DNA from: Thermothelomyces thermophilus ATCC 42464
Lineage: Eukaryota; Ascomycota; Sordariomycetes; Sordariales; Chaetomiaceae
NCBI RefSeq assembly: GCF_000226095.1
Contig: NC_016477.1
Location: 3,286,001-3,350,000 of the forward strand
Direction: 5' to 3'
Length of the DNA: 64,000 bases
The position numbers and the translations under genes were made by a program. This document shows positions 1-64,000 of this stretch, one piece after another (position 1 is the stretch's first letter; each line of letters opens with the position of its first letter). Under the pieces are notes generated by a model. That model was not told where the DNA came from, made no database searches, and saw only the letters and a program-made list of their open reading frames with translations.

Positions 1-345
1 AACCACAAGACCTAAGGACTAATCAGGAAGTGATCGTAGTGATCGCACTTCGACCAAGACGAGCACTTGGGTAACGATTACAGGATCGTAGCAGCGATCG
101 CATGATCAAGACTCAAGGGGGAAGGACAAGGAAATTGTATATAGTCACTCGTTCTGGTGAACTCTGGGAGTTCACTAGTGATAGCAATTACAACTCACAG
201 TACCCTAACATTGTAAGGAGATAACTGAAGTGTTGTTGTGAACCCTTTGGCTTTACCGAATCCCTTAGACGACCTGCTTACTGGCTCTGCTTAATCTACC
301 TTCGTCTGAACCCTTTTAGAAGAAGTCTGAGTTGGGTTTGTCACA
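1..345 (+). repeat. LTR, right end (gypsy chromovirus, separate subfamily)
   Basis: The right part of an LTR, cut by the window edge. From about 145 onward (GTCACTCGTT...) it matches the R-U5 part shared by all gypsy LTRs in this window, ending in GTTTGTCACA at 345. The upstream part (U3) is its own version, with repeated GTGATCG / GATCGCA cores at 30-110, and a purine-rich stretch at 116-132 resembling the E5 LTR. The R region carries AGTGATAGCAA (about 178-188), the self-primer version of the type B subfamily. It is either the 3' LTR of an element to the left or a solo LTR; the window does not decide this. Confidence 0.75.
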
Positions 346-649
346 TTAAAAGAGCGGTAAGGAAAGAGGTAGAGACTTATATGCTTAGTAGTATAATATA
401 AGATATCCTTATAAGTATCTAAGATATCTATAGGATCTAGTAGATTATTATATGCTTAAGTAAGCTATCTATAGTAACGAGTAATGCTTATACCTTTCTA
501 ATAAGGAGTATAAGAGGATTTGCTAAGAGCTTGACAAGCCAAAGTAGGCTAGACTAAAAAATCAACTTATTACTAAGTAAGGGAAGCTATCCTATTTTAG
601 GTAATTAAGGGCAGGATACCTTAGTTCCCTTAATATATTAATTATTAGC

Positions 650-1400
650 CCTTAACTACTTAGCAAGCTTTCGACTTACTATAGGGCATTTAGTATAGTC
701 GCTCTATAACGCTATCCTCTCTCGGAAAGCACTCTACTAGACTTATATAGCGCGACCTACTTGGTTAATAATAAGAAGTTCCTTTTGCCTAGGACGTTCG
801 TTAAGGTAGAAGATCCTAAGTTTGTTAAAATAGGTATAATAACCTTTCCTATTAGTAAGAGGGGTACTTAGGTAATTAAGAACGTTCTAGATAGACTATA
901 TAAACCGCGTACTAAGAGCCTAACGCTTAAGAATATCACTATTATTAAAGGTTTCTATATTAATATTATCTTAAAAGCTCTATTACTTAAGGTAGGCGCT
1001 TAGTACTATAGCTTAGATTGCTTACTATGTTTTGGAACGCTAGAAAATAACGTCATCCTTTACAAGTTAGAACGTAAGTATAATCTTACCTTCCTCGAAT
1101 ATAAGCTACTTTCCTATTACTCGAGCTTCCTAGACTACGTCTTAATTAGTAAAGCAGGTATTATAAATATTTATATATTCTTATAGAATATGTTTGCTAT
1201 ATATAGTAGAAGGTCCTAGATATAAGCGTTACCTACTATAAAAGAGGATACCGAGGATCTTTGGCACTTAAGAGCTAGCTACCCTGGACTAGAAGCGTTA
1301 AAAGCGCTTATTAATAACGCTAGAAACGTCTATATCAAGGGGACGGTATATATTAAGTATGAGAGCTATATTTATACTTATATAAGCAAGGTTATCTCCA
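650..1400 (+). pseudogene. copia protease C-terminus and GAG-pre-integrase domain
   Basis: The segment at 915-1010 reads LTLKNITIIKGFY, matching the end of a copia aspartic protease (usual form LTLxNVLYVPGF). It is followed by a cysteine-poor linker and, at about 1255-1325, LWHLRASYPGLEALKALIN, the GAG-pre-integrase signature (usual form LWHRRLGHPGxEAL) that precedes integrase in copia pol. Several TAG/TAA interruptions lie between. The catalytic DSG of the protease is not clearly readable, so the domain is called from its C-terminal part and from context. Confidence 0.65.
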
Positions 1401-2290
1401 GGAAAATACCACCTAAGCAGAAGTTGGTATACCTATTCTAGCAAGTAGCCTAGGATCTGTTCGACTATCCTAAAGCGATTAATAGATCACGATAGTTACT
1501 TATAATTATTGACAAGTATAGTAAGAAGCTCTTCCCTTTCCTCTTAATGACAAAGTCGTTAGACTAGATTATAGGAGTTATCTAGAACTTCGAGAGCTAG
1601 GTAAGACACTAATATAGGCTTACTATTCAAGATTAAGTAGGATAACGATACTATAACGATCAGTTTAGCAAGGTACGTACCGATATACTACTAGACTTAG
1701 GCTATGGAAAGTAGTATTAATCTTAAACTCTTACCTTTATATACCTACGAGCCTAATAGACTAGTAGAGTAAGTAAGGCAGGAGCTAATCTTATACTTAA
1801 TCAAGATGCTTAATAGTGCGAATCTACCTATAAAGCTCTAGTTAGAAAGCGTATAAGTGGTAGCGTACTTATACGTAATAAGCCTAAGCTATACTTACTC
1901 GTTTAGAACTCCTAACGAAGTGCTCTATAGCTAGTTTAAATAGTATTTTCGCTAGTATAAACCTAGCTTAATAATTATATTAACTAGCAACTTATACCTA
2001 GACTAGAGTAGCATCTTTATATATAGATACTAGGTATATATCCTCTATAAGAATAGGAAAGCTAAGCAGCATATAAAGGACTTTAAAGTGCTATTATATA
2101 GGCTAATAGGATATCTTATAGGATATCGTATATCTAATATCTATCGTATTTAGATACCTAAGCTCGATAGGGTCATTATGACTTATAATGTTTACTTCGA
2201 TAAGAAAACTTTCTACCATCTAGGTAAAGAGTAGCTAATAGAGTTATCGCTAGTAGTAGCAAGCTAGGAAGTTAATTAATTTGATCTTAG
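1400..2290 (+). pseudogene. copia integrase core
   Basis: At about 1497-1560 the frame reads LIIIDKYSKKLFPF, equivalent to the first catalytic Asp block of copia integrase (xxDDYSRxxxVY). The following region has VRTD near 1675, which fits the second Asp, with the downstream GG lost. The region around 1890-1960 resembles the 'Y..P.E..' stretch after the core. Stops are TAG/TAA. Integrase would have inserted the cDNA; this copy cannot encode it. Confidence 0.6.
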
Positions 2291-3000
2291 CAAAGATTCT
2301 TAAGATATAGATTTTCTCTAGGAAGCGTTACAATAGACCTGATAACTAGTAGAGGACTCTATTATAGTAGCTTAGCTACATCTATTATAAGAGAGTCTAA
2401 TAATAGACTAACCTCTTTAACAGGGTCAAGACTTAGGGGTAAAGGAGCTCTCTAATATATAGCCTATAAGTAAGTAATTAGTTCTAGAGACTCTTATAAT
2501 AAAGATATAAGTAATAGACAAACTTACTAAATGGATAGAGAGCTTTAAAGGACTCTTGACCCCTAAATATATATCTAAGCCCTTAGTAACTTGCCCTACA
2601 CCGGCTAGTAAAGGGGATATCTACTAGGAAGTAGGAAGGTTTAAATTAGGGCCTTCCTAGTCATTAGCTAGCTAACTAGATACTAGGGAAAGCAGGGGAG
2701 CTATCGAATCTGACGGAGGAATACCTTCTATAGAAGAATCTAACGTACGCGACAAGTAGACGGAAGAGCTAGAAGCTAGGGACGGTACTACCGATATATC
2801 GTACCTAGCTAGGCTAGAGGAGTAAAGCGTTAAGTGAAGTCTAGATTAGCTAACGTATCCTCTAGAAGGTAGAAGCGAAGGAAAAGCTATTTAGTAACCT
2901 CCTATAAGGAAAGGCAGAGGTAGGAGGAAGGCTTATAAGCCTAAGGACCCTATCTAGTCAAGTAAACGGCTATAAAATAAAGAGAAGGTTAATTATTACT
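2290..3000 (+). other. copia pol linker between integrase and RT
   Basis: Low-complexity stretch rich in Glu, Ser, Lys and Arg codons when read in the pol frame, with TAG codons throughout. Copia polyproteins usually carry such a poorly conserved linker between integrase and RT. I see no separate gene, repeat or RNA here. Confidence 0.4.
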
Positions 3001-4528
3001 ACTCCTTTATTTATGTAACTAAGGAACTTTAGCGATAATTCTATAAGACTTACCTACCTAATTAATAGGAAGCTTATCTAGAGGACTAAAGTATAGGAAC
3101 AATATATATAGTATTTGCTACCACTATATAATGGAAAGATACTATATACCTTAGAGCAGTCTCGAATAAGCTACGTTAGTATATTAATGATCTTACTTAC
3201 GTTCCTACTAACTAGCGAGACCTATATAACTACCTATTAGGATAGTAGTTTAAAGATACGGCTCGTAAGGAGATACGTAACTTAGAGAGCAGAAGAATAT
3301 AGAAGATCGTACTATACGAGTAGGCAAAACCGCGACCTATCCTATTGAAATAGGTCTTTACGTATAAGTTTGACAAGGATGGTTTCTTAGAGAAGTGTAA
3401 GGTAAAGATCTATATATAAGGAGATCTATAAGATATTAGCTTGGTAGAAAGTACGTATATAGCTACTCTAGTAGCGTAGTCATTCTATATAATAATAGCG
3501 ATCGCTATATACTTTGACTTGGAAGTCAAGTAGTTTAATATAGCGTAAGCGTTCCTTAATGCCGAACGACCGGAAGACGATCCTATCGTCTATAAATTAC
3601 TAGAAGGATTTAAGTAGCTAGGGAAATACGTAAACTTACAAAGAGCTCTATATGGCTTAAGAGACTTGCTACTCTTATAATATAAGGAGTTCTATAAAAT
3701 GCTATTAGATCTAGGTATAGAACTATCGGGCAAAGAGAAATGCCTCTTCCTAAGCTACGATAAACGAGTTATCCTAATCTTCTATATCGATATCTTCTTG
3801 GTCTTCTTCTATAAAAGTAACGCTATAATAGCCGAGCATATAATAGAAGGAATTAAAGCTCGATATAATATCTATAAGTAGGGCGATATCGGTTAGTTCC
3901 TTAATATTAGGGTGATTTAAGACTAACCTATATATAAGATATAGTTAGTCTATAACTAATATATTAGAAAGGTAATAAGAAAATATAGGCTAGATATACC
4001 TAACGTATATAAGCTAACTCCTTTAAGCTATAAAGAACTTAAGAAGTTCGAAGGGAGCATTACTAGTATATAGATTAAAGAGTACTAAGAGCTTGTTAGA
4101 TTAATCCTATATTATATAGTTATACTATATTTAGATATTATATATGCCTATTTAGTACTCTCTTAATATCTGACTAACCTAGGACTAGACTACTTATTAG
4201 AGGTATAGTAAGTAATAAGATATTCATTTAGGAGCTCTTACCTATTAATCTAGTATAGAGGTAAGCAAGTGCTAGAAAGTCTAATATTTATAATCGCTAA
4301 GGACGCTTTATATATAAATAATCCAGATATATAGTATTTATCATAGGGATATATCTTCTTCCTATTCGGAGGTCCTATTACATAGAAAGCATTATACTAG
4401 GATACTATTATAACATTAAGCACTAAAGCAAAACTTCTAATGCTCTCCCTTATAATAAGAGAGGCTATACCACTTAAAAGGCTATTTATAGATATCGATC
4501 TTAAGCTCGGAGAACCCTAGAACATCTA
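3000..4528 (+). pseudogene. copia reverse transcriptase and RNase H
   Basis: Reverse transcriptase is clear. At 3347-3435 the frame reads VFTYKFDKDGFLEKCKVK, then an IQGDLQ block (usual RGDLQ). At 3530-3660 it reads FNIAxAFLNAE, the D-x-x-x-AFLNG block with D lost, and LYGLR. At 3760-3810 it reads ILIFYIDIFLVF, where copia has YVDD; the second Asp is read as Ile. RNase H follows at about 4350-4500 with TLSTKAKLLMLSLIIREAI (usual T..AEY.A...A..E..W). A 60-codon piece at 3699-3881 is free of stops. The frame is cut at 4528 by the outer gypsy LTR. Confidence 0.8.
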
Positions 4529-4556
4529 TATCACGGAAATATACATATAGGACGCC
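4529..4556 (+). repeat. Outer element 5' LTR, first 28 bp
   Basis: TATCACGG at 4529 is the RIP form of the LTR start TGTCACGG, followed by a stretch identical in layout to the right end of the E3 LTRs in reverse. It continues at 12144 after E1, so E1 sits inside this LTR. The two parts add to 422 bp, the same length as both E3 LTRs. The last five bases, ACGCC, are the target duplication made by E1. Confidence 0.85.
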
Positions 4557-5004
4557 TGTCACGGATAAGCACATAGGCGGCCTGGCAGGCTACGGCTAGG
4601 ACACAGGACATTCTGACAGCTAATCACTCGACGGACCAATCAGAAGATTATCACCGCCAAGACTAAGGTCGTCACTGGTGATAATAGCATGTCACTGTCG
4701 ACAACGTAGAATCACGAAGTGAAAGGAGAAGTAGTACTAGTGATAACTATTAAAGAGGGACAGACCATTATATATATATAGCTAGCCAGTCACTCGTTAT
4801 GGTGGACTCTGGGAGTTCGCCAGTGGTAACAATCATAATCACAGTACTCATACCAAGCGCTGCTGATTACTGTAAGAGACAACTCTAAGTATTGTTATAA
4901 ACCCTTTAGCTTTACCGAATCCCTCAGACGACCTGCCTGCTTGTCCCGCTTCACCTACCTCTATCTAGACCTTTTTAGAAGAAGTCTGAGTTAGGTTCGT
5001 TACA
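4557..5004 (+). repeat. E1 5' LTR
   Basis: Starts TGTCACGG and ends GTTCGTTACA. U3 carries CCAAT (4636-4640), a 9-bp inverted repeat ATTATCACC / GGTGATAAT (4647-4655 and 4677-4685) and an A/T stretch (about 4768-4783) that can serve as TATA box. About 40-50 nt downstream, AGTGGTAACAA (4822-4832) is the exact complement of the primer site at 5007-5017, so R probably begins close to 4822. U5 runs to 5004. Confidence 0.92.
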
Positions 5005-5006
5005 CG

Positions 5007-5017
5007 TTGTTACCACT
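5007..5017 (+). promoter_or_regulatory. E1 primer-binding site, self-priming type
   Basis: TTGTTACCACT begins two bases after the LTR. It does not start with TGG, as a site for a tRNA 3' end would. It is the perfect reverse complement of AGTGGTAACAA at 4822-4832 in the element's own R region. Tf1 of fission yeast primes reverse transcription with the first 11 nt of its own RNA; length, position and complementarity here fit that mode. The gag start codon is only 27 nt after the LTR. Confidence 0.75.
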
Positions 5018-5031
5018 CCCTTTGTTCTGTC

Positions 5032-7293
5032 ATAGTTTAGAACAGAGATAACCTTGACCTCGATACCGACATAGATACTAACGTCACGGCCGAACAACTG
5101 CTCGCCTAGCTTGGTCAACTCTAGCAGCAGATCTAGGAGTTGGACTAGAGAGACAAGGCTGCTCAAGCTCGAATTAAGGAACTCGAGAACCGCGAAAAGT
5201 ACTTGCAGAAGTTGGTTAACGAGGCCTACGCCAAAATCGAGGCACTCGAGGGCGCTAAAGCGAAGCGCATCAAGATCGAACCACCTGGCAAATACGGAGG
5301 AACTAAGGAGGATCTCGCAGGATTCCTGACAAACCTTTGATCCTACTTCCGGCTTAACGACGACAAGTTTCCGGACGACAAAGCCAAAGTCCTCTACGTA
5401 GCCACGAGACTGGAGGGCAAGGCACTCAGATGGTTCGAGCCTACGTAGAACGACTACCTCACTGAGGAAGACGAAGACGACCGAGACGCATTTATATAGG
5501 CAGTCTTCCGATCTTACGACCGTTTCGAAGAAGAGCTTTAGAAGGTTTTTAGTGATAAAGATAAGAAAATCTATATATAAGAAAGACTTGCTAATCTCCG
5601 ACAGACCAAGTTAGTAGCCTCCTATACTATATAGTTTAGATAGGATATGTTTAAGTCTTAGCTTAACGACGAGGCGTTAATGCAATTGTTCTATAACGGC
5701 TTAAAGGAAAAGGTCAAGGACGAGCTATACAAGTACGATCAGCCTGAGACTCTAGACGAATACATCGCGTAGGCCATTAGGATCGATGATCGACTCTATA
5801 CATAAGAGTAGCAGAAACGAGGTCAGATGAACGGAACCACGGTTAAGGCCAACGACAAGAAAAAGCGAGCGTACGTCAGTACCTCGTATGGGACATATCC
5901 TAGAGCTATAGATATAGACGTAGCGTAGAAGCAGGACTAGAAGAAGACGACCAAAGACAAGTCCAATATTACCTACTACAACTACAGAAAGAAAGGGCAC
6001 TATAAGCAAGAATGCCAGAGCCCGAAGAAAGAATGGAAACTAACCCCTGGAAAGGAAATTACGGCTATCGACGAAACTACCAAGGACGTTATCGAAGTAG
6101 TAGCCACAAGCTATAAAGACAAGGGCAGTGACACGGACAGTCTCGGACATGACGACAATAGTAAAGACGAACAAGCACCGTACTCCGAACTGGTCACTAT
6201 AGACCCAGAGACAGGTCTTGCCGAATAGGATATGGCAGGAGAATATACACCGCCAGTTTCAATTCTCCTAGCCTTGAGGCAGTAGGGCTTTACGGTCACA
6301 TAGAGGCGGGATAGATCATGGACAACCGACACCTAAGGAATCGAAAGACCCGGACCTAATGTTCTATTCCTCTAGGAACGAATCGAATAGTACCGTAATG
6401 AAGTTTTTCGGCTTAATACGGAGCTACGCGAACGGGATAAATGCTTGATTTGACTTGCCTAGTAGAGCGACGGAATGAGGGACGAGATGAGGGAACTTTG
6501 ACGTATCGTGGAAACCATCAAAGGAGAACAGCCTGTAATATATAATAGGCCCGACAGCTACGCCGAGCATTCTGACGATCAGCAACTTACCTACGACGTA
6601 CAGAACCCCGAGTACCAGTTTATATACACGAACCGCAGAAAAGACAAGCGTACGTGGGAAAGCTACTAGAAGAAACACTCTTATATTAGCACTAGAGTAT
6701 CTATGATCTATGTATAATGGGAAGGATTTGGGAAAGAATTCTAATACCTCCTAGGCAACGCTACGCGACTGTACCCTCGACACGAGGCATATGCGCAAGT
6801 GCCCTGGTTCCAGTGTATGGTATACGAATGCTAATACCACTTCCGCGACAAATTCGAAAATAATCACTGGCCGACCCGACAAGGAAATGAGGACGGAAGC
6901 TTACGCCCTATGGAATAGGTCTACGATGTAGGAAACAGAGCAGCCGAATTACTCTGGAAGATCGAAGCCCGCGATCTAGAAAGCATCACGATAGTTCTAA
7001 GACGAGCCTGGCCTAGGCACTATAGAACCGGACGAGATATATAGGACTCGTGTTAGAGCAACGATTACCTCTATTACGCGGACGAAAAGAAATTGCGAAT
7101 TCGGGAGCTTCAGACGAAGCTATGGTACGCACGACGGAAAGCAGAACGGACCTAATGGTGGGAAGCCGCAAGCACTCAATGGCTCACGGAAATAAGCACG
7201 ATTGACGAAGCCGCTATTAGCCAAACAACTAAAGAGGTTAGCACTAACCTGGGAAACGGGTCAGGGCCCTTCGAGGGGCCTAGAAACCATTAA
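5032..7293 (+). pseudogene. gag: E1 gag with extra C-terminal segment
   Basis: Start ATG is mutated to ATA (5032); E5 keeps ATG at the same place. The frame runs 753 codons to TAA 7291-7293, interrupted only by RIP-type stops. Residues about 25-80 are a Gln/Glu/Lys-rich coiled coil, and 95-230 the retrotransposon capsid region (block LEGKALRWF near 127). Near 314-330 lies a zinc knuckle (CX2CX4HX4C) in which the first two Cys read as Tyr. After a TAG at 6226 (TGG in E4), about 350 further codons stay in frame with no family I recognise. They have a heptad-like stretch near 445-500 and many Trp/Tyr/Arg. The end of the frame contains the -1 frameshift signal. Gag forms the particle; the role of the extra part is unknown. 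Confidence 0.85.
7251..7281 (+). promoter_or_regulatory. E1 gag-pol -1 ribosomal frameshift signal
   Basis: GGGAAAC at 7251-7257 lies in exact phase with gag (G GGA AAC), the X XXY YYZ pattern of -1 slippery sites. A 6-nt spacer follows, then GGGCCC TTCGA GGGGCCT (7264-7281), which folds into a stem of about six pairs. A -1 step here enters the frame that runs through protease and RT, and the gag stop follows at 7291. The same arrangement is present in every copy that covers this position, with the first G turned to A by RIP in all except E1 and E6. Confidence 0.85.
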
Positions 7294-10200
7294 CGCCTAC
7301 GTAGCAGCGAGTGGTAGCATAGTACAGGAGGGACTAGCGTAAGAGACCACTATATCGAGACCTCCCGGCAGAAACATAGGAAATCGCTACAATCTTTGGA
7401 CGACGGCGGCAAGATAAGCGATTATAGATAATAGCATAGTGGAAATAGCACGAAATGCTCGTACTAGTGGATAGTGGAGTAGAAATGAATCTGATTTCGC
7501 CGACACTTGTAAATTAGCTACAGATACCCTAGAGAATGAAGCGGAAGCATGGCATAGTCAAAGGGCCATTTCCGACATAATAGGTATATAGGGAGACCGA
7601 ACCGATCGATATTACTATGGTAGGGAAGACTATAGTAGTCGTATTTAGCATCGTAGACATAGGTAACGATAAAGATATAATATTAGGGTTACTATAGTAT
7701 GAAGATTATGACCCGGACATTAGCTAGAAGAATGGTAGCCACCTACGACCCCAAATGGAGTCATATTCGACTAGCAAGATAGGGAGCGCGCAAGGATTAC
7801 AAGCGGACGATGCTCAGAGAAAGGCATGTCCTACGGATCCACCGCAAGAGACGGACAGTGGTAGGCAGACCACTACAGACTCTGGAAGAGGCGGTACAAC
7901 GACATCGATATCGCGACAGGAGGAACGAGCTGAATCGCTAATAGCTGTTCTCTCCGTTAACGAATGCGGAGCACTGTAATAGGAGTAGTAGGTTGAGATA
8001 GGAGAAATCGCTAGTATCGCCATAGACAGAACCAAGTTCGTATACTACTAGAAAACTGAGAGACGAGACAAGACTAGGGAAGTACCGAAAGAATATAAAG
8101 GATACCTAGCATTCGAACCGAAGTATCTAGAAGGATTACTAGAACACGGCCTATAGGATCACGAGATCAAGCTTAAGGAAGGAGCACGACTAAAGTTCTT
8201 CAAGATCTACTATATAAGCTAGACACAGAATAAAGAACTTAAGCGATATTTAGAGGAGAACCTTCGAAGAGGATATATCCGCCCGTTGACATCGCCAGCA
8301 GGCTACCTAATCCTGTTTATGCCTAAGAAAGACAGAAAGCTACGGTTATATATCGACTATCGGCAACTTAACGAACAGACCGTGAAAAACCGATACCCGT
8401 TACCGCTAATCTCACGGCTCCGAGATCAGTTGGCAGGAGCCCAATATTTCACGCGTCTTGACTTGCCATCGGCCTATAACCACATACAGATCAAAGAAGG
8501 CAACAAGTGGAAAACAGCCTTTAGGACACCCTATGGCCACTATGAGTACCTCGTCATGCCATTTGGACTTACGAACGCGCCGGCAACATTCTAAGCCCTG
8601 ATTGATCAAGCTATCCGACCCTTTCTCGACAAATTTACGGTATATTATCTCGACAATATACTCATCTTCTCTAAGATAATAGACAAACACCGGAAGCACG
8701 TAAAAGCAGTACTAGACACGCTATACGCGTACAAGCTATCAGTTAACAAGGAAAAGAGCAAATTCCACGTCAGGAAAACGGTGTTTCTAGGATACGAAAT
8801 ATCCCCCGGACAAATCCGGATAGAACCTTTAAAGGTTGAAGCCATCAAGAATTGGCCACGACCAACGTTAGTCACGGAAGTACGAAGCTTTATCGGATTT
8901 GCAAACTTCTACTGGATGTTCATTAGGAACTTTAGAGCGATCGTACAACCTTTATACGAGCTTACCAAGAAGAATACTAAATTCCAATGGGAAGAGTAAT
9001 ACAAGCAAGCATTTACGTAGATCTGGAATAACATTACCGAAGATCCGGTACTATTACTACCAGACCCCAAGAAGCCATTCGAGGTAGAAACGGACGCTTC
9101 AGACTACGCCATCGGAGGATAATTAGGACAACGAGACAGACAAGGGAAGCTACATCCTATAGCCTTCTTTTCAAAGAAACTCGATAGACCACGTCTCAAT
9201 TATCCGACCTACAACAAGGAACTACTTGCGATTGTCGAAGCTTTCAAGGAATAGCGACTATACCTTAACGGCACGATTAAACTAGTACAAGTGTATACGG
9301 ATCACAAGAATTTACGATACTTTACGACGACGAAGGAGCTTAACAGACAACAAATACGATAGGCAGAATTCCTCGCGGAATTCAACTTTGAGATCCGCTA
9401 CAAGAAGGGTAAAGAGAACACACAAGCGGACATCTTAAGCCAACGAACGGATCACACGAAAGGACAAACAGAAACAACACCACCGTTGTTCAAGGAACGA
9501 ACAGACAGAACGCTACATCACAAAACGTAGACACCCGTAGAAGATGATCCACTTGACTCGTTCCTAGAATGCTACGCAATCTTTCGAGAGGAAAGGATCA
9601 ACGAGGCACAGTATCAAGCAGCACCCGGACCAGTGGTACCTGACGGAGTGGAAGAAAAAGATAGGAAACTCTGGTACCGAGGCAAAGCGTATATCTACGA
9701 CAAAGATCAACAGCTGCGAATGATTCGAGAACTCCACGAATCAAAACTCGGAGGATACAAAGGAGTTACGAAGACTGTTACACAAGTCAAGAGACACTAT
9801 GACTTTCCACAGTTAACGGCACAGGTTAAGGAAGTCGTACGGAACTACGACATCTGCAATCGAAGCAAAATGGTATAATATAAGCTGTACGGGCTACTTT
9901 AGCTACTACCAACAGCTAACAAACTATAGAGTTCGGTCACGATAGACTTCATCACGAAGCTGCTAGAATCCAAGGACATAGCTACAGGAGTGACCTACGA
10001 CAGTATTCTTACTATAGTAGATCGCCTGACTAAGTAGGCATACTTCTTTCCCTACAAGGAGTCCTGGACAGCGGAACAGTTGGCAGACGTGATCTATCGG
10101 CAAGTTGTATCAGTGTATACTTGGCCGCAAGAATAGATCACCGACAGAGACACCAAGTTCGCGTCGAAGTTTTGGCAAGCGTTAATGCAACGATTAGGCG

Positions 10201-11042
10201 TTAATAGCAAGCTGTCAACGGCATATCACCCACAGACTAACAGACAAACAGAGCGACTGAACCAAGTTGTTAAGCAGTACCTCCGCTCTTACGTCAACTA
10301 CTAGTAAGACGACTAGGTCATGCTATTACTAATAGTACAACTCGCTTACAACACGACGCTAACGGAAACAACCAAAGTCATACCGTTCTTCGCGAACTAC
10401 AGATATAAAGTAGACCTTAGGCAAGGACTAGAGGTTATAGTGCCAAGAGCAGCAGTCAAAGCAAAACAAATATATATATTATATAGAAAGCTTAAAAAGG
10501 AACTCGAGTTTGTCAAGACCAGAATAAAGAACTACTACGACAAACACAGGCTCAAGGGACCTCGCCTAGAGAGGGGAGATAAAGTCTACCTGATCGCACG
10601 AAACCTGCGAACCAAACGACCAAGCACGAAGCTAGACTTCAAGAAGGTCGGACCCTTCGTTATCAAAGAACGAATCTCGACATCTAACTACCGACTATCG
10701 TTACCGTCATCTATATAACTACGGACGGATGTTTTTTATATTTCACTTCTCGAACCAGCACCAAAGAGCGCCAAGGTTGCTACACATATCGAAGCAAAGG
10801 ACGAAGAGGAAGAATAGGACGTCGAAGAAATTCTAGATTCACGTATTATTAATAGAGAACTATAGTATCTGGTTAAATGGCTTGATTTCGGACTAGAAGA
10901 TAACTTATAGGAACTAGTCAAGAATTTGAACTGCCCTAAGAAACTAGAACAGTTCCACCGGCAGAACCCGGATCAACCAAAGGGAAACCCAGGACAGAAC
11001 CAAAGACGGCGCCCTAGTCAATAGCATCGACGGCATCATTAA
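7257..11042 (+). pseudogene. pol: E1 pol: protease, RT, RNase H, integrase, chromodomain
   Basis: One frame (-1 to gag) holds all domains. Protease: LVDSG near residue 71 and DIILG near 145. [12 protein letters not shown] near 400 and YYLDN at 463 (YLDD with the second Asp mutated). RNase H: VETDASDYAIGG near 610. Integrase: HHCC zinc finger near 825-870 (first Cys read as Tyr), then catalytic blocks VTIDF, ITDRDTKF and QTERLNQ, and a GPF module near 1130. A C-terminal chromodomain (10809-10960: VEEILDSRIINRELQYLVKWLDF) follows, which in chromoviruses directs integration to methylated H3K9 chromatin. TAG/TAA codons disable it. The last part overlaps the antisense gene. Confidence 0.9.
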
Positions 11043-11563
11043 TCTACGACGAGGGCATAGCAGGCGTCTCTTGCCGCTCAACCTCCTCTAACTCATCTAA
11101 GGTTGACAGACCACGTGCCACCATATCGGCACCTTTCTTCACTAAAAACTCCTTCTGCTGACGAAGACGCCGGAGCCGTGTAAGCTTTTTAGACAACTCG
11201 CGCTAGGCTTCTTCCAGACGGCATTAGGATTTATCTAGCTCAAGTTCGGCACGACGTTCAGCATCCTTAATACAACGCTACTCCTAGAGAATGCGATCTA
11301 CTAGAAAGAACATCAGAAGTCACACTTAAAAAAAAAAAAAAGGAGACGAGCTTATAAGAAGAAAGCGGGATGCCAGAGCCATCGCAAGAACGACCTCGAC
11401 GAACACAGGCCTCGTAACGCTTTATACGCGCGATCATTTTGCAGACAAGGCCTTGAGACGCGCACCAAGAACAAGGCATAACGACAAAACCGTTCTCGGC
11501 GATGTTCTAAGCAAGGGAAGCACAGTAACGTACAGAATACGACTTCCGTTTCTCTATTGGCAT
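10918..11563 (-). pseudogene. E1 antisense zinc-cluster / coiled-coil gene
   Basis: Read on the minus strand from ATG 11563 to TGA 10918-10920, convergent with pol and overlapping its end. Exon 1 (11563-11356) gives a basic N-terminus and then CX2CX6CX8CX2CX6C with the core PCSWC...VRRGRSCD; the fourth Cys reads Tyr. This spacing fits the GAL4-type Zn(II)2Cys6 cluster. A probable 55-nt phase-1 intron (11355-11301) ends in TTCTTTCTAG; its 5' site ATAAGC looks like GTAAGC hit by RIP. Removing it leaves 591 nt, an exact 197 codons. Exon 2 encodes a charged heptad-rich helix and a conserved tail (GSAGGTVLVS). Function unknown; a DNA-binding regulator is an inference. Confidence 0.78.
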
Positions 11564-11654
11564 TTTATTAATATGGCGACTACGATATAGAAACAGGGAG
11601 AATACAGTACTTACAAGCGGAGGGTTATTAGCGCTATTTAAAACGACCTAAGAA

Positions 11655-11673
11655 GGCTTTCGGGTCGAAAGCC
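11655..11673 (+). other. E1 hairpin before the polypurine tract
   Basis: GGCTTTCG GGT CGAAAGCC is a perfect 8-bp inverted repeat with a 3-base loop, five bases before the polypurine tract. Equivalent hairpins occur in E3, E5, E6 and, damaged, in the type B copies. In E5 both arms carry one extra base that pairs (GGTCTTTCG / CGAAAGACC). It may act in minus-strand priming, in 3'-end formation, or in the 5' leader of the antisense gene. Confidence 0.7.
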
Positions 11674-11677
11674 TTGA

Positions 11678-11690
11678 AGGAGGGGCATCG
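11678..11690 (+). promoter_or_regulatory. E1 polypurine tract
   Basis: AGGAGGGGCATCG directly abuts the 3' LTR start at 11691 (TATCACAG, RIP form of TGTCACGG). A purine run at this place is the plus-strand primer of LTR retrotransposons. All copies here end in GGGG(C/T)ATCG or a close variant before the LTR. Confidence 0.8.
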
Positions 11691-12138
11691 TATCACAGAT
11701 AAGCATATAGGCGGCCTGGCAGGCTGCGGCTAGGACACGGGACATTCCGACAGCCAATCACTCGACGGACTAATCAGAAGATTATCACCGCCAAGACTAA
11801 GGTCGTCACTGGTGATAATAGCATGTCACCGTCGACAACGCAGAATCACGAAGTAAAAGGAGAAGTAGTACTGGTAATAACTATTGAAGAGGGACAGACC
11901 ATTGTATATATATAGCTAGCCAGTTACTCGTTATAGTAGACTCTAGGAGTTCGCCAGTGGTAACAATCACAATCACAGTACTCATACCAAGCGCTGCTAA
12001 TTACTGTGAGAGACAACTCTAAGTGTTGTTGTGAACCCTTTGGCTTCACCGAATCCCTTAGACGACCTGCCTGCTTGTCCCGCTTCACCCACCTCCGTCT
12101 AGACCCTTTCAGAAGAAGTCTGAGTTGGGTTCGTCATA
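11691..12138 (+). repeat. E1 3' LTR
   Basis: Same 448-bp length and sequence order as 4557-5004, differing by scattered transitions. Ends GTTCGTCATA, followed by the TSD ACGCC at 12139-12143 and then the interrupted outer LTR. Confidence 0.93.
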
Positions 12139-12143
12139 ACGCC

Positions 12144-12537
12144 GCCTAAGCCGCCTTTCTCGGCAGGCCAATAGGACAGTAGGCACGAATGGACCAATCA
12201 GGAAAGGATCACGCTTAGCGAAGTGATCTATACACTATAGGATCACTAACATAGCTGTGATCCTAACGGCAAAGGATCACTAAATGAAGAGTGATCCTAG
12301 GATTATATATACATATAGATAGTCACTTGTTACGGTAGACTCTAGGAGTTTACTAGTAATAGTAACCTACAATTATAGTACTTATACCAAGCATCGTTAA
12401 TTACTATAAAAGATAACTCTAGTGTTATTATAAACCATTTAGCTTCACCAAATCCCTTAGACGACCTGTACGCTTGTCCTGCTTTACCTACCTTCGTCTG
12501 AACCCTTTTAGAAGAAGTCTGAGTTAGGTTCGTCATA
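12144..12537 (+). repeat. Outer element 5' LTR, remaining 394 bp
   Basis: Continues the LTR begun at 4529. The U3 carries the GATC-core repeats (GGATCAC / GTGATCC) at about 12206-12300, as in the E3 LTRs. The R region reads AGTAATAGTAA, a RIP form of the type B self-primer AGTGATAGCAA, and matches the site after the LTR (TTGCTATTACT at 12540-12550). Confidence 0.85.
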
Positions 12538-12564
12538 CGTTGCTATTACTCCCTTTGTTCTGTT

Positions 12565-14826
12565 ATAGTTTAGAACGGAGGTGACTTTGACCTCGAAATC
12601 GATATAGCTACTAACGTTATAGCTAAATAGCTGCTTGCCTAGCTTAGTTAACTCTATTAGCAAATCTAGGAGTTAGACTAGAGAGATAAGACTGCTTAAG
12701 CTCGAATTAAGGAACTCGAGAATAGCGAAAAGCACTTATAGAAACTGGTTAATAAGGCCTATACCAAAATTAAGGCATTTAAGGGCGCTAAAGCGAGCTG
12801 TATTAAGATTGAATTACCTAGTAAATATAGAGGAACTAAAGAGGATCTTATAGGATTCCTAATAAACCTCTAATCTTACTTCTAGCTTAATGATAACAAG
12901 TTTCTAGACGATAAAGCTAAAGTCCTCTATATAGCTATAAGACTAGAGGGTAAGGCACTTAGATAGTTCGAGCCTATATAGAATAACTATCTTACTAAGG
13001 AAGACGAAGATGACTAAGATATGTTTATATAAGTAGTCTTTTGATCCTATAACTATTTTAAAGAAAAGCTTTGAAAGGTCTTTAGTAATAAAGATAAGAA
13101 GATTTATATATAAGAAAGACTTACTAATCTCTAATAGACTAAGTTAATAGCTTCCTATACTATATAGTTTAGATAGAATATACTTAAGTCTTAGCTTAAT
13201 AACGAGGTATTAATATAACTATTCTATAATAGCTTAAAGGAAAAGGTTAAAGACGAGCTATATAAGTATAATTAGCCTAAGACTCTAGATAAATATATTA
13301 TATAGGCTATTAGAATTAATAATCGACTTTATATATAAGAGTAGCAGAAATAAGGTCAAATAAATAGAGCTATAATTAAGGCTAATGACAAGAAAAAGCG
13401 AGTATATGTTAGTACCTTATATAGGATATACCTTAGAGCTATAGATATAGATATAGCATAGAAGCAAGATAAGAAAAAGACGACTAAAGATAAGTCTAAT
13501 ATTACCTACTATAACTATAGAAAGAAAGGGTACTATAAGCGAGAATATTAAAGCCCGAAGAAAGAGTAGAAAATAGTCTTTAGAAAGGAAATTACGGTTA
13601 TTAATAAAACTACTAAGGATGCTATCGAAGTAACGGCTATAAGCTACAAAGACAGGGGTAGTAATATAGATAGTCTTAGATACGATGGTAATAGTAAAGA
13701 CAAACAAGTACCATACTCTAAACTAGTTACTATAGACCTAGAGACAGGTCTTGCCAAATAGGATATAGTAAGAGAGTATATACTACTAATTTCGATTCTC
13801 CTAGCCTTAAGGTAATAGGGTTTTATAATTATATAGAAACAGGATAGATCGTGGACAACCGATACCTAAGGAATCGAAAGACCTAGACCTAATGTTCTAT
13901 TCCTCTAGGAACGAATCAAATGGTACTGTAACGAAGTTTTCTAGCTTAATACGGAACTACACGAATAGGATAGATACTTGACTCGACTCGCCTAGTAGAG
14001 CGACAAGATAAGGGACAAGATAAGGGAACTCCGACATATTATAGAAACTATCAAAGGAGAATAGCCTATGATATATAATAGGCCTAATAGCTACGCCAAG
14101 TACCTTAATAACTAGTAACTTAATAACAACATATAGAACCCGGAGTACTAGTTTATATGCGCGAACCGTAGAAAAGATAAACATATGTAGGAAAGCTACT
14201 AGAAGAAACATTCCTACCTTAGTATTAGGGTACCTATGGTCCATATATAATAGGAAGGATTTAGGAAAGAATTCTAATACCTCCTAGGCAATGCTACGTG
14301 ACTATACCCTTGATATAAGGCATACGTATAAGTGCCCTAGTTCTAGTATATAATATACGAATGCCGATACTACTTCTATAACAAATTTGAAAACAATCAC
14401 TAGCCGACCTAATAGAAAAATAGGGACAAAAGCTTATACCTTATAGAATAGGTCTATAATGTAAGGAATAGAGCGGCCGAATTGCTTTAGAAGATCGAAG
14501 CCTACGATCTAGAAGGTATTATAATAGTTCTAAGACAAGCCTAGCCTAGGTACTACGGAACGGGACGAGACATATAGGACTCGTACTAGAGTAACGATTG
14601 CCTCTATTACACAGATAAAAAGAAATCGCGAATTCGGGAGCTTTAGATAAAGCTATAGCATATACGACGAAAAGTAGAATAGACTTAATGGTAGGAAGCC
14701 GTAAGTACTTAATAGCTTATAGAAATAAGTATAATTAACGAAGCTACTATTAGCCGAACGACTAAAGAGGTTAGTACTAACCTAGGAAACAGGTTAGGGC
14801 CCTTTGAGGGGCCTGGAAACCATTAA
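12565..14826 (+). pseudogene. gag: E2 gag
   Basis: Start ATG reads ATA (12565); TAA at 14824-14826. The span of 2262 nt equals E1, E3, E4 and E5, so no net indel was fixed although substitutions are many. Coiled coil, capsid block and zinc-knuckle region are visible in order. The knuckle reads YYNYRKKGYYKREY, with all three Cys and the His replaced by Tyr, as RIP would do. The extra C-terminal segment is present. Confidence 0.8.
14784..14814 (+). promoter_or_regulatory. E2 frameshift signal (mutated heptamer)
   Basis: AGGAAAC (14784-14790) replaces GGGAAAC; the change G to A follows a T, a RIP context. A spacer and GGGCCC TTTGA GGGGCC hairpin follow at the same distance as in E1. Confidence 0.75.
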
Positions 14827-17800
14827 CGCCTATATAGCGGCGAGTAGTAGTATAGTATAGGAAGAACTAGCATAAGAGACTACTATATCGAGACCTCTAG
14901 GTAGAAATATAGGAAATCGCTACAATCTTTAGACGACGGCGGTAAGACAAGCAATTATAGATAATAGTACAATGGAAATAATATAAAATGCCTATACTAG
15001 TAGACAGTAGAGCAGAGATGAACCTAATTTCGCCGACACTTGTAAATTAGCTATAGATACCCTAGAGAATAAAGCGGAAGTATAGCATAGTTAAAAGGCC
15101 ATTTCCGATATAATAGGTATATAGGGAGACGAAACCAATCGATATCACTATAGTAAGGAAGACTATAGTAATTGTATTTAGTATTATAGATATAGGTAAC
15201 GATAAAGATATAATATTAGGGTTACTATAGTATAAAGATTACGACCTAGATATTAACTAGAAGAATAGTAGCTACCTACAACCCTAAATAGAGTTATATT
15301 CGACTAGTAAGATAGGGAGTATATAAGGATCGCGAGCAGACGATACTTAAAGGAAGGTATATCCTATAGATCTACCGTAAGAGACGGATAGTAGTAGGCA
15401 GACTACTATAGACTCTAGAAGAAGCAGTATAACGATACCGACGTTACGATAGGAGGAACGAGCTAAATCGCCAATAGCTTTTCTCTCTATTGACGAATGC
15501 GGAGCACTATAATTAGAGTAATAGGTTAAGATAGGAGAAATCGCTAGCATCGCCATAGACGGAACCAAGTTTACATACTATTAGAAAACCGAGAAGCGAG
15601 ACAAGACTAGGGAAGTACCGAAGGAATACAAAGGATACCTAGCATTTAAACCGAAATATCTAGAAGGATTACTGGAATACGGCCTATAGGATTACGAGAT
15701 TAAGCTTAAGGAAGGAGTATAACTAAAGTTCTTTAAGATCTATTATATAAGTTAGACTTAGAATAAAACTTGAGCGATATTTAGAGGAGAACCTTTGAAG
15801 AGGATATATCTACCTATTAACATTGCTAGCAGGCTATTTAATCCTATTTATACCTAAGAAAGACAAAAAGCTATAGTTATATATTGACTATTAGTAACTT
15901 AACGAATAGACTATGAAAAATTAATACCCGTTACTATTAATCTTATAGCTCTAAGATTAGTTAGTAAGAGCCTAATATTTTATATATCTTGACTTACTAT
16001 TAGCTTATAACTATATATAGATTAAAGAAGGCAACGAGTAGAAAACGGCCTTTAGGATACCCTATAGCCACTATAAGTACCTCGTCATACTATTTAGACT
16101 TACAAACGCGTTAATCATATTCTAAGCCCTAATTAATTAAGCTATCTAACCCTTTCTCGACAAATTTACGGTATATTATCTCGATAATATACTTATCTTC
16201 TCTAAGACAATAGATAAATACTAGAAGTACGTAAAAGTAGTACTAGACGTATTATACGCGTATAAACTATTAGTTAACAAGGAAAAGAGCAAATTCTATA
16301 TTAGGAAAACAGTGTTTCTAGAATACGAAATATCCCTAAGACAAATTTAGATAGAACCTTTAAAGGTCAAAGCTATTAAGGAGTAGCTATAATTAACGTC
16401 AGTAATGTAAATACAAAGCTTTATCAAATTTACAAACTTCTACCAAATGTTCATTAGGAACTTTAGAGCGATTGTATGACCTTTATATAAACTTACTAAA
16501 AAGAACGTTAAATTCTAATAGGAAGAATAGCACGAGTAAGCATTTATATAGATTTGTAACGCTATTACTAAAGATCTAGTACTAGTACTACTAGACCTTA
16601 GGAAGCTATTCGAGGTAGAAATAGACGCTTTAGACTATACTATCGGAAGACAATTAGAATAACGAGACAGACAAAGAAAGCTATATCCTATAGCCTTCTT
16701 TTTAAAGAAGCTTAATAGACTATATCTTAATTATCTAATCTATAATAAGGAACTACTTACAATTATCGAAGCTTTTAAGGAATAGCGACTATACCTTAGT
16801 AGCACGATTAAACCGATACAAGTATATACAGATCATAAGAACTTATAATACTTCACGACGACAAAGGAGCTTAATGGATGACAAATACGATAGGCAGAAT
16901 TCCTCGCGGAATTTAACTTTAAGATCTACTACAAGAAGGGCAAAGAAAACGTATAAGCAGACATCTTAAGCCGACGAACGGATCATATAGAAGGACGAAC
17001 GGAAATAATACCACTATTATTTAAGGAACGAATAGACAGAACGCTATATTACAAGACATAGACACCTATAGAAGATAATCTACTTGACTCGTTCCTAGAA
17101 TATTATATAATCTTTCGAGAAGAAAGGATTAATGAGACATAGTATCAAGTAGCACCTAGATTACTAGTACCTAACGAAGTGGAAGAAAGAGATAGGAAAC
17201 TTTGGTACCGAGGCAAAGCGTATATCTATAATAAAGATCAATAGCTACGGATAATTCGAGAACTCTATAAGTCGAAACTTAGAGGATATAAAGGAGTTAT
17301 AAAGACTATCGTATAAGTCAAGAAACACTATGACTTTCTATAGTTAATGGCACGAGTTAAGGAAGTTATATAGAACTATGACATTTGTAATCGAAGTAAA
17401 ATGGCACGATATAAGCTATATAGGCTACTTTAGCCACTACTAATAGCTAATAAACTATAGAGCTTAGTTACAATAAACTTTATTATAAAGCTACTAGAAT
17501 CTAAAGATATAGCTATAGGAATGATCTATAATAGTATCCTTACTATAGTAGATTGCCTAACTAAATAGGTATACTTCTTTCCCTACAAAGAATCCTAGAT
17601 AGCTAAATAGCTAGTAGACGTAATCTATTGGCAAGTTACATTAGTATATGCTTAGCTATAAGAATAGATTACTAATAGAGACACCAAGTTCGTATTAAAG
17701 TTCTAGCAAGCATTAATACAATAATTAGGCGTTAATAGTAAGCTATCAACGGCATATTACCTATAGACTAACGGACAAACGGAGCAACTAAACCAAGTTA

Positions 17801-18620
17801 TTAAGTAATATCTCCGTTCTTACGTTAACTATTAGCAAAACGATTAGGTTATACTATTACTAATAGCATAACCCGCTTATAATATGACGCCAATAGAAAC
17901 AACCAAAGTTATACCGTTCTTTACGAACTATAGATATAAAGCAGACCTTAGGCAAGGACTAGAGGTTATAGTGCTAAGAGCAGCGGTTAAAGTAGAACAA
18001 ATACACGTACTATACGAGAAACTCAAAAAGGAACTCGAGTTTGTCAGGACTAGAATGAAAAATTACTATGACAAATATAAGCTCGAGGGACCTTGCCTAG
18101 AGAGGGGAAACAAAGTCTACCTAATTATACGAAACTTACGAACCAAACGACTAAGCACGAAGCTAGACTTTAAGAAGGTTAGACCTTTCGTTATCGAAGA
18201 ACGAATTTTAATATCTAACTATCAATTATCATTACTGTTATCTATATAACTATAGATAGATGTTTTTTATATTTCACTTCTTAAACTAGTACCGAAAAAC
18301 GCTAAGGTTGCTATATATATCAAAGTAGAAGACAAAGAGGAAGAATAGGATATCGAAGAAATTCTAGGTTTATATATTATTAATAGAGAACTATAGTACC
18401 TAGTCAAATAGCTTGATTTCGGACTAGAAGACAACTTATAGGAACCTGTTAAGAACCTAAATTGCCCTAAGAAACTAGAGCAGTTCTACTAGTAGAATCC
18501 TAACTAGCTATAAGAACTAGCTCTAAAGCTTATTCCCTAATAGAAAAAGAGGGGAACCTACTAGAATTAGAACCAAGATCTAACCCGATTAACTCCTAAT
18601 CAAGTACGTTAAAAGTACCT
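14790..18620 (+). pseudogene. pol: E2 pol
   Basis: Protease (LVDSRAEMNLISP near 15000), RT (YYLDN block near 16180), RNase H (VEIDALDY near 16615), integrase and chromodomain (18349-18480) are in the usual order. A 2-nt deletion near 15768 (AATAAAACTTGAG, against AATAAAGAACTTAAG in E1) shifts the frame before RT. The best preserved piece is the integrase C-terminus, 17884-18249, free of stops. The right end is uncertain because the sense frame stays readable into the antisense gene. Confidence 0.8.
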
Positions 18621-19126
18621 AACGCCTAAGCCTAACCTATAAGGGTCTATATCTCTAATATCGGCAGAGGAATATCTAGTTCTTCCTCCTCTTCTAGATA
18701 AGCTATACCACGACAAAAAACTTTAGTACCATGATCGCGTAGGGATTGCTATAAACGACGTAATTAACTTAAACGGCTTAGCGTCTAAGTAAGTAATGCC
18801 TTGGTCTTAGTAATCTCCCTCGAAACCTTCTCTTACTCTGACAAATTCGAAAGGACTAAGATAGTTAGTAACCTAAGACTATAAAGGAAAATAATAAGGA
18901 ACCTATAGATATCTATAACATTTAAACTACTATACTTCTTACCTATACAAATATAGTTTTAACACTTGTTTAAACCCTCTATTATTATATAATACTTTTA
19001 TAGCTTTATATTTTAATAACGCTTGTAAGGTATAGTAACCTTATAACTCTCTTGCTTAATTTTAATAGTAATAGTATATTATTTGCGTTTAAGATCGTGA
19101 TAATTCCTAGGAATACGATTAGCTAT
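18449..19126 (-). pseudogene. E2 antisense zinc-cluster gene (type B, no intron)
   Basis: Minus strand, start codon ATA (from ATG) at 19126, TAA at 18449-18451, 678 nt as in E4 and E7. The frame is continuous without an intron, and all internal stops are TAA/TAG. The cysteine cluster (about 19060-18950) has spacing CX2CX8CX8CX2CX6C when Tyr codons TAT/TAC are read as former Cys. It is followed by a basic stretch, a Leu/Arg-rich coiled coil with a run of Glu, and a tail matching the other subfamilies (VS.GNLGS). Confidence 0.72.
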
Positions 19127-19244
19127 AGCAAAAGGAAGCTAGTAAAAGAAGGACATTACCTACTAGGGAAAAGGAGGGTATTAGTAGTATTTAAAACAAG
19201 TTATAAGAAGCTTTCAGGTTAAAAGCCCTAAAGAAGGGGCATCG

Positions 19245-19696
19245 TGTCACAAGCTAACCATATACCGCGACCCGGTAGGGTATAGTAGGCTAAATGAGCT
19301 ACTAATCAAGAAGGGCACGAAGCGAGGCTGACATAGGATTGCTAGGGAGCATAGGCTACTATAGGCAAACAATTGCTAAAAGGGAAAGATAGCAGAGGAT
19401 AGCTAGCTACTAAAGGCGATCTAAGAATAGGATAGAAGGGGACTATAAGCGATCGACAGAAGTATATATATATATAAATAGTCACTCGTTATAGTAGACT
19501 CTAGGAGTTTACTAGTGATAGTAACCTATAATTATAGTACTTATACTAAGTATTGTTAATTACTATAAGAGATAACTCTAGTGTTGTTATAAACCCTTTG
19601 GCTTTACCAAATCCCTTAGACGACCTGCCTATTTGTCCCGTTCAATCTACCTTTGTCTGAACTCTTTTAGAAGTAGTCTAAGCTAGGTTCGTTATA
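19245..19696 (+). repeat. Type B LTR at the right end of E2
   Basis: 452 bp, starting TGTCACAAGCTAACC and ending GTTCGTTATA, directly after the polypurine tract AAGAAGGGGCATCG. U3 is unrelated to that of E1 or E3, while the R-U5 half is shared. It is followed without a gap by pol sequence of E7 (19697). Confidence 0.88.
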
Positions 19697-20086
19697 AGAA
19701 CCTTTAAAGAGGATATATCTACCTGTTAATATTGCTAGTAGGCTACCTAATCCTATTTATACTTAAGAAAGATAGAAAGCTATAGTTATATATTGACTAT
19801 TAGTAACTTAACGAATAGACTATAAAAAATCAATATCTATTATTACTAATCTTATAGCTCTAAGATTAGTTAGTAGGAGCCTAATATTTTACGTGTCTTG
19901 ACTTGCTATTAGTCTATAACTATATATAGATTAAAGAAGGTAACGAGTAGAAAACGGCCTTTAAGATACCCTATAATTACTACAAGTACCTCGTTATATT
20001 ATTTAGACTTACAAACGCGCTAATAACGTTCTAAGCCCTAATTAATTAAGCTATCCGACCCTTTCTTAACAAATTTATAGTATATT
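19697..20086 (+). pseudogene. pol: E7 pol, RT part (5'-truncated)
   Basis: Begins inside RT at the place equal to E1 8256 and reads through GYLILF, the LDLLLVYNYI block, LFRLTNALITF and ALINxAIRPF to KFIVY. There it is split by E4; RT resumes with the LDD block at 35153. Everything from the primer site to RT is missing, so a deletion joined an LTR end to mid-pol. Confidence 0.85.
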
Positions 20087-20363
20087 TATAACGAACCTAA
20101 CTTAGACTTCTTCTAAAAGGGTTTAGACAGAGGTAAATTAAGCAGGACAAGCATATAGGTCGTCTAAGGGATTCGGTAAAGCCAAAGGGTTTACAATAAC
20201 ACTAGAGTTATCTCTTATAGTAGTTAGTAATACTTAGTATAAGTACTGTAATTATAGGTTGCTATCACTAGTAAACTCCTAGAGTCTACTATAACGAGTA
20301 ATTATTTATATATATATATACTTCTGTCGGTCGCTTATAGTCCCCTTCTAGCCTGCCCTAAGA
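20087..20363 (-). repeat. E4 3' LTR, first part (split by E3)
   Basis: Reverse strand, type B. TTGCTATCACT at 20259-20269 is the reverse of the primer sequence AGTGATAGCAA and matches the E4 primer site at 34683-34693 exactly. The second part is 27898-28072. TAAGA at 20359-20363 is the target duplicated by E3. Confidence 0.9.
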
Positions 20364-20785
20364 TGTGACGAACCTAGCTCAGACTTCTTCTAAAAGGGTT
20401 CAGACGAAGGTAGATTGAGCGGGACAGGCAGGCAGGTCGTCTAAGGGATTCGGTGAAGCCAAAGGGTTTATAACAACACTTAGAGTTATCTCTTATAGTA
20501 ATTAGCAATGCTTGGTATAAGTACTGTGATTATGATTGTTACCACTAGTGAACTCCTAGAGTCCACTATAACAAGTGACTATCTATATGTATATATAATC
20601 CTAGGATCACTCTTTATCTAGTGATCCTTTGTCGTCTAGATCACGGCTATAATAGTGATCCTATAGTATATAGATCACTTTGCCAAGCGTGATCCTTTCC
20701 TGATTAGTCCGTTCGTGCCTGCTGTCCCATTGGCTTATCGGGGAAGGCGGCTCAGGCGGCGTCCTATATATATATTTCCGTGACA
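20364..20785 (-). repeat. E3 3' LTR
   Basis: 422 bp, reverse strand. Between 20603 and 20698 there are six GATC-core half-sites in both orientations (GGATCAC, GTGATCC, AGATCAC). CCAAT-type boxes lie near 20702-20735. It ends CCGTGACA, followed by the polypurine tract in reverse (CGATGCCCCTCCTTT). Confidence 0.92.
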
Positions 20786-20907
20786 CGATGCCCCTCCTTT
20801 AAGGCTTTCGACCTGAAAGCCTATCTTAGGCCGTTTCAAATAGCGCTAATAACCCTTAGTAAGTTGTCTCCCGTGTTTCCCTCTTTCTTCTGTATACTGC
20901 TAATAAC

Positions 20908-21557
20908 ATGTCTCGTGTAGCAAAGCGTTCGATAAAAAGGTCTGTAAAGACCGAGGAGCATATTGCCCTAGCTACTACTATTAACGAGCTAGGGTTCAAA
21001 GTGATGCCTTGTTCTTTTTGTTTTTCTCGCGGCCTCTGTTGCCGTATAATAGAGAGTTCTTCTTGTTATGGCGAATATGTTTATCATAGGAGGTTATACG
21101 ACGGTTCTAGGGTTCTAGTCTCGTCTTGTCGGTGTTCCCTTATTAGTATATTTTTCCTATACTAACTTCCATAGTATCCTATATTATAGACGAATTAAAG
21201 CGCCTCGACCAATTAGAACAAGATGCTAAGGAGGCTCTTTATACCGACCGCAATTCGTTAGCAAAAGCGTAGCGTCGTCTAGATAAGTCTCTAGCTCGTT
21301 TGGACCGTATTTGTCGTCAAAAGCGATCGTTGTTATTTCGAGGGTCGGAGATGGTTTGCTAGGGTCTTACGTCTTTGGATAAATTAGAAGAGGTGGAGCA
21401 GCAGGAATTGGGGGCGGCTCTAGGTGTATAGCTCAATGGTAGCGTTAACGTTATTAACTAGGGCGCTATCTTCGATTCTGTCCCGGTTTTGCCTTTAGTT
21501 AATCTAGGTTCTGCCGGTAGAACTATTCCAGTTTCTTAAGGCAATTTAGGTTCTTGA
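20908..21557 (+). pseudogene. E3 antisense zinc-cluster / coiled-coil gene
   Basis: Plus strand, thus antisense to E3. ATG 20908, TGA 21555-21557. Exon 1 (20908-21127) is free of stops; a basic N-terminus leads to PCSFCFSRGLCC and a cluster with CX2CX6CX8CX2CX6C spacing, whose last three Cys read Tyr. Intron 21128-21174 (47 nt): 5' GTCGGT, branch-like CTAAC at 21162-21166, 3' CCATAG. Removing it gives 603 nt, exactly 201 codons. Exon 2 has four TAG codons and encodes a heptad-rich helix containing LDKLEEVEQQE and the tail AGRTIPVS. Overlaps the end of E3 pol. Confidence 0.78.
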
Positions 21558-24500
21558 CAGGTTTCTATAAGTTGTCTTCTAGTCTAAAATCGAGCCACTT
21601 GACCAGGTACTATAGTTCCCCGTTAATAATACGTAAATCCAGAATTTCTTCGACGTCTTATTCTTTCTCTTCGTCCTTTGCTTCGATGTACGTAGCAACC
21701 TTAGCGTTTTTCGGTACTAGTTCGAGAAGTGAAATATAAAAAACATCTATCTATAGTCATATAGATAACGGTAACGATAGTCGATAGTTAGATGTCGAAA
21801 TTCGTTCTTTAATAACGAAAGGTCTGACCTTCTTAAAGTCTAGCTTCGTGCTTGGTCGTTTGGTTTATAAGTTTCATACGATCAGGTAGACTTTGTCTCC
21901 CCTCTCTAGGCGAGGTCCCTCGAGCCTATGTTTGTCGTAGTAGTTCTTTATTCTAATCTTGATAAACTCGAGTTCCTTTTTGAGTTTCTCGTATATCGTA
22001 TACATTTATTCTGCTTTGACTACTACTCTTGGCACTATAACCTCTAGTCCTTGCCTAAGGTCTGCTTTATATCTGTAGTTTGTAAAGAACAGTGTAACTT
22101 TGGTCGTTTCCGTTGGCGTCGTATTATAAGCAAGTTATACCGTTGGTAATAGTATGACCTAGTCATCTTACTGGTAGTTAATGTAAGAGCGGAGGTACTA
22201 TTTGATGACTTGGTTTAGTCGCTCCGTTCGTCCGTCGGTCTGTAGGTAATATGCCGTTGACAGTTTGCTATTAATGCCTAATCATTACATTAACGCTTGC
22301 TAGAACTTCGATACGAACTTAGTATCTCTATTAGTAATCTATTCTTATAGCTAAGCGTGTACTAATGTAACTTGCCGGTAGATCACGTCTGCTAGCTGTT
22401 CAGCTGTCTAGGACTCCTTGTAGGGAAAGAAATATACCTATTTAGTTAGGTAATCTACTATAGTGAGAATACTATTATAGATTACCCCTATAGCCATGTC
22501 CTTAGATTCCAATAGCTTTATAATAAAGTCCATTATAACTAATCTCTATAGTTTATCGGCTATTAGTAGTGGCTAAAGTAGCCTATATAGCTTATATCGT
22601 GCCGTTTTGCTTCGATTATAGATGTTATAGCTCTATATAACTTCCTTAACTCATATTATTAACTATGGAAAGTCATAGTGTTTCTTAACTTATACAACAG
22701 TCTTTATAACTCCTTTATATCCTCCGAGTTTCGACTTGTAGAGTTCTCGAATCATTTGTAGCTATTAATCTTTGTCGTAGATATATGCTTTACCTTGGTA
22801 CTAGAGTTTCCTATCTTTTTCTTCCACTCCGTCAGGTACCACTAGTCTAGGTGTTGCTTGATACTATGTCTCGTTAATTCTTTCTTCTTGAAGGATTGCG
22901 TAACATTCTAGGAACGAGTCAAGTAGATCGTCTTCTACAGGTGTCTACATTTCGTAATGTAGTATTCCGTCTATTCGTTCCTTAAATAATGGTGGCGTTA
23001 TTTCCGTTCGTCCTTCTATATGATCCGTTCGTCGGCTTAAGGCGTCTGCTTATACATTCTCTTTGCCCTTCTTGTAACAGATCTTAAAATTGAATTCCGT
23101 AAGGAATTCTGCCTATCGTATTTGTCATCTATTAAGCTCCTTTGTTATCGTAAAGTATTGTAAATTCTTATGATCTATATATACTTATACTAGTTTAATT
23201 ATATTACTAAGGTATGGTCGCCATTCCTTAAAAGCTTTAACAATCGCAAGTAGTTCCTTATTATAGATCGGATAATTAAGACGTGGTCTATCGAGCTTCT
23301 TTAAAAAGAAGGCTATAGGATATAGCTTCCCTTGTTTGTCTCGTTATCCTAATTGTCCTCCGATAGCGTAGTCTAAAGTGTCCGTTTCCACCTCAAATGG
23401 CTTCTTAGGGTTTGGTAGCACTAGTACTAGATCTTTAGTAATGGCGTCGCGGATCTACGTAAATGCTTGCTTATGTTGCTCTTCCCATTAGAATTTAGTG
23501 TTCTTCTTAGTAAGTTTGTATAAAGGTCATACGATCGCTCTAAAGTTCCTAATAAACATCCGGTAGAAGTTCGTAAACCCGATGAAACTTTGTACTTCTA
23601 TAACTGACGTCGGTCGTAGCTAATTCTTAATAGCTTTAATCTTTAAGGGTTCTATCCGGATTTGTCCTAGGGATATTTCGTATCCTAAAAATACCGTTTT
23701 CCTAACATGGAATTCACTCTTTTCCTTGTTAACTAATAGCTTATATACGTGTAATATATCTAGTACTGCTCTTACGTACTTCTGGTGTTTATCTATTGTT
23801 TTAGAGAAGATAAGTATGTCGTTGAGATAATATATCGTAAATTTGTCGAGAAAGGATCGGATAGCTTGATTAATCAGGGCTTGGAACGTTACTGGCGCGT
23901 TCGTAAGTCTAAATGGCATGACGAGGTACTTGTAGTGGCCATAGGGTGTCCTAAAGGCCGTTTTCCACTTATTGCCTTCTTTGATCTATATATGATTATA
24001 GGCCGATGGCAAGTCAAGACACGTAAGATATTAGGCTCCTGCTAACTGATCTCGGAGCCGTAAGATTAACGGTAATAGGTATCGGTTTTTTATAGTCTGT
24101 TCGTTAAGTTACCGATAGTCGACGTATAACTATAGCTTTCCGTCTTTCTTAGGCATAAATAGGATTAGGTAGCCTACTGGCGATGTCAACGGGTAGATAT
24201 ATCCTCTTCGAAGGTTCTCCTCCAAATATCGCTTAAGTTCTTTGTTCTATATCTGGCTTGTATAGTAAATCTTAAAGAACTTTAGTTATACTCCTTCCTT
24301 GAGCTTAATCTCGTAATTCTATAGGCTGTGTTCTAGTAATCCTTCTAGATACTTCGGTTCGAATGCTAGGTGTCCTTTATATTCCTTCGGTACTTCCCTA
24401 GTCTTGTCTTGTCTCTCGGTTTTCTAATAGTATACGAACTTGGTTCTGTCTATAGCGATACTAGCGATTTCTCCTATCTCGACCTATTGCTCTAATTATA

Positions 24501-25218
24501 GTGCTCCGCATTTATCAACAGAGAGAACAGCTATCGGCGGTTTAGCTCGTTCCTCCTGTCGTAACGTTGGTATTGTTATACTACTTCTTCTAGAGTCTGT
24601 AGTAGTCTGCCTACCACTGTCTGTCTCTTGTGGTGGATCTATAGGACATACCTTCCCCTAGGCATTGTCTGCTCGCGATCCTTACACGCTTCCTATCTTG
24701 CTAGTCAAATACGACTCCATTTGGGGTCGTAGGTAGCTACTATTCTTCTAGCTAATGTCTAGGTTGTAATCTTCATGCTATGGTAACCTTAGTATTATAT
24801 CTTTATCGTCGCCTATATCTATGATACTAAATACGACTACTATAGTCTTCCCTGCTATAGTAATATTAATTGGTTTAGTCTTCCTATATACCTATTATAT
24901 TAGAAATAGCCCTTTGACTATGCTATACTTCTGCTTTATTCTCTAGGGTATCCGTAGCTAATTTACAAGCGTTAGCAAAATCAGGTTCATCTCTGCTCTA
25001 CTATCTACTAGTGCGAGCATTCCGTGCTGTTTCCATTATGCTATTATCTATAGTTGCTTGTCTTGCCGTCGTCGTCTAAAGATCGCGGCAACTTCCTATG
25101 TTTCTGCTAGGAGGTCTCGATATAGTGGTCTCTTGCGGTAGTTCCTCCTATACTATGCTACCACTCGCCGTTATACAGGCATTAATGGTTTTCGGGCCCC
25201 TTGAAGGGCCCTGACCCG
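21430..25218 (-). pseudogene. pol: E3 pol
   Basis: Minus strand, -1 to gag. Protease near 25000, RT (palm block YYLNDILIFSK, YLDD mutated to YLND, near 23835), RNase H near 23370, integrase about 22850-21900, chromodomain near 21640-21560. The stop-free RT part spans 23620-23919. TAG/TAA codons elsewhere. The right end was set by analogy with E1. Confidence 0.85.
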
Positions 25219-27443
25219 TTTCCTAGGTTAGTACTAACCTCTTTAGTCATTCGGCTGATAGCGGCTTTATTTATTGTGCTCATTTCTATAAGCTATTGAG
25301 TGCTTATAGCTTCCTACTATTAGGTCTGTTCTGCTTTCCATCGTACGTGCTATAGCTTTATCTAAAGCTCCCAAATTTGTAACTTTTTTTCGTCTACGTA
25401 GTAGAGGCAATCGTTACTCTAGCATAAGTCCTATATGTCTCGCCCTGTTCTGCAGTACCTAGGCTAGGCTCGTTTTAGAACTATTGTGATGCTTTCTAGA
25501 CTCCGGTCTTTAATCTTCTAGAGCAATTCGGCCGCTCTATTTCCTATATTATAGACCTACTCCACCGGGCGTAAGCTTCTGTCCTTATTTTCTTATCGGG
25601 TTGGCTAGTGGTTGTTTTTAAATTTGTTGTGGAAATGGTATCGGCATTTGTATGCCATACATTGGAACCAGGGCACTTGTATATATGCCTCGTGTCGAGG
25701 GTGTAATCGTATGGCATTGCCTAGGAGGTATTGGAATTCTCTCCTAAATCCTTCCCACTATATATAGACCGTAGGTACTCTAATACTGAGGTAGGAGTAT
25801 TTCTTCTAATAGCTTTCCCACGTACGCTCGTCTTTTCTATGGTTCGTACGTATAAATTGGTACTTAGGGTTCTATACGTCGTAGCTAAGTTGCTAATTAT
25901 TAAAATACTTAGCGTAGCTATTGGGCCTATCGTACGTTACAGGCTGTTCCCCTTTGATAGTTTCCATAATATATCAGAGTTCCCTTATCTCGTCCCTTAT
26001 TCTATCGCTTTACTAGGTAAGTCAAATTAAGCGTCCATCCCGTTTACGTAGTTCCGTGTCAAGCCGGAAAACTTCGTTACAATACCATTTAATTCGTTCC
26101 TAGAGGAATAGAACATTAGGTCTAGGTCTTTCGATTCCTTAGGTATCGGTTGTCTACGATCTATCCTGCCTCTACGTGACCGTGAAACCCTACTATCTTA
26201 AGGCCAGGAGAATCGAAACTAGCGGTATATATTCTCCTGCCATGTCCTATCCGGCGAGACCTGTCTCTAGGTCTATAGTGACTAGTTCGGAGTACGGTGC
26301 TTGTTCGTCTTTACCGTCGCTATCGTATCTAAGACTGTCCGTGTCACTACCCCTGTCTTCGTAGCTCGTAGCCGTTACTTCGATAATATCCTTAGTGTTT
26401 TTATTGATAGCCGTAATTTCCTTTCTAGGGGTTGGTTTCTAGTCTTTCTTTAGGCTTTGACATTCTTGTTTGTAGTGTCCTTTCTTTCCGTAGTTATAGT
26501 AGGTGACGTTAGACTTGTCTTTGGTCGTCTTCTTCCGGTCCTGCTTCTATGTTACATCTATATCTATGGCTCTGGGGTACGTCCTATACGAGGTACTGAT
26601 GTATACTTGCTTTTTCTTGTCGTTAGCCTTAACCGCGGTTCCGTTTATTTGTCCTCGTTTCTGCTGCTCTTGTATATAGAGTCGATTATTGATTCTAATA
26701 GCCTGTGTAATATATTCGTCTAGGGTCTTAGGCCGATCGTACTTATATAGCTTATCTTTAACCTTTTCCTTTAAGCTATTGTAAAATAGTTATATTAATG
26801 CCTTATTATTAAGCTAAGACTTGAATATGTTCTATCTGAACTATATAGCGTAGGAAGCTATTAACTTGTTCTATTAGAGATTGGCAAGTCTTTCTTATAT
26901 ATAAATCTTCTTGTCTTTGTCGCCAAAAACCTTCCAAAGCTCTTCTTCGAAACGGTCGTAAGAGCGGAAGACTGCCTATATAAACGCGTCTTAGTCGTCT
27001 TCGTCTTCCTTAGTAAGATAGTTATTCTATATAGGCTCGAACCATCTAAGTGCCTTGCCCTCTAGTCTTATAGCTATATAGAGAACTTTGGCTTTGTCAT
27101 CTAGAAACTTGTCATTATTAAGCCAGAAGTAAGATCGGAGGTTTGTTAGGAATTCTACAAGATCCTTTTTGGTTCCTCTATATTTACTAGGTAGTTCGAT
27201 CTTGATACGGCTCGCTTTAGCAGTCTCGAGCGCTTTAATTTTAGCATAGGCCTCGTTAACTAGTTTCTACAAGTACTTTTCGCCGTTCTCGAGTTCCTTA
27301 ATTCGGGCTTAAGTAACCTTATCTCTCTAGTCTAACTCCTAGATCTGCTACTAGAGTTGACCAAGCTAGGTAAGCAGCTATTCGGCCGTGACGTTAGTAG
27401 CTATATCGATGTCAAGGTCGAGGTTACCTCCGTTCTGAACTAT
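25182..27443 (-). pseudogene. gag: E3 gag with extra segment
   Basis: Start codon ATA (27443), TAA at 25184-25182, 2262 nt. Frameshift heptamer reads AGGAAAC (plus-strand GTTTCCT 25218-25224), followed by the hairpin GGGCCCTTCAAGGGGCCC. The codon between the Gag core and the extra segment is TAG followed by GAC ATG. Coiled coil, capsid and knuckle are as in E1. Confidence 0.82.
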
Positions 27444-27470
27444 AACAGAACAAAGGGAGTGGTAACAACG

Positions 27471-27892
27471 TGTAACAAACCTAGCTCAGACTTCTTCTGA
27501 AAGGGTTCAGACGAAGGTAGATTGAGTAGGACAGGCAGGCAGGTCGTCTGAGGGATTTGGTGAAGCCAAAGGGTTTACAACAACACTTAGAGTTGTCTCT
27601 TATAGTAATTAGCAATGCTTGGTATAAGTACTGTGATTGTGATTGTTACTACTGGTGAACTCCTAGAGTCTACTATAACGAGTGACTATCTATATGTATA
27701 TATAATCCTGGGATCACTCTTTATCTAGTGATCCTTTGTCGTCTGGATTATAGCTGCGATAGTGATCCTATAGCGTATAGATCACTTTGCTAAGCGTGAT
27801 CCTTTTCTGATTAGTCCGTTCGTGCCTGCTGTCCCATTGGCTTGTCGGGGAAGGCGGCTCAGGCGGCGTCCTACATGTATATTTCCGTGACA
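27471..27892 (-). repeat. E3 5' LTR
   Basis: 422 bp, reverse strand, same order as 20364-20785. The primer sequence of R reads TTGTTACTACT (one RIP change), opposite a primer site that is intact (AGTGGTAACAA about 27458-27468). Followed by TSD TAAGA. Confidence 0.92.
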
Positions 27893-27897
27893 TAAGA

Positions 27898-28072
27898 TCG
27901 CCTTTGGTAGCTAGCTATCCTCTGCTATCTTTCCCTTTTAGCAATTGTTTGCCTATAGTAGCCCGTGCTCCCTAGTGATCCCGTGTTAGCCTCGCTCCGT
28001 ACCCTTTTTGATTGGTGGCTCGTTTAGCCTGCTACGCCTTACTAGGTTACGGTATATAGTTAGCTTATAATA
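27898..28072 (-). repeat. E4 3' LTR, second part
   Basis: 175 bp that complete the E4 LTR interrupted by E3. Ends TTAGCTTATAATA (RIP form of TTAGCTTGTAACA), then the reverse polypurine tract CGATGCCCCCTC. Confidence 0.88.
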
Positions 28073-28189
28073 CGATGCCCCCTCTTTAGGGCTTTTAACC
28101 CGAAAGCTTCTTAGGACTTGTTTTAAATACTACTAATACCCCTTTTTTTTTTATAGGTAACGTCCTTCTTTTGCTAGCTTCCTTCTACT

Positions 28190-28867
28190 ATAGTTAATTA
28201 TATTCTTAGGAATAGTCGTAATCTTAAGTATAAATAATATACTATTATAATTAAGATTAAGTAAGAGGGTTATAAGGTCGTTATACCTTATAAGCATTAT
28301 TAGAATATAAAGCCGCGAAAGCGTTATATAATAATAGAGGGTTTAAATAAGTGTTAGAACTATATTCGCATAGGCAAGAAGTATAGTAGCCTAAATATTA
28401 TAGATGCCTATAGGTTCCTTGTTATTTTCCTTCGTAATCCTAGATTACTAACTATCTTAGTCCTTTCGAATTTGTTAGAATAGGAAAAGGTTTTAAAAGA
28501 GATTACTAAGACCAAGGCGCTTTTTACTTAGATATTAAGCCGTTTAAGTCAATTACGTCGTTTGTAGCAATCCCTATACGATCGTGGTACCGAAGTTTTT
28601 CGTCGTGGTGTAGCTTATCTAGAGGAGGAGGAAGAACTAGATACTCCTCTGCTAATGTCGGAGATATAGACCTTCACGGGTTAGGCTTAGGTATTAGGTA
28701 CTTTTAATGTGCTTGATTAGGAGTTAATCGGGTTAGATCCTAGTCCTAATTCTAGCAGGTTCCCCTCTTTTTTTATTAGGGAATAGGCTTTAGAGCCGGT
28801 TCTTATAGCCGGTTAGGATTCTGCTAATAGAACTACTCTAGTTTCTTAGGGTAACTTAGGTTTTTAA
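28190..28867 (+). pseudogene. E4 antisense zinc-cluster gene (type B, no intron)
   Basis: Plus strand, antisense to E4. Start ATA (28190), TAA 28865-28867, 678 nt in one frame with only TAG/TAA interruptions and no TGA. Cysteine cluster at about 28285-28375: the readable core NKC.NYIRIGKKY has CX2CX6C spacing once Tyr is read as former Cys. The next part is a coiled coil (EITKTKAL...LSRLSQLRRL, YLEEEEELD), and the tail is NRTTLVS.GNLG. Best-preserved type B copy. Confidence 0.75.
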
Positions 28868-31800
28868 CTAGTTCCTATAAGTTGTCTTTTAGTCTAAAAT
28901 CAAGCTATTTGACCAGGTATTATAGTTCTTTATTAATAATATATAAATTTAGGATTTCTTTGATATCCTATTCTTCCTCTTTATCCTCTGCTTCGATATA
29001 TATAGCAACCTTAGTGTTCTTTAGTACTAGTTCGAGAAGTAAAATATAAAAAATATCTATCTATAGTTATATAGATAACGGTAACGATAGTTAGTAGTTA
29101 GATATCGAGATTTATTCTTTAATAACAAAGGGTCTAACCTTTTTAAAGTCTAGCTTTATACTTAGTTATTTGGTTCATAGGTTTTATACGATTAGATAGA
29201 CTTTATCTCCCCTCTCTAGGCAAGGTCCCTTGAGCCTATATTTGTCATAGTAGTTCTTTATTCTAGTTCTAACAAACTCGAGTTCCTTTTTGAGCTTCTT
29301 ATATAGTATATACATTTGTTTTGCTTTGATTGCTACTCTCGGCACTATGACCTCTAGTCCTTGCCTAAGGTCTGCTTTATATCCGTAGTTCGCGAAGAAC
29401 GGTATAACTTTAGTCGTTTCTGTTGGCGTTATATTGTAAGCGAGTTGTACTATTAGTAATAGTATGACCTAGTTGTCTTGCTAGTAGTTGATGTAAGAAC
29501 GGAGGTACTGCTTGACAACTTAGTTTAGTCGCTCCGTTTGTCTGTTAGTCTATAGGTAGTATGCCGTTAATAGCTTACTATTAACGCCTAATCGTTATAT
29601 TAACGCTTACTAGAACTTCGATACGAACTTGGTGTCTCTGTCGGTAATCTATTTCTATAGCTAAGTATATACTAATGCGACTTGCCAATAGATTATATCT
29701 ACTAACTGTTCCGCTATCTAGGACTCCTTATAGGGAAAGAAGTATGCCTATTTAGTTAGGTAGTCTACTATAATAAGAATACTATTGTAGATTACCCCTA
29801 TAGTTATATCTTTAGATTCTAGTAGTTTCGTGATAAAGTCTATTATAACTAAACTCTATAGTTTATTAGCTATTAGTAGTAGCTAAAGTAGCCTATATAG
29901 CTTGTATCGTGCTGTTTTGCTTCGATTACAGATATTGTAGTTCCGTACGACTTCCTTAACTTGTACTGTTAACTATAGAAAGTCATAGTGTTTCTTGACT
30001 TATATAATAGTCTTCGTAACTCCTTTATATCCTCTAAGTTTCGATTTATAGAGTTCTCGAATCATTCGTAGCTATTAATCCCTGTCGTAGATATATACTT
30101 TGCCTTAGTACTAGAGTTTCCTATCTTTTTCTTCTACTCCGTTAGGTACCACTAGTCTAGGTACTACTTAATACTATGTCTCGTTAATCCTTTCTTCTCG
30201 AAAGATTACGTAACATTCTAGGAACGAGTCGAGTAGATTATCTTCTATAGGTGTCTACGTTTTATAATATAGCGTTCTGTCTATTTGTTCCTTAAATAAT
30301 AGTAGCATTATTTCTGTTTATCCTTCTATATAATCTATTCATTGGCTTAAGGCATCTGCTTATACGTTCTCTTTGCCCTTCTTATAGTAGATCTTAAAAT
30401 TAAATTCTATAAGGAACTCTACCTATTATATTTATCGTCTATTAAGCTCTTTTATCGTCGTAAAGTATTATAAATTCTTGTAATCTATATATACTTATAT
30501 TAGTTCGATTGTACTACTAAGGTACAGTCGCCATTCCTTAAAAGCTTCAATAATTATAAGTAGTTCCTTGTTATAGATCAGATAATTAAGACATAGTCTA
30601 TCGAGCTTCTTTAAAAAGAAGGCTATAGGATGTAGCTTCCCTTGTTTGTTTCGTTATCCTAATTATCCTCCGATAGCATAGTCTGAAGCGTCTGTTTCCA
30701 CCTTAAATGGCTTCTTAGGGTCTAGTAGTACTAGTACTAGATCTTTAGTAATGGCATCGCAGATCTACGTAAATGCTTACTTATATTACTCTTCCTATTA
30801 GAATTTAGCGTTCTTCTTAGTAAGTTTATATAAAGGTCGTATAATTACTCCAAAGTTCCTAATAAACATCCGGTAGAAGTTTGTAAACCTGATAAAACTT
30901 CGTACTCCTATAACTAATGTCGGTCGTGGCTAATTCTTGATAGCTTTAACCTTCGAAGGTTCTATCCGAATTTGTCCTAGGGATATTTCATATCCTAAAA
31001 ACACTGTCTTCCTAATGTGGAATTCGCTCTTTTCCTTGTTGACTAATAGCTTGTATATATGTAACGCGTCTAGCACTACTCTTACGTACTTCTAGTGTTT
31101 GTCTATCGTTTTGGAGAAGATAAGTATATTGTTGAGATAATATATCGCAAATTTGTCGAGAAAAGGTTAGATAGCTTGATCGATTAGAGCTTAGAATGTT
31201 ACTAGTGTGTTTATAAGTCTAAATGGCATGACGAGGTACTTGTAGTGGCTATAAGGTATCCTAAAGGCCGTTTTCTACTTATTGCCTTCTTTAATCTATA
31301 TATAGTTATAGGCCGATAGCAAGTCTTGTTAAGTTACTAATAGTCGATATATAACTATAGCTTTCCGTCTTTCTTAGGTATAAATAGGATTAGGTAGCCT
31401 ACTAGTAATGTTAACAGGCAGATATGTCCTTTTCGAAGATTCTCCTCTAAATATCACTTAAGTTCTTCGTTCTATATCTAGCTCGTATAGTAAATCTTAA
31501 AGAACTTTAGTTATACTCCTTCCTTAAGCTTAATCTTATAATCCTATAGGCCGTATTCTAGTAATCCTTCTAAATACTTTAGTTCAAATGCTAGGTATCC
31601 CTCATATTCCTTTAGTACTTCCCTAGTCTTATCTTGTCCCTTAGCTTTCTAATAGTATATAAACTTGGTTCCGTCTATAGCAATGCTAGCGATTTCTCCT
31701 ATCTTAACCTACTACTCTAGTTATAGTGCTCCGTATTTGTCAACGGAGAGAACAGCTATCGGCGGTTTAGCTCGTTCCTCCTATCGTAACGTCGGTGTCG

Positions 31801-32443
31801 TTATACCGCTTCTTCTAGAGTCTGTAGTGGTCTGCCTGCCACTGTCTGTCTCTTACGGTAGATCTGTAGGACATGCCTTCCTCTGAGCATCGTCTGCTTA
31901 TGATCCTTGTATACTCCCTATCTTGCTAGTTAAATATGATTCCGTTTAGGGTCGTAGGTAGCTACTATTCTTCTAGCTAATATCTAGGTTATAATCTTCA
32001 TACTATAGTAATCTTAATATTATATCTTTATCATTACCTATATCTATAATATTAAATATAACTACTATGGTTTTCCTTATTATAGTGATGTCGATCGATT
32101 CGGTCTCCTTACGTACCTATTATATCGGAAATGGCCCTTTGACTATGCTATACTTCTACTTCATTCTCTAGGGTATCTATAGCTAATTTACAAGTATTGG
32201 CGAAATTAGGTTTATCTCTACTCTACTATCTACTAGTATAAGCATTTCGTGCTATTTCCATTATACCGTTATCTATAATTGCTTATCTTACCGCCGTCGC
32301 CTAAAGACTACAGCGATTTCCTATATTCCTGCCGGGAGGTCTCGATATAGTAGTCTCTTATGCTAGTTCCTTTTATACTATGCTACTACTTGCTACTATA
32401 CAGGTATTAATGGTTTTTGAGCCCCTTGGAGGGCCCTAACCTG
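28770..32443 (-). pseudogene. pol: E4 pol, with RT deletion
   Basis: Minus strand. Protease, RNase H, integrase and chromodomain are recognisable by alignment to E3 and E6. About 85 bp of RT upstream of the palm block are missing near 31325 (AAGTC joins directly to TTGTTAAGTT). The palm block itself reads YYLNN near 31135. Dead by deletion and by many stops. End approximate. Confidence 0.78.
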
Positions 32444-34668
32444 TTTCCTAGGTTAGTGCTAACCTCTTCGGTTATTTGACTAATAGCAGCTTCGTTAATC
32501 GTACTTATTTCTATAAGCCATTAAGTGCTAGTAGCTTCCTACCGTTAGGTCCGTTCTGCTTTTTACCATACGTACTATAGCTTCATCTGAAGCTCCTAGA
32601 TCCGCGATTTCTTTTCGTCTACGTAGTAGAGGCAGTTATTACTCCGGCACGAGTCCTATATATCTCGTCTTATTCCGTAGTACCTAGGCTAGGCTCGTTT
32701 TAGTACTACTATAATGCCTTCTAGATTGTAGGCTTCGATCTTCTAGAGCAATTCGGCTGCTCTATTTCCTATATTATAGACCTATTCCACAGGGCGGAGA
32801 CTTCTGTCCTTATTTCCTTGTCAGGTCGGCTAGTGATTGTTTTCGAATTTGTTACGAAAGTAGTATCGGCATTTATATAATATATACTAGAACTAGGGCA
32901 CTTGTATATATGCCTTGTGTCGCGGGTATAGTTATATAGCGTTACCTAGAAGGTATTAGAATTCTTTTCTAAATCCTTCCTATTATATATAGACTATAGG
33001 TACTCTAATGCTAAGGTAGGAGTATTTCTTCTAGTAGTTTTCCTACGTACGTTTATCTTTTCTACGGTTTATACGTATAAACTAGTATTCTAGGTTCCGT
33101 ATATTGTAGCTAAGTTACTAATCATTAAGATACTTGATATAGCTATTAGGCCTATTATATATTATAGGCTATTCCCCCTTAATAGTTTCTATAATATATT
33201 AGAGTTCCCTTATCTCGTCCCTTATCTTACTACTCTGCTAGGCAAGTCAAATCAAGCGTCTATCCCGTTCGTATAGTTCTATATTAAGCTAGAAAACTTC
33301 GTTATAGTACTATTCGATTCGTTTCTAAAGGGATAGAACATTAGGTCTAGGTCTTTTAATTCCTTAGGTATTAGTCGTCTACGATCTATCCCGCCTCTAG
33401 GTGACTATGAAACCCTACTGCCTTAAGGCTAGGAGAATCGAAATTGGTAGTATATATTCTCCTACTATGTCCCATTTAGCAAGACCTGTCTCTAGGTCTA
33501 TAGTGACCAATTCGGAGTACGGTGCTTGTTCGTCTTTACTATCGCCATCGTATCTAAGACTATCTATATCGTTATCCCTATTTTTATAGCTTATAGCCGC
33601 TACTTTGATAACATCCTTAGTAGTTTCGTTAATAGCTGTAATTTCCTTTCTAGGGACTAGTTTCTAGTCTTTCTTTGGGCTTCGACATTCTCGTTTATAG
33701 TGTCCTTTCTTTCCATAGTTATAGTAGGTAACGTTAGACTTATCTTTAGTCGTCTTCTTCTTGTCCTGCTTCTATGCTATGTCTATATCTATAGCTTTAG
33801 GATATATCCTATATAAGGTACTAATATATGCTCGTTTTTTCTTGTTATTAGCCTTGACCGTAGTTCCGTTTATCTGACCTCGTTTCTACTACTCTTGTAT
33901 ATAGAGTCAATTATCGATCCTAATAGCCTATACGATATATTTGTCTAAGGTCTTAGGCCGGTCGTACTTATATAGCTTGTCTTTAACCTTTTCCTTTAAG
34001 CTATTATAGAACAGTTACATTAATACCTTATTATTAAGCTAAGACTTAAGTATATCCTATCTAAACTATATAGCATAGGAGGCTGCTAACTTGGTCTATT
34101 AGAGATTAGTAAGTCTTTCTTACGTATAAATCTTCTTATCTTTATCGCTAAAAACCTTCTAAAGCTCTTCTTTAAACTAGTTATAAGATCAAAAGACTAC
34201 CTACGTAAACGCGTCTCGGTTGTCTTCGTCTTCCTTAGTAAGATAGTCGTTCTATATAGGCTTAAACTATCTAAGTGCCTTGCCCTCTAGTCTCGTAGCT
34301 ATATAGAGGACTTTAGCTTTATCGTCTAGAAACTTGTTGTTATTAAGCCGGAAGTAAGATCAGAGGCTTATTAGGAATCCTACAAGATCTTCCTTGGTTC
34401 CTCCGTATTTGCTAGGTAGTTTAATCTTGATATAGCTCGCTTTAGTGCCTTCAAGTGCCTTGATTTTAGTATAAGCCTTGTTAACTAGCTTCTATAAGTA
34501 CTTTTCGCCATTCTCGAGTTCCTTAATCTAAGCTTAAGTAACCTTATCTCTCTAGTCTAACTCCTAGATCCGCTATTAGAGTTAACTAAGCTAGGTAAGC
34601 AGCTATTTAGCTATAACGTTAGTAGCTATATCAATATCAAGGTCGAAATCTCCTCTATTCTAAGCTAT
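32407..34668 (-). pseudogene. gag: E4 gag with extra segment; TGG at the internal TAG position
   Basis: Start ATA (34668), TAA 32409-32407, 2262 nt. At 33474-33472 this copy has TGG (Trp), where E1, E2, E3, E5 and E6 have TAG. This supports one long gag frame through the extra segment, although an A-to-G change here cannot be excluded. Heptamer AGGAAAC at 32449-32443, followed by GGGCCC TCCAA GGGGCT. Confidence 0.82.
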
Positions 34669-34682
34669 AATAGAACAAAGGG

Positions 34683-34693
34683 AGTGATAGCAA
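34683..34693 (-). promoter_or_regulatory. E4 primer-binding site, type B
   Basis: On the minus strand TTGCTATCACT, two bases after the LTR. It is the perfect complement of AGTGATAGCAA in E4's own 3' LTR (plus-strand TTGCTATCACT 20259-20269). Compared with E1, E5 and E6 both partners differ at the same two positions, so pairing is kept. Confidence 0.75.
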
Positions 34694-34695
34694 CG

Positions 34696-35147
34696 TGTGA
34701 CGAACCTAACTTAGACTTCTTCTAAAAGGGTTTAGACAGAGGTAAATTAAGCAAGACAAGCGTATAGGTTGTCTAAGGGATTCGGTAAAGCTAAAGGGTT
34801 TATAATAACACTAGAGTTATCTCTTATAGTAGTTAGCGATACTTGGTATAAGTACTATAATTATAGGTTACTATTACTAGTAAACTCCTAGAGTCTACTA
34901 TAACGAGTGATTATTTATATATATATATACTTCTATCGGTCGCTTATAGTCCCCTTCTAGCCTGCCCTAGGATCGCCTTTAGTAGCTAGCTATCCTCTAC
35001 TATCTTTCCCTTTTAGCAATTGTTCGCCTGTAGTAGCCCGCGCTCCCTAGCAATCCTATGTCAGCCTCGCTCTATAACCTTCTTGATTAGTGGCTCATTT
35101 AGCCTGCTACACCCTACCAGGTCGCGATATATAGTTAGCTTGTAACA
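34696..35147 (-). repeat. E4 5' LTR
   Basis: 452 bp, type B, reverse strand, starting TGTGACGAACC and ending TTAGCTTGTAACA. R region primer sequence damaged (AGTAATAGTAA). Followed by TSD ATATT. Confidence 0.92.
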
Positions 35148-35152
35148 ATATT

Positions 35153-37515
35153 ATCTCGACGATATACTTATCTTCTCTAAGACGATAGACAAATACCGGA
35201 AGTATGTAAAAGTAGTACTAGATATATTATATATATATAAGCTATTAATTAATAAGGAAAAGAGCGAATTCTATTTTAAGAAGATAGTCTTTTTAGGATA
35301 CGAAATATCCTTAGGACAAATCTAAATAGAACCTTTAAAGGTTAAAGCTATTAAGAATTAGCTACAACTAACGTTAGTTATAGAAGTACGAAGTTTTATC
35401 GGATTTGCAAACTTTTACCAAATGTTCATTAGGAACTTTAGAACGATCGTATAACCTTTATACGAACTCACTAGGAAGAACGCTAAATTCTAATGGGAAG
35501 AATAGCACAAGTAAGCATTTACGTAGATTCGTAACGCCATTACTAAAGATCTAGTACTAGTACTACCAGACCCTAAGAAGCCATTTAAGGTAGAAACGGA
35601 CGCTTTAGACTATGCTATCGGAGGACAATTAGGATAACAAGACAAATAAGGGAAGCTATATCTTATAGCCTTCTTTTTAAAGAAGCTCGATAGACTATGT
35701 CTTAACTATCTAATCTATAATAAGGAACTACTTACAATTATCGAAACTTTTAAAGAATAGCGACTATACCTTAGCGATATAATTAAATTGGTATAAGTAT
35801 ATATAGATTATAAGAATTTGCAATACTTTATAACGACGAAGGAGCTTAACGGACGACAAATATAATAGGTAAAATTCCTCGCGAAATTTAACTTTAAGAT
35901 CCGCTATAAGAAGGGTAAAGAGAACGTATAAGCGGATATCTTAAGCCGACAAATGGATTATATAGAAGGACAAATGGAAATAATACTATCGTTGTTTAAG
36001 GAACGAACAGACAGAACGCTATATTACGAAACGTAGATACCTATAGAAGATAATCTACTTAACCCGTTCCTAGAATATTATATAATCTTTCGAGAAGAAA
36101 GGATCAACGAGATATAATATTAAGTAGCACCCGGACTACTAGTACCTAACGGAGTAGAAGAAAGAGATAGGAAACTCTAGTACCGAGGTAAAGCATATAT
36201 CTACGACAAAGATCAATAGCTACGGATGATTCGAGAACTCTACGAGTCGAAACTTAGAGGATATAAAGGAGTTACGAAGACTATCGTATAAGTCAAGAAA
36301 CAGTATGACTTTCCATAGTTAATGGTATAAGTTAAGGAAGTCGTATGGAACTATAACATTTATAATCGAAGTAAAACGGTATAATATAAGCTATATAGGC
36401 TACTTTAGCTACTACTAATAGCTGACAAACTATAGAGCTTAGTCACGATAGACTTCATTACAAAGCTACTAAAATCTAAGGATACAGCTATAGGAGTGAT
36501 CTATAATAGTATCCTTACTATAGTAGATTACCTAACTAAATAAGTATACTTCTTTCCCTATAAAGAATCCTAGATAGCTAAATAGCTAGCAGATATAATC
36601 TATTGGCAAGTAGCATTAGTATATGCTTAGCTATAAGAATAGATTACCGATAGAGATACTAAGTTTATATTAAAGTTCTAGCAAGCGTTAATATAACGAT
36701 TAGGCGTTAATAGTAAGCTATTAATAGCATATTACCTATAGACTAATAGATAACTAGAGCGACTAAATCAAGTTATTAAGTAGTATCTCTATTCTTACAT
36801 TAACTACTAGTAAAACGACTAGGTTATACTATTACTAATAGTATAACTCGCTTATAATATAACGCTAACGGAAACGACTAAAGTTATACCGTTCTTTACA
36901 AACTATAGATATAAAGCAGACCTTAAGCAAGGACTAGAGGTCACGGTGCCAAGAGCAGTAGTTAAAGCAGAACAAATATACGCACTATATAAGAAACTTA
37001 AAAAGGAACTTAAGTTTATTAGGACTAGAATAAAAAATTACTACGACAAATATAGGCTCGAGGGACCTTGCCTAGAGAGGGGAGACAAAGTTTACCTGAT
37101 CGTACAAAACTTACGAACCAAATGACTAAGCATAAAGCTAGACTTTAAGAAGGTCAGACCCTTCGTTATCAAAGAACGAATTTCGACATCTAACTATTAA
37201 CTATCGTTACTATTATCTATATAACTATAGACGGATGTTTTTTATATTTCACTTCTCGAACTAGTACCGAAAAACGCTAAGGTTGCTATATATATTAAAG
37301 TAGAGGACAAAGAGGAAGAATAGGACGTCGAAGAAATTCTAAATATATATATTATTAATAGAGAACTATAGTACCTAGTTAAATAGCTTGATTTTAGATT
37401 AGAAGATAACTTATAGAAACCTATTAAGAACCTAAATTACCTTAAGAAACTAGAGCAGTTCTACTAGTAGAATCCTAACCGGCTATAAGAACCGGCTTTA
37501 AAGCCTATTCCCTAA
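35153..37515 (+). pseudogene. pol: E7 pol, right part: RT palm to chromodomain
   Basis: Resumes RT after E4 with LDDILIFSKTIDKYRK: the catalytic DD of RT is intact here. RNase H (VETDALDYAIGG near 35590), the integrase finger region, and the catalytic blocks (VTIDF near 36440, ITDRDTKF near 36650) follow. The third block reads .LERLNQ. The chromodomain lies near 37320-37440. Many TAG/TAA codons. Confidence 0.82.
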
Positions 37516-38101
37516 TAGAAAAAGAGGGGAACCTACTAGAATTAGGACTAGGATCTAACCTAATCGACTCCTAATTAAGCACGTCAAAAGTACCTAATGC
37601 CTAAGCCTAACCTATAAGGGTCTATATCTCCGATATTAGCAAAGGAGTATCTAGTTCTTCCTCCTCTTCTAGACAAGCTACGCTACGACGAAAAACTTCG
37701 GTACCACGATCGCGTAGGGATTGCTATAAACGATGTAATCAACTTAAATGGCTTAGCGTCTAAGCAAGTAACGCCTTAGTCTTAGTAATCTCCCTTGAAA
37801 CCTTCTCTTGCTCCGACAAATTTGAAAGGACTAAGATAGTTAGTAACCTAAGACTATAAAGGAAAATAACAAGGAACCTATAGGTATCTGTAACGTTCGA
37901 ACTACTATACTTCTTGCCTATACAAATATAGTTTTGACACTTATTTAAACCCTCTATTATTATATAATGCTTTCGTAGCTTTATATTCTAACAATACTTA
38001 TAAGGTATAGCGACCTTATAACCCTCTTGCTTAATCTTAATAGTAATAGTATATCGTTTATATTTAAGATTATAATAATTCCTAGGAATATAATTAGCTA
38101 T
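37424..38101 (-). pseudogene. E7 antisense zinc-cluster gene (type B)
   Basis: Minus strand, ATA start (38101), TAA at 37426-37424, 678 nt, the same length as E2 and E4. The cluster around 37990-37920 and the coiled coil around 37840-37640 align with E4. Interrupted by TAG/TAA only, as far as I can follow it. Confidence 0.7.
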
Positions 38102-38216
38102 AGCGAAAGGAAGCTAGTAAAAGAAAGACGTTACCTACTAGGGAAAAGGGGGTATTAGTAATATTTAAAACAAGTTATAAGAAGCTTTTAGGTTAAAAGC
38201 CCTAAAGAAGGGGTAT

Positions 38217-38646
38217 TGTGACGAACCCAACTCAGACTTCTTCTAAAAGGGTTCAGACGAAGGTAGATTAAGCGGGACAGGCAGGCAGGTCGTCTAAGGG
38301 ATTCGGTGAAGCCAAAGGGTTTACAACAACACTTAGAGTTGTCTCTTACAGTAATTAGCAATGCTTAGTATAAGTACTATAATTGTGATTGTTACCATTG
38401 GTGAACTTCTAGAGTTCGCTAGAACGAGTGACTATATACAATTTCCTTCCCCCTAGTCTTCTTCTAGATCTTTGGATCATTACTATAATCTAATGATCTA
38501 ACTTACTAGATTATATTGGCGTCCTAATGATCTATCTAGGATCATTCCTCGGTCCTAATGATCTGTTCCTAATTAGCTATATATCCGTTGCCTATAATTG
38601 GTTCTACGTGCCCTGCTAGGTTGCCTTATACGGCTAAATCGTAACA
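38217..38646 (-). repeat. E5 3' LTR (subfamily C)
   Basis: 430 bp, reverse strand, ending AAATCGTAACA. R-U5 is shared with the other LTRs, but U3 (about 38440-38646) is different. It holds several GATCATT / AATGATC half-sites (38470-38560) and two ATTGG (CCAAT) motifs. Confidence 0.92.
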
Positions 38647-38662
38647 CGATGCCCCTCCTCCA

Positions 38663-38684
38663 GGTCTTTCGTCCTCGAAAGACC
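38663..38684 (-). other. E5 hairpin beside the polypurine tract
   Basis: GGTCTTTCG TCCT CGAAAGACC, a 9-bp stem. Relative to E1 and E6 (GGCTTTCG / CGAAAGCC) one base was gained in each arm and pairing is retained, which argues for selection on the structure. Confidence 0.65.
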
Positions 38685-38692
38685 CAGGTTCG

Positions 38693-38701
38693 TTTTAAAT
38701 A
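38693..38701 (+). promoter_or_regulatory. Possible TATA box of the E5 antisense gene
   Basis: TTTTAAATA lies 78 nt before the antisense ATG (38779). The corresponding site in E6 is TTTCAAATA (39663-39671), 70 nt before its ATG, followed in both by GCGCCAAC. Position and A/T core would suit a core promoter; this is inference only. Confidence 0.35.
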
Positions 38702-38778
38702 GCGCCAACGTCCTATATTTGTAAGTAGTTACGTTTCTAGCCTTTCCTTTCTCTTCTTTCCTTCGCAATGTTACTACA

Positions 38779-39185
38779 ATGGCTAACCATGTAAAGAAGA
38801 GGTCGAAGTCTCGCAATTTCCATCTGAAGTCCCTCCGGCGCTTCGAGTTAATTTAATTGATTCTCCGTACGCCTACCCTCATGCAGCGTCCGTGTTCTTT
38901 CTGCGAGTCTCGCAAGTTGTCTTGCAAGGTGTCGGCTTCCGATTCTTCTCGTTATCTCAAATACGTTCGTCGCGGCCAGTCTTAGTGCGATATATTTAGG
39001 ATTTCGGTTTAGCAACTTAATCAAATCGTTTTGCAGTATGACAAGCTTAAGGCTAAGATGGAAAAGGCTAAGGCTGAGTTAGCGGCATCTATAGCAAAGG
39101 TCAACTGTTTATACCTCTAAAAGCGAATGTGGTTCGAGAAAATGACACAGGCTATCGCTCGGGGTATTGATAGTATAGAGGAGTT
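38779..39185 (+). pseudogene. E5 antisense zinc-cluster gene, N-terminal part
   Basis: ATG 38779, one frame to the E6 insertion at 39185. Basic N-terminus (MANHVKKRSKSRNF), then PCSFCESRKLSC and YVRRGQS.CD: a six-cysteine cluster with two Cys read as Tyr and a TAG (from TGG or CAG) before the last Cys. A coiled coil follows directly (QYDKLKAKMEKAKAELAAS) in the same frame, so no intron is needed. The frame resumes at 46745. Total 657 nt = 219 codons with stop. Confidence 0.8.
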
Positions 39186-39613
39186 TATGACGAACCCAAC
39201 TCAGACTTCTTCTGAAAGGGTCCAGACGGAGGTGGATTGAGCGGGACAAGCAGGCGGGTTGTCTAAGGGATTCGGTGAAGCCAAAAGGTTCACAATAACA
39301 CTTAGAGTTGTCTCTTATAGTAATTAACAATGCTCGGTATAAGTACTGTGATTGTGATTGTTACTACTGGTAAACTCCCAGAGTCCACTATAACGAGTGA
39401 CTATTTATATGTATATATACTCCTAGGATCACTAGCAGTCGTGGTGATCATTTATACTAGCTTACCTGGCTTATATCGTGAGCTAGTGATCCTCTGTTAG
39501 GATCATTTCTTGCCAAGCGTGATCCCGTCCTGATTAGTCCATCATTCCTTCGGCTTGATTGGCCCGTTCGTGCCAGTGGCTTAGGCGGCATCTATATACA
39601 TATTTCCGTGACA
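39186..39613 (-). repeat. E6 3' LTR
   Basis: 428 bp, reverse strand. Starts TATGACGAACCC (RIP form of TGTGACG) and ends CCGTGACA. GATC-core half-sites lie at 39424-39525 and CCAAT-type boxes near 39530-39570. Next come the reverse polypurine tract and the hairpin GGCTTTCG/CGAAAGCC (39631-39649). Confidence 0.93.
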
Positions 39614-39740
39614 CGATGCCCTCCCTCCGAGGCTTTCGACCCGAAAGCCCTCTTTTAGGCCGTTTCAAATAGCGCCAACATCCTTTCCATGTATACCTCG
39701 TAATTTTTTCCCTTTTCCTGTACTACTAGTGACTGACAAG

Positions 39741-40401
39741 ATGGCAGATCGTGTTTCTAAGCGCCGATCTTCGAAATCCCAACAGCGCGCCGCGCTTGCT
39801 TCTTTTATTGATTCTTCTGGCGTGGACGTCATACCGTGTTCGTGGTGTTTTAAGCGGAACTTAGCTTATTATATGGCGTTAGGCTCTTCTTGCTGTAGCG
39901 AGTGCGTACGTCGGGGTCGTTCTTACGATAGTTCCGACGTAGCGTCTGCTTGTTCGTAACCTGGTTTATTGCCTTAATGTTTGTAGCTGATTCTTTATAG
40001 TAACGAAGATTATGTCTGAACAAAAGCGTGTAGAACAAGAAGAGGCCGATGCTAAAGAGGCCCTTTTTGTCCTTCAGACTTAACTTCAGACGGCTGTCGG
40101 TCGATTAGCTCGTCTTCGTCGCCAGAAACGTTTCTTGAAGGAGCAGGGTTCCGAGCTGTTTCGTCAAGGCATGCAGTCTCTAGAGGAAATAGAGGCGGAA
40201 GAACGGAGGGTACGGGAGTCCGAAGTACGCGTTATTAGTGATGTACGGTCCTAGGGTGCTAACATCCTGTTTGACTGGTCTTCTTTGGGCCTAGATTTGT
40301 CGGAGGCCGACTTGGCCGTTTTGTCCGAGCCAGTGCCTACGGTCGATCCGGGTTCTGCCGGTGGAACTGTTCTAGTTTCTCAGGGCAGTTCAAATTCTTG
40401 A
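39741..40401 (+). pseudogene. E6 antisense zinc-cluster / coiled-coil gene (best copy with intron)
   Basis: ATG 39741 (MADRVSKRRSSK...), TGA 40399-40401. Exon 1 to 39951 has no stop and encodes a basic N-terminus and a CX2CX6CX8CX2CX6C cluster (PCSWC ... SECVRRGRSYD) with the third and sixth Cys turned into Tyr. Intron 39952-40000 (49 nt), 5' GTTCGT, branch-like GCTGAT, 3' TTTATAG, phase 1. Removing it gives 612 nt = 204 codons. Exon 2 has two stops only (TAA 40081, TAG 40252) and encodes a long charged helix (EQEEADAKEALF ... RLARLRRQKRFL ... SLEEIEAEERR) and the tail GSAGGTVLVS. The last 140 nt or so overlap pol. Role unknown; a GAL4-type DNA-binding protein is the closest analogy. Confidence 0.82.
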
Positions 40402-43400
40402 CTAGTTCCTATGAGTTGTCTTCTAGTCCAAAATCAAGCCATTTGACCAGGTACTACAGTTCCCTGTTAATAATGCGTGAATCTAGAATTTCTTCGACGT
40501 CCTATTCTTCTTCCTCGTCTTCTGCTTCGATGTACGTAGCAACCTTAGCGTTTTTTGGTGCTGGTTCGAGAAGCGAAATATGAAAAACATCCGTCCGTAG
40601 GCGCATAGATGACGGTAACGATAGTCGGTAGTTAGATGTCGAAATTCGTTCTTTGATAACGAAGGGTCCGACCTTCTTGAAGTCTAGCTTCGTGCTTGGT
40701 CGTTTGGTTTGTAAGTTTCGTACGATTAGGTAGACTTTGTCTCCCCTCTCTAGGCGAGGTCCCTCGAGCCTGTGTTTGTCGTAGTAGTTCTTCATTCTGG
40801 TTTTGACAAACCCGAGTTCCTTCTTGAGCTTCTTATGCAGTACGTGCATCTGTTCTGCTTTGACTGCTGCTCTCGGCACTGTGACCTCTGGTCCTTGCCT
40901 AAGGTCTGCTTTATATCCGTAGTTCGTAAAGAACGGTATGACTTTAGTCGTTTCTGTTAACGTCGTGTTATAGGCGAGTTATACTACTAGTAATAGTATG
41001 ACCTAGTCGTCTTGCTAGTAGTTAACGTAAGAACGGAGATACTGCTTAACAACTTAGTTTAGTCGCTCCGTTTGTCTGTCAGTCTGTAGGTAATATGCCG
41101 TTGACAGCTTGCTATTGACGCCTAATCGTTGCATTAACGCTTGCCAGAACTTCGATGCGAACTTGGTGTCTCTGTCGGTAATCCATTCTTATGGCCAAGC
41201 ATGCACTAATGTAACTTGCCGATAGATTACGTCTGCCAACTGTTCCGCTGTCTAGGACTCCTTGTAGGGAAAGAAGTATGCCTATTTAGTCAGGTGATCT
41301 ACTATAGTAAGAATACTATCATAGGTCACTCCTGTGGCTGTATCCTTAGATTCTGGCAGCTTTATGACAAAGTCCATCGTAACTAAACTCCATGGTTTAT
41401 CAGCTGTTGGTAGTGGCTAAAGTAGCCTGTACGGCTTGTATCGTGCCGTTTTGCTCCGATTGCAGATATCGCAGTTCTGTACGACTTCCTTGACTCGTAT
41501 CGTTAACTGTGGAAAGTTGTAGTGTTTCTTGACTTGTACGACAGTCTTCGTAACTCCTTTGTATCCTCCGAGTTTCGACTTGTAGAGTTCTCGAATCATC
41601 CGTAGCTATTGATCTTTATCGTGGATGTATGCTTTGCCTCGGTACTAGAGTTTCCCATCTTTTTCTTCCACTCCGTCAGGTACCACTGGTCCGGGTGCTG
41701 CTTGATACTATGCCTCGTTAATCCTTTCCTCTCGAAAGATTGCGTAGCATTCTAGGAACGAGTCAAGTGGATCATCTTCTACAGGTGTCTACGTTTCGTG
41801 ATGCAGCGTTCCGTCTATTCGTTCCTTGAACAATAGTAGTATTGTTCCCGTTTGTCCTTTCGTATGATCTGTTCGTCGGCTTAAGATATCTGCTCGTACA
41901 TTCTCTTTGCCCTTCTTGTAGTGGATCTCAAAGTTGAATTCCACGAGGAATTCTGCCTATCGTATTTGTCGTCCGTTGAGTTCCTTTGTCGTCGTGAAGT
42001 ATCGCAGGTTCTTATAATCCGTATACACTTGTACCGGTTCAATCGTGCCACTGAGGTATAGTCGCCATTCCTTAAAGGCTTCGACAATCGCAAGTAGTTC
42101 CTTGTCATGAATCGGATAATTAAGACGTAGTCCGTCGAGCTTCTTTGAAAAGAAGGCTACAGGATATAGCTTCCCTTGTTCGTCTCGTTATCCCAATTGT
42201 CCTCTGATGGCGTAATCTAAAGCGTCTATTTCTACCTCGAATGGCTTCTTAGGGTCTGGCAGTACTAGTATTGGGTCTTCGGTAATGGCGTTCTGGATCT
42301 ACGTAAATGCTTGCTCGTGTTATTCTTCCCATTGGAATTTAGCATTCTTCTTGGTAAGTTCGTATAAAGGTCGTACGATCGCTCTAAAGTTCCTGATAAA
42401 TATCCGGTAGAAGTTTGCAAATCTGATGAAGCTTCGTACTTCCGTGACTGACGTCGGTCGTGGCCAATTCTTGATAGCTTTAACCTTTGAAGGTTCCATC
42501 CGGATTTGTCCTGGGGATATCTCGTATCCTAGAAATACCGTTTTCCTAACGTGGAATTCGCTCTTTTCCTTGTTGACTGATAGCTTGTACGCGTGTAGCG
42601 CGTCTAGTACTACTTTCACGTGCTTCCGGTGTTTGTCTATCGTCTTGGAGAAGATGAGTATGTCGTCGAGATAACATACCGCAAATTTGTCGAGAAAGGG
42701 TCGGATAGCTTGATCAATCAGGGCTTGGAACGTTGCCGGCGCGTTCGTAAGTCCGAATGGCATGACGAGGTACTTATAGTGGCCATAGGGTGTCCTAAAG
42801 GCCGTTTTCCACTCGTCGCCTTCTTTGATCCGTATATAGTTGTAGGCCGATGGCAAGTCAAGACGCGTGAAATATTGGGCTCCTGCCAACTGATCTCGGA
42901 GCCATGAGATCAGCGGTAACAGGTATCGGTTTTTCACGGTCTGTTCGTTAAGTTGCCAATAGTCGACGTATAACCGTAGCTTTCCGTCTTTCTTAGGCAC
43001 AAACAGGATTAGGTAGCCTGCTAGCGATGTCGACGGGTAGATATGTCCTCTTCGAAGGTTCTCCTCCAAATATCGCTTAAGTTCTTCGTTCTGTGTCTAG
43101 CTTGTATAGTAAATCTTGAAGAACTTCAGTCGTGCTCCTTCCTTGAGCTTGATCTCGTAATCCTATAGGCCGTATTCTGGTAGTCCTTCTAGATGTTTCG
43201 GTTCGAATGCTAGGTGTCCTTCGTATTCCTTCGGTACTTCCCTAGTCTTGTCTCGTCTCTCGGTTTTCTAGTAGTATACGAACTTGGTTCCGTCTATGGC
43301 GATACTAGCGATTTCTCCTGTCTCAACCTACTGCTCCTATTGTAGTGCTCTACATTCGTTAACAGAGAGAACAGCTATCGGCGATTTAGCTCGTTCCTCC

Positions 43401-44062
43401 TGTCGCGATATTAATGTCGTTATGCCGCCTCTTCCAGAGTCCGTAGTGGTCTGCCTGCCACTGTCTGTCTCTTGCGGTAGATCCGTAGGACATGCCTTTC
43501 CTCGAGCATCGTCCTCTCGCGATCCTTGCGCGCTCCCTATCTCGCTAGTCGAATACGACTCCGTTCGGGGTCGCAGGTAGCCACCATTCTTCTAGCTAAT
43601 GTCCGGGTCGTAATCTTCATGCTATGGTAACCCTAATATCATATCTTTATCGTTGCCTATGTCTACGATGCTAAATACGACTGCTGTGGTCTTCCCTACT
43701 ATAGTGATGTCGATCGGTTCGGTCTCTCTACGTACCTATTACGTCGGAAATGGCCCTTTGACTATGCTATGCTTCCGCTTCATTCTCTAGGGTATCCGTA
43801 GCTAATTTACAAGTGTCGGCGAAATTAGGTTCATCTCTGCTCCACTATCCACTAGTGCGAGCATTTCGTGCCGTTTCCATTATGCTATTATCCACAGTCG
43901 CTTGTCTTGCCGCCGTCGTCCAAAGATTACGGCGATTTCCCATGTTTCTGCCGGGAGGTCTCGGTATAGTAGTCTCTTGCGCTAGTTCCTCCTGTACTGC
44001 GCTACCACTCGCCGCTACACAGGCGTTAATGGTTTTCGGGCCCCTCGAAGGGCCCTGACCCG
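40259..44062 (-). pseudogene. pol: E6 pol
   Basis: Minus strand, entered by -1 shift at 44068-44062. Protease has LVDSGAEMNLISP near 43850. A stop-free piece, 43069-42320, covers RT from GYLILFVPKKDGKL through CYLDDILIFSK (intact YLDD near 42675) into the RNase H connection. RNase H near 42250, integrase finger near 41600-41440 (HX..H, CDICNRSK with both Cys present), the DDE core to about 41050, GPF near 40665, chromodomain about 40520-40400. The remaining frame has a few TAG/TAA codons. The most complete pol of the window. Confidence 0.92.
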
Positions 44063-46284
44063 TTTCCCAGGTCAGTACTAACCTCTTCGGTTGTTCGGCT
44101 AATAGCGGCTTTGTCGATCGTGCTCATTTCCGTAAGCCATTAGGTGCTTACGGCTTCCTACCATTGGGTCCGTTCTGCTTTCTGTCGTACGTACCATAGC
44201 TTCGTCTAAAGCTCCCGAATTCGCAATTTCTTTTCGTCCGCGTGATAGAGGTAATTGTTACTCTAGCACGAGTCCTATATGTCTCGTCCGATTCCGCAGT
44301 GCCTAGGCCAGGCTCGTCTTAGAACTATCATGATGCTTTCTAGATCGCGGGCTTCGATCTTCCAGAGCAATTTGGCCGCTCTGTTTCCTGCATCGTAGAC
44401 CTATTCTACAGGGTACAAGCCTCCGTCCCTGTTTTCCTATCGGGTCGGCCAGTGATTGTTTTCGAATTTGTCGCGGAAGTGATATCGGCATTCGTGTATT
44501 ATACACTGGAACCAGGGCACTTGCGCATGTGCCTCGTGTCACGGGTACAGTCGCGTAGCGTCGCCTGGAAGGTATTAGAACTCTTTCCCGAATCCTTCCC
44601 ATTGTACGTGGACCGTAGGTACTCTAGTGCTGAGATAGGAGTGTTTCTTCTAGTAACTTTCCCACGTACGCTCGTCTTTCCCGCGATTCGCTCGCATAAA
44701 CTGGTATTCTGGGTTCCGCACGTCGTTGCTGAGTTGCTGGCCGTCACGATACTCGGTGTAGCTATCAGGCCTATCATATGTCACGGGCTGTTCTCCTTTG
44801 ATAGTTTCTATAATACGTTAGAGTTCCCTTATTTCGTCCTTCATCTCATCGCTCTACTAGGCAAGTCAAGTCAAGCGCCTATCCTATTCGCGCAGTTCTG
44901 TGTTAAGTCGGAAAACTTCGTTATAGTACCATTCGATTCATTCCTAGAGGAATAGAGCATTAGGTCCGGGTCTTTCGATTCCTTGGGTGTCGGTTGTCCA
45001 CGATCTATCCCGCCTCTGCGTGATTGTGAAACCCTACTGCCTTAAGGCTAGGAGAATCGAAATTGGCGGTATATACTCTCCTGCCGTGTCCTATTCGGCG
45101 AGACCTGTCTCTAGATCCACAGTGACCAGTTCGGAGTATAGTGCTTTGTCTTTACCGTTGCCGTCGTATCCGAGACTATCTGTGTCACTGCCCTTGTCTT
45201 TGTAGCTCGTAGCCGCTACTTCGATAACGTCCTTAGTAGTTTCGTCGATAGCCGTAATTTCCTTCCTAGGGGTTAGTTTCCATTCTTTCTTTAGGCTCCG
45301 GCATTCTCGCTTATAGTGCCCTTTCTTTCTATAGTTATAACAGGTGACATTAGACTTGTCTTTGGTCGTCTTCTTCTGATCCTGCTTCTGCGCTGCGTCT
45401 ATATCTATGGCTCTGGGGTACGTCCCGTACGAGGTACTAACGTACGCTCGCTTTTTCTTGTCGTTGGCCTTAACCGTGGTTCCGTTCATTCGACCTCGTT
45501 TCTGCTGCTCTCGTATGTAGAGTCGATCATCGATTCTGATGGCCTATACGATGTATTCGTCCAGGGTCTCAGGCCGGTCGTACTTATATAGCTCGTCCTT
45601 GACCTTTTCCTTCAGGCCATTGTAGAACAATTGCATTAGTGCCTTATCATTAAGCTGAGACTTGAGCATGTCCTATCTAAACTATATAGCGTAGGAGGCT
45701 ACTGACTTAGTCTGTCGAAGATTAGCGAGTCTTTCTTGCGTATAAATCTTCTTATCTTTATCGCCGAAAACCTTTCGAAGCTCTTCTTCGAAACGGTCGT
45801 AAGATTAGAAGACTACCTATATGAATGCGTCTCGGTCGTCTTTGTCTTCCTTAATGAGATAGTCGTTCCATGTAGGCTCGAACCATCTAAGTGCCTTGCC
45901 CTCTAGTCTCGTGGCTACGTAGAGGACTTTGGCTTTGTCGTCCGGAAACTTGTCGTTATTAAGCCGGAAGTAGGATCGGAGGTTTGTCAGGAATCCTACG
46001 AGATCCTCCTTGGTTCCTCTGTATTTACCAGGTAGTTCGATCTTGATACGGCTCGCCTTGGCAGTCTCGAGCGCTTCGATTTTGGCATAGGCCTCGTTGA
46101 CCAACTTCTGCGAGTACTTTTCGCGATTCTCGAGTTCCTTGATTCGAGCTTGAGTAGCCTTATCTCTCTAGTCCAACTCCTAGATCTGCTGCTAGAGTTA
46201 ACCAAGCTAAGTAAGCAGCTGTTCGGCCGTGACGTCGGTAGCCATGTCGATATCGAGGTCGAAGTCTCCTCCGTTCTGAACTAT
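44026..46284 (-). pseudogene. gag: E6 gag with extra segment
   Basis: Start ATA (46284), TAA 44028-44026, 2259 nt, one codon shorter than the other copies (3-nt deletion near 45145). Long open parts cover capsid (46104-45817: coiled coil, LEGKALRWFEPTWNDYL) and the knuckle region (45489-45091: CYNYRKKGHYKREC, second Cys read as Tyr). TAG and then GAC ACG stand between Gag core and extra segment, so no ATG restart exists in this copy. Confidence 0.88.
44038..44068 (-). promoter_or_regulatory. E6 gag-pol -1 frameshift signal (unmutated)
   Basis: On the minus strand GGGAAAC (44068-44062), spacer GGGTCA (44061-44056), then GGGCCC TTCGA GGGGCCC (44055-44038), a stem of up to seven pairs. The heptamer is in phase with gag, and the pol frame is -1. 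Confidence 0.85.
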
Positions 46285-46298
46285 AACAGAACAAAGGG

Positions 46299-46309
46299 AG
46301 TGGTAACAA
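46299..46309 (-). promoter_or_regulatory. E6 primer-binding site, self-priming
   Basis: Plus-strand AGTGGTAACAA, two bases from the LTR edge (46312), exactly complementary to TTGTTACCACT at 46484-46494 in the E6 5' LTR. Both partners are unmutated here. Confidence 0.75.
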
Positions 46310-46311
46310 CG

Positions 46312-46739
46312 TGTGACGAACCTAACTCAGACTTCTTCTAAAAGGGTCTAGACGGAGGTAGATTAAGCAGGACAAGCAGGCGGGTCGTCTAAGGGATTCG
46401 GTAAAGCCAAAGGGTTCACAACAACACTTAGAGTTGTCTCTCACAGTAATCAACAATACTCGGTATAAGTACTGTGATTGTGATTGTTACCACTGGTGAA
46501 CTCCCAGAGTCTACCATAACGAGTGACTATTTACATGTATATATACTCCTAGGATCACTAGCAGTCGTGGTGATCATTTATACTGGCTTACCTGGCTTAT
46601 ATCGTGAGCCAGTGATCCTCTGTTGGGATCATTTCTTGCCAAGCGTGATCCCGTCCTGATTGGTCCATCATTCCTTCGGCTTGATTGGCCCGTTCGTGCC
46701 AGTGGCTCAGGCGGCATCTGCATGCATATTTCCGTGACA
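46312..46739 (-). repeat. E6 5' LTR
   Basis: 428 bp, reverse strand, matching 39186-39613 apart from transitions. U3: two ATTGG boxes (46659, 46683 region), GATC-core half-sites at about 46553-46655. Followed by TSD GAGTT. Confidence 0.93.
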
Positions 46740-46744
46740 GAGTT

Positions 46745-46994
46745 GGAGCGAGTAGAGCGTAAGGAGGCTAAGGCGGCAGCAGCAGCAGAAACTTCTAGAG
46801 TTACTATGTCTTCTTTAACCCTATCTCGCCTGTCCGCCGATTTTGGACAGCTTTAGGATACTATATATCCTGAAGTTCCTTTAGATCTATCCTTGCTAGC
46901 CGATTTCGGGTTAGTCTCTAGTTCGTCGCTCTCGGCTGATTAGGGTTCCTCTGGTAGAACTGCTAAAGTTTCTTAGGGCAATTTAGGTTCTTAA
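46745..46994 (+). pseudogene. E5 antisense gene, C-terminal part
   Basis: Continues the frame broken at 39185: ...EEL|ERVERKEAKAAAAAE..., then a Ser/Leu-rich stretch and the tail SGRTAKVS.GNLGS ending at TAA 46992-46994. The five-base TSD was removed to join the halves. Stops inside are TAG only. Tail and coiled coil match E1, E3 and E6, so the gene predates the split of the subfamilies. Confidence 0.78.
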
Positions 46995-49900
46995 CAGGTT
47001 CCTATGAGTTATCTTCTAGTCCGAAGTCGAGCTATTTAACTAGATATTATAGTTCTCTGTTGATAATACGTGAATCTAGAATTTCTTCGACGTCCTATTC
47101 TTCCTCTTTGTCCTTTACTTCGATATATATAGCAACCTTAGCGTTTTTCGGTGCTAGTTCGAGAAGTGAAATATAAAAAACATCCGTCTATAGTCGTATA
47201 GATAATAGTAACGATAGTCGGTAGTTAGATGTCGAAATTCGTTCTTTAATAACGAAGGGTCCGACCTTCTTAAAGTCTAGCTTTATGCTTAGTCGTTTGG
47301 TTCGTAAGTTTCGTGCGATTAGGTAGACTTTGTCTCCCCTTTCTAGGCAAGGTCCCTCGAGCCTATGTTTGTTGTAGTAGTTCTTTATCCTCGTTTTGAC
47401 AAACTCGAGTTCCTTTTTGAGCTTTTTATATAGTACGTACATTTGTTCTGCTTTGACTGCTGCTCTCGGCACTATGATCTCTAGTCCTTGTCTAAGGTCT
47501 ACTTTATATCCGTAGTTTACGAAGAATAGTATAACCTTAGTCGTTTTTGTTGGTGTCGTGTTATAAGCGAGCTATATTATTGGTAATAGCATGACCTAGT
47601 CGTCTTATTGGTAGTTAATATAAGAACGAAGATACTATTCGACGACTTAGTTTAGTCACTCCGTTTGTCTATTGGTCTGCGGGTAATATACTGTTAATAG
47701 CTTACTATTAACGCCTAATCGTCGTATTAACGCTTGCTAGAATTTCGATACGAACTTGGTATCTCTATCGGTAATCTATTCCTATAGCCAAGCGTACACT
47801 AATATGACTTGCTAATAGATTACGTCTGCTAGCTATTCCGCTATCTAGGACTCCTTATAGGGAAAGAAGTATACCTATTTAGTTAGGCGATCTACTATAG
47901 TAAGGATACTATTATAGATTACTCCTATAGCTATGTCCTTAGATTCTAGTAGCTTCGTAATGAAGTCCATCATAACCGAACTCTATAGTTTGTCAGGTAT
48001 TAGCAGTGGCTAAAGTAGCCTATACGGCTTATGTCGTGCTGTTTTGCTTCGGTTGCAGATATCGTAGCTTCGTACGACTTCCTTAACTTGTACCGTTAAC
48101 TGTGGAAAGTCGTAGTGTTTCTTGACTTGTGCGACAGTTTTCGTGACTCCTTTATGTCCTCCGAGTTTCGATTCGTAGAGCTCTCGAATCATTCGTAGCT
48201 ATTAATCTTTGTCGTAGATATACGCTTTGCCTCGGTACTAGAGTTTCCCATCTCTTTCTTCTACTTCGTTAGGTACTGGTGGTCCGGATGTTGCTTAATA
48301 CTATACCTTATTGATCCTTTCTTCTTAAAGGATTACGTAACATTCTAGGAACGAGTTAAGTGGATCGTCTTCCACGGGTGTCTACGTTTCGTGATATAGC
48401 GTTCTGTCTATTCGTTCTTTAAATAACGGTAGCGTTATTTCCATTTGTCCTTCCATATAATCCGTTTGTTGGCTTAAGGCGTCCGCTTGTATATTCTCTT
48501 TGCCCTTCTTATAGCGGATCTTAAAATTGAATTTTGTAAGGAATTCTACCTATTATATTTGTCGTCCGTTAAGCTCCTTTGTTGTCGTAAAGTATCGCAA
48601 ATTCTTATGATCCGTATACACTTGTACTGGTTCAATCGTACCACTAAGGTATAGTCGCCATTCCTTAAAAGCTTCGACAATCGTAAGTAGTTCCTTGTCG
48701 TGGATTAGATAATTAAGACGTAGTCTATCGAGCTTCTTTGAAAAGAAGGCTACAGGATGTAGCTTCCTTTATTCGTCTCATTGTCCTAATTATCCTCCAA
48801 TAGCATAGTCTAAAGCGTCCGTTTCTACCTCAAATAGCTTCTTAGGGTTTGGCAGCACTAGTACTAGATCTTTAGTAATGGCGTCACGGATCTGCGTAAA
48901 TGCTTGCTTGTGTCGCTCTTCCCATTGGAATTTAGCGTTCTTCTTGGTAAGTTCGTACAAAGGTCGTGCGATCGCTCTAAAGTTCCTGATAAACATCCGG
49001 TAGAAGTTCGCAAACCCGATGAAACTTCGTACTTCTGTGACTAATATTGGTTATAGCTAATCCTTGATAGCTTTAACCTTTGAAGGTTCTATCTGGATTT
49101 GTCCTAGGGATATTTTGTATCCCAAAAACACCGTTTTCCTAACGTGGAATTTGCTCTTTTCCTTGTTAACTAATAGCTTATACACGTATAGTACGTCTAG
49201 CACTGCTCTTACGTGCTTCTAGTGTTCGTCTATTATCTTGGAGAAGATAAGTATATCATCGAGATAATATACCGTAAATTTGTCAAAAAAGGGTCGGATA
49301 GCTTGATCAATTAGGGCTTAGAACGTTGCTAGTACGTTCGAAAGTCCGAATGGCATGACGAGGTACTTATAGTAGCTATAGGGTGTCCTAAAGGCCGTTT
49401 TCTACTCGTTACCTTCTTTGATCCGTATATAGTTATAGGCCGATGGCAAGTCAAGACGCGTAAAATATTAGGCTCCTGCTAACTAATCTCGGAGCCATGA
49501 GATTAGCGGTAACAGGTATCGGTTTTTCATAGTCTGTTCGTTAAGTTGCCGATAGTCGATATATAACTATAGCTTTCTATCCTTCTTAGGCATAAATAGG
49601 ATTAGGTAGCCTGCTAGCGATGTTAACAGGTAGATATATCCTCTTCGAAGGTTCTCCTCTAAATACCGCTTAAGTTCTTTATTCTATATCTAGCTCGTAT
49701 AGTAAATCTTAAAGAACTTTAGTCGTGCTCCTTCCTTAAGCTTGATCTCATAATCCTATAGGCCGTGTTCTGGTAATCCTTCTAGATGTTTCGGTTCGAA
49801 TGCTAGGTGTCCTTTATATTCCTTTAGTACTTCCCTAGTCTTGTCTCGTCTCTCGGTTTTCTAATAGTATACGAACTTGGTTCCGTCTATAGCGATACTA

Positions 49901-50655
49901 GCGATTTCTCCTATCTTAACCTACTGCTCTAGTTATAGTGCTCTATATTCGTTAACGGAGAGAATAGCTATCGACGGTTTAGCTCGTTCCTCCTGTTGCA
50001 TCGTCGTTGTCGTTTTGCCGCTTCTTCTAGAGTCTGTAGTAGTCTGTCTGCCACTGCCTGTCTCTTACGGTAGATCTATAGGATATGCCTTTCCTCGAGC
50101 ATCGTCCTCTCGCGATCTTTACGTGCTCCCTATCTCGCTAGTCGAATACGACTCCATTTAGGGTCGTAGGCAGCTACCATTCTTCTAGCTAATGTCCGGG
50201 TTATAATCTTCATGCCATAGTAACCCTAATATTATATCTTTGTCGTTACCTATATCTACAATGCTAAATATAACTACTGTGGTTTTCCCTGCTATAGTGA
50301 TATCGATTAGTTCGGTCTCCCTACGTACCTATTACGTTAGAAATGGTCCTTTGACTATGCCATGCTTCCGCTTCATTCTCTAGGGTATCTGTAGCTAATT
50401 TACAAGCGTCGGCGAAATCAGGTTTATCTCTGCTCTACTATTTACTAGTACGAGCATTTTATGCTATTTCCATTATGCTGTTATCTATAATCGCTTGTCT
50501 TGCCGTTATCGTCTAAAAATTGCGGCGATTTCCTATGTTTCTGCCGGGAGGTCTCGATATAGTAGTCTCTTACGCTAGTTCCTCCTATACTGCGCTACTA
50601 CCTGCCGCTACGTGGGCATTAATGGTTTCCGGGCCCTTCGAAGGGCCCTAACCTG
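46860..50655 (-). pseudogene. pol: E5 pol
   Basis: Minus strand. Protease near 50440, RT with YYLDD-type palm block near 49265, RNase H to integrase (48996-48790 and 48192-48010 are stop-free), GPF and chromodomain near 47260-47000. Heptamer AGGAAAC (50661-50655) with the palindrome GGGCCCTTCGAAGGGCCC downstream. Disabled by TAG/TAA. Confidence 0.85.
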
Positions 50656-52880
50656 TTTCCTAGGTCAGTACTAACCTCTTTAATCGTTCGGCTAATAGCG
50701 GCTTTGTCTATCGTGCTCATTTCTGTAAGCTATTAAGTGCTTGCGGCTTCCTACTATTAGGTCCGTTTTACTTTCCGTCGTATATACTATAGCTTTATCT
50801 AAAGCTCCCGAATTCGTAACTTCTTTTCGTCTATGTAGTAGAGGCAATCGTTGCTCTAGCATAAGTCCTATATATCTCGTCCTATTCCGCAATACCTAGG
50901 CCAGGCTCGTTTTGGAACTATCGTGATGCTTTCTAGACTCCGGTCTTTAATCTTCCAAAGCAATTCGGCTACTCTGTTTCCTGTATCGTAGACCTATTCC
51001 ACCGGGCGTAAGCTTCCGTCCTCATTTCCTTGTCGGGTCGGCCAGTGATTATTTTCGAATTTGTCGCGAAAGTAGTATCGGTATTTATATGCCATACATT
51101 AGAACTAGGGCACTTGCGTATATGCCTCGTGTCGAGGGTATAATCACGTGGCGTTGCCTGGGAGGTATTGGAATTCTCTCCCGAATCCTTCCCACTATAT
51201 GTAGACCGTAGGTACTCTAATGCTAAGGTAAGAGTGTTTCTTCTAGTAGCTTTCCTACATATACTCGTCTTTTCCGCGGTTCGTATGTATAAACTAGTAT
51301 TTGGGGTTCTATATGTCGTAGCTAAGTTGCTAATCGTCAAAATACTCGGTATAGCTGTCAGGCCCATTATACGTTATAGGCTGTTCCCCTTTGATAGTTT
51401 CTATAATATATCAGAGTTCCCTTATCTCATCCCTTATTCTATTACTCTACTAGGTAAGTCGAATCAAGCGTTTATCCTGTTCGTATAGTTCCGTGTTAAG
51501 CTAGAAAACTTTGTTATAATACTATTCGATTCGTTCCTAGAGGAATAGAACATTAGGTCCAGGTCTTTCGATTCCTTAGGTATTGGTCGTCCACAATCTA
51601 TCCTGCCTCTAGGTAACTATAAAACCCTACTATCCTAAGGCCGGGAGAATCGAAGCTGGCGGTATATATTCTCCTGCTATGTCCTATCCGGCGAGACCTA
51701 TCTCTAGGTCTACAATGACCAGTTCGGAGTACAGTGCTTGTTCGTCTTTACCATTGCTATCATGTCTAAGACTATCCGTATTACTGTCCTTGTCTTTGTA
51801 GCTTATAGCTACTACTTCGGTAACGTTCTTAGTGGTTTTGTCAATATCCGCGATTTCTTTTCTAGGGACTAGCTTCTACTCTTTCTTTAGGCTTTGATAT
51901 TCTCGCTTATAGTGCCCTTTCTTTCTATAGTTATAGTAGGTAACATTGGACTTGTCTTTGGTTGTCTTCTTCTGGTCCTGCTTCTATGCTATGTCTATAT
52001 CTATAGCTCTAGGGTGCGTCCTGTACAAAGTACTAACGTACGTTTGTTTTTTCTTGTCGTTAGCCTTGACTATAGTTCTATTTGTTCGACCTCGTTTCTG
52101 CTACTCTCGTACGTAGAGCCGATTATCAATTCTAATAGCCTATACGATGTATTTATCTAAAGTCTTAGGCCGATCGTACTTATATAGCTTGTCTTTGACC
52201 TTTTCCTTTAGGCCGTTATAGAACAATTACATTAATGCCTCGTCGTTAAGTTAGGACTTAAATATATCCTATCTAAACTATACGGCGTAAAAGGCTACTA
52301 ACTTAGTCTGTCGGAGATTAGCGAGTCTTTCTTACGTATGGATTTTCTCGTCTTTGTCGCCAAAAACCTTCCGAAGCTCTTCTTTGAAATAGTTATAAGA
52401 TTAGAAGACTGCCTATATAAATACGTCTTAGTCGTCTTTGTCTTCCTTAGTAAGATAGTCATTCTACGTAGGCTCGAACTATCTAAGTGCCTTGCCCTCT
52501 AGTCTTGTAGCTATATAAAGGACTTTGGCTTTTTTGTCCGGAAACTTGTCGTTATTAAGCTAGAAGTAAGATTAGAGGTTTGTTAGGAATCCTACAAGAT
52601 CCTCCTTAGTTCCTCCGTATTTGCTAGGTAGTTCGATCTTAATACGGCTCGCTTTGATAGCCTCGAGCGTCTCGATTTTGGCGTAGGCCTTGTTAATCAA
52701 TTTCTGCAAGTACTTTTCGCCGTTCTCGAGTTCCTTGATTCGAGCTTGAGCAGCCTTGTCTCTCTGGTCTAACTCCTAGATCCGCTGCTAGAGTTGACCA
52801 AGCTAGGCGAGCAGTTATTTGGCCGTGACGTCGGTAGCCATGTTGGTGTCGAGGTCGAAGTCACCTCCGTTCTGAACCAT
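50619..52880 (-). pseudogene. gag: E5 gag with intact start codon
   Basis: ATG 52880 is intact, the only one among the gag copies whose start I can read, and defines the start for all. TAA 50621-50619, 2262 nt. Order: coiled coil, capsid, knuckle (YYNYRKKGHYKREY), extra segment. TAG GAC ATA stands at the boundary of the extra segment. Confidence 0.85.
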
Positions 52881-52894
52881 GATAGAACAAAGGG

Positions 52895-52905
52895 AGTGGT
52901 AACAA
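52895..52905 (-). promoter_or_regulatory. E5 primer-binding site, self-priming
   Basis: Plus-strand AGTGGTAACAA, complementary to TTGTTACCACT at 53080-53090 in the E5 5' LTR; both intact. Confidence 0.72.
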
Positions 52906-52907
52906 CG

Positions 52908-53337
52908 TATGACGAACCTAACTTAGACTTCTTCTAAAAGGGTTCAGACGAAGGTGGATTGAGCGGGACAGGTAGGCAGGTTGTCTGAGGGATTTGGTAA
53001 AGCCAAAGGGTTTATAATAACACTTAGAGTTGTCTCTTATAGTAATTAGCAATGCTTGGTATAAGTACTGTGATTGTGATTGTTACCACTGGTGAACTTC
53101 TAGAGTTCGCCAGAACGAGTGACTATATATAATTTCCTTCCCCCTAGTCTTCTTCTAGATCTTTGGATCATTACTATGATCCAATGATCTAACTTACTAG
53201 ATTATGTTGGCGTCCTAATGATCTATCTAGGATCATTCCTCGGTCCTGATGATCTGTTCCTAATTGGCCATGTATCCGTTGCCTGTGATTGGTTCTACGT
53301 GCCCCGCCAGGTTGCCTTATGCGGCCAAATCGTAACA
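52908..53337 (-). repeat. E5 5' LTR
   Basis: 430 bp, reverse strand, the same as 38217-38646 apart from transitions. Ends AAATCGTAACA, followed by TSD GGTAT and then the last two bases of E7's tract. Confidence 0.92.
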
Positions 53338-53344
53338 GGTATCG

Positions 53345-53796
53345 TATCACAAGCTAACCATATACCGTAACCTAGTAGGGTGTAGTAGGCTAAATAAGCC
53401 ACTAATCAAGAAGGGCACGAAGCAAGGCTGACATAGGATCGCTAGGGAACGTAGGCTACCACAGGCAAACAATTGCTAAAAGGGAAAGATAGCAGAGGAT
53501 AGCTAGCTACTAAAGGCGATCTAAGGATAGGATAGAAGGGGACTATAAGCGATCGACAGAAGTATATATACATATAAATAGTCACTCGTTATAGTAGACT
53601 CTAGGAGTTTACTAGTGATAATAACCTATAATTATAGTACTTATACTAAGCATCATTGACTATTGTAAGAGATAACTCTAGTGTTGTTATAAACCCTTTA
53701 GCTTTACCGAATCTCTTAGACGACCTACCTGCTTATCTTGCTTAATCTACCTTCGTCTAAACCCTTTTAGAAGAAGTCTAAGTTAGGTTCGTTATA
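53345..53796 (+). repeat. E7 3' LTR (type B)
   Basis: 452 bp, starts TATCACAAGCTAACC (RIP form of TGTCACAAG), ends GTTCGTTATA. It belongs to E7, whose polypurine tract lies on the other side of E5 (38200-38216 plus CG at 53343-53344). Followed directly by mid-gag sequence of F. Confidence 0.88.
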
Positions 53797-54261
53797 TACC
53801 AATATCACTTTCGCGATAAATTTAAAAATAATTACTAGCTAACCTAATAAGGAAATGAGGATAGAAGCCTTTGCCCTATAGAATAGGTCTATAATATAGG
53901 AAATAGAGCGGCCGAATTGCTCTAGAAGATCGAAACCCGCGATCTAGAAGGCATTATAGTAGTTCTAAAACGAGCCTAGCCTAGGCACTATAGAATAGGA
54001 CGAGATATATAGGACTTATATTAGAATAACGATTGCCTCTATTATATAGACAAAAGGAAATTACGGATCTAGGAGCTTTAGATAAAGCTATAGTATATAT
54101 AACGAAAAGTAAAACGGACTTAATAATAGGAAGCTATAAGTACTCAATAGCTTATAGAAATAAGTACGATTAATAAAGCTACTATTAGCCAAATAACCAA
54201 AGAGGTTAGCACTAACCTAGGAAACAGGTCAGGGCCCTTCGAGGGGCCTAAAAATCATTAA
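53797..54261 (+). pseudogene. gag: F gag, C-terminal end
   Basis: The last 150 or so codons of the extra gag segment, ending TAA 54259-54261. Frameshift heptamer AGGAAAC at 54219-54225, then the hairpin GGGCCCTTCGAGGGGCC. TAG/TAA inside. Confidence 0.75.
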
Positions 54262-57200
54262 CGCCTATATAGCGGCAAGTAATAGCATAGTATAGGAGGA
54301 ACTAGCGTAAGAGACCACTATATCGAGACCTCCTAGCAGAAATATGGGAAATCGCTATAATCTTTAGACAATAGTAGTAAGACAAGCGACTATAGATAAT
54401 AATATAATGGAAATAGTACGAAATGCTTATACTAGTAGATAGTAGAGTAGAGATAAACCTAATTTTGCCGACACTTGTAAATTAGCTATAGATATCCTAG
54501 AGAATAAAGCGGAAGTATAATATAGTCAAAGGGCCATTTCTAATATAATAGGTATATAAGGAGACTAAACCGATCAATATCACTATAGTAAGGAAGACTA
54601 TAGTAGTTATATTTAGTATTATAGATATAGGTAACAATAAAGATATAATATTAGGGTTACCATAATACGAAGATTATAACCTAGACATTAGCTAGAAGAA
54701 TAGTAGCTATCTATAACCCCAAATAGAGTCGTATTTGACTAGCGAGATAAGGAGCGTATAAGGATCGTAAGCAGACGATGCTTAGGGGAAGGCATATCCT
54801 ACAGATCTACTATAAGAGACAGACAATGGTAGGTAGACTACTATAGACTCTAGAAGAAGCGGTATAATGACACTAACGTTATAATAGGAGGAACAAGCAA
54901 ACCGCTGATAGCTATTTTCCCTATTAACAAATATAAAGTACTATAACTAGAGTAGTAGGTTAAGATAAGAGAAATCGCTAATATCGCTATAGATAGGACT
55001 AAGTTCGTATACTATTAGAAAACTAAGAGACGAGACAAGACTAGGGAAGTATTAAAGGAATACAAAGGACATCTAGCATTTGAACCGAAACATCTAGAAG
55101 GATTACTAGAATACAGCCTATAGGATTACGAGATCAAGCTTAAGGAAGGAGTATAACTAAAGTTCTTTAAGATCTATTATATAAGTTAGACTTAGAATAA
55201 AACTTAAGCGATATTTAGAGGAGAACCTTTGAAGAGGATATATCTGCCTATTAACATTGCTAGCAGGCTATTTAATCCTATTTATACCTAAGAAAGATAA
55301 AAAGCTATAGTTATATATTGACTATTAGTAACTTAACGAATAGACTATAAAAAACCGATACCTGTTACTATTAATCTTATAGCTCTAAGATTAGTTAATA
55401 GAAGCCTAATATTTCACGTGTCTTGACTTACTATTGGCCTATAACTATATATAGATTAAAGAAGGCGACAAGTGGAAAACGGCCTTTAGGATATCCTATA
55501 GCTACTATAAGTATCTTATTATGCCATTTAGACTTATAAATGTACCAGTAACATTCTAAGCCCTGATTAATCAAGCTATCCGACCCTTTCTTAACAAATT
55601 TATGGTATATTATCTCGATAATATACTTATCTCCTCTAAAATAATAGATAAATACCGGAAGTATATAAGAATAGTGCTAGACATATTATATATATATAAG
55701 CTATTAGTTAATAAGGAAAAGAGTAAATTCTATATTAGGAAAATAGTATTTTTAGAATATAAAATATCCTTAGGATAAATCTAAATAGAACCTTTAAAGG
55801 TTAAAGCTATTAAGGATTAGTTACAACTAACGTTAGTTATAGAAGTACGAAGCTTTATTAGATTTATAAACTTCTACCGAATATTTATTAGGAATTTCGG
55901 AGCGATTATACGACCTTTATACGAACTTACCAAGAAGAACGCTAAATTTCAATAGGAAGAATAGTATAAGTAAGTATTTATATAGATCTACGACGCTATT
56001 ACTAAAGATCTAGTACTAATGCTACCAGACCCTAAGAAGCCATTTAAGGTAGAAACGGACGCTTTAGACTACGCTATCGGAAGACAATTAGGATAATAAG
56101 ACAAATAAAGGAAGCTATATCCTATAGCCTTCTTTTTGAAGAAGTTCGATAGACTATATCTTAATTATCCGATCTATAATGAGGAACTACTTATAATTAT
56201 CAAAGCTTTTAAGGAATGGCGACTATATCTTAGTAGTACGATCAAACTAGTATAAGTATATATAGATTATAAGAATTTACGGTACTTTATAACGACAAAG
56301 AAGCTTAACAGACGACAAATACAATAGGTAGAATTCCTCGCGGAATTTAATTTTAAGATCCGCTATAAGAAGGGTAAAGAGAACGTATAAGCAAATGCCT
56401 TAAGCCGACGAACAAATTATACAGGAGGACAAACGGAAATAACGCTACCGTTATTTAAGGAACGAATAGACAGAACGCTATATTATAAAATGTAGATACC
56501 TATAAAAGATAATCTACTCGACTCGTTCCTAGAATGTTATATAATCTTTTGAGAAGAAAGGATCTATAAGGTGTAGTATCAAGCAATATGCGGACTAGTA
56601 GTACCTAACGGAGTAGAAGAAAAAGATAGGAAACTCTAGTACTAAGGCAAAGTATATATCTATAACAAGGACTAATAGCTATAAATGATTTAAGAACTCT
56701 ATGAGTCGAAACTCGGAGGATATAAAGGAGTTACAAAGACTATTATATAAGTTAAAAAATACTACGACTTTCTATGGTTAACGGTACGAGTTAAGGAAGT
56801 TGTATAGAGCTATGACATTTGTAATTAAAGTAAAACGGTATAATATAAGCTATATAGGCTACTTTAGCTACTACTAATAGCTAATAAACTATAGAGTTTA
56901 GTTATAATAGACTTTATTATAAAGCTACTAGAATCTAAGGATATAGCTATAGGAGTAATCTATAATAGTATTCTTACTATAGTAGACCGCCTAACTAAAT
57001 AGGTATACTTCTTTCCTTATAAGGAGTCCTAGATAGTAGAATAGTTAGTAGATGTAATCTATTGGCAAGTTATATTAGTATACGCTTAGCTATAAGAATA
57101 GATTACTAATAGAGACACTAAGTTTGTATCGAAGTTCTAGTAAGCATTAATATAACGATTAGGCATTAATAGCAAGCTATTAATGGTATATTACCTATAG

Positions 57201-58000
57201 ACCAACAGATAAACGGAGCGACTAAACCAAGTTATCAAGTAATACCTCCGTTCTTACATTAACTATTAATAAGATAACTAGGTTATACTATTACTAATAG
57301 TATAACTCGCTTATAATATGACGCTAATAGAAATAACTAAAGTTATACTATTCTTTATAAACTATAAATACGAAGTAGACCTTAGATAAGGACCAAAGGT
57401 TATAATACCAAGAGCAGTAATTAAAGTAGAACAAATATATATACTATATAAGAAGCTTAAAAGGGAACTCGAGTTTATTAGAACCAAAATAAAGAACTAC
57501 TATAACAAATATAGGCTTAAGGGACCTTATCTAGGGAGGGGAGATAAAGTCTATCTAATTATATAAAACCTATAAACCAAATAACTAAGTATAAAGCTAG
57601 ACTTTAAAAAAGTTAGACCCTTTATTATTAAAGAACGAGTCTTAATATCTAACTATCGACTATTATTACCATCATCTATATAACTATAGATGGACGTTTT
57701 TCATATTTTACTTCTCGAACTAGCACCGAAAAACGCTAAGGTTACTATATATATCAAAGTAGAAGATAAGGAAGAAGAATAGGACATTAAAGAAATTCTA
57801 GATTCGTATATTATTAATAGGGAACTATAGTATCTAGTCAAATAGCTCGATTTTGAACTAGAAGATAACTTATAGGAACTAGTCAAGAACTTAAACTACC
57901 CTAAGAAACTAGAACAGTTCTACCGCCAGAACCTAGATTGACTATAGGCACCGGTTTAGACAAAATAACCAAGTCGGCCTCTAATAAATCTAGGCCTAAA
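54225..58000 (+). pseudogene. pol: F pol
   Basis: Protease near 54440, frameshifting 2-nt deletion near 55193, RT (YYLDN near 55610), RNase H (VETDALDYAIG near 56055), integrase and chromodomain (57781-57930). Stops throughout. Confidence 0.78.
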
Positions 58001-58649
58001 GAGGACCAATCAAACGGGACGTTAGCACCCTAGGACTATACGTCACTAATAACGCGTACTTCGGAATCCCGTACCCTCTGTTCTTCCGCCTCTATTTCCT
58101 CTAGAGACTATATACCTTAACGAAACAACTTAAAACCCTGCTCCTTTAAGAAACGTTTCTAGTAACGAAGACAAACTAATTGACCGATAGCCGTCTAAAG
58201 TTAAGTCTAAAGAACGAAAAGGGCCTCTTTAGTATTAGCCTCTTCTTATTTTACGCGCTTTTGCTTAGATATAATCTTCGTTATTATAAAAGATTAGCTA
58301 TAAACATTAAGGCGATAAATAAAGCTATAAATAAATAGACATTATATTAGAACTATCGTAAGAATAACCCTAATATATATACTTGCTATAGTAAGAAGAG
58401 CCTAACGTAACATTAAGGCGATAAATAGAGCTATAAATAAATAGACATTATATTAGAACTATCGTAAGAATAACCCTAATATATATACTTGCTATAGTAA
58501 GAAGAGCCTAACGTTATATAATAAGCTAAGTTCCGCTTAAAATACTATAAACATAGTATAATATCTATACTAGAAGAATTAATAAAAGAAGCAAGCGTAG
58601 TATACTATTAGGATTTCGAAGATCGGCGCTTAGAGATATAATCTACTAT
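57893..58649 (-). pseudogene. F antisense zinc-cluster gene with internal duplication
   Basis: Minus strand, start ATA (58649), stop TGA at 57895-57893. Cluster residues align with E6 (YFKRNLAYY...LGSS), but nearly all Cys read Tyr. A 106-bp tandem duplication (58305-58514) repeats the end of exon 1 and the intron. Coiled coil and tail follow. Confidence 0.65.
58305..58514. repeat. 106-bp tandem duplication
   Basis: 58305-58410 and 58411-58514 are nearly identical (I see one difference, AAATAAAG against AAATAGAG). The unit already contains RIP-type changes, so the duplication is younger than the mutation of this copy. Confidence 0.85.
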
Positions 58650-58784
58650 CTTATTAGTCACTAGCAATATAGAAAAGGAAAAGGAAAAGGAAAAATTATG
58701 AGGTATACGTAAAAAGGATATAGGCGCTATTTAAAACGGCCTAAAAAGGGCTTTTAGGTCAAAAGCCTTAAAGGAGAGGTATCG

Positions 58785-59232
58785 TGTCATAGAAATATAT
58801 ATATAAGACGCTGCCTAAGCCGCCTCCCTAACAGACTAATAAGATAATAGAAATAATAGGCTAATCAGGACAGGATCATACTTGGCAAGAAATGATCCTA
58901 GTAGAGGATCACTAGCTTACGATATAAGCTAGGTAAGCTAGTACAGAGGATCACTACGACTATTAGTAATCCTAGGATTATACATATATATAGATAGTTA
59001 CTTGTTACAGTAGACTCTAGGAGTTCACTAGTGATAGTAATCATAACTATAGTACTTATACTAAGTATCGTTAAATACTATACGAGACTCGTTAAATACT
59101 ATACGAGACAACTCTAGCGTTATTATAAACTCTTTGGCTTCACCGAATCCCTTAGATGACCTGTACGCTTATCCCGCTTAATCTACCTTTGTCTGAACCC
59201 TTTTAGAAGAAGTCTAAGCTAGGTTCGTTATA
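58785..59232 (+). repeat. F 3' LTR
   Basis: 448 bp, TGTCATAGAAATATA... to GTTCGTTATA, closest to the E6 LTR in U3 (GATCC half-sites at 58874-58975). It contains a 21-bp direct repeat at 59068-59088 and 59089-59109, absent from other copies. No matching TSD was found on the left side. Confidence 0.85.
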
Positions 59233-60870
59233 AGGATACTTTAAATACTTCAGAGCTATTATATAGTATTTGGCTACTCTAGAAGAACCTATAGCCATCT
59301 AACTATACTAGTGGCGACGTCTATTTAAAAAGGAAGCACTTAAATATTTGGTAGATAAGGGCTATCTATTTCTTTAGCTAGCGAACGATACCTAGAATCC
59401 TTACTATATAGTAGATACCCTAGAAGAAAGGCGACGAATTTTCTAGGCTTACTATGATAAGATAGGCTATAAGGGCAAAGAAGCTACTTACTAGAGGGTT
59501 ACTAACCACTATTATTAGAAAGGAATATACGTTAACGTAGTAGAGTAGATTTATACCTACCTAGAGTGTCAGATATAGGATGCTAAAAGATTTAAAGAGG
59601 TATATTTACATTCGGAACCTTCTCTAATCCTATTTAGGAAATGGCACTTAGATATTTAGTTTATACCCTCTGACTAGAGGGGGAAGCCTTGTTTCCTCCT
59701 TAAGGCGCGTAATGATCTCTTAGGATTTGTAGAAGCCGAAGTCCTACCTGATAAGTCAGCTAGAGCGATAAAGAACTTTATTAACCGTAATATTCTCCTT
59801 CGTTAGGGGCTTCTAATAGTCGTAGTCGTTAATAGGGGATCTAAATTCAAAAGGGAAGCGAAAGCTATCTTAGAGGAACTAGGGGTAAAACGTATTATTA
59901 TTTCTCCCTATAACTCTAGGGCTAATGGTATTAGTAAGGCTAGGTATATACCTATTATAGCTGCCCTAGCAAAGATGACCATAGGGACTAGGAAGAACTA
60001 ACGATAGCTTCTTCCCTATATCTTATATACTAACTATACCACTATTCGAAATAGCTATAGCTACTTACCCTTTAACCTTATCTATAATTATAATCCTATT
60101 AGCCTAATCGAAAATGATATCCCTACTTAGCGAATTCTTTACTAGGACTTTATAGCTATCCGACTAGATAGGGAGAATCAAGTAGAAGCCTATCTATAAT
60201 TGTTAGAACTCTATACTAAGGTACTACTTAATACGGAATTCGATCTAGAAGTCGCTACTAAAAAGGTTACCAAAGCTAGATAAGAAATGGCTAAACGCTA
60301 AAACAAAGCCTACTACCGCAAATTTAGAGCCGAGAATGCCTAAATTAAGGTAGGTGATCTTGTTCTAGTTTATAATAACATTCGGTAGATTGATATAAGC
60401 TTGTTTCGAAAACTCTAATACCGGTAATATAGCTTATACTAGGTCCGGGAAGTTAGGAACAGGAATACCTACTACCTAGAGACTCTTGATAGTATGACTA
60501 TATAGATATCGTATTCTATAAACCGTATTAAGAAGTTTTTCAAGTAGGATAGAGTTTAGCTTAAAGCTAATAGATCTGACAGTTTTCTAGGCAAGTAGAA
60601 CCCCTAGAACTAGGAAGTAGGTTCTTTACTACCGGAAGCGCTTAAAGAAGTGGTAATAGAGGAGGAAGCTCCTAGACAAACTAGGTAACCATAACTAAGC
60701 GACTAACTTATTAGATCTAAAGCCTAAGAGCAATGACAATAATAGTAGGAGCTTATAGTCGAACTAACTAAAGGGAAACCACCCGGATTTTGACTTTTAG
60801 ACTATTAATAGAAGTATAAGTTAACCCTGTTCGATTTTATTTCTATTTACTCTTTACTACCTAAACCCCT
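59233..60870 (+). pseudogene. pol: Pol fragment of a different Ty3/gypsy family: integrase
   Basis: Plus strand, one frame with TAG/TAA interruptions, not similar in detail to the chromovirus above. The HHCC finger is at about 59445-59575 (YDKIGYKGKEATYQRV, then YLECQIQD with one Cys read as Tyr). Core: WHLDIQFIP (first Asp) near 59650, VVVNRGSKF (second Asp read as Asn) near 59825, and an SPYNSRANGISKA block near 59915 where the Glu is lost. After a Lys-rich part it ends with a VGDLVLVYN fold near 60360. Matches the gypsy integrases of fungi whose next block is ARNDLxGxVE (seen at 59705). 5' parts of pol are missing. Confidence 0.78.
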
Positions 60871-62340
60871 AATTACCCCTTGATTACCCCTTTTCTATAT
60901 TACCTTTACCCCTTTTCCCTAAATCCCTAATTCCCTACCTATAAGCGCTATCTACCCTATTTATAAACTACCTATTGATCCCGAACTATACTATCCAAAT
61001 CCGTTAAAATTAGAGAGCTCTTTTTCCATATTACTAGCTAGACATTCTTTGGCTAGCTATTAAGGTTAAATTTAGCCTGACCTATAAGTCAAAGGTTAGG
61101 ATCTTAGGAGCTATCGTTAACTATATCTTCCTACAAGCACTTCTTATTACTCTAGTGGTAGTTTCTATACCGTCTGTCTAGGATAGGACCTATTAAAATG
61201 TAGCTATAGAATAGCTATATAGCGTAGATAGTAATAGGCTTCTTGTTCCTTAGAGGGATAACCTTAGTTATCGACCTTTAGTAAGACTATTTATGGGCTT
61301 GGTATGGTACTAGATTCCTATATCCCTAATTAGCTCTTCCTCTAACTAGAGGGAGGAAGTTATTCTTATATATCCCTAAACACCTAGATAAACAAACCGA
61401 GAACTTAGGCCTAATAGGCAATTATAGTATAAATCTACCGACTAAGTAGACCACTATTATTGATTTCTGTAAAAACCAGGTATAACCGCTTTACTAGAGC
61501 TTCCTTATAGGTATAGAAGAATTCTATATAGGTAGGAGCAAGTCTTAAGATTCTAAATATCCGCTTTAAAGTATTAGGATTAGGGTTTAGCTCCTAGTAA
61601 ATATATAGGACTACCTATATCTTAAGGTACTTAATAAAGAAGAATCTATAGTATAATAAGAACAATTTATACTAGTACTATATTAAGGCTACCTCTAGAT
61701 AATCTAAAGGTATTAAGGGATCCTCTAGGTAAGCTACTCTCACTATCTATATAAACTTAGGAGGTATAAGGAACCGATTATCCTAGGTAGTCGTTAAATC
61801 TACTGGCCGGTTGGTTATCAAGGGAAGTATAAGCTTAGTATCCTTGTCAATTTCTATATCTTCCTAGATAGAGGATTTATATCTCTACCGCTTAACTCTT
61901 TTGATAGATATAGTAGTCGAACTTACTTATAGGAGCTTATAGCAAGTTCAAAGGGGAAGTAATATAGGAAGAAGTAGTACTAGCTATCTAAGTAAAGGAA
62001 GATGATTATAAGCAAGAGTTAGTTAAAAGGGTAGAAAAGTAAGAAAAAGTTTAAGGAGAAATAGGGGATACTTATCCTTTAAATAATTTAATAGTTAGGG
62101 TATTAGAACTATTAGACTTCTATTTAAAGAAGGTATACCTAGGCTAGAATAACCTATTATATAATAGGTTATACTCCTTTATTACTACCAGATAAAATGT
62201 AAGTTAAGGTTATTCCTTAGGGTTATAACAAAGAATGACCTAATTATATAAGGGCTAATGTAGTTACCTATTAGATGGCACTAGAACTAGCAAATATAGC
62301 CTAGAATAGCTAGATAAGGAAGGCGTCTAGGAAGAACTAG
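60871..62340. other. RIP-mutated stretch without recognisable gene
   Basis: A/T-rich, with pyrimidine-rich strings at 60840-60960 (CCCCTAATTACCCC and similar). Parts can be read for tens of codons if TAG/TAA are taken as former Gln/Trp, which suggests damaged transposon coding sequence, but I recognise no domain on either strand. No RNA gene, array or LTR pair was seen. Confidence 0.4.
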
Positions 62341-62346
62341 AAGGTC

Positions 62347-62354
62347 TATAAATA
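62347..62354 (+). promoter_or_regulatory. TATA box with CT-rich tract
   Basis: TATAAATA, followed by a CT-rich tract (CCCTCCTCTCCTCTTTC at 62368-62384) and then ATG at 62443 in the context AACAAAATGTC. This is the usual layout of a fungal core promoter, here possibly inside an LTR. Confidence 0.5.
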
Positions 62355-62442
62355 CCTCTAACTTAACCCTCCTCTCCTCTTTCTTTTCTATAACTAATAA
62401 CTATAAACTACAAATCGCCGACTTACAAAAACGCTAAACAAA

Positions 62443-64000
62443 ATGTCTTCTCTACCTGGTTAGATGGCTAAGCGCTATTAGGTAAGTATTCTACCGAGCG
62501 ATTTATTTCTAAATATTAGTAGTCTAGGTTTTGAGCGACTCTACGTAAGTCTTCCGACGGCAAACACATATAGGGATAACGTTAGAGAGTTAGATCGATA
62601 AAGAAGGGAAGGATCGGTTCCCTTCCTTCTAACTAAAGGGCCGAGCTAACCGAGTATAGGACTACCTTTACTCCTTCTGGAAGAAGATCCCGAAACCTTA
62701 AGGCTCTTTCTTCGGTACCTCCTTACGACTTAGGTTCTAGGGGAAGAAATCGCTAACTACCTAAGGAGCGGTAATACCTAGAAGCTCTTTAACGAACTAT
62801 ATACTAGGCTTATTCCCTACCTTAGAGAAGTCGTAGCTAAAAGACTAGAGTAGCTTATAAGTCCTAGTCTTAAGACTAATAAGCGAATCGTTAGCTACCT
62901 ACTTCCCTTATATATTAGGCCGTATAGCTAGGGGAAGATATACTTTAGCTAGTATTAGTATAATATTGCTATAAGCCTATATAATATTAAAGGGCTTATA
63001 TTAAGAAAGGAGTACCTAAATGGCTATAACCTCCTAAACCTACTTTAATATATATTAGTATCTTATAAGCTATATGTCTATATCTTTTTAGAGGCTATTA
63101 GTAACTTAAAGCCTAAGTGGTTAGCATTGCCTCTACGAAAATAGAAGGACGTAGCCGGAAAATGATTCTAGGTAATCCTTTACTACTTATAATAATTATA
63201 CTAGGCTATAGCTATATATAACTAGATAGAGTCCTACCTTTATTATATAGACTTTTATCCTTCCGATAAGTAGAGCTAGAAAGACCTATTTAAGACTTTA
63301 TAAGATAAGGTCATTTTCCCTAGCTTTCTTTTTCTACCGCCTAGAGGTTATATATATTAGCCGACAGTATAGGTAACGTTAAAGCAAAAGGGTTAATAGG
63401 AATATAGTATCTAGGTCGCTAAGTTCTATCGCTTTTACTTTTAGGAGATATAATAAGGAGATAAGGCACGGCCTAAGCTCCCCTAGTAAAAGGGCTATCT
63501 ATATATAGGGCTGAAAGTAATAGAGGCTAAGAATAAGATATTAATACTCTAGCTTAGAATAATCCGGATAGCTCTAGGCTATCTACCTAATAGCTCCCTC
63601 TAGCTAGAAAAGCTAAAGAACCCTTAGGGAGATATCTATCCCTATTAACTATCTAGGTAGCCTATAGATAAGCTACTCTATAGGCTACTAGTTCTATAGC
63701 TATAGCTATAACCAGGACAGGCGAAATCGGTTATCTCTGTCTAGATAGAGGAAGGAGAAGATAATCCGCTACTAATAAAGGAGTAACTAATTATAAAGAA
63801 GGATTACTAGGTTCCCTTAAACGATACTATCTAGCGGTTCCTTAGCAAGGCGCCTAAGGGACTTAGGCCGCCTTAGCTACTTTAATAGGTACTTAAGTAC
63901 CCTTATAAGCTAAGGATAGCTATCTACTAGTATATAGTAGAATAGGTAGAAGAGTAAATTATAGCTATAGAAGGATAAGGGAAACCTTTAGGGTTATAGT
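62443..64000 (+). pseudogene. Unrecognised RIP-damaged protein frame, cut by window end
   Basis: From ATG 62443 a single frame of over 500 codons runs to the window end, interrupted by many TAG/TAA and a single TGA, as RIP produces from CAG, CAA, TGG and CGA. Start: MSSLPG. The N-terminal part is Leu/Arg-rich and polar. The part near 63100-63130 reads KPKWLALPLRKQKD. The C-terminal part has acidic and Lys/Pro-rich stretches. I cannot assign a family. Position behind a TATA box and beside gypsy debris makes a first ORF (gag-like) of another element likely, but a host gene family hit by RIP is not excluded. Confidence 0.5.

What the first reader, a model, noticed from the sequence alone, without database searches (positions are those of the whole stretch)
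38779..40401. Antisense gene with a GAL4-type six-cysteine cluster and coiled coil in every subfamily of this retrotransposon
Seen: between pol and the 3' LTR, on the opposite strand, E1, E2, E3, E4, E5, E6, E7 and F all carry a frame of about 200-225 codons. It starts with a basic stretch, then cysteines spaced CX2CX6CX8CX2CX6C (E1, E3, E6), a longer last gap in E5, and CX2CX8CX8CX2CX6C in type B, counting Tyr codons as RIP-changed Cys. The second half of the cluster reads C..CVRRGRSCD or C..CIRIGKKC. A charged heptad-rich helix and a shared tail (..GRT/GGT..VS.GNLGS) follow. Known: CX2CX6CX5-12CX2CX6-8C is the Zn(II)2Cys6 DNA-binding consensus of fungal regulators, often followed by a coiled-coil dimer part. 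Inference: the element family carries its own antisense regulator, which could bind the LTR U3 or host promoters. Interruptions are almost all RIP-type, so the frame was selected before RIP.
Basis: partly seen in the sequence, partly recalled or inferred. Interest (0 to 1): 0.9.

Follow-up and report, generated by a model that had tools for sequence, protein, structure and literature searches.

The report
Spliced antisense zinc-cluster gene in retrotransposons
A family of jumping genes in a heat-loving mould carries, written backwards between its last enzyme gene and its end repeat, an extra gene, apparently with an intron, whose protein is predicted to look like fungal DNA-binding regulators, so the element may bring its own switch.

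Summary
The eight elements I could delimit in the window (chromodomain Ty3/gypsy type) all carry the same gene antisense between pol and the 3' LTR: a profile of 25 public proteins finds those eight places and nothing else in six frames at E <= 0.01. Seven of 16 copies of one subfamily read open when spliced, and that 196-aa protein is identical to a public record. Homologues with the six cysteines occur in six other genera. Transversions, which RIP cannot make, are commonest at third codon positions outside the pol overlap. The 'shared tail' is confounded by pol's chromodomain on the other strand. The predicted fold gave only Zn2Cys6 factors in a 20-chain comparison, at low Z; Pfam Zn_clus stays below cut-off and the usual basic loop is missing from the first half. 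Regulation is inferred. Antisense genes at this place are known (Botrytis brtn, plant aORFs); my paper searches listed none of this protein type.

The parts
39186..46739 (-). inner Ty3/gypsy-type element (3' LTR 39186-39613, 5' LTR 46312-46739), inserted in the outer element; 5-bp target duplication GAGTT (39181-39185 and 46740-46744)
   Evidence: self-BLAST of LTRs; flanks and ends
39741..39951 (+). antisense gene of inner element (group b), exon 1: basic N-terminus and six-Cys cluster (Cys codons 39837-39926)
   Evidence: no stop fixed in all 30 copies in this frame before col 217; HMM profile 1-68 at 39741-39944; Cys/Tyr codon tally
39952..40000 (+). inferred intron, 49 nt (50 in 7 of 30 copies), GTTCGT ... 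CTRAY ... TATAG, phase 1
   Evidence: AG in 27 of 30, branch-point motif in 30 of 30, GT in 20 of 30 and AT (as RIP of TG would give) in 10 of 30
40001..40401 (+). antisense gene of inner element, exon 2: coiled coil and tail, stop at 40399-40401
   Evidence: no stop fixed in all copies from col 251 to the stop at col 659; HMM profile 71-196 at 39997-40398
40358..40498 (-). chromodomain at the C-terminus of pol; the pol frame runs on to about 40238 and so overlaps the antisense tail 40238-40401
   Evidence: Pfam Chromo 33.4 bits (cut-off 25.1); last fixed stops of the pol frame
38217..53337 (-). outer element (group a), split by the inner one; LTRs 38217-38646 and 52908-53337; target duplication GGTAT
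38779..39185 (+). antisense gene of outer element, first part (N-terminus, CX2CX6CX9CX2CX7C cluster, part of coil), no intron seen
   Evidence: HMM profile 1-148 at 38779-39225; public relative P0030
46745..46994 (+). antisense gene of outer element, continuation beyond the inner insertion, stop at 46992-46994
   Evidence: not hit on its own by the HMM at E <= 0.01
10918..11563 (-). antisense gene of the + strand element 4.6-12.1 kb (group f): exon 1 11356-11563, intron 11301-11355, exon 2 10918-11300
20908..21557 (+). antisense gene of the element 20.36-27.89 kb (group d): exon 1 20908-21127, intron 21128-21174, exon 2 21175-21557
   Evidence: exon 1 has no stop in any of 30 copies
18480..19160 (-). 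antisense gene of the element 12.1-19.7 kb (group g, heavily RIP-hit)
   Evidence: HMM profile 85-177 at 18518-18838, E 2.2e-7
28484..28828 (+). antisense gene of the element 20.09-34.97 kb (same type as g), coil part
   Evidence: HMM E 2.7e-8
37466..38059 (-). antisense gene of element F (same type as g)
   Evidence: HMM profile 15-183, E 1.9e-7
57883..58634 (-). antisense gene of the + strand element 53.6-59.2 kb (b type) with a 106-nt tandem duplication at 58303-58514
   Evidence: HMM exon 2 E 5.1e-22 (exon 1 not hit); DNA match to b; duplication

Best explanation
Each element of this chromodomain-bearing Ty3/gypsy-type family carries an accessory gene on the strand opposite gag-pol, between the pol end and the 3' LTR. 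It starts just inside the 3' LTR (127 nt from it in the inner element) and its tail runs into the antisense of pol's chromodomain. In three subfamilies it is interrupted by one short fungal-type intron. The product, about 196-220 aa, has a basic N-terminus, a six-cysteine Zn2Cys6-like cluster and a long helix fit for a dimeric coiled coil: the build of a small dimeric DNA-binding protein without an evident activation domain. Most likely it is made from a separate antisense mRNA started in or next to the 3' LTR, enters the nucleus and binds DNA as a dimer to tune the element's own transcription or silencing, as antisense regulators of some retroviruses do. Shown by sequence: gene, frame, intron signals, constraint, conservation; predicted: fold. 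Inferred: transcription, splicing, zinc and DNA binding, target and sign of the regulation.
Confidence: 0.62

Rival explanations
1. The frame is a by-product: pol on the other strand, RIP-shifted composition and shared descent keep an antisense frame open without any protein being made.
For: The tail overlaps pol's chromodomain, and in that overlap the antisense third positions do not vary more (0.123). Antisense frames opposite genes are often open (general knowledge).
Against: 143-156 aligned codons per group pair lie outside the pol overlap and show constraint in this frame with transversions only; the intron signals, the frame change on crossing them, and indels concentrated there; public models without the intron in several genera.
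Confidence: 0.04
2. The gene makes a protein that works in the nucleus but not as a transcription regulator: for example a zinc-cluster dimer that steers integration or chromatin contact together with the pol chromodomain, or counters silencing.
For: It sits opposite the chromodomain; the cluster lacks the canonical basic loop in its first half; no acidic activation domain is evident in the 196-aa protein (by eye).
Against: The overall build (basic N-terminus, Zn2Cys6-like fold, dimer coil) is that of DNA-binding regulators; antisense proteins of HTLV-type retroviruses act on the LTR (passages of PMC10186651).
Confidence: 0.24
3. Only the antisense transcript matters: it forms double strands with the genomic RNA and feeds silencing; the protein is incidental.
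For: Proposed for antisense ORFs of plant elements (passage of PMC7264820).
Against: Protein-level constraint and a kept intron are not expected if only the RNA counts.
Confidence: 0.06
4. It is a captured host gene that only recently joined these elements and is kept by chance.
For: Zn2Cys6 genes abound in the host: 88 matches, all over the family cut-off, in this genome.
Against: The eight elements of the window carry it, in subfamilies too diverged for DNA matches to the b copy outside the tail at E <= 1e-5 except the b-type copy at 57.9-58.6 kb, and relatives occur in several genera; the family is far from 39 host Zn_clus domains.
Confidence: 0.04

Closest known systems
brtn, antisense gene of Boty-like retrotransposons of Botrytis cinerea (Zhao et al. 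2011, Virology 417:248; paper not held, seen only as a reference and in passages of PMC7264820, PMC8365987, PMC4227169, PMC5987419)
   Same: antisense additional gene between pol and 3' LTR of a fungal element whose pol has a chromodomain
   Different: its protein type, intron and sequence could not be seen; no protein named as Botrytis among the 46 homologues. Whether brtn is a relative is open.
Antisense ORFs between pol and 3' LTR of plant Ty3/gypsy elements (Grande gene23, RIRE2, Retand TRP28)
   Same: position, orientation, presence in most copies, suspected nuclear or DNA-binding role (passages of PMC7264820 and PMC11963269)
   Different: protein family differs (TRP28, said to be only in flowering plants); the words zinc and intron do not occur in either paper's main text; here the element is a fungal chromodomain element
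HBZ of HTLV-1 and APH-2 to APH-4 (antisense retroviral regulators)
   Same: antisense gene started at the 3' LTR, spliced, nuclear regulator with a bZIP dimer part in HBZ (passages of PMC10186651)
   Different: bZIP not zinc cluster; no relatedness implied; its 3' LTR start is shown, here only inferred
Fungal Zn2Cys6 (GAL4-type) regulators, Pfam PF00172
   Same: six-Cys spacing, predicted fold, following coiled coil
   Different: below Pfam cut-off; first half without the basic loop, C3-C4 spacing of 8 (5 or 6 in 32 of 39 host domains, 8 in 3); encoded by a retrotransposon; about 200 aa with no further domain found

Membership tests
Zn2Cys6 binuclear cluster (PF00172) | CX2CX6CX5-12CX2CX6-8C (consensus recalled) | tested here: met
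   24 of 49 fetched proteins have it; the other 25 lack part of the region or have changed cysteines
Zn2Cys6 binuclear cluster (PF00172) | Pfam Zn_clus score at or above its cut-off of 21 bits | tested here: not met
   18 of 25 members match at E <= 10, best E 0.0028, 18.1 bits
Zn2Cys6 binuclear cluster (PF00172) | basic recognition loop between second and third cysteine | tested here: not met
   1.57 K/R per loop in 23 family proteins against 4.0 in 39 host domains; first-half score no better than shuffles; the second half carries 2.96 K/R
Zn2Cys6 binuclear cluster (PF00172) | fold | tested here: inconclusive
Zn2Cys6 binuclear cluster (PF00172) | binds two zinc ions and DNA | not testable with these tools
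   needs purified protein
[quoted passage not shown]
   eight of the eight elements delimited in the window; capped lists of 40 DNA matches each
brtn | sequence homology to Botrytis BRTN | not tested
Chromodomain-bearing Ty3/gypsy (chromovirus) | chromodomain at the end of pol | tested here: met
   inner element: Pfam Chromo 33.4 bits, cut-off 25.1, and SH3_Tf2-1 62.7 bits, stops read as X
HBZ-like antisense regulator | antisense transcript from the 3' LTR | not testable with these tools
   no RNA data
HBZ-like antisense regulator | spliced antisense gene with a dimerising helix | tested here: inconclusive
   intron signals and an identical public protein, helix 67-150; splicing itself not observed

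The most novel reading that the evidence does not exclude
Retrotransposons of Sordariomycete fungi carry their own spliced antisense regulator: a Zn2Cys6-like dimer whose basic loop has moved to the second half of the cluster, made from an mRNA started in the 3' LTR, which controls the element's sense transcription. It would be a fungal counterpart, by convergence, of the antisense regulators of HTLV-type viruses. Because the gene is antisense its intron is invisible in the genomic RNA and so survives reverse transcription, an intron that cannot be lost by the element's own cycle.
Probability: 0.4. Interest if true: 0.85.

Novelty: new variant of a known kind. Interest (0 to 1): 0.7.

Why it matters
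The roles of antisense genes in LTR elements have stayed open (so say the passages of PMC7264820). A zinc-cluster, coiled-coil protein with a kept intron gives a directly testable regulator and a built-in mark (the splice junction) by which antisense messenger can be told from genomic RNA. It also suggests that some short 'Zn(2)-C6' genes annotated in fungal genomes are parts of retrotransposons and should not be counted as host regulators.

Tried and rejected
Pfam scans of single RIP-hit exons gave nothing useful. A local profile-profile comparison of the cluster with 20 host Zn_clus domains aligned out of register (first half to second half), and its score (23.7) was exceeded by the best of 60 Cys-fixed shuffles (25.3): similarity there rests largely on the cysteines. 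This led to a permutation idea (halves swapped); the half-by-half scoring showed that both halves look more like canonical second halves, and the predicted model aligns in order with 1cld, so a true permutation was dropped. CGG-site enrichment in the LTR start: 209, 714 and 576 of 1000 shuffles reached the observed number in three LTRs. Relatives in viral contigs: none by the one scan made. PDB by sequence: matches that look like coiled-coil chance. Foldseek 'pdb' search and a second, cluster-only fold could not be run. NCBIfam and PHROGs: nothing convincing. Groups a and g were left out of the transversion test (6 copies, and no clear exon limits). Papers: I saw passages found by term search, not whole texts.

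Full report
Where it is. The window lies at C6:3286001-3350000 of a 38,744,216-base, 7-contig genome. Contig lengths of that genome equal those of contigs behind Thermothelomyces thermophilus ATCC 42464 proteins found by search, so the host is that thermophilic mould. The window is a nest of RIP-hit LTR elements. In the inner element pol is on the minus strand and ends with SH3_Tf2-1 and chromodomain matches (62.7 and 33.4 bits): a chromodomain-bearing Ty3/gypsy type. The finding's interval covers the 3' ends of two nested elements: an outer one, 38217-53337, and an inner one, 39186-46739, each with a 5-bp target duplication (GGTAT and GAGTT).

The frame is there, in two pieces. At 39741 the + strand reads a basic N-terminus and the six-Cys cluster, and then runs into stops; the coil and tail follow in the next frame. 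A like break sits at the same place in two other subfamilies. To test this without building any consensus, I took 99 readings in five groups, one window copy in each included (b 30, d 30, f 16, a 6, g 17), and asked for each frame at which codons all copies have a stop. In b, frame 0 has no such codon before col 217, and frame 1 has none between 248 and its end at 659. In d it is frame 0 up to 256, then frame 2 up to 648; in f frame 0 up to 304, then frame 1 from 242 up to 644. Groups a and g have fixed stops inside the frame (4 internal in a, 7 in g) and are not open by this test; no single copy of b or d reads open either.

The break looks like an intron. At the junction b has GTTCGT...CTRAY...TATAG (49-50 nt), d GTCAGT, GTTAGT or GTCGGT...TACTAAC...AG (47-48) and f GTAAGC...poly-T...CTGAT...TTCTAG (54-70), all in phase 1. 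Over these 76 copies AG is kept in 73, YTRAY in 76, and the 5' end is GT in 53 and AT in 23, the change RIP makes in TGT. Indel columns are 25 of 168 in introns against 7 of 1806 in exons. Seven of the 16 f copies read open through 196 codons when spliced; their exons are identical and their introns differ only in the length of the T run. In two of the seven an unspliced reading would lose the frame; in the five with 66 or 69 nt it would not, and one search lists such loci with an open unspliced frame, so these alone do not prove splicing. A public record, P0002, is identical to the spliced protein over all 196 residues; how its gene model was made is not known to me. In a protein search of the genome 217 matches were found, and the rows listed all break at residue 68-72. 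Some metagenome models carry an extra stretch at this junction (P0006, P0031). A gene antisense to gag-pol can keep an intron because the genomic RNA does not show its splice signals (inference).

It is under protein selection. RIP makes only transitions, so I counted transversions between groups b, d and f. Outside the pol overlap the frequencies at codon positions 1, 2, 3 are 0.270, 0.171, 0.357 with protein-guided alignment (all 76 copies), and 0.281, 0.177, 0.354 with alignment of the DNA alone, which put 96% of bases in phase (four copies per group, 12 of 76). The difference between positions 3 and 2 has 95% limits above zero in the three single pairs tested. Amino-acid identity is 0.42 in this frame and 0.22-0.35 in the five others, two of which (reverse) show uneven positions too, as the same sites read backwards must. 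At fourfold sites the frequency is 0.429 (b-d), 0.544 (d-f) but only 0.247 (b-f). In the pol overlap the pattern is 0.222, 0.157, 0.123: there pol rules.

It is a family. Searches of 5.8 billion proteins gave one hit for exon 1 alone, 16 at E <= 1 and 46 at E <= 0.01 (8000 candidates scored): Chaetomium globosum CHGG_04275 and a Canariomyces protein (both named Zn(2)-C6 by UniRef), Corynascus, Parathielavia, Thyridium, Apiospora, Cordyceps sp., T. thermophilus itself and metagenomes. Of 49 proteins fetched, 24 have the full cluster, 23 with spacing 2-6-8-2-6 and one, P0030, with 2-6-9-2-7, the form of the 38779 copy. The other 25 are fragments or have changed cysteines. An HMM of 25 of the proteins (P0002 is this genome's own f type; the others are at most 80% identical to it) finds eight places in the window at E <= 0.01, all antisense to pol, and none elsewhere. 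Tails of read-through models from Corynascus and Chaetomium resemble the antisense of pol near the homologous place, weakly (E 0.003, 0.37, 0.018 in a small search).

How it may work. Shown are gene, intron signals and constraint; the build is predicted. Inferred is an mRNA from the 3' LTR (the start codon lies 127 nt from it in the inner element, with A at -3 in the four window copies looked at), nuclear entry, dimeric DNA binding and feedback on the element. The simplest direct test, CGG triplets in the conserved LTR start, was negative.

What is known. Antisense additional ORFs at this place occur in plant Ty3/gypsy elements, with suspected nuclear or DNA-binding roles (passages of PMC7264820, PMC11963269), and in Boty elements of Botrytis and Sclerotinia (passage of PMC7264820), as brtn (also in passages of PMC8365987, PMC4227169, PMC5987419; the original paper is not held). 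HBZ of HTLV-1 is an antisense, spliced, LTR-driven regulator (passages of PMC10186651). A survey of LTR elements in fungi has neither 'antisense' nor 'zinc' in its main text (term search of PMC3248453). In the listings of ten searches of the held library (some capped at 12-20 of many more) I saw no paper on a zinc-cluster antisense gene, or a spliced one, in a fungal element; subscription papers are mostly missing there.

Verdict. It is a new variant of a known kind (antisense genes of LTR elements). Its regulatory role is likely but untested.

Noticed in passing
window 58303-58514: The antisense gene copy of the 53.6-59.2 kb element has a 106-nt tandem duplication (99% identical) around the end of exon 1.
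   Followed up: partly
groups b, d, a, g antisense frames: At stop positions other copies carry CGG/CGA as well as CAG/CAA and TGG, so the RIP-like transitions here seem to hit CpG as well as CpA.
   Followed up: no
LTRs of the window: The first about 220-230 nt of the LTR match between subfamilies of the window while the rest often does not, a possible shared regulatory stretch.
   Followed up: no
pol/antisense overlap, e.g. 40238-40401: The end of pol and the antisense tail share 40-54 codons on opposite strands in groups b, d and f, a double-coding stretch.
   Followed up: partly
G000 group f loci L070-L073, L075, L076, L078: Seven sampled copies are free of stops in this gene and identical in its exons, which suggests recent spread of that subfamily; 18 exon-2 matches in the genome have no stop.
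   Followed up: partly
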